32,166 nt of DNA from Deltaproteobacteria bacterium (GTDB taxonomy: Bacteria > Myxococcota > JADLHZ01): positions 1 to 32,166 of the forward strand of contig JADLHZ010000034.1 in assembly GCA_020848545.1 (NCBI GenBank), in the 5' to 3' direction. The notes beneath the pieces are model-generated. The model ran no database searches. It was not told the origin of the DNA and was given only the letters and a program-made list of their open reading frames with translations. Of this stretch, positions 1 to 32,166 are shown one piece after another. The first letter of the stretch is position 1. The number at the start of each line of letters is the position of its first letter. The position numbers and the translations under genes are program-made.

Positions 1-1
1 C

Positions 2-3000
2 GCCGTCGCAACAGCTGAAGTCGAGCCGGCGCGTTCAAGCGGCGCCGAGCGGGGCGGGTGGGCACCTTCGCGCCGTCGTGCACGTTGGGGATCGAGGCGC
101 CGCGAGAGATGTGACGTATCGAGAGACACCCACGTCGACGATGTCGTTCTCATCGAACCCGACAGGGCCAAGACCAAGGGATCCTTTGGCGCCAGCGCCG
201 ATGATCAGCTCATCACTTCGTCGTTCGTTGGCGACTTCGACGGTATTCGCGCGGCGTCCGTCTTCATCCGAGCCGGCACGGTCGCCACCATCAAGCACCC
301 CGACGGGAGCACGTCGCCGCTCTTGTCGGGTGACATTCGCCTGACCGAATACACGCGCGGCCCGCGCGGCGGTCGCGCGATGCCGGCGCAGCTGCCAGGA
401 AACTCAGGCTACACTTACTGCGTCGAAGCGAGCATCGACGGGATCCCGAGCACGGACCGGGTCGCGTTCAGCCAACCGGTCTCGCTCTACTATGAGAACT
501 TCTTGAACACGCCCGTCGGCGCCGGCGTGCCTTCTGCGACCTATGATCGGAAGACGAACACCTGGGACTCGGGCTCCGACGGTTACGTCTTGAAGCTGCT
601 CAGTCTTTCGCCGGTCGCGATCGACGCGACCGGTGACGATGTGGCCGATCCCGTGCTCCTCACTGAGATCGGCCTCGACAGCGCGGAAGCCGCGAAGATC
701 GCCGAGCGCTTCGCGCCGGGGCAATCGTTCGTCCGCGCGCGCCTCGATCACTTTTCGACGGTCGACACCAACTACATCCTCGTCCTCGAGCCGACACCGC
801 TCGACGTCCCGAGCAACCCACCCGCGCCGCCGCCGATCAACCCCGACCCAACCGAGTGCAACGGATCGCGCATCGAGTGTCAGAACCAATTCCTCGGCGA
901 GCGCATCCCGCTCCAAGGTGTGCCGACCGACCTCTACTACGCTTCCGATCGCACGAGCGGTTTCGTGGGCGCTTATCGCCTCGACATTCCGGTTGGACCG
1001 ATCGTCAATCCCGAGGCGACGGTGGACATCGTGGTCACTGTCGCCGGCAAGCGTTTGTTCCCCTTGCCGCGCACGCAGCAGTCGCTGCTTCAGACGCGCA
1101 CGACGGTTTCCGCGCTGTGGGACGGCCGTGACCTCTTCGGCCGCAAGGTCCAAGGCTCGCGGCGCGCGAAGATCGACATCAATTACTTCCCTCCGTTCCG
1201 CTACATCCCGGCAGAGCGGCTTTTGCTCCGCGCATCGGGAGGCGCCGGTGGTGGGGCCGCAGTCGGAGGCGATTCCTGGGCGACGTGGGACGGATACGCG
1301 GAAACTCTGCCGCGCACGCCGGCACGCCTCGTCGAAGGTGGCGAGCCGAAGCTGAACCAAGGCTACGAAGTCGACGTCGGCACTTGGGACATCGGCGCTG
1401 ACAAGCTCGGCCATTGGCAGCTCGGCTTTCACCACCACTACGATCCGCAGAGCCACATCTTGTACTTGGGCACTGGCAAACGCGTGCAGACGAGCGCGAT
1501 CGGCCCCGTGGTCGACAATCTGTGGGTGATGCCGTCAGGCAATCCGGCCGACGCGCCGCCGCCGGAGCTCACGGCGATCATGCCCGACGGCAGCGTGTAC
1601 TTCGCGGCGCAGAACGACTCGAAGATCGCCAAGATGTCTCGCGATGGATCGGTGAGCGTCGTCGCGGGCACGAGCACGCCTTCCTTCGCCGATGGTACAG
1701 GCAGCGCCGCAGGCTTCGACCGAATCCGCGGCCTTGCGACAGACGACGCCGGCAATCTCTACATCGCTGACGCCGGCAACAAGCGCATCCGCAAGATGAC
1801 ACCGGCGTTCGTCGTCTCGACGATCGCCGGCGGCGGTGCCGACACCTTGAACCACAAGCCGATCGAAGACGAAGACGCCGGGGGCGGCTTCATCGGCGAG
1901 CCGAACGGGCTCGGCCGGCGGCCCTTCGACGGCTCGCTCGTGTTCTACGAGACGAGCTCTCGACGCTTGTGGGAGATCCGCGGCGGCAAGCTGCACGGCA
2001 TGTCGCTCGACGAAGATGTGGCGAACAACGCGGAAGGCAAAGTAGACACCGTCGCCTTCGCGATCGTGCGCGACATATGGGCTGCGCCGAACGGCGACAT
2101 TTACCTCTGCGAGCTCGGCGCGACGCCGCTCATGCGCAAGCTCTCGCCGAGCGGCGACGTGACCACGATCGCCGGCGGCGGCCTGACTCCCGTTCCGGCG
2201 GAGGGCATCCCAGGCAAGCAGCTTCTCCTCACCCTCGACTTTTGCGACGCACCTCGGCTCGCGAGCGATGGCAGCATCTACTTCCGCGCAGCGGACGACA
2301 TCATTGGTCGCGTGCTCGTCGACGGCACATTTCGCACGGCCTTCGGCGCGGGCTCGCACAGCGGCACCGTCGAGCCCGTGCAAGGCGGCGCGGCGGCGCA
2401 GCAGAAAGTACTGGTCAACGGCTCGAACGTGGCGCCCGACGGCAGCATCTATGTCTTCACGCCAGTGTCTGTGAGCCGCGTGACCACGCTCGATCGCTGG
2501 AGCGCGGGCGCCGCGAACCTCGTGCCGAGCGAAGACGGCCGCGAGGTGTACGTCTTTGACGATCACGGGCGGCACATCGACACGAAAGACGCGCTCACGA
2601 ACGCGCTGATTTATCACTTCGAGTACGACGCGAGTGGCCTTCTTGTGCGGGTGCGCGATCGCCAGAACCTGCAGACGTCCATTCAACGCGACAGCAACGG
2701 CGTCGCGACGAGCATCACCGGTCCGTACGGAGACATGACGTTCTTGTCGATCGACGCGGCGCTCGATCTACTCACCGTCACGTCGCCGGCGTCGGAGGTC
2801 TACACGCTCAACTACGCGAACCACTTGTTGAAGGAGCTGCGCTCGCCGCGAAACGCCGTGCACCGATACGACTACAACGCCGACGGGCGCCTGATTCGCG
2901 ACAAGAACGCCGGCGCCGGCGGGTGGACGCTGTCGCGCGCAGAGAATGGCCCCGAAGGCGCATACGAGCTGACGATGAGCACCGACGGCGGCCGGACGAC

Positions 3001-5485
3001 GCGCTACTCGGTCAGCTCGAACGCCGTTGACGCCACGCGCACGCACGACTTCGTTCATGCGGACGGGACGGCGAGTCAGACGACGTACAAGAACGGCGAG
3101 GTCGTCACGCGCGATCCCGACGGGCTCGTGACGACGATCGTCGACGAGCCGGATCCGCGCTTCGGCATGCGTGCGCCGACATACAGCGTGACGCGCAAGA
3201 CGCCCGTGGGTCTCGAACGTAGAGAGAGCACGGCGCGGACCACGACGCTCACGAGCCCGCTCGATCTGACGAGCATCGACACGTGGCAGGAGGAGACGAG
3301 CGTCAACGGCGTGACGGCGTCGACGAAGTACACGCGCGCGACGCGAACGATCGACAGCGCGTCATTCGTCGGGCGTTCGCAGACGTTGACGCTCGACGGT
3401 GCCGGCTATCCGCAGACGCTCTCGCGGCCGGGGATCACGGACGTGACGACGAGCTTCGACGCGAATGGCCGGCTGCAGACCATCACGCAGGACACGAGGC
3501 AAACGACCTTGGGTTACGACGCGAAGGGGCGCCTGCGCACGGTGACCGATCCCTTGCTGCGCACTTTGACCTACGGCCGCGACGCCGCTGGTCGCGTCAT
3601 TTCTATCTTGCGCCCTGACCTTCGCGTGATCGGCATCGGCCGCGACGCACACGGCAACGTGACGAGCGTGACGCCGCCGGGCCGGCCGGTGCACCAGATG
3701 TCGTTCTCGCTGAACGATGTGCAAGAGAGCTACACGCCGCCGCTCGCGTCGGGCACCGGCACGCTCGTGACCGGCTATCGCTACAATGCGGATGATCAGT
3801 TGATCGCCATCGATCGGCCTGACGGTCTCACCGTCGACATCGGCCGTGATTTGGCCGGCCGCGCGCGGACGGTCAGCGACGCGTTCGGCACGCGGACGTT
3901 CAACTACTTCGCCGGCACGGGCAAGCTCGGGTCCATCGCCTATCCCGCAGGCGCTTCACTGGCCTTCAGCTACGACGGGCCGCTCTTGCTCGCGAACGAG
4001 TGGACCGGCGACGTCGCCGGCAACGTGACGCGCATCTACGACGATCGCTTCTTCACCGATCGCCTCGAAGTGAACGGCGTCGGCGTCGACTACACGATCG
4101 ATGACGATGGCTTCGTCACCAGCGTCGACGACCTCAGCATCGTGCGTGATCCTTCTAACGCGCTCCTTGCGACGATCTCGCTCGATCAAGTGACGACGAC
4201 GTTTGCGCACTCGCCGTTCGGCGAGCGTGAGCGCGAACGCACGGAGGTGGCAACATCGCTCGTGTATGAAGAATCATACATTCGCGACGCTCTGGGACGG
4301 ATCGAGACGCGCACGATCGACGATGGGACGACGCCGGTGATCTTCGCGTATCATTACGACATGGCTGGGCGGCTCGACGAAGTGAAGAAAGACGGCGTTG
4401 TCGTCGAGACGTACGGCTACGACGACAACGGCAATCGCGCCGGCGGAACGTACGACAATCAGGATCGTCTGCTGGCGATGGGCACGACGAGCTATGCGTA
4501 CACCGCGGCCGGCGAGCTGCGGACGAAGACGACGCCGGGCGGGACGACGACGTATTCCTACGATCAGCTCGGGAACCTGCGGCGCGTGGACCTGCCGGGG
4601 ACGCGGATCGACTACGTGATCGACGGGTTGAACCGGCGCGTTGGGAAGAAGGTCGACGGTGTGCTGGTCCAAGGCTTCCTGTACGACGGGCAGCTACGGA
4701 TCGTGGCGGAGCTCGACGGCGCGAACACGGTCGTCTCGCGGTTCGTGTACGCGTCGCGCTCGAATGTGCCCGACTTCATGATGAAGGGCGGCGTGACGTA
4801 TCGGATCATCACTGACCACGTCGGCTCACCGGTGCGGGTCATCAACGCAGCGGACGGCTCGATCGCGCAGCGGGTGGAGTACGGCAGCTTCGGCGTTGTG
4901 GTGAGCGATTCGTCGCCGGGCTTCCAGCCGTTTGGCTTCGCGGGCGGCCTTCGTGATCGCGATACGGGGCTCGTTCGGTTTGGGGCTCGGGACTATGATC
5001 CGGCGACCGGGCGGTGGACGGCACAAGATCCGATCAGTTTCGGAGGGGGCGACACTAACCTTTACGGCTATGTGATCAATGACCCCGTCAATGTCATCGA
5101 CCCAAGGGGCACATATATTCGCCATCTCGATCCTGAGTTGGGTTTCGCGGTCGACAACCTGGCTTACAGTGATCGTGGACGCGAACTAATTCGCCAGGCG
5201 CAAGAGTCGCCGATACCGCTGGATATCGTGTCTCATTCGCAGGACTACGGTTACGGAGAATTCTTCCCCGGCGACACACCCGCGATACTCATTGATCCCT
5301 ATAAGATCTGGGACGTCTCGGGATCGGACATTACGAGCTACTACGTCATCCTGTCTGCTGCTTTGGGCCACGAGCTTTTTCACTTCGGGCAATATCTAAC
5401 CGGTCTCCCTCCGCTCGAAGCTCCGGCGTACGACGCGTTTATGGACATCATGAGCGACCTAGGGAGGCCGCAAGAATGTCGGTAG
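2..5485 (+). CDS. RHS/YD-repeat protein with NHL propeller and HExxH metallopeptidase-like C-terminal tip (5' partial)
   Basis: The frame is open from the window edge, so the true start lies upstream. TTG at 323 is the first start-like codon, but residues before it (for example SFVGDFDGIRAASVFIRAG) already look like the N-terminal region of myxobacterial RHS proteins. Numbering from base 2, residues about 524-827 hold NHL-type beta-propeller repeats (DAGNLYIADAGNKRIRKM). Residues about 870-1630 hold YD repeats. The RHS core ends with NLYGYVINDPVNVIDPRG at residue 1703. The last 124 residues form a separate tip with HELFH at 1790-1794 and an acidic residue E1806 downstream, the pattern of a zinc metallopeptidase. 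RHS proteins are known to encapsulate and release such C-terminal toxins. The tip is more AT-rich than the core. The first 35 or so codons are arginine-rich, so a sequencing frameshift near the edge is possible. The stop overlaps the next gene. Confidence 0.93.
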   Translation, partial: AVATAEVEPARSSGAERGGWAPSRRRARWGSRRRERCDVSRDTHVDDVVLIEPDRAKTKGSFGASADDQLITSSFVGDFDGIRAASVFIRAGTVATIKHPDGSTSPLLSGDIRLTEYTRGPRGGRAMPAQLPGNSGYTYCVEASIDGIPSTDRVAFSQPVSLYYENFLNTPVGAGVPSATYDRKTNTWDSGSDGYVLKLLSLSPVAIDATGDDVADPVLLTEIGLDSAEAAKIAERFAPGQSFVRARLDHFSTVDTNYILVLEPTPLDVPSNPPAPPPINPDPTECNGSRIECQNQFLGERIPLQGVPTDLYYASDRTSGFVGAYRLDIPVGPIVNPEATVDIVVTVAGKRLFPLPRTQQSLLQTRTTVSALWDGRDLFGRKVQGSRRAKIDINYFPPFRYIPAERLLLRASGGAGGGAAVGGDSWATWDGYAETLPRTPARLVEGGEPKLNQGYEVDVGTWDIGADKLGHWQLGFHHHYDPQSHILYLGTGKRVQTSAIGPVVDNLWVMPSGNPADAPPPELTAIMPDGSVYFAAQNDSKIAKMSRDGSVSVVAGTSTPSFADGTGSAAGFDRIRGLATDDAGNLYIADAGNKRIRKMTPAFVVSTIAGGGADTLNHKPIEDEDAGGGFIGEPNGLGRRPFDGSLVFYETSSRRLWEIRGGKLHGMSLDEDVANNAEGKVDTVAFAIVRDIWAAPNGDIYLCELGATPLMRKLSPSGDVTTIAGGGLTPVPAEGIPGKQLLLTLDFCDAPRLASDGSIYFRAADDIIGRVLVDGTFRTAFGAGSHSGTVEPVQGGAAAQQKVLVNGSNVAPDGSIYVFTPVSVSRVTTLDRWSAGAANLVPSEDGREVYVFDDHGRHIDTKDALTNALIYHFEYDASGLLVRVRDRQNLQTSIQRDSNGVATSITGPYGDMTFLSIDAALDLLTVTSPASEVYTLNYANHLLKELRSPRNAVHRYDYNADGRLIRDKNAGAGGWTLSRAENGPEGAYELTMSTDGGRTTRYSVSSNAVDATRTHDFVHADGTASQTTYKNGEVVTRDPDGLVTTIVDEPDPRFGMRAPTYSVTRKTPVGLERRESTARTTTLTSPLDLTSIDTWQEETSVNGVTASTKYTRATRTIDSASFVGRSQTLTLDGAGYPQTLSRPGITDVTTSFDANGRLQTITQDTRQTTLGYDAKGRLRTVTDPLLRTLTYGRDAAGRVISILRPDLRVIGIGRDAHGNVTSVTPPGRPVHQMSFSLNDVQESYTPPLASGTGTLVTGYRYNADDQLIAIDRPDGLTVDIGRDLAGRARTVSDAFGTRTFNYFAGTGKLGSIAYPAGASLAFSYDGPLLLANEWTGDVAGNVTRIYDDRFFTDRLEVNGVGVDYTIDDDGFVTSVDDLSIVRDPSNALLATISLDQVTTTFAHSPFGERERERTEVATSLVYEESYIRDALGRIETRTIDDGTTPVIFAYHYDMAGRLDEVKKDGVVVETYGYDDNGNRAGGTYDNQDRLLAMGTTSYAYTAAGELRTKTTPGGTTTYSYDQLGNLRRVDLPGTRIDYVIDGLNRRVGKKVDGVLVQGFLYDGQLRIVAELDGANTVVSRFVYASRSNVPDFMMKGGVTYRIITDHVGSPVRVINAADGSIAQRVEYGSFGVVVSDSSPGFQPFGFAGGLRDRDTGLVRFGARDYDPATGRWTAQDPISFGGGDTNLYGYVINDPVNVIDPRGTYIRHLDPELGFAVDNLAYSDRGRELIRQAQESPIPLDIVSHSQDYGYGEFFPGDTPAILIDPYKIWDVSGSDITSYYVILSAALGHELFHFGQYLTGLPPLEAPAYDAFMDIMSDLGRPQECR

Positions 5486-5784
5486 CGTCACTAGCCTGTT
5501 GCGCGGGCTTGCTCGCGCTCTCGGCGTGCATCGATCTCGGCACGAGCCATCGTGCGCGTGCCTCGACGTGTTCGCCGGACACCACCCCGTCGGGTTGCGT
5601 CGCGCCTGAGCGCTGTCTGATGGCGGTTCAGCTCGACGGTAAAGGCATACCCTCCGGTTGCTATCTACCCTGCACATCGGCAGGGTGCCCACACGGGTTC
5701 AGGTGCGCGGATGTGACGATTGAGGAGCCTCCATTGGGAACTCGCAGCAAGTTCGCCGTCGCGGTGTGCATCGAGAAGCCGTGA
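5476..5784 (+). CDS. Small cysteine-rich lipoprotein, candidate immunity protein to the RHS tip
   Basis: The ATG at 5476 lies inside the last codons of the RHS gene, a 10-base overlap, so translation is probably coupled. The 102-residue product starts with a short signal peptide ending in a lipobox (LLALSAC, lipidated Cys18). The mature part has about eight cysteines, in spacings such as SGCYLPCTSAGCPHGFRC that resemble small secreted cysteine-rich lipoproteins of Myxococcota. It would sit in the periplasm or on the outer membrane. Directly overlapping genes downstream of polymorphic toxins are often immunity genes, so an immunity role is inferred from position alone. No homology to a known immunity family was recognised. 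A structural lipoprotein unrelated to toxicity is the alternative. Confidence 0.8.
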   Translation: MSVASLACCAGLLALSACIDLGTSHRARASTCSPDTTPSGCVAPERCLMAVQLDGKGIPSGCYLPCTSAGCPHGFRCADVTIEEPPLGTRSKFAVAVCIEKP

Positions 5785-5796
5785 TCGAAAGATCGT

Positions 5797-5822
5797 GGGC
5801 GAGCGATCGGGGCGAGCGATCG
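5797..5822. repeat. 13-bp tandem repeat, two copies
   Basis: The unit GGGCGAGCGATCG occurs at 5797-5809 and 5810-5822, in the gap between the small lipoprotein and the PKD lipoprotein. It shares the CGATCG core and the 13-base period with the tandem repeat at the 3' end of the PKD gene, so the two may be related. Confidence 0.75.
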
Positions 5823-5934
5823 AAGAGGAATGTGGATCGACCGAGTAAATACTTGTCGCAATGGGTGCTGCCTCGCGGCGACGCAATGCGCGGATGACGA
5901 GCTGAACCGTCTGCAGGTTGAAAGGGGGACGACG

Positions 5935-8733
5935 ATGCGCAGCACATCAACCACGACCAGCGTGCTCGTCTTCCTCGCTGCCTGCTCCGCCTTCGACCCT
6001 CGCCTTCTACGCGATGACGGCGGCCCGGCGCCGATTGCCGAGGCGGGGAAAGACAGCACCGCTGTCGTCGGAACCATCGTGCAACTTCGCGCCGAAGGCG
6101 ACGGCGTGCCGCAGGTCGGCGCCACCTACGAGTGGGTGCTGCTCTCGCGACCGTTCCTCAGCTTCGCCGTGATCGCGAACCCGTTCAGCCATGAAGCGAC
6201 ACTGACCATCGACGCCGAAGGTCCGTTCGTCGTTGCGCTCAACGTCGACAACGGCCACGGCGAGCGTGCGATCGACGTCGTCATCATCGAAGGGACGAGC
6301 GACGTCGACGAACATCCGGGCCCGATCGACCGGCCACCTGTCGCCATCGTGGGCGACGATCGCGTGGTGGCGCCTGGAACCACCGTGATCCTCGACGGCT
6401 CGCGAAGCTACGATCCGGAGGGAAAGCCACTGGCCTATGGCTGGACGAGCATCTCCACACCCGGAGCGCCCGTCGTCCTCAGCCGTCCCTTCAGCGGGAC
6501 CACCACGTTCGTTGCCAATGAGCCTGGCGACTATGTATTCGCTTTGATCGTCAACGATCGCCTCGCCGACAGCCGCCCCGATTACATCGTCATCACGGCC
6601 AACGCTGCACCGACGCCGCGCCTATTCGCTCCGTCGCAAGTGGTCGTCGGCGACCTGGTGTCGCTCGACGCCGAGGCGAGCACCGATCTGGAGGCGGAAC
6701 CGCTGACGTACACGTGGCAGTTCGTGCAGAGACCGCCGTCGAGCACGTCGATTCTGATGAGCGGCGCCACGCCAGGCACAAAGGCGTTCCGGCCCGACAT
6801 CGCAGGAACCTACGGCGTTCAGCTCACAGTGAGCGACGGCGTCAACACGGTTGCACGCAGTACGTCAATCCTCGCGCGCTCGTACGGTGAGCTCAGGCCC
6901 ACCGCGAGCACGCCGAATACGATGATCGTGTTGCCTGCGAGCGTCGTGCAGCTCGACGCCAGCCACAGTACCAATCCGCTCGGCGGCAGTCTTACGTATG
7001 AGTGGACCCTGATGTCCGCGCCGGCGACCAGCGGGAATGCGGGTTGGTCGTCGACGGAAGAAAAACCGATCTACACCGCCGACGTCAGCGGGTACCATGT
7101 CGTGCAACTCGTCGTGCGAAACGCGCTGCTTCAGAGCTACCCCGTGACGACCACGATCCACGCGAACACGCCTCCGGTTGCTGTGGCCGGCCCGGATGCG
7201 ACTGTGATCGCAGGCACGAACGTTGCGCTGAACGGGAGCGCGAGCAGCGATGCTGACAACAACGTTCTCTTCTATTCCTGGAGCGTGCTGTCGTCGCCTG
7301 CCTCGAGCACTGCAGGAATCTCTTCAGCGACCAACGCAGCGGCAAGCTTCAAGCCCTATGCGGGCGGGACTTACGTGATCCAACTCAGAGTCAGTGACGT
7401 CGCGACGGCGACGCTGGACACTTTGACCCTCACGGTTCTCGTGCCACCGATCGCGCTGGCGGGTCCCGATCGCAGCGCAGCCATCGGGACACCGGTCGCA
7501 CTGGATGCCACGACCAGCACTGGCACTGCACCTCTCTCGTTTCAGTGGACGCTGTTGAGCGCGCCGCCCGGCAGCACAGCCACCGTGGTCGCTCCCGATC
7601 AGCCGATCACCAGCTTCACGCCCGATCTCATCGGGGTCTATCGCGTTCGGCTCGGCGTGACGGATCTCGTGAGCCTCACGAGCTTCGACGACGTCGAAGT
7701 GACCGTGGTTCCGGGCCTCGACCTCAACTGCACTTCTGACGCCATGCCGTCGTGGCCAACCATCGCATTCAGCCAGCGCGTCGCGTCGAATTTCGAACCG
7801 TTGTGCGACGGCTGGACACTCACTTTTGACAAGAACAGCAACAAGGTGCGGCTCGAAAACCTGCTCACCGGCGCGATCGGCATGACAGCGCAGTTGTCCG
7901 CTCGCGCGTCAGGCCTCGTGCTGGATCGACAAACGAACGCCGCCTACGCGAACCTCGCGCCTGCGACCTTCATCGAGAGAATCGATCTCAGCTCCGGCGC
8001 CGTCACGAGCCTTCCGTTGCAGAGGGAAGCCAGGGCGATGGCGACGGCCGAGAACGACAAGTTGGTCATCATCGAGCTCGCCGCGCCATCGACGTTCAAC
8101 TACCGCGTCACCGTCGTCGACGGGGCAACGGGTACCTCGCTGGCATCGACTCCAGCGATTGATTCGTCCATCTCGCGGCTCGCATACTCGAGCGTCAACG
8201 ACCAGGTGTTCGTCTCTTCGACCGGGAGCGTACGGCGTTTTGCGATGGATCCGAGCGTCGGAACGATCGCCGCGTCCCCCGAGCAAATGCTCTCAACGAG
8301 CAACGGCCCTGAGATCGCTCTTTCAGTAGACGGCACACGGATCGCGACGTCGGGTACTAGCACCGAGGACCGGAGCGCGAGCAACCTCGCGACCTTGTAT
8401 GGCGTGGTCAGCGGCACTCTTCCTGTGTACAGCCCGGACGGCACCTACTTGGCCATCGCAAGCACGAGCGGCGTGATACGCGTCTACTCGGTGGCAACTC
8501 ACGTCGAAGCCGTGTCGTACTCGTCGCTTTGCCCACCTGGTTCCTTCTTCACCTCGTTCTCGCGTATTCGCTTCTCCCGGGGCGGTCGCGCCATCGTGGC
8601 TGGGTATATCTGCGGCAGCAACGAGTTTCTGAAATGGATCTCCTTCGAGCCGGGAGTCAGGCACGGTGGCCCTGCGAGAAGCCCGATCGGGAAGCCCGAT
8701 CGGAGAGCCCGATCGAAGAGCCCGATCGAGTAG
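5935..8733 (+). CDS. PKD-repeat lipoprotein with beta-propeller-like C-terminus
   Basis: Start ATG 5935 was chosen because it follows AAAGGGG (5921-5927) at good spacing and gives a lipoprotein signal peptide (VLVFLAAC, lipidated Cys17). The in-frame extension back to 5830 has no signal. The 932-residue product has about six PKD/REJ-like beta-sandwich domains, beginning near residues 31, 134, 225, 320, 412 and 503. They show the typical PVAxxGxD...LDGSxSxDxxGxxLxYxW pattern. Residues about 600-905 look like a WD40/PD40-type propeller (LVLDRQTNAAYA, RIATSGTST, YSPDGTYLAIAS). It is probably exposed on the outer membrane; function unknown. The last 17 codons and the TAG stop lie in REP-like repeat DNA, giving a basic, low-complexity tail. 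Confidence 0.93.
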   Translation: MRSTSTTTSVLVFLAACSAFDPRLLRDDGGPAPIAEAGKDSTAVVGTIVQLRAEGDGVPQVGATYEWVLLSRPFLSFAVIANPFSHEATLTIDAEGPFVVALNVDNGHGERAIDVVIIEGTSDVDEHPGPIDRPPVAIVGDDRVVAPGTTVILDGSRSYDPEGKPLAYGWTSISTPGAPVVLSRPFSGTTTFVANEPGDYVFALIVNDRLADSRPDYIVITANAAPTPRLFAPSQVVVGDLVSLDAEASTDLEAEPLTYTWQFVQRPPSSTSILMSGATPGTKAFRPDIAGTYGVQLTVSDGVNTVARSTSILARSYGELRPTASTPNTMIVLPASVVQLDASHSTNPLGGSLTYEWTLMSAPATSGNAGWSSTEEKPIYTADVSGYHVVQLVVRNALLQSYPVTTTIHANTPPVAVAGPDATVIAGTNVALNGSASSDADNNVLFYSWSVLSSPASSTAGISSATNAAASFKPYAGGTYVIQLRVSDVATATLDTLTLTVLVPPIALAGPDRSAAIGTPVALDATTSTGTAPLSFQWTLLSAPPGSTATVVAPDQPITSFTPDLIGVYRVRLGVTDLVSLTSFDDVEVTVVPGLDLNCTSDAMPSWPTIAFSQRVASNFEPLCDGWTLTFDKNSNKVRLENLLTGAIGMTAQLSARASGLVLDRQTNAAYANLAPATFIERIDLSSGAVTSLPLQREARAMATAENDKLVIIELAAPSTFNYRVTVVDGATGTSLASTPAIDSSISRLAYSSVNDQVFVSSTGSVRRFAMDPSVGTIAASPEQMLSTSNGPEIALSVDGTRIATSGTSTEDRSASNLATLYGVVSGTLPVYSPDGTYLAIASTSGVIRVYSVATHVEAVSYSSLCPPGSFFTSFSRIRFSRGGRAIVAGYICGSNEFLKWISFEPGVRHGGPARSPIGKPDRRARSKSPIE
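8681..8732. repeat. 13-bp tandem repeat (four copies) inside the 3' end of the PKD lipoprotein gene
   Basis: GCCCGATCG recurs at 8681, 8694, 8707 and 8720, an exact 13-base period separated by purine-rich GRRA spacers. Because 13 is not a multiple of three, it is read as changing amino acids (SPIGKPDRRARSKSPIE). The last unit runs into the inverted REP-like copy at 8719-8745. Confidence 0.9.
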
Positions 8734-8745
8734 GAACTACGATCA
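8719..8745 (-). repeat. REP-like element, inverted copy
   Basis: This is a 27-base exact reverse complement of 8872-8898. It contains GTAG-GAA-CTAC, the local dyad of the element. The stop codon of the PKD lipoprotein (8731-8733) lies in it. Confidence 0.85.
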
Positions 8746-8782
8746 CGATCAAGGAAGAGACGATTCAGTCGCCGACGGATTC

Positions 8783-8821
8783 CTGATTCTGCTGATCGTA
8801 CTCTGCTTGATCGTACTCTGC
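8783..8821 (+). repeat. Truncated REP-like tandem units
   Basis: TGATCGTACTCTGC occurs at 8793-8806 and 8808-8821, preceded by a degenerate TGATTCTGC. These share the TGATCGTA head of the full-length copies but not the rest. Confidence 0.65.
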
Positions 8822-8849
8822 TGATCGTAGTTCCTCCTCGATCGGGCTT
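8822..8849 (+). repeat. REP-like element copy
   Basis: A 28-base unit opens with TGATCGTAGTTCCT and closes with CGATCGGGCTT. GATCG and CGATC form the lower stem of a hairpin. An extra CGATCGGGCTT follows at 8850-8860. Confidence 0.85.
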
Positions 8850-8871
8850 CGATCGGGCTTCCGGGCTTCCT

Positions 8872-8899
8872 TGATCGTAGTTCCTACTCGATCGGGCTT
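8872..8899 (+). repeat. REP-like element copy (most palindromic version)
   Basis: This is the same unit with CCTAC instead of CCTCC, which lets GATCGTAG pair with CTAC(TC)GATC around a TTC loop. That is an eight-pair stem with a two-base bulge, the bulged imperfect palindrome typical of REP elements. It pairs perfectly with 8719-8745. Confidence 0.87.
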
Positions 8900-8902
8900 T
8901 CC

Positions 8903-8930
8903 TGATCGTAGTTCCTCCTCGATCGGGCTT
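8903..8930 (+). repeat. REP-like element copy
   Basis: This copy is identical by eye to the one at 8822-8849. It is the copy nearest the 3' end of the RAYT gene. Confidence 0.87.
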
Positions 8931-8976
8931 CCGCGACAGTCGATGGTGGCTCAATTTGACAACAATTCGTTCGCGC

Positions 8977-9996
8977 TCAGGTCGTCGCGACCGCCATCAC
9001 GTGCGAGCGCCAAGTCACGGGGCGAAACGCGCGCAGCGGAAACTCCACCGTCAACTCGCCGGAGAGAAAGAGCCGAGAAGCGCGGCGAAAGGCGTGTTGA
9101 AACTGCCAGTAGCGGCGTACGAAATCTCGGGTGCCGGCAGCTCGCGCGTCTGCCCATGCGATCATCCGTCTGCGCCATTCGAACCATGGCGGCGGCGGCG
9201 ATTGTGTTCGATTCTCCCTACTCATTGCCATCACCCGCTCAGCGCCGACGACAGTGGCCCCGGTTTCGGCTCGACGTCGCGTCGCTTCGGCGGAGATCTC
9301 CTCCACGAGCTCGCGTACGAGCTTCCGCCTTTCAATTTCCTCAACGGCCGCCCAGGCCGGCAGCGGGGACAGGGCAATGACGTACGTCTCAAAGAAGTCG
9401 GCGCGGTCGACATGTGCAGGCTCTTGCTTGCGAGCCTCGAGCTGCAAAGCGCGCTTGTAGCGAGTGGCGTCGAGCCAGTCCCCTTTCATCTCGTCGCCAT
9501 CAACGAGCGCTCTGACGGATTGCACCCCGGGCCAATGCTCCGGCCTCTCGACGAGGTCCTCTTTGACGCCTTGGCTCAGGACGTATCTGAGCGCGTTCAC
9601 TTGGCTCTCAGGCGTGGGAAGCGCCGTCGCCACGAGCCCGCTCCACATTCCGCCGCGCCAATCGACGTCGGGCCGACCGCCCCACCGCCGAGAGATCTCG
9701 CGCTTGATGAAACCCATGAACGCGGGGAGCTCGTTGGCCGGCCCGGTCGCGATCGCATGGAGGTGATTCGACATGAAGACAATCGCGTGCAACGACACGG
9801 CCGGGTAGACGATCTGCGCGCGCCCGACCACGCCCGCGATCAGGTTGTTCAACTCCGCGCACGGAACGAGGAGAAAGCGACTTTGGAATGTCTTCGAGAT
9901 CAGGTGCATCGGCGTGCTCTCGTCGATGAAGCGCGCATGGTGACCACCTGCGAAGAGCTTGAGCTCGTCTTCTTCGGATACGCCAGCGTCATCCAT
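8977..9996 (-). CDS. REP-associated tyrosine transposase (RAYT), Y1/HUH superfamily
   Basis: The 339-residue product has an IS200-like Y1 transposase domain at about residues 28-150. It contains the PMHLISKTFQSRFLLVP segment, the HUH motif H78-L-H80 (MSNHLHAIA) that binds the metal, and ALRYVLSQGVKEDLVERPEHWPG. Tyr138 in that last segment is the likely nucleophile. RAYTs cut and rejoin single-stranded DNA at REP hairpins. The remaining ~180 residues are basic and helical and end in EWRRR...RRYWQFQHAFRRASRLFLSGEL, as in the myxobacterial branch of this family. REP-like copies lie on both sides (8719-8930 and 10067-10092), which fits a domesticated RAYT with its own repeats. The ATG at 9996 gives the expected short lead into the domain. 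It is apparently intact. Confidence 0.88.
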   Translation of the reverse strand: MDDAGVSEEDELKLFAGGHHARFIDESTPMHLISKTFQSRFLLVPCAELNNLIAGVVGRAQIVYPAVSLHAIVFMSNHLHAIATGPANELPAFMGFIKREISRRWGGRPDVDWRGGMWSGLVATALPTPESQVNALRYVLSQGVKEDLVERPEHWPGVQSVRALVDGDEMKGDWLDATRYKRALQLEARKQEPAHVDRADFFETYVIALSPLPAWAAVEEIERRKLVRELVEEISAEATRRRAETGATVVGAERVMAMSRENRTQSPPPPWFEWRRRMIAWADARAAGTRDFVRRYWQFQHAFRRASRLFLSGELTVEFPLRAFRPVTWRSHVMAVATT

Positions 9997-10047
9997 CCGC
10001 GATGTTTATCGGCGTGGAGGGTGTCACCGCGCTGTCGAAGGCGGCGC

Positions 10048-10064
10048 TGTCCGAAAATCGGACA
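10048..10064. promoter_or_regulatory. Palindromic operator (TGTCC-N7-GGACA), copy 1
   Basis: Arms TGTCCGA and TCGGACA are perfect inverted repeats around AAA. The centre is at 10056, 62 bases before the GTG start at 10118. The same dyad recurs at 17591-17611 and 23128-23150 at nearly the same distance from a start codon. Confidence 0.7.
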
Positions 10065-10066
10065 CA

Positions 10067-10092
10067 CGATCGTAGTTCCTCCTCGATCAGCT
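10067..10092 (+). repeat. REP-like element copy on the 5' side of the RAYT gene
   Basis: CGATCGTAGTTCCTCCTCGA followed by TCAGCT matches the left-hand copies with minor end changes. It lies between operator copy 1 and the -10 region of the 10118 gene. Confidence 0.8.
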
Positions 10093-10105
10093 ACCCCGAA
10101 TTGTC

Positions 10106-10111
10106 TACACT
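10106..10111 (+). promoter_or_regulatory. Putative -10 element of a leaderless promoter
   Basis: TACACT fits TAnnnT and ends 6 bases before the GTG start at 10118. No Shine-Dalgarno is visible. The position would place transcription initiation at or next to the start codon. Confidence 0.45.
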
Positions 10112-10117
10112 GAACCC

Positions 10118-12253
10118 GTGCGGATCACCGGCCTGCTCGCGCTCGGCCTCAGCGCCTGTCTCCACTTCGGCCCCGTGCTCGGAGTCGAGGACAACACCGT
10201 CCTCACCGGAGACTGCGTCCCATCGGCCTGCGACGCCGGCAGCTGCGGTGTCTTCGACGACGGCTGCGGGACGGCGCTCGACTGCGGCGGCTGTCCCGAG
10301 GGCGAGACGTGCGGCGGTGGTGGCATCGATCGCACGTGCGGGGCGCCGCAGCTCACGGACCTCGCGGTGGCGCTCGCCAACGTGCCGGCCACGGTCGAGC
10401 TCGGCGCGCCGATGACGTTCGCTGTGATCGCCAGTAACGCCAGCGCGGCGGCCGCCGTCGGCGCCAGCATCAGCGTGCCGTTGCCAGCCCCGTTCTCCTC
10501 GGTGACTTGGACGTGCACGGCGATGGGAGACGCGCTGTGCCCGGCGGCGAGCGGCTCCGGGACGATCGCGGCGGTCGCGCGGATCGGGGCGCTCTCGAGC
10601 CTCACGTTCGCGGTGACGGCGACGATCGCCGTCGATGCGGCCGCGAGCCCGATCACGACGAGCGCGAGCGTCAACGTGACGAGCAGCATCGACCCCGTGG
10701 CGGCCAACAACGTCGCCAATCTGTCGCTTCCCGTCGCGCTCCCCGAGCTCAGCTCGCTCGCGTTGACCGGCGCGGGGACGTTCGCGACCCAGGTGCGGGT
10801 CGGGGTCGGCAACATCACCTTGGCCGTCTCCGGCACAAAGCTGCGCGGCGTCACCGGCCTGACGATCATCCCCGTGGCGGGGGCTGCGCTCGTGGTTTCG
10901 AGTCTCAACGTCACCGGAGCGGCGGCGTTGGGGGCCGTCGTCAACGTCTTGCACGGCGCCGTGGTCGGCAGCTACGCGGTGCGCGCCATCAACGTGGCCG
11001 GCGCGTCGGCGCCGATCGCGCTCGAGGTCACCGCGATCACCGCCGGCGGCAGCGGCACTGACATCGGCCTCGACGCCGTCGGCACGACGCTGAAGCCCTT
11101 TCGCACCTTGCACCACGCGATCTCGGTGGCGGCGTCGGGGGATCGGATCGCGCTCGGCACCGGCGACTACAGCGCCGAGCCATGGCCGGTGTGCGCCTCG
11201 CCGCCGTGCGGATCGACGCTCGCGAATGTGCCTGCGGGCGTGACGATCGAAGGCGTCGCGGGAAGCGCCAGTGAGAGCGCGACCACGGTGACGCACACCG
11301 TGCTCGACGCCGGCTACACCGCGGCCTCGTGCTCGGTGGCCGGATCGGACAACAGCGCCTTCGTTCTCGACGCGGGCGGGAGCCCGATCACCCTGAAGAA
11401 TCTCGCGCTGCGCGGCTTTCGCAACGCCGTCGTCGTTCGCGGCGCGGCCAGCGGACCGATCCCGGCCGGAGACGTGATCCTCGACTCCGTTCGCATCGAA
11501 GGCAACTGCGACACCGGCGTGAACATCAATCGCGGCGTGCGCGTGCGCGTCCGCGGCCCCGCGCTCGGCGCACCGGGGTCGCCGCCGCCGACGACGATCT
11601 ACGGGCATCAATACGGCATCATCGCGACGGGCATCGTCATCGATCACCCGCTCGGCGCCCCGTCGACCAACGTCGCTGAGCTCTTCTTCGATGGGCAAGT
11701 CAACGTCCATGACAACGGCACCGGCGTGGTCGCGCGCAAGGCGGTGCGCGTGCAGGTCAACGGCAAAGCGATCTTCACGCTCAACGGCATCGGCATCGAG
11801 TTTCAGAACGAGGACAACAACGCCGCCCCTGGCTATTCGCTCGACGTCGTCGCCGACGCCGGCGCGTTTCACGAGTTTCGGCGCCACCCCGGCGTTCCGA
11901 TCTCGACCCGAGCGCGGACGCGCATTCGGCGTACGCACTTCTCCAACGCCGCCAGCTCGGGGACGCCGCCGCCGATGTTCATCATGCAGCAAAGCGGGCC
12001 CTGCTTCGCGCTGCAGCTCGGCGATGGGGCGGAGCGCGGGGACAACGACTTCGCGCTCTCGCAGCTCCCGGTGAACAGCGCCGACTCCGTCGGCATCCAG
12101 GCGGCCTCGCCGCCCTGTCCGGTCGAGATGAGTGCCAACACGTGGTCGTCCTACCTTGGAGCCCTCGGCGCGCCGGCGCCGGGCAACTACCCGGGGACGC
12201 TCAGTCCGTATTGGACCAACGGGCCGGTCGATGTGTTGCCCGACCCACCGTAG
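10118..12253 (+). CDS. DUF11/DUF1565 right-handed beta-helix lipoprotein
   Basis: GTG 10118 gives a compact lipoprotein signal (LLALGLSAC, lipidated Cys14) in a 711-residue product. Residues about 33-75 form a cysteine cluster (GCGTALDCGGCPEGETC) common in myxobacterial surface proteins. Residues about 85-210 resemble DUF11 (DLAVALANVPATVELGAPMTFAV). An IPT/Ig-like stretch follows. From about residue 325, TTLKPFRTLHHAISVAASGD is the DUF1565 signature leading into a parallel beta-helix (TLKNLALRGFRNAVVVRG, DSVRIEGNCDTGVNINRG). Such helices bind or modify surface polysaccharide in some families, but no catalytic residues were identified. It is probably a single-gene unit driven by the promoter and dyad directly upstream. 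Confidence 0.92.
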   Translation: MRITGLLALGLSACLHFGPVLGVEDNTVLTGDCVPSACDAGSCGVFDDGCGTALDCGGCPEGETCGGGGIDRTCGAPQLTDLAVALANVPATVELGAPMTFAVIASNASAAAAVGASISVPLPAPFSSVTWTCTAMGDALCPAASGSGTIAAVARIGALSSLTFAVTATIAVDAAASPITTSASVNVTSSIDPVAANNVANLSLPVALPELSSLALTGAGTFATQVRVGVGNITLAVSGTKLRGVTGLTIIPVAGAALVVSSLNVTGAAALGAVVNVLHGAVVGSYAVRAINVAGASAPIALEVTAITAGGSGTDIGLDAVGTTLKPFRTLHHAISVAASGDRIALGTGDYSAEPWPVCASPPCGSTLANVPAGVTIEGVAGSASESATTVTHTVLDAGYTAASCSVAGSDNSAFVLDAGGSPITLKNLALRGFRNAVVVRGAASGPIPAGDVILDSVRIEGNCDTGVNINRGVRVRVRGPALGAPGSPPPTTIYGHQYGIIATGIVIDHPLGAPSTNVAELFFDGQVNVHDNGTGVVARKAVRVQVNGKAIFTLNGIGIEFQNEDNNAAPGYSLDVVADAGAFHEFRRHPGVPISTRARTRIRRTHFSNAASSGTPPPMFIMQQSGPCFALQLGDGAERGDNDFALSQLPVNSADSVGIQAASPPCPVEMSANTWSSYLGALGAPAPGNYPGTLSPYWTNGPVDVLPDPP

Positions 12254-12357
12254 GCCGTTGGCGGCGCAACGGCGTGTTCGCGACGGCGCAAGCGATCGGG
12301 CTCAAGCGCACCGCTCGCATGGGGTAGCCGAGGTCCTTGACACAAGACTGAGCAGAG

Positions 12358-12389
12358 GGCGACACGTGAACGGTCGCCGTCAGAGGAAC
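12358..12389 (+). promoter_or_regulatory. 5' leader hairpin and Shine-Dalgarno of the methyltransferase gene
   Basis: GGCGAC (12358-12363) and GTCGCC (12373-12378) are perfect inverted arms around nine bases. AGAGGAA (12383-12389) then sits four bases before ATG 12394. A TTGACA hexamer is present at 12337-12342, but no good -10 follows it. Confidence 0.4.
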
Positions 12390-12393
12390 CAGC

Positions 12394-13173
12394 ATGGCCG
12401 TCGATTTCGGGAAGACAGCCAACGACTACGTCAAGTATCGGGCTGGCTTCCCCGATTCGGTATTCGACATCTTGGCGTCGCGCGGGATCATCGCGCCTCG
12501 AATGAAGGCGGTGGACCTTGGAACTGGTACCGGCGTCGTCGCTCGAGCGCTCGTAGAACGTGGTCTCCACGTCGTCGGCGTCGACCCCTCGGCCGAGCTG
12601 CTCGCCGCCGCACGAAAGCACGGCCCCAAGTCCATCATCTATGTCGAGGGGAGCGCGGAATCGACTGGTCTCGAGCAATTGTCGTTCGACGTCGCGATTG
12701 CCGGTCAATGTTGGCACTGGCTCGACGGTGTTGCGGCGGGGCGCGAAGCGTATCGATTGCTCAAACCCGGAGGCTGCTTGGCGATCGCGCATCGCGATTG
12801 GATCGAGCTGCCCGACAACGTTCCCGGGCAAACGTCCGCGCTGATGGAAAAATTCAACAGCGATGAACGTGCGTGGCTGCCTGAGCGGCTGAGCTTACGT
12901 TCCGGCATCTATCCTCGCTGGTTTTCCGATCTCAGGATGACGGGATTCGGTGAGATTGAATCCTGCACCTTCGATTTCACACTGCCGTTCTCGCATGATG
13001 AGTGGCGCGGACGGATGCGCGCATGTTCCAAGATCGGCGCGTCGCTACCTGCTGCTGCGGCCGAACGCTTCGACTCTGAGCTCGAAGCTTTGCTCGAAAA
13101 GCAGTTCCCGGCCGAACCACTCATCATTCCGCACCGGGCCTTTCTCGTGTGGGGTAGGAAGCCCTCCGCGTGA
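12394..13173 (+). CDS. Class I SAM-dependent methyltransferase (Methyltransf_11 type)
   Basis: This is a 259-residue cytoplasmic protein. Motif I is VDLGTGTGVVARAL (residues about 40-53), the SAM-binding glycine loop. Motif II has the acidic residue in VVGVDPSAELL. Motif IV is FDVAIAGQCWHWLD, and RLLKPGGCLAIAHRDW is the post-III strand. The opening FGKTANDYVKYRAGFPD is typical of small-molecule methyltransferases of the Methyltransf_11 group. The substrate cannot be read from the sequence. The start is supported by AGAGGAA upstream. It stands alone between converging and unrelated neighbours. Confidence 0.93.
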   Translation: MAVDFGKTANDYVKYRAGFPDSVFDILASRGIIAPRMKAVDLGTGTGVVARALVERGLHVVGVDPSAELLAAARKHGPKSIIYVEGSAESTGLEQLSFDVAIAGQCWHWLDGVAAGREAYRLLKPGGCLAIAHRDWIELPDNVPGQTSALMEKFNSDERAWLPERLSLRSGIYPRWFSDLRMTGFGEIESCTFDFTLPFSHDEWRGRMRACSKIGASLPAAAAERFDSELEALLEKQFPAEPLIIPHRAFLVWGRKPSA

Positions 13174-13520
13174 ACGATTGTCGACGCTCGGGCTGAATCG
13201 ATAGTCACCGGATAGTTTTTGCACCGCCAGCAGGTATTCTCGACGAACGCTACGCAATCGCTGCGACTGCGCCGGCCGGCGTCGTCAGTCATGCGACGGC
13301 GCCGAGGCTGCTGCGATCACCAAGGCGGCCTTCAAGCACGGTGCGAACACGCAACACCGTCATGTCCTCGCCGTTTGGTTGGGTCGGGGGAATGCCCATC
13401 AGCTCGAGCCTTCTGCACGCGAGAATACGCTGGATCCTCTCGCGAGGTGAACCAGTAAGGCGCGTCGTGCGCCAAGCGCGAAGGTAGCGAAAAGGACGAG
13501 GCTCCGCCGCGATGGCGGGC
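13174..13520. other. Intergenic region between convergent genes; no gene recognised
   Basis: The methyltransferase and the minus-strand peptidase gene converge here. Open frames are short, arginine-rich and lack ribosome-binding sites. GGCGC/GCGCC arms at 13459-13473 and CCGCC/GGCGG arms at 13504-13518 could form hairpins. The second, read on the minus strand just after the peptidase stop, is followed by TTTT only after a gap, so it is a weak terminator candidate. Confidence 0.5.
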
Positions 13521-16079
13521 TCAGAAGGGCGGCGCGACGAACCTGACGCGCACCGATCGCGACGCCGTTTGGCCGTTGGCGTCGGTCACGTGGAGCGAGA
13601 GGTCGCCGTGTCCGTAGTCGATGCAGGCGCCCTTGTCGTAGACTGGCGTCCAACTCGGCGCCCCGCCAAAGCCGACGTCAATCTCTGGGCAGCCGTCCTT
13701 ATCCGTGAAGTGCCAGGTCCAGCGATACTGTAGCGGTTCGGCTCCGCCGCTCGCCGTGCCGATGAGGTTCAGCGTCGCCATCGATCCCCAAGTGCCCATC
13801 TTCAAGTACGGATCGTAAACCGGGTTTTGCGTCGCCTCCGGTCCTGCGAGGAGGAGGTTTCCGTCGATGGCGATGGTCGTCACCAGCGGCACCGGTGGTG
13901 GGTCGACCACGTTCACCGTCAGTAGGGTTGACGCCGTCGCGTTGCCGACGTCCGTTGCCGAAAGCTGGATCGTATGGGCGCCGTTGCTGGCGAAGCTGCT
14001 CATCTGGCTGCACGCGGTCGATCCCAAGACGTTCCCGTCGATCGTCCAATGGCAAGGGAGGTCGACGATGAAGCCCGAGCCGTTGTCACCCCTTGCTTCG
14101 CCGACCAGCTGAAACAGCGAGCCACGGGAGATATTGGCAAACGGCGAGATGATCGACACTTGCGGCTTGCCGAAGCCGCGGCGCACCGCAACGAAGCTCG
14201 CAGAGCCCCCGCCGACCGTGCCGGCCATGACGCCTGTTTCGCCGCCAAAGAGGTAACCCTCGTAGCTCTGCCCCTGGAGTTGGAAATGGAACGAGCGCGG
14301 GTTCGCGCGACTCACCGTTGCCACGAGCGCGCCGCCGCCCCACTCGTTGCCAGTGACCAAGCCGGTCTCCGAAGCGACCGCGCGGACGGTGAAGCTCCCG
14401 CTCGGAATGTCTTTTCCGTAAACCTGCCACTCGCCGACGTAGGAGGCGAACGAGACTCCCGTCGTCACGGCTTCTCCCACCAAGTAGCGGGCCTTGTTGC
14501 CATAAAAACCGTAGGTTTCCCCGTCACGGTTGTCGTGCACGGTGCCGGCCACGGTCTCATTGTCATCGGCAAGGAAGCCGGAGAAATGGAGCCCACTGAG
14601 CTCGCCGTAACCGCGCGCGCCGGTGTTGCCCCAATCGATGTAAAAATCGATGTGGCGGCCATTGATGACGCCATTGACCCGTCGCGCCTGATTGTCCGGG
14701 CCGTAGTACGTGCCGAGACGATGGTCGGCGGCGCCGCTCTTGAAGGCGAAGACCGCCGAGTCCGGCGCGTGGTAGATATCGAGCAGCCCTTGCCATCCGT
14801 CGTGATCGAGGTGGTAGCGCCCGAGAAAGAGCTGCTCCGGTGGCGGGGCAGCATTTGGCGGCGCCACCGCCCCGATGACGGCCGCCTCGTAGATCTTGCG
14901 CTCGGTGACCCATTGGTAGCTGAACCAAACGTAGCCGTCGTCGGCAAAACCCGTGCCCCAAGAGTTCTTCACGCGAAACGCCTGCTTGGCATCGTCGTAG
15001 CCTATGATCAGCATCGCGTGCCCGGCCCAGAATGTCTTCCCCGGCTCCCACACGTCATTGGTCCACTTCGCGTCATCGTCCAAACCGACAGAGAAGGCGA
15101 TCTCGTGGCCGCTCGCCACCTGGCGCTTGTACCAATCCAGCGAAGCGAGCTGCGTCCCCGAGGCAAACAGCGCTTGCGTCGAGGCATATCGAGCGGTCGC
15201 CTGAGCATTCGGCGGAAACATCGTCGTGGTCAGCGCCCACGGGATGTTGAAAGTCGCCGGGACTCGACTGAGATTGACATCGTCGGCCACCCGCTGCGGA
15301 CTCGTGTAAGCGATCGCCGGATTCCAGGAGGCCGTCATCTGCAAGCTACGGCTGCTCACATAGGGCATGGCTGACTCCTCCGGCAGCGCGAGCTTGCCAC
15401 TGCTCAGCAGTCGGAGGTTGTAGACGACGCTGCCGCCGCCCCAGGTGCCCACAGTGTTCTCCATCTGACTTGGCGGCTTCGGGCGGTGGTCACCGTTGAC
15501 GTCCACGACGGTGTCCCAAGAGTCGAGGGTGTCCATCTTCTGAATGTGGTTGAGCCACTGCTCGGAGAGATCCAAGGTGACGCCGTGGGTTCGCTTGTAC
15601 GCGGCCTCGATCGCAGCCACGGTGGCGAAGTCAATGCAGGTGTCGCGGCCGCCCTGGTCCTTGACCGGCGTCTGAAAGCCAGAAAGGTCGACGCTCGCCG
15701 GCAGCTGTTCCCGGGCCGGCCCGCCGGGAGCCACTTCCGCGACCGGCGCAAAACGATCCTGGTACCAGAGCATTTCCTCTCGAGGCATCAGTAAGACGGT
15801 CGAGCCGTCCGGAAGCTTGAGCGCGGGCCTGCCCTCGACCGTGACGGCCTCTCCGATCGCGGTGACCGCCTCGGGGCCCGTCTGCGAAGTGGTTGCCTCG
15901 CTCGGCGCTGGTCCGCTCGTGCTGCTCGCGTCGGCATTCACAGCGATCGTCTCGACCCGGCGGTGGTCGCGCCAAGCGCCCGCACTGCACGCGACGAGCA
16001 GTGCGGCCGCGCACAGACATGAGTTCACTGCGATGCGCGAGCGGATTCGACGTGGGTGGGCTTTGTTCTCGTATGGCAT
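13521..16079 (-). CDS. Secreted lipoprotein papain-like (C1-type) cysteine peptidase with C-terminal Ig/PKD-like domains
   Basis: ATG 16079 follows AGGAGG on the coding strand. The 852-residue product has an N-terminal signal ending in a lipobox (ALLVAC, lipidated Cys31). A papain fold follows: oxyanion Gln142 and nucleophile Cys148 in PVKDQGGRDTCIDFATVAAIE, His354 in GHAMLIIGYDD, and Asn372 in VKNSWGTGFADDGYVWFSY. The whole catalytic set is therefore present. The Cys motif is DTCIDFA rather than the classic GSCWAF. The region from about residue 410 to 640 is beta-rich and not recognised. Two Ig/PKD-like domains end the protein (PQVSIISPFANISRGS; DPYLKMGTWGSMATLNLIG). It is expected on the cell surface or in the periplasm. 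Substrate unknown. It is the last gene of a minus-strand group. Confidence 0.9.
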   Translation of the reverse strand: MPYENKAHPRRIRSRIAVNSCLCAAALLVACSAGAWRDHRRVETIAVNADASSTSGPAPSEATTSQTGPEAVTAIGEAVTVEGRPALKLPDGSTVLLMPREEMLWYQDRFAPVAEVAPGGPAREQLPASVDLSGFQTPVKDQGGRDTCIDFATVAAIEAAYKRTHGVTLDLSEQWLNHIQKMDTLDSWDTVVDVNGDHRPKPPSQMENTVGTWGGGSVVYNLRLLSSGKLALPEESAMPYVSSRSLQMTASWNPAIAYTSPQRVADDVNLSRVPATFNIPWALTTTMFPPNAQATARYASTQALFASGTQLASLDWYKRQVASGHEIAFSVGLDDDAKWTNDVWEPGKTFWAGHAMLIIGYDDAKQAFRVKNSWGTGFADDGYVWFSYQWVTERKIYEAAVIGAVAPPNAAPPPEQLFLGRYHLDHDGWQGLLDIYHAPDSAVFAFKSGAADHRLGTYYGPDNQARRVNGVINGRHIDFYIDWGNTGARGYGELSGLHFSGFLADDNETVAGTVHDNRDGETYGFYGNKARYLVGEAVTTGVSFASYVGEWQVYGKDIPSGSFTVRAVASETGLVTGNEWGGGALVATVSRANPRSFHFQLQGQSYEGYLFGGETGVMAGTVGGGSASFVAVRRGFGKPQVSIISPFANISRGSLFQLVGEARGDNGSGFIVDLPCHWTIDGNVLGSTACSQMSSFASNGAHTIQLSATDVGNATASTLLTVNVVDPPPVPLVTTIAIDGNLLLAGPEATQNPVYDPYLKMGTWGSMATLNLIGTASGGAEPLQYRWTWHFTDKDGCPEIDVGFGGAPSWTPVYDKGACIDYGHGDLSLHVTDANGQTASRSVRVRFVAPPF

Positions 16080-16206
16080 TCTTGCCTCCTGCGAGAACTA
16101 CCCGCCGGGGGCCGAGGCCGATTGACGAGTGATTGCGCCAGGCGGCCAAAGTCTTTCGCCGGCGCGGCAAAAGAGCGTTCTTCACGCAACCTGGTCTGGT
16201 TCCCGA

Positions 16207-16677
16207 TCATGATGGCGGCAGCCGCGAGACGACGGTAAGCGCCAGCTGCTTGAGCGCGTCGAGGCTCGGCCTGCCCGCAGGCGCGGTTTCGATGACCGCG
16301 AAGAAGCGCCCTTTGCTGCGCACAGACAGGATGATCTGCACGCTGCCCGCGCTGTCGCCTTGCACAAATGCCGCGTCGCCAATGCCGGTGAGGTCGCTCG
16401 CCGCCACGGCGTGCTTGCGATCGTAGTCGAAGCGCCTCTGCGCCTCGCTCGCGCTCTCGGCGTAGAACGTCAGGTCTAGGTTGCTGCCGTCGGCCATGTC
16501 CCAATTGCAGGACTGGTTCTCCGCGCGACCCGGGCCGAAGGGCAGGCCGGTCGCGGCACCGACCTCGGCTTGACTGAGCAACGCGCAGACGTCGATGGTC
16601 TGACTCGCAGGGGCTGGTGCGCCGCAACCGGCGAGCACGACGACGAAGGTCATTGTCCAAGAACGACTGATACGCAT
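16207..16677 (-). CDS. DUF3558-like lipoprotein
   Basis: ATG 16677 was chosen because it follows GGAAGG on the coding strand and yields a clean lipoprotein signal (MTFVVVLAGC, lipidated Cys17). A longer frame back to 16794 has no signal. The 156-residue product carries the DUF3558-type pattern: DVCALLSQAEVGAATG, then QSCNWDMADGSNLDLTFY with a likely disulphide between the two cysteines, then GIGDAAFVQG and IILSVRSKGRFFAVIE. Proteins of this type are secreted and of unknown function. It lies 37 bases downstream of the AraC regulator and 127 bases upstream of the peptidase on the same strand, so the three may be co-transcribed. Confidence 0.82.
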   Translation of the reverse strand: MRISRSWTMTFVVVLAGCGAPAPASQTIDVCALLSQAEVGAATGLPFGPGRAENQSCNWDMADGSNLDLTFYAESASEAQRRFDYDRKHAVAASDLTGIGDAAFVQGDSAGSVQIILSVRSKGRFFAVIETAPAGRPSLDALKQLALTVVSRLPPS

Positions 16678-16714
16678 TGGGGGTTCCTTCCGTTCTCCAA
16701 AATGACACCGCGTT

Positions 16715-17422
16715 TCACGCGGCACATCGATCTTCCGTGCTCTCGCCGCGCTCGAGGGCGCGCCAGCGCTGAGGGGACATGCCCTCGAGCTCACGAAAGA
16801 TCTGGCTCAAGCGCGACCCGCCCTGCAGGCCCACCTCGAAGGCGATGCGCTTGATCGGCTGATTCGTCCGCGCGAGCAGCTTCTTCGCTTGCGCGAGCCG
16901 CGACTGCTTCAGCTCGCGCTCGAAGGACGTGCCGGCAGCGCGCAGTCGGCGGCGCAGCGTGCGCACAGACATCGCCAGGTTCGCGGCGACGCCGTCGATC
17001 GATCGTGCCGAGCCATGGCGCATCAGGCATTCGCGCAAGCGACAACGGACGTCGAGGGCGACCGGATCGCTTTGGCGAAAGCTCGCGGCGAACTGAACGA
17101 ACGCGGTGTCATCGACGCTGCGCGCGCTCGCACACGGCTCGCCGAGCTCGACAGCGAGCCCTGCGATCGACATACCGATCGTCCCGGCGGGACGCACGAG
17201 CACACTCGCGACCGCGCGGGGCCAGCCTGACAGGAGCGTCAGCAGCGCGTCGTCATCGACGCCCGTCACCGTCTCGAATGAGACGACGATGCGCGCAGCG
17301 GGCGTCTCGAGCAGCTCTACGATCTGGCTGGCGACGGGCTGGCTCAAATGCCCCCAGACCATGATCCCGAGCGTTCCCTCTTGGGCGTAGGCGGCGCATT
17401 GCGTGCGTTCTTCGTGGTCCAT
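16715..17422 (-). CDS. AraC-family transcriptional regulator
   Basis: The C-terminal ~95 residues form a double helix-turn-helix of the AraC type (GVAANLAMSVRTLRRRLRAAG; IKRIAFEVGLQGGSRLSQIFRELEGMSPQRWR). The N-terminal ~130 residues (GTLGIMVWGHLSQPVASQIVELLE ... ARIVVSFETVTGVDDDALLTLLSGW) resemble the STAS-like sensing domain found in some myxobacterial AraC proteins. ATG 17422 was chosen because this domain begins just after it. The frame stays open upstream, but that stretch has no domain and overlaps palindromes. Length is 235 residues. It is divergent from the TPR/OMP operon at 17660, so it could regulate either that operon or its own downstream lipoprotein and peptidase genes. Confidence 0.87.
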   Translation of the reverse strand: MDHEERTQCAAYAQEGTLGIMVWGHLSQPVASQIVELLETPAARIVVSFETVTGVDDDALLTLLSGWPRAVASVLVRPAGTIGMSIAGLAVELGEPCASARSVDDTAFVQFAASFRQSDPVALDVRCRLRECLMRHGSARSIDGVAANLAMSVRTLRRRLRAAGTSFERELKQSRLAQAKKLLARTNQPIKRIAFEVGLQGGSRLSQIFRELEGMSPQRWRALERGESTEDRCAA

Positions 17423-17509
17423 ACTCCACCCGACGCAAGCCTCATGCCGGCTTTGGCTAACCGCTGTCAGCGCGACTTCATTGAGGAAATTCCTGCTCGG
17501 ATGGACGGA

Positions 17510-17523
17510 GTGTAACGTTACAC
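17510..17523. promoter_or_regulatory. Perfect 14-bp palindrome GTGTAACGTTACAC
   Basis: The sequence equals its own reverse complement. It lies 88 bases upstream of the AraC start in the divergent region. Such dyads are typical binding sites for dimeric helix-turn-helix repressors of the TetR kind. No regulator is assigned. Confidence 0.5.
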
Positions 17524-17590
17524 GGTGTCTCGTGACGTCGGCCTCTATCGCAGCCCAAGGGGGCGCTATTCCTCCCACCTGAAAAGCGAA

Positions 17591-17611
17591 AGTGTCCGAT
17601 TTTGGGACACT
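17591..17611. promoter_or_regulatory. Palindromic operator (AGTGTCC-N7-GGACACT), copy 2
   Basis: Seven-base perfect arms surround GATTTTG. The centre is at 17601, 59 bases before the GTG start at 17660 and 47 bases before the putative -10. It lies between divergent genes, so it is not a terminator. Confidence 0.75.
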
Positions 17612-17647
17612 CGCGACAAGGCGAGCCGCAAGCGATTTCGCCTGTGT

Positions 17648-17653
17648 TAACGT
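17648..17653 (+). promoter_or_regulatory. Putative -10 element of the first TPR/OMP operon
   Basis: TAACGT fits TAnnnT and ends 6 bases before GTG 17660. No Shine-Dalgarno is present between it and the start. Confidence 0.4.
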
Positions 17654-17659
17654 CAATGC

Positions 17660-18244
17660 GTGCTCGCGTTCATCACTGCTTCGATCATCACCGCCGCGTG
17701 CTCGCAGAGCGCGCGCGACATCGACGAAGCGGCAGACGCGTTCATCGCCGCCTCCGAGAAGTTGGCCCAGGGTCTCGCCGGCGAAGGCACGAACGCGCTT
17801 CGCGCGTTGTCGGCGAAGCATCCCTGGTTCGCGGTCGCGCAGCTCGAGCTCGGCCGCGCCGAAGACGCCAGGCACAGCTGGCTCTGGGCGTACGTCGCGT
17901 ACAAGCGCTATCTCGTCGCCGCGCCGAGCACGCCGGACAAAGCCGCGATCGCGGCACGTTTGCTCGAGCTCGAAGACAAGGTCCCGGCGCTGAAAGACTT
18001 TGGCGACGGTGAGCGCGCGGCCGCTGCCGGAGACTGGCGCGCAGCGATCACGGCGTTCGAAGCGAGCATCGCCAAGAAGCCCGCCTTCACCCTTCCCTAC
18101 CTCGCGCTCGCGGACGCGAAGGTGCGCCTCGGCGACAACACCGGCGCCAAGATCGCGTATGCTGCCTACCTCGAGCTCGATCAAGACGCGCCCGATCGCA
18201 AAGAGTGCACGGCGATCCTCGAACGTTTGCGGAGGGAGAAATGA
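17660..18244 (+). CDS. TPR-a lipoprotein, first cassette
   Basis: GTG 17660 is the only start available after the in-frame stop at 17648, and gives a short lipobox signal (MLAFITASIITAAC, lipidated Cys14). The 194-residue product is almost all helical, with about three TPR-like units. The family signature PWF (residues 55-57) ... AQLELGRAEDARHSW ... YVAYKRYL (to 85) is shared with the proteins at 18884, 26937 and 28260. The ending YAAYLELDQDAPDR is also shared. AQLxxxRxEDxR makes it the partner of 26937 (type a). TPR scaffolds bind peptides or assemble complexes, here probably in the periplasm. Its stop overlaps the OMP start by ATGA, so the two are co-translated and probably interact. Confidence 0.85.
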   Translation: MLAFITASIITAACSQSARDIDEAADAFIAASEKLAQGLAGEGTNALRALSAKHPWFAVAQLELGRAEDARHSWLWAYVAYKRYLVAAPSTPDKAAIAARLLELEDKVPALKDFGDGERAAAAGDWRAAITAFEASIAKKPAFTLPYLALADAKVRLGDNTGAKIAYAAYLELDQDAPDRKECTAILERLRREK

Positions 18245-18900
18245 TCGCGCGCGGCATCGCGATCGCTCTGGTCCTCGGCGGCATGCTCGCCGCGCGTGCC
18301 GCCTACGCCGTCGACAGCGTGCCGCTCGTCGCGCCCATCGTCGCGCCCATCGTCGCGCCCATGGTCGATGCGTCGTCGTCTGTGCGCCCCGCGGCCCGCC
18401 GCGCCGACAGCGGCCGTGATCGCGCGCGGCTCTTTCACCTCGGCTTGCGCGCGTCGGGCTTGGTGCACGCCGGGGGCGCTGGGCCCATGGGCGTGCTCGA
18501 GATCGGCGTGCGCTTTCCGTTCGCCGGCCAGCGTGTGGGCGTCATGTTGGCGCCGAGCATCGCCGGCACCTTCGGCCGCGTGCCGGTCGCGTCGCGCGCG
18601 GTGATCATCGGGGTGCCGCTCGCCTTGACGTTTCACCAAGCGCTCGGCGCGGGCTATTTGCGCGTGCACGCCGGACCTGCGCTCGATTGGGTGAGCGCGG
18701 TCGCCGAAGACAGCGTGGAGACGCGCGTCGATCAATATGCGTCGCTCGGCGTCGTCGCCGGCGCGGGATACTTACTCGACGCCGGCCCCGGCAAGCTCGT
18801 CTTCGACGCCGGCTATCGCCTCCTTTCTCATGTCGTCTTCGGTACGCGCGTGACGGCCCACATGGCCGGCATCGGGGTGGGCTATGCGTTTTGGTTGTAG
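18241..18900 (+). CDS. OMP-a, small outer-membrane beta-barrel, first cassette
   Basis: ATG 18241 overlaps the TPR-a stop (ATGA) behind GGAGGGAG. The 219-residue product has a Sec signal (GGMLAARAAYA) and a short PIVAPIVAPMV repeat. It then shows alternating amphipathic strands of a small barrel, perhaps eight to ten strands. The segments LEIGVRFPF, PLALTFHQALGAGYLRVHAGPALDW and the final GYAFWL match the other three OMPs. The FHQALGAGYLRV segment matches 27572 best (SYHERLGSGRLRV), which defines type a. A terminal aromatic/hydrophobic strand is normal for barrels assembled by BAM. Function unknown. The next gene starts inside its last codons. Confidence 0.82.
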   Translation: MIARGIAIALVLGGMLAARAAYAVDSVPLVAPIVAPIVAPMVDASSSVRPAARRADSGRDRARLFHLGLRASGLVHAGGAGPMGVLEIGVRFPFAGQRVGVMLAPSIAGTFGRVPVASRAVIIGVPLALTFHQALGAGYLRVHAGPALDWVSAVAEDSVETRVDQYASLGVVAGAGYLLDAGPGKLVFDAGYRLLSHVVFGTRVTAHMAGIGVGYAFWL

Positions 18901-19576
18901 CGTCCTCTTCTTATTGGGCGCGTGCGCGGCGGAGCAGAGCGCCGCGCCGGCGTCAGCGCCCTATCGCGTCGTCGCGTTCGCGCCGACGTGCGACGATGCG
19001 ATGCCCCGCCCCGGCGACGTCGTGCGCGACGTGATGCTGCGCTACGCGAAGGCGACGCGCCTCGCCCGCTCCGACGATGAGCAAGCACGCGCAGACGCCG
19101 TGCGCCTACTGACCGAGCTCGCCGGTGAACGGCCGTGGTTCGTGCACGTGCACCGCGCGCTCGGCATCGCCAACGGCTTCGCCGGCGCCTGGTTGTCTTC
19201 CTACGTCGCGTACAAACGTTACCTGCAGCTCGACGTGCACGCCGCCGATCGCGCCGACGTTCGCGCGCAGTTGTACGTGCTCGAGACGAAGCAATCGGTC
19301 TTGAAGCGCTACGCCGAAGCAGAAGAGGCGGCGACGCGCCTCGAGTGGGCGAGCGCGCTGCAGTTGCTCGAGGAAGTGCTGGCGCGAAAGCCGAGCTTCC
19401 CGCTCGCGCATCGCCTGCTCGCGATCGTGTATGCGTCGACCGCGCGCGCCGAGGAGGCGATCGACGAGTACGAAACCTATTTGAAGCTCGATGCGCTGGC
19501 GGTCGATCGCGACGCCGTCGAGACGATCATCCATGACACGCGCGCTGCGCTCGCGCGGCAGCGGGAGACGCGATGA
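18884..19576 (+). CDS. TPR-b lipoprotein, first cassette
   Basis: ATG 18884 is embedded in the last 17 bases of OMP-a (GGCTATGCGTT). It gives a lipobox (SVLFLLGAC, lipidated Cys14). The 230-residue product has an N-terminal linker, then helical TPR-like repeats. The signature is PWF at 84-86 and AWLSSYVAYKRYL at 102-114, with LAHRLLAIVYASTARAEEAIDEY and YLKLDALAVDR near the end. The RLLAIVYAS segment pairs it with 28260 (RLLGIAYAS), which defines type b. It is a likely periplasmic scaffold for OMP-b, whose start overlaps its stop by ATGA. Confidence 0.88.
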   Translation: MRFGCSVLFLLGACAAEQSAAPASAPYRVVAFAPTCDDAMPRPGDVVRDVMLRYAKATRLARSDDEQARADAVRLLTELAGERPWFVHVHRALGIANGFAGAWLSSYVAYKRYLQLDVHAADRADVRAQLYVLETKQSVLKRYAEAEEAATRLEWASALQLLEEVLARKPSFPLAHRLLAIVYASTARAEEAIDEYETYLKLDALAVDRDAVETIIHDTRAALARQRETR

Positions 19577-20169
19577 GCCTCATCCTCGTCGTCGTGGCGC
19601 TGTTGAGCGCCGAACAGCAGGGGCGCGCGTTCAAAGTCGGCGAAGAGAACGCGCGCGAGGCCGCTGTAGAAGATCGCCTGGACGGCCGCTTCATCATCGC
19701 GCCGAAGCTCGCCGCGGGATATAGCGTGGCGCCGCCCGCGGGGTTCGCGCTGCGCGGCGCGCTCGAGCTCGGGTATCGCTTGCCGTTTCTGCGCGGCCTC
19801 GTCGGCTTGTCGATCGAGCCCGGGGTCGGCGGAGCGTGGGTGGCGGGGCGCGCGGGCGTGGCGTTCTCGGTGCCGCTCTTGCTCAGCGCCAACATCGTCG
19901 CCGGGCCGGGGATGCTGCGCGTCCTCGCCGGGCCCGCGCTGGATTGGCAGCGTGTCGAAATTCCCATCGCTGAAGAAAATGTGAGCGACGAGACCTTCGC
20001 TCTCGGCCTTGCTGCCGGGGTGAGCTATGGGCTCGTCCTCGGCACAGAGGTCGCCACTGGGGTCGCCGGGATCGAGGCGCGCTATCGCGTGGCAAACGTC
20101 GGGGTCGGTGGGGTGGTCACAACGAGCCACGTGCTCATGTTGGGGTTGGTCTATGCGTTCTTTCTGTAG
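19573..20169 (+). CDS. OMP-b, small outer-membrane beta-barrel, first cassette
   Basis: ATG 19573 overlaps the TPR-b stop by four bases. The 198-residue product starts with a hydrophobic signal-like segment (MSLILVVVALLSA), which is short and lacks early positive charge. Strands follow with the family signature ALELGYRLPFLRGLVGLSIEP, VPLLLSANIVAGPG, RVLAGPALDW and final LVYAFFL. VPLLxSANxxAGPG is shared with 29002 only, defining type b. Its substrate or partner is unknown. Tight coupling to TPR-b and to the lipoprotein that starts inside its last codons suggests the three act together in the outer membrane. Confidence 0.82.
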   Translation: MSLILVVVALLSAEQQGRAFKVGEENAREAAVEDRLDGRFIIAPKLAAGYSVAPPAGFALRGALELGYRLPFLRGLVGLSIEPGVGGAWVAGRAGVAFSVPLLLSANIVAGPGMLRVLAGPALDWQRVEIPIAEENVSDETFALGLAAGVSYGLVLGTEVATGVAGIEARYRVANVGVGGVVTTSHVLMLGLVYAFFL

Positions 20170-23107
20170 CCGGGTCGCGCTCATGCTGCTCGCGGCAGGG
20201 TTTGTCGCGTGCACGCTCACCCACAAGACGACGGGCACCGCGGGCCAAACGGGCACGACGGGAGCGACAGGTGGCGAAGGCGACGCGCCGGCGGTGACGC
20301 TCGTTGGGCCGGTCACGTTCTGCATGGGATCGGCCGCAACGTTGACGCTGGCGTCAGAGCACGCAGAGGGCTACGCGCTCGTCGCCACGCTGGCAGCGGC
20401 GGACGGCGCCACGACGGAAGTGCCGGTCCTCGAGAGCGGAGCCGTCGAGATCTCGGATCGTCTGGCGCTCGCCGCCGGCGTGTACGCGCTCGGCGTTTGG
20501 TTCTTGCGTGACAACGTTTTGTCGGAGCCCGTGTGGTTCCCCGGAGCGCTGACGGTGGCAACGCCGCCCGTCGTCACGACCTTGCTCGCGCCGGAATGTC
20601 AAAGCACCGCGTTCGACACCACGTCCTTTGTTTTGGGCGGCACAGGGCTCGCCGGCGCATCCGCGCGCGTGGAGGCAGAAGGGAGTCTCGTCGCGCTCGG
20701 CGCTGCGGCGAACGCCGAGGGCACGACGCTCACGGTCACGCTGCCGTCAGCGCTCGCGCCCGGCGGACCGTATGCGTTCAGCGTCGTGTCGGCGGCCGGG
20801 TGCGTCGTGCAGGTGCTCGACGGCGCCGGCATGGGCCTCTCGGTGAAGCCGCGGCCGCTCGTCTCCGCGAGCGCTGTTGGCCCGAAGAGGACGAGCGGAA
20901 AAGCGCAGCGCGATACGCACGTCGCGGTGCGCGTGAGCGGCGGCGCGAGCCAGTCCGGCGCCGGCGCGCTCGTCGCGGCGGCCGGTGCGGTGACCGTGCG
21001 CACGATGAGCGGCGCGATCGTGTCGCCGGAGAGCATCGTCGCGCTCGCGTTGCCGGGCGGCGGAACTGACTTACTCGCGACCTTCGCCAAGGACGCGCTG
21101 CCGGCGGAGAGCACGTTGGCGCCGATCGTCGCGCAGAATGGGTGCACGAGCGCCGGTGTGGCGTTCGGCGTGGAAGAGGCGCCGTCGCTCGCTGGCGCGC
21201 TCGCGTCGGTGCGGCTGTCGCCGACGGGATCACCGCTCGATGGCGGCGCGCTCGTCGATCTGTTCACGGCCGGTGCGCTCACCGATCCGACGGTGGTGTC
21301 GATCGACGTCGATCCAGATCCGGCAAACGACGTCTACGTGGCGTTGTCGCTGCACACGGAGCTCGATCGCACGCGGCGGGCGTTGCGTTTTTCGGTGCCA
21401 GCGTCGCAGACCGTCGCGTCGTCGTTCTGGAGCACCCTGCGCGTCGAGGCGCCTGGAGGCGAACGGCTGATCGAGCGGGCTTACTACGTCGTGAACGCGA
21501 GCTCGAGCGACAGCGCTCCTGCACGTGCGCGCGTCCTCTGGAAAGAACGCGACGCGCTCTACGCTGGAGGCGATGCCATGCGCGTCTATGGGTGCTGGCT
21601 GCGTGAAGCCGCGCTGTCGTTTGTCGCGGTCGACGCCGCCGGCGCGGAGCATCCGCTGGCGGCGAGCGCGAGCGGCGTCGATCAGTGGGCGAACGCGAGC
21701 TTTCGCTGCTCTGTGAATCCCAGCGCGTGGGCCGACTCGCACGTGACGATCACGAGCCCGGCGGGGCTCGCGGCGGGGGTGTATCGCTTGCGGGTGAAGG
21801 CGGCGCTCAGCGGCGGCGTGACGACGAGCGAGGATGATCTGTATCCCTTCGTTGTTTACGGCGACACGCCGGCGATGGGGGCGTTCGAGGTGGTGACGGG
21901 GGCCGGCGCGACGTTGAGCGCGGCACGTCGGAGCGCTCACGGGCTAACCGCAGTCGACGCGTTGGGTCGCAAGTACCTTTATGTGATCGGCGGCGATTCG
22001 AACCCCACCGTCAATCCCGCAGCCGTGCCAGTGTCAGCGGCATTGACGACCTACGAATACTCCGCGGTGGCGCCGGACCACACGCTCATCGGTCTCGTCG
22101 CTGTCTCCGGCCCGAACCAAGAGCTGCCGCTGCTCAGCGGCCCGAGCGGCGGGCCGTTCACCGCGCTCAGCGCCAGCTACGCGCCGGCCGTGACGAGCGA
22201 TGGACCGAATGTCTACCTCTTGGGCGGCACTGCGAACGCGACGTCCGCTTCTTCGAACGTCTTTCATGCGACGGTCGTCGATCCGGTGGTCGATTCAGAC
22301 CCCGCGCACCAAGGCCGCTTGAACCCTTTCCTTCAGCACGCGAGCGCCAAGCTCTGCGCCAACGACGCGTGCAGCATCGCCGCGCCGCTCTTCGGTCTCG
22401 GCGCCGAGCTCGTGCGCAACGGCGAGACGCGCTCGATCGTCGCCGTCGGCGGCGCGGCGGCGAACGCGACGATGACCGCGCGCGACGGCGTCACGCACGT
22501 CACCGCCGTTCAGTTGAATACGGCGGGCGCTATCGTCTCCTCCTCGCGGCCGATGACGGCCGTGCCCGCGGCGATCGTGCTGCCGGGCGCGCAGGCGTTT
22601 TCGTTCGTGACGAAGAGCTTCTTGCCGGGATCGGCGAACGCGCTCGTCTGGGCGTTCGGCGGCTTCTCGGCGATCGACGACACCGAGCTCATTCCGCTGG
22701 CCCTCACCGAGAATCGTACGCTCGCCTCTGCGCTGGCGGCGCAGCCTGGGTCGTCGAGCTTCGCCGGCGGCGCGGCGTATGATTTCTGGTCGCACGCGAC
22801 CTTCGTGGCGGGGAAACGCGTGTTTTTGGTGGGTGGTGCTACGCAGACGGGCCTCGGCGGGGGCTCGGTGCCGTCCGTTCTGAATACTTCGGTCTTCGCC
22901 AGCTATGACGCGACGACCGCTGCCATCGGCACACTCCAAGCGAGCCCGCAGAATCTCACCCGAAAGCGCGGCGCCATGGCGTTCGTACACCTGCCACCGC
23001 ATGTCTATTCTTTCAGCGGTCTGATCTGTGATCACGTGACAGAAGTCTGTGCCGGCCCCACCATCGCCCTCAGCCCCGACATCGAGCACGGTGAACTGAC
23101 GCCGTGA
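20153..23107 (+). CDS. Large kelch-like surface lipoprotein following the first cassette
   Basis: ATG 20153 lies inside the last 17 bases of OMP-b and gives a lipobox (LMLLAAGFVAC, lipidated Cys18). An open extension upstream is antisense-like OMP frame and was rejected. The 984-residue product has a short Gly-Thr-rich linker (GTAGQTGTTGATGG). Several Ig-like beta-sandwich segments follow up to about residue 590. A kelch-like propeller then runs over about 600-970, with repeated blades YVIGGDS (about 610), VYLLGGT (687), VWAFGGF (832) and VFLVGGA (890). This architecture suggests a surface-exposed binding protein. As the last gene of the cassette it is a candidate client of the TPR/OMP pairs. 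Confidence 0.9.
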   Translation: MRSFCSRVALMLLAAGFVACTLTHKTTGTAGQTGTTGATGGEGDAPAVTLVGPVTFCMGSAATLTLASEHAEGYALVATLAAADGATTEVPVLESGAVEISDRLALAAGVYALGVWFLRDNVLSEPVWFPGALTVATPPVVTTLLAPECQSTAFDTTSFVLGGTGLAGASARVEAEGSLVALGAAANAEGTTLTVTLPSALAPGGPYAFSVVSAAGCVVQVLDGAGMGLSVKPRPLVSASAVGPKRTSGKAQRDTHVAVRVSGGASQSGAGALVAAAGAVTVRTMSGAIVSPESIVALALPGGGTDLLATFAKDALPAESTLAPIVAQNGCTSAGVAFGVEEAPSLAGALASVRLSPTGSPLDGGALVDLFTAGALTDPTVVSIDVDPDPANDVYVALSLHTELDRTRRALRFSVPASQTVASSFWSTLRVEAPGGERLIERAYYVVNASSSDSAPARARVLWKERDALYAGGDAMRVYGCWLREAALSFVAVDAAGAEHPLAASASGVDQWANASFRCSVNPSAWADSHVTITSPAGLAAGVYRLRVKAALSGGVTTSEDDLYPFVVYGDTPAMGAFEVVTGAGATLSAARRSAHGLTAVDALGRKYLYVIGGDSNPTVNPAAVPVSAALTTYEYSAVAPDHTLIGLVAVSGPNQELPLLSGPSGGPFTALSASYAPAVTSDGPNVYLLGGTANATSASSNVFHATVVDPVVDSDPAHQGRLNPFLQHASAKLCANDACSIAAPLFGLGAELVRNGETRSIVAVGGAAANATMTARDGVTHVTAVQLNTAGAIVSSSRPMTAVPAAIVLPGAQAFSFVTKSFLPGSANALVWAFGGFSAIDDTELIPLALTENRTLASALAAQPGSSSFAGGAAYDFWSHATFVAGKRVFLVGGATQTGLGGGSVPSVLNTSVFASYDATTAAIGTLQASPQNLTRKRGAMAFVHLPPHVYSFSGLICDHVTEVCAGPTIALSPDIEHGELTP

Positions 23108-23127
23108 CTCGCACCTCGTACCACATC

Positions 23128-23150
23128 GAGTGTCCCATAATCGGACACTC
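23128..23150. promoter_or_regulatory. Palindromic operator (GAGTGTCC-N7-GGACACTC), copy 3
   Basis: Eight-base perfect arms surround CATAATC. The centre is at 23139, 61 bases before ATG 23200. It also lies 20 bases after the stop of the preceding gene, but no T-run follows, so the operator reading shared with copies 1 and 2 is preferred. Confidence 0.75.
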
Positions 23151-23185
23151 CCGTCTTCGTCCCCCCGAGGCGCCTCCGACCGGAG

Positions 23186-23191
23186 TACCAT
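23186..23191 (+). promoter_or_regulatory. Putative -10 element upstream of the 23200 gene
   Basis: TACCAT fits TAnnnT and ends 8 bases before ATG 23200. GGAG at 23182-23185 is too far from the start to be a good Shine-Dalgarno. Confidence 0.4.
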
Positions 23192-23199
23192 CGCTCCTG

Positions 23200-26100
23200 A
23201 TGCATCCACTGAAGCATCCACTGCTGCATTCGCCGCTGGCCGCGCTCGCGAGCCTCGTGCTTCAGAGCTGCCTCATCGGTGGCGTCTCCCTCGTCTTCCC
23301 GAAAGACACCTCACCGACCCTCGAGAGCTGCACCGGCGAGCAATGTCCCGCCACAGTGGACGACCCCGGCGCTGGGACGGCGAACCCCCGTACGCTCGAC
23401 GTCGATCGCGAACGCTCGTTCCTCACGCTCGACCGCGAGAGCATCCCGGCAGACGATGCCGAAGCGCTGCACGTCACCGTGAACCTGCGCGACGTCACCG
23501 GCTCCTCGGTCGAAGGCGCGGTCGTCACGCTGAGCGCCGGCGGAAAGCAAAACTCGATCACCCCCGCTGCGGCGATCGCGAGCGACAGCAAGGGCCAAGC
23601 GGTCTTCACGCTCCGCTCGAAGCTCGCCGAAGAGAAGACGGTCACCGTCGCACTCGAGGGTTCCGACAGCGCGCTCTTCGTCGCGACCGTGCGGTTCACC
23701 CAAGCCATCGCCGACCCCGCCACCTCCACCGTCACGCTTTCGCTCGAGACCGCGATCAAAGCCGACGGCCTCGACTTCACCGCGGCCACCGTCGTCGCCA
23801 AGACCGCCGCCGGCGGCATCGCCTACGGCGCGCCCGTCACCATCGCCGCGGACGACGACGCCACCTTCGCCACCTCACCCACGGTCGGCTTCGACGGCAA
23901 TGCGATCGCGCAAGTGCGCTCGCGAACGTCCGGAACGAAACAGCTGTCGATCAAAGTCGGCGACGTCACCTTGGCAGTAAAGCCCTTGGTCACCTTCGTG
24001 ACGGTGGCGATCTTCCAAAGCGCGATCAGCGTCACCATCGCGTCGAACGTCGCCGTCGCCGATCTCGCCGACGGCATCGAGATCGATGTCGTCGTCCCCA
24101 CCGTGACCGGCGGCGTCACGCGCGATCACGCGGTGGCGATCGACGTGAGCGGCTCCGGCAACCTGCTCGTGCCAATCGGCACCGCAGACGAGCCGAGCTC
24201 ACGCCACGTGCTCGTCACATCAGCGAAGGCGGAACAGAAAACGATCACCGTGACCGTACCAGACGCGCCTGCGCTCGCGCCGGTCATCGTCTCTGTCGCG
24301 TTCGTTGCTGGCCCGGCCGTCGCCGCGCAGAGCACGTTCACTTTGGGCCCGCCGCGCTTGTCGCCGGCGATGACGGCGTCGGGCCAAGTGACGCTGAAGG
24401 ACAAGTTTGCGAACTTTTGCCCCGGCGCCACGGTGATGTTCAGCGGCACTTCGGGCCTGATTCCCGCCGGCACGTCGGCCAACACCGATGCGTTGGGCCA
24501 GGTCAACGTCAGCGCCACACTCACCGCGACCGGGCCGCAAACGATGACCGTGCAACTGCAATCCGGCGACGCGCTCGCCGTCACGCTCGACGTCGTGGCG
24601 CCCTTCTTCGAGCGCGCACGGCCGCACGACAGCGCTTCCATCCCCGCGCTCGATCCGAGCAATCCGGCGCGCTGGTTCGTCGCCAGCGGTGAGCGCGTGT
24701 TCGAGACGACCGACTCGGGCGCGAGCTTTCATCCGGTGTCGATGACGGGTGTCCCTCCGAGCACGATCGTCGCGCTCGCTGCGCACCCAAGCGCACCAGC
24801 GAAGTTGTTTCTGCGCACTTACAACTCGACCGTCGGGACTCGAACGTTCAGCGGCAACGGCGGCGACTGGACGGAGCTCGGCCCCGAGTACGGCGCGCCT
24901 GTGGACTTTGCCGATCGCGCCGCGCTGGTCTTCGCGCGAGCGGACGCGATCAGCCTACCTTCGCACGTCTCGAGATGCTTGAGCGGAAACGCAACGTCGG
25001 CGGCGGTGACGCTTCGGCGCACCGACGGCGCGAGCACGGCCGCCATTCCGTGGAGCACGGACTTCGGCCCCGGCCGCTACGCGCTCAGCTGGAAGCTCAA
25101 CTTCGCCGACGATCCTTCCGCGACGGCGCCCGGCTCTTTCTACATGGCGTGGGAAGCGGTCACCGCACGTTGCGCCATCGAGCCGACGCAGCTCCATTCG
25201 GGCGCCGTCTATTTTGCGGCTGGCGTTCCGGCGGCGTTCAACAACGCGCGCGACGTGCTCGGGCGCGACCCTGGGCGCTCGGGCTGCATCTTTTATCGCA
25301 TCGATGACCTCCAGATCGGCCGCGAGTGCCTCGACGGCGCGGTCGCGGCGCCGGTCACGGTCCCGCCCGAGGCACAAGGCTACGGCGCCGTGCGCGCGCG
25401 AGCGGACGGCGCCCTCTTCACCGTTGGTCCCACGAAGCTCTTCCGTCACGCGGCCGGCGCTTGGCAGGAGGTTGGCGCGGTCGCCGCAGATCCTGCCAGC
25501 CCCTTCTCGATTCATCCCGCGAGCGCCCCCCTCGCGTTTCTCGGCCAATACCAGCTCCAGGGCGCAACCCTCTCACGCGCCACGCTGAGCGTCCCGAACA
25601 ACAGCGTGCTCGGAATGAGCGTCGAGAACGGCGCGTGGAGCATGGTCGCGCGCGACGGCAGCAGCGCGTTTCGCTTCTCCTTTCCGGCCTCGCCGAGCGC
25701 AGGATGGACCTTCGGCGGCTTGCTCTCTCGGCTCGCGCTCGTCGAAGCCGTGCCTTCACCTGCGAACGACGGCGTCTACTTCGCGCGAAGCGCCACCGGC
25801 GTCTTCGACATCAACGCGACCGCTGACACGCCCGTCACGACCGACACGGCGGCACAAGCGATCGGCACACCGGTGCGCGTCTTCTCGCAGCCTCTGCCAG
25901 CGAGCGTGCGCTACTTGTCGACGAACGCGGGCGTCTATGCGCGCGGCGCCGCCGGGGGTTGGACGAAGATCGCCGCGCTCGGCAATGCCTCGGTGCTCGC
26001 CGTGGATCCAACGGACGGCGCCGTCTTCGCAGCGTCGACGAGCACCGACACGATCTGGCGTTCCACCCTGGGCGGAAGCGTCGCGGTCAACGTTCCCAAT

Positions 26101-26511
26101 CTCGGTCTCGCGGTGCGCTTCTTCGTCGACCCGCGCTCGTCGGCTGTCTACCTGCTCGGCGACAGTTGCAAGCTCTTCGTGAAAGCGAGCGGCAGCCCGT
26201 CGTGGACTAAGCTTGGCGAGGGGATTTGCGACCTAAGCGGCGTCGACTTCAACGTGACGCCGAGCACCACGCTTCGCATCTACTTCCGCGCGACGTCGGC
26301 GTTCGGCGTGAACGACTCGAGCCAGCTCTACGTGGCCACCGTGGCGAGCGCAGCGCCCGTCACGCCGCACCCTTGTGGCGGCGAAGTGGCCGCGGCGATG
26401 ACCCCGAACGACGTCGTCGTCCCGGATCCGAGCGACCCGCTGCATCTCTACCTCTACCGCCCGAGCCTCGGCGCCGCGGGCTTCTTCGAGAGCATCTCTG
26501 GGTGTCGTTGA
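23200..26511 (+). CDS. Large Big-1/BNR-like surface lipoprotein
   Basis: ATG 23200 gives a lipobox signal (LAALASLVLQSC, lipidated Cys24). The longer frame from 23104 would run through the operator and has no signal. The 1103-residue product has about four invasin-type Ig-like (Big-1) domains over residues about 80-468 (VTVNLRDVTGSSVEGAVVTLSAGG; QVTLKDKFANFCPGATVMFSG). From about residue 470 it becomes a BNR/VPS10-like propeller (WFVASGERVFETTDSGASF; LYVATVAS). Big-1 domains act as rigid stalks in adhesins, so an extended surface protein is likely. It carries its own palindrome-linked promoter. Its 3' end is followed 14 bases later by a small ribbon-helix-helix-like gene. Confidence 0.92.
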   Translation: MHPLKHPLLHSPLAALASLVLQSCLIGGVSLVFPKDTSPTLESCTGEQCPATVDDPGAGTANPRTLDVDRERSFLTLDRESIPADDAEALHVTVNLRDVTGSSVEGAVVTLSAGGKQNSITPAAAIASDSKGQAVFTLRSKLAEEKTVTVALEGSDSALFVATVRFTQAIADPATSTVTLSLETAIKADGLDFTAATVVAKTAAGGIAYGAPVTIAADDDATFATSPTVGFDGNAIAQVRSRTSGTKQLSIKVGDVTLAVKPLVTFVTVAIFQSAISVTIASNVAVADLADGIEIDVVVPTVTGGVTRDHAVAIDVSGSGNLLVPIGTADEPSSRHVLVTSAKAEQKTITVTVPDAPALAPVIVSVAFVAGPAVAAQSTFTLGPPRLSPAMTASGQVTLKDKFANFCPGATVMFSGTSGLIPAGTSANTDALGQVNVSATLTATGPQTMTVQLQSGDALAVTLDVVAPFFERARPHDSASIPALDPSNPARWFVASGERVFETTDSGASFHPVSMTGVPPSTIVALAAHPSAPAKLFLRTYNSTVGTRTFSGNGGDWTELGPEYGAPVDFADRAALVFARADAISLPSHVSRCLSGNATSAAVTLRRTDGASTAAIPWSTDFGPGRYALSWKLNFADDPSATAPGSFYMAWEAVTARCAIEPTQLHSGAVYFAAGVPAAFNNARDVLGRDPGRSGCIFYRIDDLQIGRECLDGAVAAPVTVPPEAQGYGAVRARADGALFTVGPTKLFRHAAGAWQEVGAVAADPASPFSIHPASAPLAFLGQYQLQGATLSRATLSVPNNSVLGMSVENGAWSMVARDGSSAFRFSFPASPSAGWTFGGLLSRLALVEAVPSPANDGVYFARSATGVFDINATADTPVTTDTAAQAIGTPVRVFSQPLPASVRYLSTNAGVYARGAAGGWTKIAALGNASVLAVDPTDGAVFAASTSTDTIWRSTLGGSVAVNVPNLGLAVRFFVDPRSSAVYLLGDSCKLFVKASGSPSWTKLGEGICDLSGVDFNVTPSTTLRIYFRATSAFGVNDSSQLYVATVASAAPVTPHPCGGEVAAAMTPNDVVVPDPSDPLHLYLYRPSLGAAGFFESISGCR

Positions 26512-26525
26512 GGGGGGAGAAAGCC

Positions 26526-26741
26526 ATGAGCGATCACAACGAAACCGCATGCGCCTACGCCGTTCGAATGTTGTTCAACGAAGACGAGTTCAAGCAATTC
26601 GAGGCGCGACTCGCGGCGCGCGGCACGACGCCCGCGAGGTTCTTTCGCGGCGTGATGCGCGACTACATGACGCACGATCGCGCAGGTGACTTCGGCGCCG
26701 ATGACGCGATGCAAGCCTACTTGCGGTGGCGGCGGCGCTAG
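26526..26741 (+). CDS. Small ribbon-helix-helix-like protein
   Basis: ATG 26526 follows a strong GGGGGGAGA and starts 14 bases after the lipoprotein stop. The 71-residue product reads as a beta strand then two helices: VRMLFNEDEFKQFEARLAARGTTPARFFRGVMRDYM. This matches the layout of CopG/Arc-type ribbon-helix-helix DNA-binding proteins (strand, helix, turn with G, helix). The C-terminus is basic (YLRWRRR). It may be a regulator or an orphan antitoxin-like protein. No toxin partner is adjacent. Its last 41 codons are duplicated at 31917-32043 with one silent change. Confidence 0.72.
   Translation: MSDHNETACAYAVRMLFNEDEFKQFEARLAARGTTPARFFRGVMRDYMTHDRAGDFGADDAMQAYLRWRRR
26615..26741 (+). repeat. 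127-bp direct repeat, copy 1 (3' part of the small gene)
   Basis: Aligned by eye with 31917-32043 without gaps, it differs only at 26636 (G versus A). The repeat ends exactly at the TAG stop in both places. Confidence 0.95.
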
Positions 26742-26830
26742 AGACGAGCTGGCGCGGAGCGCGAAAAACGTAGTGGCCGCGAAATCTGCCGCCGGCGGCA
26801 TGGCCGACAGCGTGTCGCCTCAGCGGGCGT

Positions 26831-26863
26831 GGGTTCTTCGAGAGCATGTCCGGGCGCCGTTGA
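26831..26863 (+). pseudogene. Vestige of the 3' end of a lipoprotein gene
   Basis: The 33 bases read GFFESMSGRR-stop. They match the last codons of the upstream lipoprotein (GFFESISGCR-stop, 26479-26511) at 28 of 33 positions by eye. There is no gene around them. This looks like the scar of a deleted lipoprotein copy in the gap before the second cassette. Confidence 0.65.
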
Positions 26864-26936
26864 AACCGGATCAGCGTACGCGCTGCCCCTCTGTTTCGAT
26901 GACACAATCGCTGAAATCGGGTAAAACGAGCACGAC

Positions 26937-27575
26937 ATGAACCGTTCGCTCACGCAAATCGCCGTCGCTTTCGGGCTGGTCGCGGCGACACCCCTCCGCG
27001 CGACCGCCGCAGAGTGCGCTCCTTCTGCGAAAGACACGCAGCTGGTGGCAGTGCGCTACGCCGAAGCGGTGGACGACATCGCCAAGAACGGAGTGGCGAC
27101 CGGGATTGGAAAGCTTCAGACGCTCTTGCGACGCTACCCGTGGTTTACGCCGGCGCAGCTGACGATCGCGCGAACTGAAGATCAACGTGGTGCATGGATG
27201 AGCGCGTACATCGCATACCGCCGGTACCTCGCGAGCCAGGTTCACCCCGATGATCTGGCTTCGATCGAGGAGCGAATAGAAGCGCTCGTCGAGAAGAGCA
27301 AGGCGCTTGGCCTCTTCGTCGAAGGCGAACGTGCGGCGCAGCGAGAGAACTGGCCGCGCGCAACTCAGCTCATGCGCCAGACGCTCGAAGAGAAACCGAA
27401 TTTCTCGCCGGCTTACCGGTTACTCGGGCGCGCGTTGGCCGCCCAAGGTCAGTTCACGGCCGCAGCGGCCGCCCTTCGTCGATACCTCGAACTCGATCCG
27501 CTTGCGCCAGACCGAGAGGAAATCGAACCTCTGATCGACGAGTACGAGCGTGCTCTGCTCGAGGTCGTGCCGTGA
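26937..27575 (+). CDS. TPR-a protein, second cassette
   Basis: ATG 26937 gives a Sec-type signal (SLTQIAVAFGLVAATPLRATAAE), with no lipobox, unlike the other three TPR members. The 212-residue product shares PWF (68-70), AQLTIARTEDQRGAW and YIAYRRYL (to 98), and ALRRYLELDPLAPDREE near the end. AQLxxxRxEDxR pairs it with 17660. It is a helical scaffold, probably free in the periplasm. No SD is clear, and the dyad found upstream of 17660 is absent, so this cassette is probably regulated differently. The stop overlaps the next start by GTGA. Confidence 0.88.
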   Translation: MNRSLTQIAVAFGLVAATPLRATAAECAPSAKDTQLVAVRYAEAVDDIAKNGVATGIGKLQTLLRRYPWFTPAQLTIARTEDQRGAWMSAYIAYRRYLASQVHPDDLASIEERIEALVEKSKALGLFVEGERAAQRENWPRATQLMRQTLEEKPNFSPAYRLLGRALAAQGQFTAAAAALRRYLELDPLAPDREEIEPLIDEYERALLEVVP

Positions 27576-28279
27576 GCGCAACGAAGGCCGCGATATTGAT
27601 CGTCGGCATGAGCTGGTCGATTCGAGCGGCGGCGCAAAGCGAAGAACGACCGGACGTCATTCCGCTCGTAACGCCCGCGATCGGCGACGACGAGCCGGCG
27701 AAAGAGAGAGAGTCCAAGCCTGTGGTGCGCGAGGCACCCCAGGAACAGACGACGGCCTCGAAAACGACAGAGGGACGATTTCACGTTGGCCTCAAAGCCG
27801 CACCCGTTCTCACGTCTGGCCGGTTTCGGGCTGGTTTTTTGGCCTCAGCCGAGTTGGGGCTTCGGCTCCCAATGTGGCAAGGACGTTTGGGCCTGATGAT
27901 CGAGCCAGGCTTTGGAGTGCTGACGAATACCGCGGGCATGCTGTACGCTCAGGCTTTGTGGTTCGACTTTCCGCTTCTCGTCTCCTATCACGAAAGACTC
28001 GGGTCCGGCCGACTTCGTGTCGTCGCTGGCGCGTCAATCAATTGGCTCCGCGGGCAGAGCCTCGATCGTTTTCTAGCCGCAAGCGGCTGGGCGCCGCTCT
28101 TCGACAACGTCTCGCTCTCAGCGGGATTGAACGTTGGCGCAGGGTGGCTCGTCGATCTCCGCGCGGGGAGCCTCGCATTCGAGTTTCGCTACCGCTTCTT
28201 CAGCTATACCATGGAAGCCGAACCCGTCTTCGGTCACAACGCTTGTCTGAGCGTGGGCTATGCGTTCTTCTTCCTTTGA
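27572..28279 (+). CDS. OMP-a, small outer-membrane beta-barrel, second cassette
   Basis: GTG 27572 overlaps the TPR-a stop by four bases. The signal is MSATKAAILIVGMSWSIRAAAQ. A charged linker follows (residues about 25-65), then barrel strands: AELGLRLPMWQGRLGLMIEPGFG, FDFPLLVSYHERLGSGRLRVVAG and the final VGYAFFFL. Length is 235 residues. It is the type-a counterpart of 18241. The downstream TPR gene starts within the last 20 bases. Confidence 0.85.
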   Translation: MSATKAAILIVGMSWSIRAAAQSEERPDVIPLVTPAIGDDEPAKERESKPVVREAPQEQTTASKTTEGRFHVGLKAAPVLTSGRFRAGFLASAELGLRLPMWQGRLGLMIEPGFGVLTNTAGMLYAQALWFDFPLLVSYHERLGSGRLRVVAGASINWLRGQSLDRFLAASGWAPLFDNVSLSAGLNVGAGWLVDLRAGSLAFEFRYRFFSYTMEAEPVFGHNACLSVGYAFFFL

Positions 28280-29012
28280 GCACGCCGTTGGCTTTCTGTT
28301 GATGTCGGCAGTCGTTCCCTATGGCTGCGCACCGGCTTTGACGGGCGCTGCGAACAAGTCGCTTTCTGAGAATCGGCCGAACGCCCAGAGTGACTGCGTT
28401 GAAGTGACTTCGAGGTCGGCGGCGACGCTCGCCGACGCGATGTATCGTCTTGGAAAAGCGATCAGCATCGGCTCGGAGCCTGACGGGGAAAATCGGGCCA
28501 CCGCGGCACAACAGTTCCGGGGAATCATCGTCGACCATCCTTGGTTCGCGCCGGGCTATCGGGGCCTAGGAATTGTTGAAGCCACCCGGGGCAATTGGGT
28601 GGCGTCCTATACCGCTTACAAGCACTACCTGCATTTCGCGATGGATAAGGCAGAAAGAAACATGGTTCGTGACGAGCTCTCGAAGCTCGAGAAAAAGAAT
28701 CCGGCGTTACGCGCCTACGCGCATGGCGAACAGGCCGCGGCGGAAGCAGACTGGCCGCGCGTGATCGATTTGATGAGCGATGTCATCGCGCAGAGACCGA
28801 CGTTCTCGCTTGCGTATCGGCTCCTCGGCATCGCCTACGCCTCGCGCGCCCGAGCCACGCAAGCGATCGAGGCATACAGAGCGTATCTCGATCTCGACAA
28901 GTACGCGCCCGATCAGAGGCAAGTCGAAGCCATCATCGACAAGACGACCTACGCACTAGAGAAGAGAGCGCGCCGCCGCGCGGGAGATAAGATTGAAGCG
29001 AATGAAAAGTGA
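28260..29012 (+). CDS. TPR-b lipoprotein, second cassette
   Basis: ATG 28260 is embedded in the terminal codons of OMP-a (GGCTATGCGTTC), overlapping by 20 bases. The signal ends in a plausible lipobox (LLMSAVVPYGC, Cys23). The 250-residue product carries PWF at 94-96, NWVASYTAYKHYL at 112-124, LAYRLLGIAYASRARATQAIEAY and YLDLDKYAPDQRQ. It is the type-b counterpart of 18884. The base composition of this gene is visibly lower in GC than the first cassette. The C-terminus is basic and charged. Confidence 0.9.
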   Translation: MRSSSFEHAVGFLLMSAVVPYGCAPALTGAANKSLSENRPNAQSDCVEVTSRSAATLADAMYRLGKAISIGSEPDGENRATAAQQFRGIIVDHPWFAPGYRGLGIVEATRGNWVASYTAYKHYLHFAMDKAERNMVRDELSKLEKKNPALRAYAHGEQAAAEADWPRVIDLMSDVIAQRPTFSLAYRLLGIAYASRARATQAIEAYRAYLDLDKYAPDQRQVEAIIDKTTYALEKRARRRAGDKIEANEK

Positions 29013-29739
29013 CACCATGCGTCTCGTGTGCGCGCTGGGCGTCCTCTTGAGCACGCCGACACCCAGCTCAGGCGCAACCCCGTCGCTGCAAAGCGAAGGC
29101 GGTAGCACGCTGCCGCTCGAATCGCCGCCCCCCCGGAGGGGAAAAAAGGTCGATGCGTTCGACATTGGATCGCGACGCGATCAGTCGATTGAAGATCCCG
29201 CAGAAGACAAGGCTGAAGAGAGAGCGCTGCACCGTATGCAGCGCGCGTGGATGATCGGTTTGCGTGCGTTTGGAGACTGGGGTCTGTCCGCTCCCATGGT
29301 TGCGGGACTTCGGATCTCAGCTGAGGTCGGATATCGCCTTCCGTTTGCCCGCCGTCTCGTAGGCATCTCTCTAGAGCCTGCTTTCGTTGCGAGCTGGTCG
29401 AGGGGTACGCTGCCGACCGGCCAGGTTCTTGCCCAGTCGTTCGGGGTTTCCGTTCCGCTGCTCATCAGCGCCAACGTGATCGCGGGACCCGGGATATTTC
29501 GTGTGGCCGCGGGACCTTCCTTTGAATGGTCGAAGTTCAACGCCGCACTTGATGGGTTCTCGACCGACGCACAAGCGCTCGGCCTCGGCGCCACCGGCGG
29601 CATGAGCTATGGCCTCTGCATAGGCCTGGGCCTCCTCACTGCGGAAGCGCGCTACTCATTGCGGCCGGAGCGATTCATCGGAAATCAGCACCTGCGCCAT
29701 GGAGTGTTGCTTGGGGTCGGCTATGTCTTTCTCCTCTAA
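29002..29739 (+). CDS. OMP-b, small outer-membrane beta-barrel, second cassette
   Basis: The start is uncertain among TTG 28993, ATG 29002 and ATG 29017. ATG 29002 overlaps the TPR-b stop by 11 bases and keeps the signal (MRLVCALGVLLSTPTPSSGA). About 245 residues: a linker with a charged segment, then strands ISAEVGYRLPFARRLVGISLEP, VSVPLLISANVIAGPG, RVAAGPSFEW and final VGYVFLL. It is the type-b counterpart of 19573. The lipoprotein at 29723 starts inside its last 17 bases, as in the first cassette. Confidence 0.85.
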   Translation: MKSDTMRLVCALGVLLSTPTPSSGATPSLQSEGGSTLPLESPPPRRGKKVDAFDIGSRRDQSIEDPAEDKAEERALHRMQRAWMIGLRAFGDWGLSAPMVAGLRISAEVGYRLPFARRLVGISLEPAFVASWSRGTLPTGQVLAQSFGVSVPLLISANVIAGPGIFRVAAGPSFEWSKFNAALDGFSTDAQALGLGATGGMSYGLCIGLGLLTAEARYSLRPERFIGNQHLRHGVLLGVGYVFLL

Positions 29740-31885
29740 AGAAGACTTCGCGACAAGCGCGCGGGCGATCCTGTGCTGGGCGCTCTTGCTGCTACCGTCG
29801 TGCTTCTTTTGGTCCGAGGCGCGGTCAACGACGACGATAGATCTGACGATCACGTTCGACACCAGCTTCGCGATCAACGGCGTAAGGGCGAGCGGTTCCA
29901 CGGCGGACCGAGCGCTCGGCCCAACCACGAGCCCAGATTCACCGGACGCTCCGCTTCAGTCGCCCTATCGTTTGGTCATCTTGCTGACCAGCGAAACGGC
30001 AAACGCGCTCAACGGCGCCGAGGTTGCCGTCCGCGTCGAAGGGCTCGCAAACAACAACGTCGTCGAGCTCGTGGGGAAAACAAGCGTTATCGTGCGAGAG
30101 GGCACCGTCACTACCGCCTCTGTGACCTTGGATGTGCCCCCGCTGCCGGTATGCGGCGACGGCGAGATCCTGGCCGGTGTCGAGGCCTGCGACGATGGCG
30201 GAGTGATCGGCGGCGACGGTTGCGGCGCGAACTGTGCTCTTGAGCCGGGCTTCGCATGTGAGGGCTTGCCCTCCACCTGCAGCTTCGTTTGCGGCAACGG
30301 GGTCGTGAACGAGAACGAAGGGTGTGACGACGGCGGCAATCAGAACGGCGACGGCTGTTCGGGAATTTGCTCGGTCGAGAGCGGCTACAAATGCATCGGC
30401 GAGCCGTCTTCATGCTTCCGCATCTGTGGAAACGGCCAAGTAGATTCCGGCGAGACCTGCGACGACGGCGGGGCATCCAGCCCAGGGTGCAGCGCGAGCT
30501 GTCAGACCGAAACGCTGTACGAATGCCCAACGCCCGGCATGCCGTGCCGGTTGATTTGTGGCAACGGCGCGCTCAACCCCGGTGAGACTTGCGACGACGG
30601 CGGCGCAGCGAGCCCCGGGTGCGACGCGAACTGTCAGACCGAAGCGCTATACGCATGCCTCACCCCCGGCGCGCCGTGCACACCGTTGTGCGGCAATGGA
30701 GCGCTCGACGGTACAGAGATCTGCGATCCAGGCGGAGGCGGAATATTCTCGCTCATTGGAGGCACAACGGCGCGGCACAACTGCTTGAGCGAAGGGCTGC
30801 TGCAAGGGGCCGGCAGCCAGGTGACTTGCTCGCCGTCCTGCACTCTGGTGACGACATCGTGCACTGGCGGCTCGATCGATAGCGCTGCGAAGATCGTCTC
30901 GGCGATCGCCGAGGCCTTCGATAACGTCAAGAACCCTGGCCACGACGTTATTTCCATTCGCCAATGCGCGAGCGGTTGCACAGTTGGTGGGGCGTATCAG
31001 CCATCGAGCGCCATCCTGATCAACGAACCAGGCACCGACGAAGGGATGACGCTGCGGCCGATGAGTGGCATCGTGCAATTTTCCGGGACCATGCTGGGCG
31101 GCACTGAAGTGCTGCAACTGCGGTCAGGGAAGAACAACCTCGCAGCTTTCGACTTTGTCGACGCGCCGTTGGCGATTTCATTCCACAGCGCAGACACGAC
31201 CGGCGCGAACACTGTGCTCGCTTGCAGCTTCGCGGCCTCGGCAGGGAGCGCGCAGTTCGTCGACGTCCAGAGCAAAGGCAACACGATCCTCGCCAATCGC
31301 TTCGACGCTGGGGGAACGAACACGTACGCGATTAACGTCGCCGCGGGTGCGGCGAACACGACGATCGTCGCCAATGTCATCTCCGGAAACTTCGACTTCG
31401 CGATTGACGTTGGCTTGACGAGCACCGGCACGACGATCCTCGATCACAATTCGCTGCGAATCGTTGGCGCTAGCAAGTACGGAATACACCTTAATACCGG
31501 CCAAGGGTTGTGCGCACGCAACAACGCTATCATTGGGGACGGCTCTTCCCGCGGCTATCAAATCGACTCCGCGCCGACGATCGCATGCGCGAACGGCCCG
31601 GCGACCGGCAACAACGGCGTCCTCAACGCCGGTTCCGAGTGTGCCGGCGCCGGTTGCGGGGCTTCGACCTGTCTAACCGGCTCACCCGGCCCGCTCTGTA
31701 GCATCATCGTCGGGTATCAAGCTTCCGGTCCTCCGACGCTCGACACGAATTTTTGCCCTGGGCCACCGTTGCGCAACGCCGGCGCGGATGCCGGCTACTT
31801 CATGGACCCAACGCCGGACATCGGTGCAAGGCAAAGCGGTCGCATCAACCTTTATGGGAGCAGCGTGCTCCTTGCCTGTCCCTAG
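29723..31885 (+). CDS. DUF4215 cysteine-rich and beta-helix surface lipoprotein following the second cassette
   Basis: ATG 29723 is embedded in the last codons of OMP-b (GGCTATGTCTTT). It yields a lipobox (CWALLLLPSC, lipidated Cys27). The 720-residue product has an N-terminal beta domain. Five DUF4215-type repeats follow (CGNGxxxxxExCDDGG...GCxxxCxxExxYxC) over residues about 143-340. The C-terminal part is an asparagine/threonine-rich parallel beta-helix-like region (NLAAFDFVDAPLAI; NTTIVANVISGNFDFAIDVG). Repeats three and four are very similar in DNA, a sign of recent tandem duplication. DUF4215 repeats are common on myxobacterial surface proteins. Same place in the cassette as 20153 but unrelated domains. 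Confidence 0.92.
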   Translation: MSFSSKEDFATSARAILCWALLLLPSCFFWSEARSTTTIDLTITFDTSFAINGVRASGSTADRALGPTTSPDSPDAPLQSPYRLVILLTSETANALNGAEVAVRVEGLANNNVVELVGKTSVIVREGTVTTASVTLDVPPLPVCGDGEILAGVEACDDGGVIGGDGCGANCALEPGFACEGLPSTCSFVCGNGVVNENEGCDDGGNQNGDGCSGICSVESGYKCIGEPSSCFRICGNGQVDSGETCDDGGASSPGCSASCQTETLYECPTPGMPCRLICGNGALNPGETCDDGGAASPGCDANCQTEALYACLTPGAPCTPLCGNGALDGTEICDPGGGGIFSLIGGTTARHNCLSEGLLQGAGSQVTCSPSCTLVTTSCTGGSIDSAAKIVSAIAEAFDNVKNPGHDVISIRQCASGCTVGGAYQPSSAILINEPGTDEGMTLRPMSGIVQFSGTMLGGTEVLQLRSGKNNLAAFDFVDAPLAISFHSADTTGANTVLACSFAASAGSAQFVDVQSKGNTILANRFDAGGTNTYAINVAAGAANTTIVANVISGNFDFAIDVGLTSTGTTILDHNSLRIVGASKYGIHLNTGQGLCARNNAIIGDGSSRGYQIDSAPTIACANGPATGNNGVLNAGSECAGAGCGASTCLTGSPGPLCSIIVGYQASGPPTLDTNFCPGPPLRNAGADAGYFMDPTPDIGARQSGRINLYGSSVLLACP

Positions 31886-31916
31886 GAACCACGGGTCTCG
31901 TGGCGGATTCGGTGTT

Positions 31917-32043
31917 GGCGCGCGGCACGACGCCCGCAAGGTTCTTTCGCGGCGTGATGCGCGACTACATGACGCACGATCGCGCAGGTGACTTCGGCGC
32001 CGATGACGCGATGCAAGCCTACTTGCGGTGGCGGCGGCGCTAG
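31917..32043 (+). pseudogene. Truncated copy of the small ribbon-helix-helix-like gene (127-bp direct repeat, copy 2)
   Basis: This segment repeats 26615-26741 with one difference at 31938, a silent Ala codon change. Only the last 41 codons are present. Sequence before 31917 does not match the intact gene and lacks its start. An in-frame GTG at 31912 could start a 43-residue product, but without a clear ribosome-binding site. Like the intact gene, it sits right after a large lipoprotein gene. Confidence 0.8.
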
Positions 32044-32045
32044 CC

Positions 32046-32166
32046 TGGTCTATTCATGAGGCGCCGTAGCGAGAACGCAAAGTCCCCGTCAGGTCGGGCC
32101 GCACGGACGGTTTGGGGTTGAAGGCATCCTGCCTGGCTGTCGAAACCACAAACCGGAGTACGGTCC
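32046..32166 (+). ncRNA. Candidate structured RNA at the window edge
   Basis: No gene is visible here. Arms at 32108-32119 and 32144-32155 pair at 11 of 12 positions (CGGTTTGGGGTT with AACCACAAACCG). They enclose a small AGGC-ATCCT-GCCT hairpin. Upstream, CCGTC/GACGG arms add another helix. The layout resembles compact transposon-associated RNAs such as HEARO (omega RNA of IscB), but this is from memory and unverified. The element may continue beyond the window. Confidence 0.3.

Follow-up and report, generated by a model that had tools for sequence, protein, structure and literature searches.

What kind of mobile element lies in this stretch of a Myxococcota genome, and what produced the short repeats at its edges? 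The window, meaning the whole 32,166-nt stretch that was analysed, had been described in a preliminary way as holding a RAYT gene flanked by its own REP-like repeats. The anatomy is almost certainly that of a single-strand (HUH-Y1) element of the RAYT/TIRYT type, with the gene between inverted REP-like termini and a gene-less REP pair alongside. As a whole, the locus is best explained as such an element whose terminal arrays would have arisen from repeated abortive nick-extend-rejoin reactions of the transposase. We assign this reading, which rests on sequence, a probability of about 0.55. The features of the locus are listed in Table 1.

Table 1. Coordinates of the element and its repeats in the window
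Feature	Position	Strand	Details
Sixth REP-like copy with short units	5797..5846	+	two GGGCGAGCGATCG units (5797, 5810); upstream of preceding gene
Stutter array outside far-end repeat	8678..8718	+	three short terminal units, AGCCCGATCG at 8680, 8693, 8706
Far-end REP-like repeat	8719..8747	+	inverted relative to the others
Spacer	8788..8822	none	GATCGTACTCTGCT twice (8794, 8809)
Array	8822..8932	-	three REP-like copies (cores 8823, 8873, 8904) and two truncated units
RAYT-like HUH/Y1 transposase gene	8977..9996	-	339 aa; SNHLH; catalytic Tyr138 in YVLSQGVKEDL; LVx5WPG
REP-like terminal repeat	10068..10088	- (reads inward on minus strand)	upstream of transposase gene; without array

The transposase was correctly recognized as an intact HUH protein; it has a 339-aa frame, an SNHLH motif and Y138. 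It matches the NCBIfam profile REP_Tyr_transpos (NF047646) at E 1.5e-10 with 41.1 bits, below the curated cut-off of 80, and a Pfam search gave no match at E<=1. An AlphaFold2 model from 45 sequences (mean pLDDT 87.6) includes predicted C-terminal helices. Its best PDB match in Foldseek is 4er8 (E 7.7e-4, probability 1.00, TM 0.71 on the target), the E. coli RAYT bound to a REP hairpin, which ranks ahead of IS200 proteins. The HUH motif, a single catalytic tyrosine and, in the predicted structure, the Y1 fold are all present, as in class 2 RAYTs. SNHxH, Y138, G143, K145, LV and WPG are invariant in a 26-member alignment. Across 69 intact ORFs from protein-query searches, the tyrosine motif is Y-x-x-x-[QHN]-G in 66 and Y---NP in three. 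The part of the Y1 class table available to us assigns Y---NP to class 2 and Y----Q to class 3, and Y-x-x-x-Q-G was not found among the motifs in that part (PMC6006769). The window transposase, with YVLSQGVKEDL, lacks the Y---NP signature. It is single-copy in its genome, where the NF047646 profile matches 19 places; in a separate search, four places match Pfam Y1_Tnp at E<=1e-3.

Five REP-like copies surround the gene and a sixth lies at 5811-5846. The 21-nt core is found at 8823, 8873, 8904 and 10068 on the plus strand and at 8724 on the minus strand, and the perfect 27-nt inverted pair reported earlier (8719-8745 / 8872-8898) is exact in the sequence. The earlier account of full-length and partial copies around the gene stands for the five copies; much of what it took for partial copies is terminal array, and the copy at 5811-5846 was missed. 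Its bulged palindromic unit needs correction as well, single copies folding weakly: three of the seven strands tested gave z = -2.9, -2.5 and -2.3, and the others -1.05 to +0.24. An Rfam search of the window gave no match. The gene lies between inverted REPs (8719-8745 versus 10068-10088), as expected of class 2. On its downstream side is the gene-less REP pair, both ends of which have the tip (A)AGCCC. Three short terminal units lie on the far side of this pair and the array at 8822-8932, in which the outer boundary GGGCTT(CC) recurs, faces the gene. The strongest array of the window is part of the gene-less pair, not of a simple element end, and because it faces the gene it can be taken for an element end with less assurance.

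The repeats also touch neighboring coding sequence. The array at 8680-8733 encodes the final codons and stop of ORF 5830-8733, the TAG itself coming from the far-end repeat at 8719-8747. The sixth copy and its two stutter units lie directly upstream of the preceding lipoprotein-like gene; as the called ATG at 5830 falls within that copy, the true start of the gene is probably further down. Elsewhere in the window, two tandem 132-bp copies (78%) at 30447-30706 are possibly repeated cysteine-rich coding units.

Genome-wide, the 21-nt core occurs at 10 sites with at most two mismatches, five of them in this locus, and the reversed-pattern control gave 0. A looser pattern, GATCNNNGTTCCTNNTCGATC, has 14 exact sites and 23 at up to two mismatches (control 0). 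With a sequence model trained on 16 genomic REP-like copies, 17 matches were obtained at E<=0.01 in 8 Mb, namely the training copies and one marginal match. The repeat family is not a product of chance, nor is the unit found only at this locus, the outcome that the preliminary description had named as its refutation: the 16 copies are spread over five contigs (six on the window contig C34, five on C12, two each on C145 and C111, one on C5). At 16 copies in 8 Mb, the unit falls short of an abundant REP family. The expectation of many intergenic copies served by one RAYT gene is not supported as worded, given 16 copies against 19 RAYT-profile matches, the window protein itself being single-copy. 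Nor is GTAG, earlier taken as the core of the unit, a general feature, since the copy alignment has it in 6 of the 16 copies and not at the hairpin foot. The GGGGWSAS motif is absent and the own-genome consensus centers around CGATCGANNAGGAACNNNGATC. Dispersed gene-less copies of the REPIN/BIME kind are present, with two inverted REP pairs at C12:80441-80656. At this second locus (C12:80441-82206) the two pairs follow each other in tandem, spaced about 40 nt apart and with arrays on both sides, and a fifth copy is 1.5 kb off.

Of 195 genomes of the phylum, 40 contain relatives of the transposase at E<=1e-10, frequently in many copies. A scan of named genomes yielded 142 relatives, of which 80 were kept; Myxococcota and Acidobacteriota (Thermoanaerobaculia) are prominent among the 80. 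On reading of the flanks, the inverted termini vary by lineage (GATCGACCAGGAAC, GATTAAGCAGGAA, GGTGTCAAAG, GGTGCC). Counts of the GGTGTCAAAGRAYTCGA core in four larger genomes range from 74 to 151 (0 to 7 for the reversed control); they greatly exceed those of the gene, as gene-less copies would predict. The repeats in these relatives are true element termini with stuttered terminal arrays. Some loci have individual histories. L084 and L085 have transposase genes that are 94% identical and ends that look unrelated, as if genes and termini were exchangeable. The upstream flank of L063 carries a REP-like stretch (AAGTGTTTGACACCTTCTC) twice within an apparent repeated coding domain. L112 and L113 represent a single insertion that two species inherited, with flanks about 76% identical and differing array units. 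Clean empty-site searches found no ortholog of a flank of L095 in its genus. For L098, each flank was found separately in a sister genome with no joined empty site, and this locus may be a rearrangement point too.

To quantify the arrays, we applied one statistic to all sets, by which a sequence is positive if 12-mers that recur at distances of 6-80 bp cover at least 18 bases of it. Among relatives across Myxococcota and Acidobacteriota, 43/70 upstream and 35/70 downstream flanks are positive, and 47/63 loci have an array on either side. Of random 400-bp windows drawn from these or from sister genomes, 46/980 were positive, as were 7/67 and 8/67 far flanks (Fisher enrichment: upstream p 5e-33, downstream p 8e-24). 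As single-contig genomes are among the positives, assembly error is unlikely. The 16/63 loci without an array count against our best explanation. An independent set of 49 further loci, from which 31 of 80 were left out as repeats of earlier ones, reproduced the upstream enrichment (16/47 versus 23/330 in controls, p 1.3e-6); its downstream arrays (7/46, p 0.075) were not significant, and its tyrosine motif is circular as the scan used that peptide. The first census left out eight distant loci (L044, L045, L047, L049, L059, L060, L076, L077), which by themselves have arrays in 3/8 on each side; L050 and L116 were dropped for lack of a match. NP-class RAYT loci of the phylum are array-positive in 9/22 upstream and 10/23 downstream flanks. 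A restriction of the arrays to the QG clade was considered and ruled out, given the positive NP-class loci and the positive L049, L076 and L077.

We parsed 82 arrays into copy segments, and their units have a common outer start and differing inner ends. Where an array has at least three jumps, the outer boundary is tighter in 31 cases, the inner in 7, and the two are equal in 1 (p 1.2e-4). The method is unbiased, since reversed strings give the opposite result (6 versus 31). The independent set alone gave 6 to 2 (p 0.29), and unoriented control arrays with at least two jumps lean 14 to 6, which is not significant (p 0.12). In many loci (e.g. L095, L098, L106) the inner ends cluster directly after a conserved GGTGTC or GGTGCC, often the loop position of a possible terminal hairpin. 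Read from the sequences, the termini across the family bear direct arrays of terminal fragments with a fixed terminus, a variable inner end and little homology.

These features bear on whether the transposase made the arrays at all. Slippage is the usual explanation for short tandem repeats near hairpins, and if the arrays came from ordinary slippage during replication, or from unequal exchange, at repeats prone to form hairpins, the transposase would be irrelevant once the element is in place. Such an origin would suit the similar arrays on gene-less REP pairs and the mutations that some units have in common with their neighbors, which resemble stepwise growth. It also suits the junctions, in so far as one-nucleotide homology is somewhat over-represented (53/126). 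The count drew on the 55 of 82 arrays that were clean enough, and the window array (L018) was left out because it faces the other way. However, homology of at least 3 nt is found in 10/126 junctions and most have none of that length, the mean being 0.98 nt versus 0.72 by chance. Plain slippage would moreover keep unit length and have no preferred end, whereas the units here differ in length, have one end in common and show a polarity that flips on reversal. We consider slippage unlikely, and place the making of the arrays by the enzyme at even odds.

Three comparisons identify the outer boundary of the arrays as the physical end of the element. L089 and L090, two copies that are 96% identical and occupy different loci in one genome, have the same tip sequence at both ends. 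The right tip is common to L214 and L228, one of which has it as an array and the other only once. At L098, the host homology seen in sister genomes ends at the array outer boundary. The alternative that array units contain host flank DNA was rejected on the same grounds, as the tags are common to recent copies at different loci and host homology stops. The outermost 5-13 nt differ between loci because tips diverge faster than the rest of the element, and the end tags are its own fast-diverging tip. Known TnpAREPs cut between C and T. Cleavage at such a site was examined for the outer boundary and discarded, as no dinucleotide is common there.

The same anatomy could result from serial insertion, in which the element repeatedly targets its own end and adds truncated single-strand end fragments. 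Every unit begins at the terminus, the inside cut often falls directly after GGTGTC or GGTGCC (assigned partly by eye), and in vitro TnpAREP can join the 5' end that it has cut to a 3'-OH of foreign origin, according to the accessible text of PMC8266576. This route would nevertheless require many independent insertions in constant orientation at the same base, and we judge it distinctly improbable.

In the abortive-copying reading that we prefer, a cut by the transposase at the terminus would link the 5' end of the element to the tyrosine and free a 3'-OH on the flank. A polymerase would extend the flank 3'-OH a short distance into the element. The new 3' end would then attack the tyrosine link, giving a tandem copy that runs from the terminus to the stopping point, and repeated rounds would build the array as a failed start of rolling-circle-like copying. 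According to the sections of PMC8266576 available to us, cleavage by TnpAREP yields a 5'-phosphotyrosine and a 3'-OH, and the 3'-OH made by HUH enzymes can prime replication or undergo strand transfer, both possible for REPs. In its specific form, that the arrays are fossils of aborted rolling-circle initiation in which a RAYT/TIRYT nick at the 5' terminus lets the flank 3'-OH prime synthesis inward, the proposal is tentative and the odds are somewhat against it.

There is no settled account of how RAYTs multiply REPs and REPINs; the same partial source (PMC8266576) allows for both primed replication and strand transfer. That arrays in dozens of loci are fixed at the outer end and variable at the inner one points to a particular reaction at a particular base. 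If the abortive-copying reading is true, every array is a record of transposition starts that failed and shows exactly where cleavage takes place. Arrays of broken-off element tips may be a fossil record of element copying. They map candidate cleavage sites without biochemistry, and their sequence signature lends itself to tests in culture. With the survey, the range of RAYT-like systems also comes to include a clade of Myxococcota and Acidobacteriota whose tyrosine motif is unlisted.

Among known systems, IS200/IS605 elements have a Y[IV]ENQ tyrosine motif in a protein of about 150 aa, and we know of no terminal arrays in them. The window protein has the HUH-Y1 core fold in common with IS608 and ISDra2, and many of the next-ranked Foldseek structures belong to this family, but it has 339 aa and YVLSQ. 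Known members are also without terminal inverted repeats in the text available from PMC2817692.

The RAYT/TnpAREP REPtrons (class 2, Quentin 2018; E. coli rayT) are closer. They likewise combine a HUH single-tyrosine transposase with its own inverted repeats on both sides and gene-less pairs elsewhere, and E. coli RAYT 4er8 is the best structural match to the modeled protein. These likenesses, with the REP_Tyr_transpos match (E 1.5e-10), sustain the RAYT/REP assignment of the preliminary description in outline. Its canonical form fits less well: the protein has Y-x-x-x-Q-G instead of Y---NP and a long C-terminal part (339 aa), the repeats are few and without the conserved GTAG/GTGG tetranucleotide at the hairpin foot, and terminal fragment arrays are present. 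REPs usually exceed 100 per genome, as far as the available part of PMC2817692 indicates, against 17 model matches in 8 Mb here; in four other genomes the core matches number 74-151.

REPIN clusters (Bertels and Rainey 2011, PMC3116915) resemble the arrays in their tandem reiteration, which includes flanking sequence, often beside RAYT genes. A canonical GTAG REPtron with ordinary REP/REPIN clusters as in Pseudomonas could draw on such clusters with tandemly reiterated flanking DNA, described in the accessible portions of PMC3116915 and PMC3733652. We regard it as very improbable, since GTAG is in 6/16 copies, Y---NP is absent, copies number 16 and no more, and array units are terminal fragments with one end fixed and one variable, not the whole REPINs repeated in those clusters. 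E. coli rayT, a thin comparison of one locus, has a short-range array score of 0 on both sides and shows a longer-period (about 110 bp) tandem alone. In a limited search of open-licence papers, as far as their available text goes, fixed-outer-end terminal fragment arrays were not found described.

A C-terminal HTH-like domain is a feature of the TIRYT/TIRtrons. As presented in the accessible text of Di Nocera 2013 (PMC3733652), these have a RAYT-like gene flanked by terminal inverted repeats that bear no relation to GTAG REPs, as in the window, and their repeats likewise occur as dimers and clusters. GGGGWSAS, found in many TIRs, is absent from the window element, and that text does not describe fixed-outer-end terminal arrays. 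Overall, the window element resembles these TIR-flanked TIRtrons more closely than a GTAG REPtron.

Follow-up and report, generated by a model that had tools for sequence, protein, structure and literature searches.

A palindrome upstream of about 15–17 promoters in a Myxococcota genome as the predicted operator of a dimeric regulator

Three similar palindromes precede start codons within a 32,166-nucleotide stretch of DNA from a Deltaproteobacteria bacterium of the phylum Myxococcota (contig JADLHZ010000034.1), hereafter called the window. Do these elements represent binding sites for a shared regulator and, if so, what kind of protein might recognize them and which genes might it control? 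The original prediction was that they serve a small regulon of surface lipoproteins, activated from near position −60, the class I position known for regulators of the CRP/FNR type. As described below, the portion of this reading that concerns a promoter-associated, non-terminator site near −60 holds up well, whereas the CRP/FNR assignment and the lipoprotein theme do not. It is probable that a single dimeric DNA-binding protein, which would most likely be an activator, uses the dyad as its operator near −60 at about 15–17 promoters.

A palindrome family in the window and across the genome

All three predicted dyads were found, at 10048–10064, 17593–17609, and 23131–23147, with centers at 10056, 17601, and 23139. 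Their distances to start codons and to TAnnnT hexamers are likewise as had been proposed (Table 1). Two copies (10056 and 17601) are indeed positioned between divergent genes, and the third resides between tandem genes, where the stop codon of the upstream gene is at 23107. A loose scan restricted to the window, permitting three mismatches, yielded 12 matches compared to 17.7 expected, which is not significant. Thus, the weight of the evidence rests on the whole genome.

Table 1. Positions of dyads, putative −10 elements, and neighboring genes in the window
Feature	Position	Strand	Remarks
REP-associated tyrosine transposase-like gene	8977..9996	−	NF047646, E 1.5e-10, below curated cut-off; divergent, ATG 9996, 60 bp from dyad 1 center
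Putative −10 TAAACA	10003..10008	−	For the divergent transposase-like gene; 48 bp from dyad 1 center
Dyad 1, CTGTCCGAAAATCGGACAC	10047..10065	.	Perfect TGTCCGAAAATCGGACA; intergenic, divergent genes; 1 mismatch; profile E 1.4e-5
Putative −10 TACACT	10106..10111	+	50 bp from dyad 1 center; 12 bp before GTG 10118
Predicted lipoprotein, DUF11 domain	10118..12253	+	GTG start, apparently leaderless; 62 bp from dyad 1 center
AraC-family regulator gene	16715..17422	−	HTH_18, E 1.2e-17; divergent from dyad 2, 179 bp; start uncertain
Dyad 2, GTGTCCGATTTTGGGACAC	17592..17610	.	Exactly the consensus, 0 mismatches; profile E 1.9e-7
Putative −10 TAACGT	17648..17653	+	47 bp from dyad 2 center
Predicted TPR lipoprotein	17660..18244	+	GTG start, 59 bp from dyad 2 center; heads cassette with 18241–18900, 18884–19576, 19573–20169
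Dyad 3, GTGTCCCATAATCGGACAC	23130..23148	.	Gap between tandem genes; 1 mismatch; profile E 3e-7
Putative −10 TACCAT	23186..23191	+	47 bp from dyad 3 center
Predicted lipoprotein, Big_1 domains	23200..26511	+	Big_1, E 5.2e-26; ATG start, 61 bp from dyad 3 center

When the 8.0-Mb genome was searched, GTGTCCSATTTTSGGACAC with no more than one mismatch was present at 14 places, and the reversed pattern at none. A profile built from 15 sites finds these sites again, 15 in all, at E<1e-3, followed by a sharp drop to E 0.19 for the next new place. Two further variants were obtained by profile search, namely TGTCTCGTTTTCGGACA and TGTCTCGTTCTCGGACA preceded by CGGACA-N3 (C32:47951 and C123:64598). Counted in this way, the 19-base palindrome has about 15–17 copies in the genome. 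These promoter sites, which include sequences outside the view of the original prediction, lend good support to its proposal of a small regulon.

The length of the spacer is specific. The shorter pattern TGTCCN7GGACA occurs at 29 places in the genome compared to 1 for a control, and spacers of N5, N6, N8, and N9 are found at only 3–6 places each (3 for N6 and 6 for N8, both without the AT core). Approximately half of the 29 places represent an unrelated family. Alignment separates type 1, GAGTGTCC-N7-GGACACTC with the core GATTTTG, from type 2, in which TGTCCAACTTCTGGACA is located next to AAAAAGGTCCCAGGGACC. Pooling of all TGTCCN7GGACA sites was rejected because about half belong to this terminator-like TGTCCAACTTCTGGACA/GGTCCCWGGGACC family. 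The type 2 sequence GGTCCCWGGGACC is present at 78 places in the genome (0 for the control), flanked by A/T runs and often paired with TGTCCAACTTCTGGACA, for example at 4980–5070 of locus L020 and 4950–5040 of locus L021. Type 2 elements lie between convergent or tandem genes (0 of 12 divergent, 4 of 12 convergent) and, judging from these features, appear to be terminator- or REP-like.

All 15 type 1 sites carry TGTCC/GGACA arms without variation, whereas conservation of the outer arms AAGACGCGAG/CTCGCGTCTT is partial. Most copies share an asymmetric core, with G residues on either side of a T-run in 11 of 15. No decayed copies carrying two or three mismatches were seen in the genome scan beyond chance-like ones. 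Invariant arms, diverged flanks, and the lack of such decayed copies indicate selection, and the sequences clearly point to present-day constraint on the inner site. The common asymmetric core could reflect shared descent, with an old origin by duplication.

Among 58 genomes of relatives that share only the phylum, just three single motif matches were found, of which the one at L046 appears to be inside a gene. A scan of 84,980 species, from which entries for this genome and closely similar ones may be absent, gave 20 scattered stretches, never more than two in one organism; the scale seen here was not matched.

Placement relative to genes and promoters

The sites are not equally common inside genes or far from starts. 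Each of the 15 strong sites has a facing start codon 41–108 bp away, and gene overlap occurs only once, with the last codons of a neighboring gene. Seven sites are in divergent regions, eight in tandem regions, and none in convergent regions. In addition, 8 of 22 facing starts are 57–62 bp from the dyad center, compared to 1.1 when dyads were placed at random in the same intergenic regions; outside the window the same cluster contains four starts (null 0.88, p 0.008). Gene starts were taken from a home-made caller, and those at L052, L053, L057, and L058 were assigned manually.

A second measure, independent of the exact start codons, is the position of a TA dinucleotide of the kind that opens a −10 hexamer. 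Of the 21 gene-facing flanks, 13 have a −10-like TA 45–51 bp from the dyad center; none of the 9 non-facing flanks does. With dyads placed at random in the same intergenic regions, the mean was 2.3 and the maximum 8 in 5,000 trials, and 13 was never reached, although the resulting p-value is slightly optimistic because the range of 47–50 bp taken from the three window cases was widened to 45–51 bp after all flanks had been viewed. The 12 sites outside the window constitute a largely independent check, with nine such TA dinucleotides compared to 1.7 expected and a null maximum of 7. The TA is missing from the expected distance in 8 of the 21 facing flanks, including those of L019, L017, L054, L023 (minus strand), and L052. 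Of the two additional variants, C32:47951 (L107), which was outside the test set, fits the arrangement with a TA at 49 bp and an ATG at 64 bp from the center; C123:64598 has no TA at the expected distance.

If the −10-like elements are used to set transcription starts, the dyad center would fall at about −58 to −63, in agreement with the class I activator position originally proposed. Measured against these inferred elements only, the site has the class I arrangement of an operator upstream of −35 and near −61. For comparison, Escherichia coli CRP class I sites such as that of lac are centered at −61.5 (PMC6301791). At seven promoters (window 10118, 17660, and 23200, together with L022 minus, L055 minus, L052 plus, and L057 minus), the start codon coincides with the predicted transcription start, so the corresponding mRNAs are likely to be leaderless. 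In the divergent regions at window position 10056 and at L055, one dyad is correctly spaced for both genes.

Competing readings and the family of the regulator

One alternative is that the dyads are small, mobile REP-like palindromes whose dispersal is due to a REP-associated tyrosine transposase (the product of 8977–9996 would be one candidate), and that their promoter location is incidental. Two sites adjoin genes of this type (the window gene and one at the left end of L058), the outer arms are partly common, and most copies carry the asymmetric core GATTTTG. However, REPs usually number more than 100 per genome (PMC2817692), compared to the 15–17 copies here, and a decaying mobile repeat would leave the degenerate copies that the genome scan did not reveal. 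Such elements should be intergenic with high copy number and no promoter preference, unlike the dyad, which avoids convergent regions and keeps the same distance to a −10-like TA at nine gene-facing flanks outside the window, where 1.7 would be expected. The genome's own REP/terminator-like family, the type 2 repeat, also behaves differently. We therefore regard a REP-like origin of the placement as unlikely.

A role for the three window dyads as terminators or as RNA hairpins in the transcript is highly improbable. The RNA is predicted to fold into a hairpin of −12.9 to −15.2 kcal/mol, but there is no T-run, the divergent locations do not suit a terminator, and the asymmetric core has a mixed orientation relative to the genes. 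Moreover, the inferred transcription starts are downstream of the dyad, which thus would not be transcribed with its target.

The sign of regulation is a separate matter on which sequence alone is silent. An operator can be palindromic for a repressor or a dual regulator as well, and in divergent regions the dyad could bridge two promoters. However, a site at about −60 is upstream of the usual polymerase footprint rather than over the −10/−35 elements or the start, and the promoters have no evident −35 elements, which suggests the need for an activator. A repressor or dual regulator in place of an activator is accordingly given only a small chance.

We favor an activator, and infer that one predicted dimeric regulator would bind the dyad with its center approximately 60 bp before the transcription start and bring in RNA polymerase at promoters where a −10 element is present and a −35 element is not evident. 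In divergent regions, a single site could serve both genes. About one-third of the facing starts would probably give leaderless mRNAs, and the other targets would carry leaders of 30–45 bases.

The assignment to the CRP/FNR type is not borne out. CRP sites are even palindromes, TGTGA-N6-TCACA. All 15 sites here are odd, TGT-N11-ACA, compared to TGT-N10-ACA for CRP and MrpC, and membership in the MrpC/CRP group was rejected on this difference in spacing. The genome has 15 HTH_Crp_2 matches, and none adjoins a site. The dyad does resemble the E. coli lac class I arrangement as a dimeric-looking palindrome about 60 bp before an inferred start (PMC6301791), but it is an odd, 17-bp element with a TGTCC half-site. 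Likewise, the site of MrpC, a CRP-family protein of Myxococcus xanthus, is TGTYN8RAC, and its regulon shares TGTC/GACA half-sites and palindromes at promoters; the dyad described here is one base pair wider, and about 15 near-identical copies contrast with more than 1,000 putative degenerate MrpC sites (PMC4320627).

The odd T-N11-A dyad with its N7 spacer better fits the sites of LysR-type regulators than those of CRP/FNR proteins. TCC-N7-GGA is present in 15 of 15 sites; the sites had been chosen on the basis of an N7 spacer, yet across the genome this spacer length is specific. Features in common with LysR-type regulators such as BenM and CbnR are the T-N11-A box, here within GTCC-N7-GGAC, the odd dyad, the position near −60, and the frequent divergent promoters. 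Unlike sites of those regulators, the outer TGTCC bases are also invariant, there are 15–17 dispersed targets, and none of the seven LysR genes in the genome is near a site, either beside or divergent from a target. Global LysR regulators can lie away from their targets, and thus the missing neighbor does not exclude this family, although the dyad is not assigned to it here. CutR, a LysR-type protein, works from a T-N12-A site at −60 and has no activation or second site (PMC12609908).

The AraC-family gene divergent from dyad 2 is not clearly a target, and a role for its product as the regulator is possible but unsupported. AraC proteins usually bind direct repeats. A perfect 14-bp palindrome, GTGTAACGTTACAC, at 17510–17523, about 90 bp upstream of this gene, is a candidate for its own operator.

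Predicted targets and their biological meaning

Targets were annotated with Pfam and by reading of the sequences. In the window, they are the lipoprotein genes starting at 10118, 17660, and 23200 and the transposase-like gene at 8977–9996. Outside the window, lipoproteins are represented by one with RCC1 repeats (L016) and a further one (L052). Release factor 3 and a secreted protein are the targets at L017; L019 has both an FHA protein and an operon that includes an HHH/ComEA-like gene, and L023 has coaBC and dprA. At L022, the gene for a metallophosphoesterase precedes that for a Fic-domain protein, and at L057 the target is an eCIS_core-domain protein, with E 3.7e-4, just short of the curated cut-off. 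L054 and L056 encode two proteins in which a common stretch is visible by eye, and L058 has a transposase-like gene. The remaining targets are uncharacterized genes. The transposase-like gene in the window is single copy by the query used, which recovered only itself in the genome.

Given this mixture, the concept of a surface-lipoprotein regulon fares poorly. Lipoproteins account for 5 of 19 targets overall compared to 8 of 119 other genes (p 0.018). Outside the window, however, the numbers are 2 of 15 compared to a background of 8 of 106 (p 0.36), and therefore the theme stems from the window itself.

Several other features of these loci were recorded. A possible effector-like group comprises the dyad-linked genes at L057 4050–4952, L022 844–4137, L054 3854–4912, and L056 1686–4907, all on the minus strand. 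Within the window, a TPR protein (carrying a lipobox in some cases) is paired with a small protein that is possibly barrel-like, and this pair is repeated to give four copies at 17660–20169 and 26937–29739, with the dyad only at the first. An exact 105-bp direct repeat (26637–26741 and 31939–32043) includes the last part of a small reading frame, and a large protein in which YD/RHS-like repeats can be recognized by eye is encoded upstream of the dyads, at 323–5485, without a dyad of its own.

We speculate, with rather low confidence, that a lineage-specific global activator might jointly switch on surface lipoproteins, candidate secreted effector-like proteins (the eCIS_core-domain protein, the Fic-domain protein, and the two large proteins with a region in common), and genes for DNA uptake or mobility (dprA, the HHH/ComEA-like gene, and the REP-transposase-like gene). 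Its operator would be one not seen in other sequenced species, with many leaderless targets and one site serving two divergent genes.

The proposed regulon is new but of an ordinary kind, and introduces no new principle of regulation. It is compact and sharply defined, with 15 strong sites, about 20 genes, and a predicted operator and promoter architecture, and it emerged from sequence alone in a lineage without a close relative among the genomes compared. It yields testable predictions for leaderless promoters that lack −35 elements, and the dyad would provide clean bait for the regulator.
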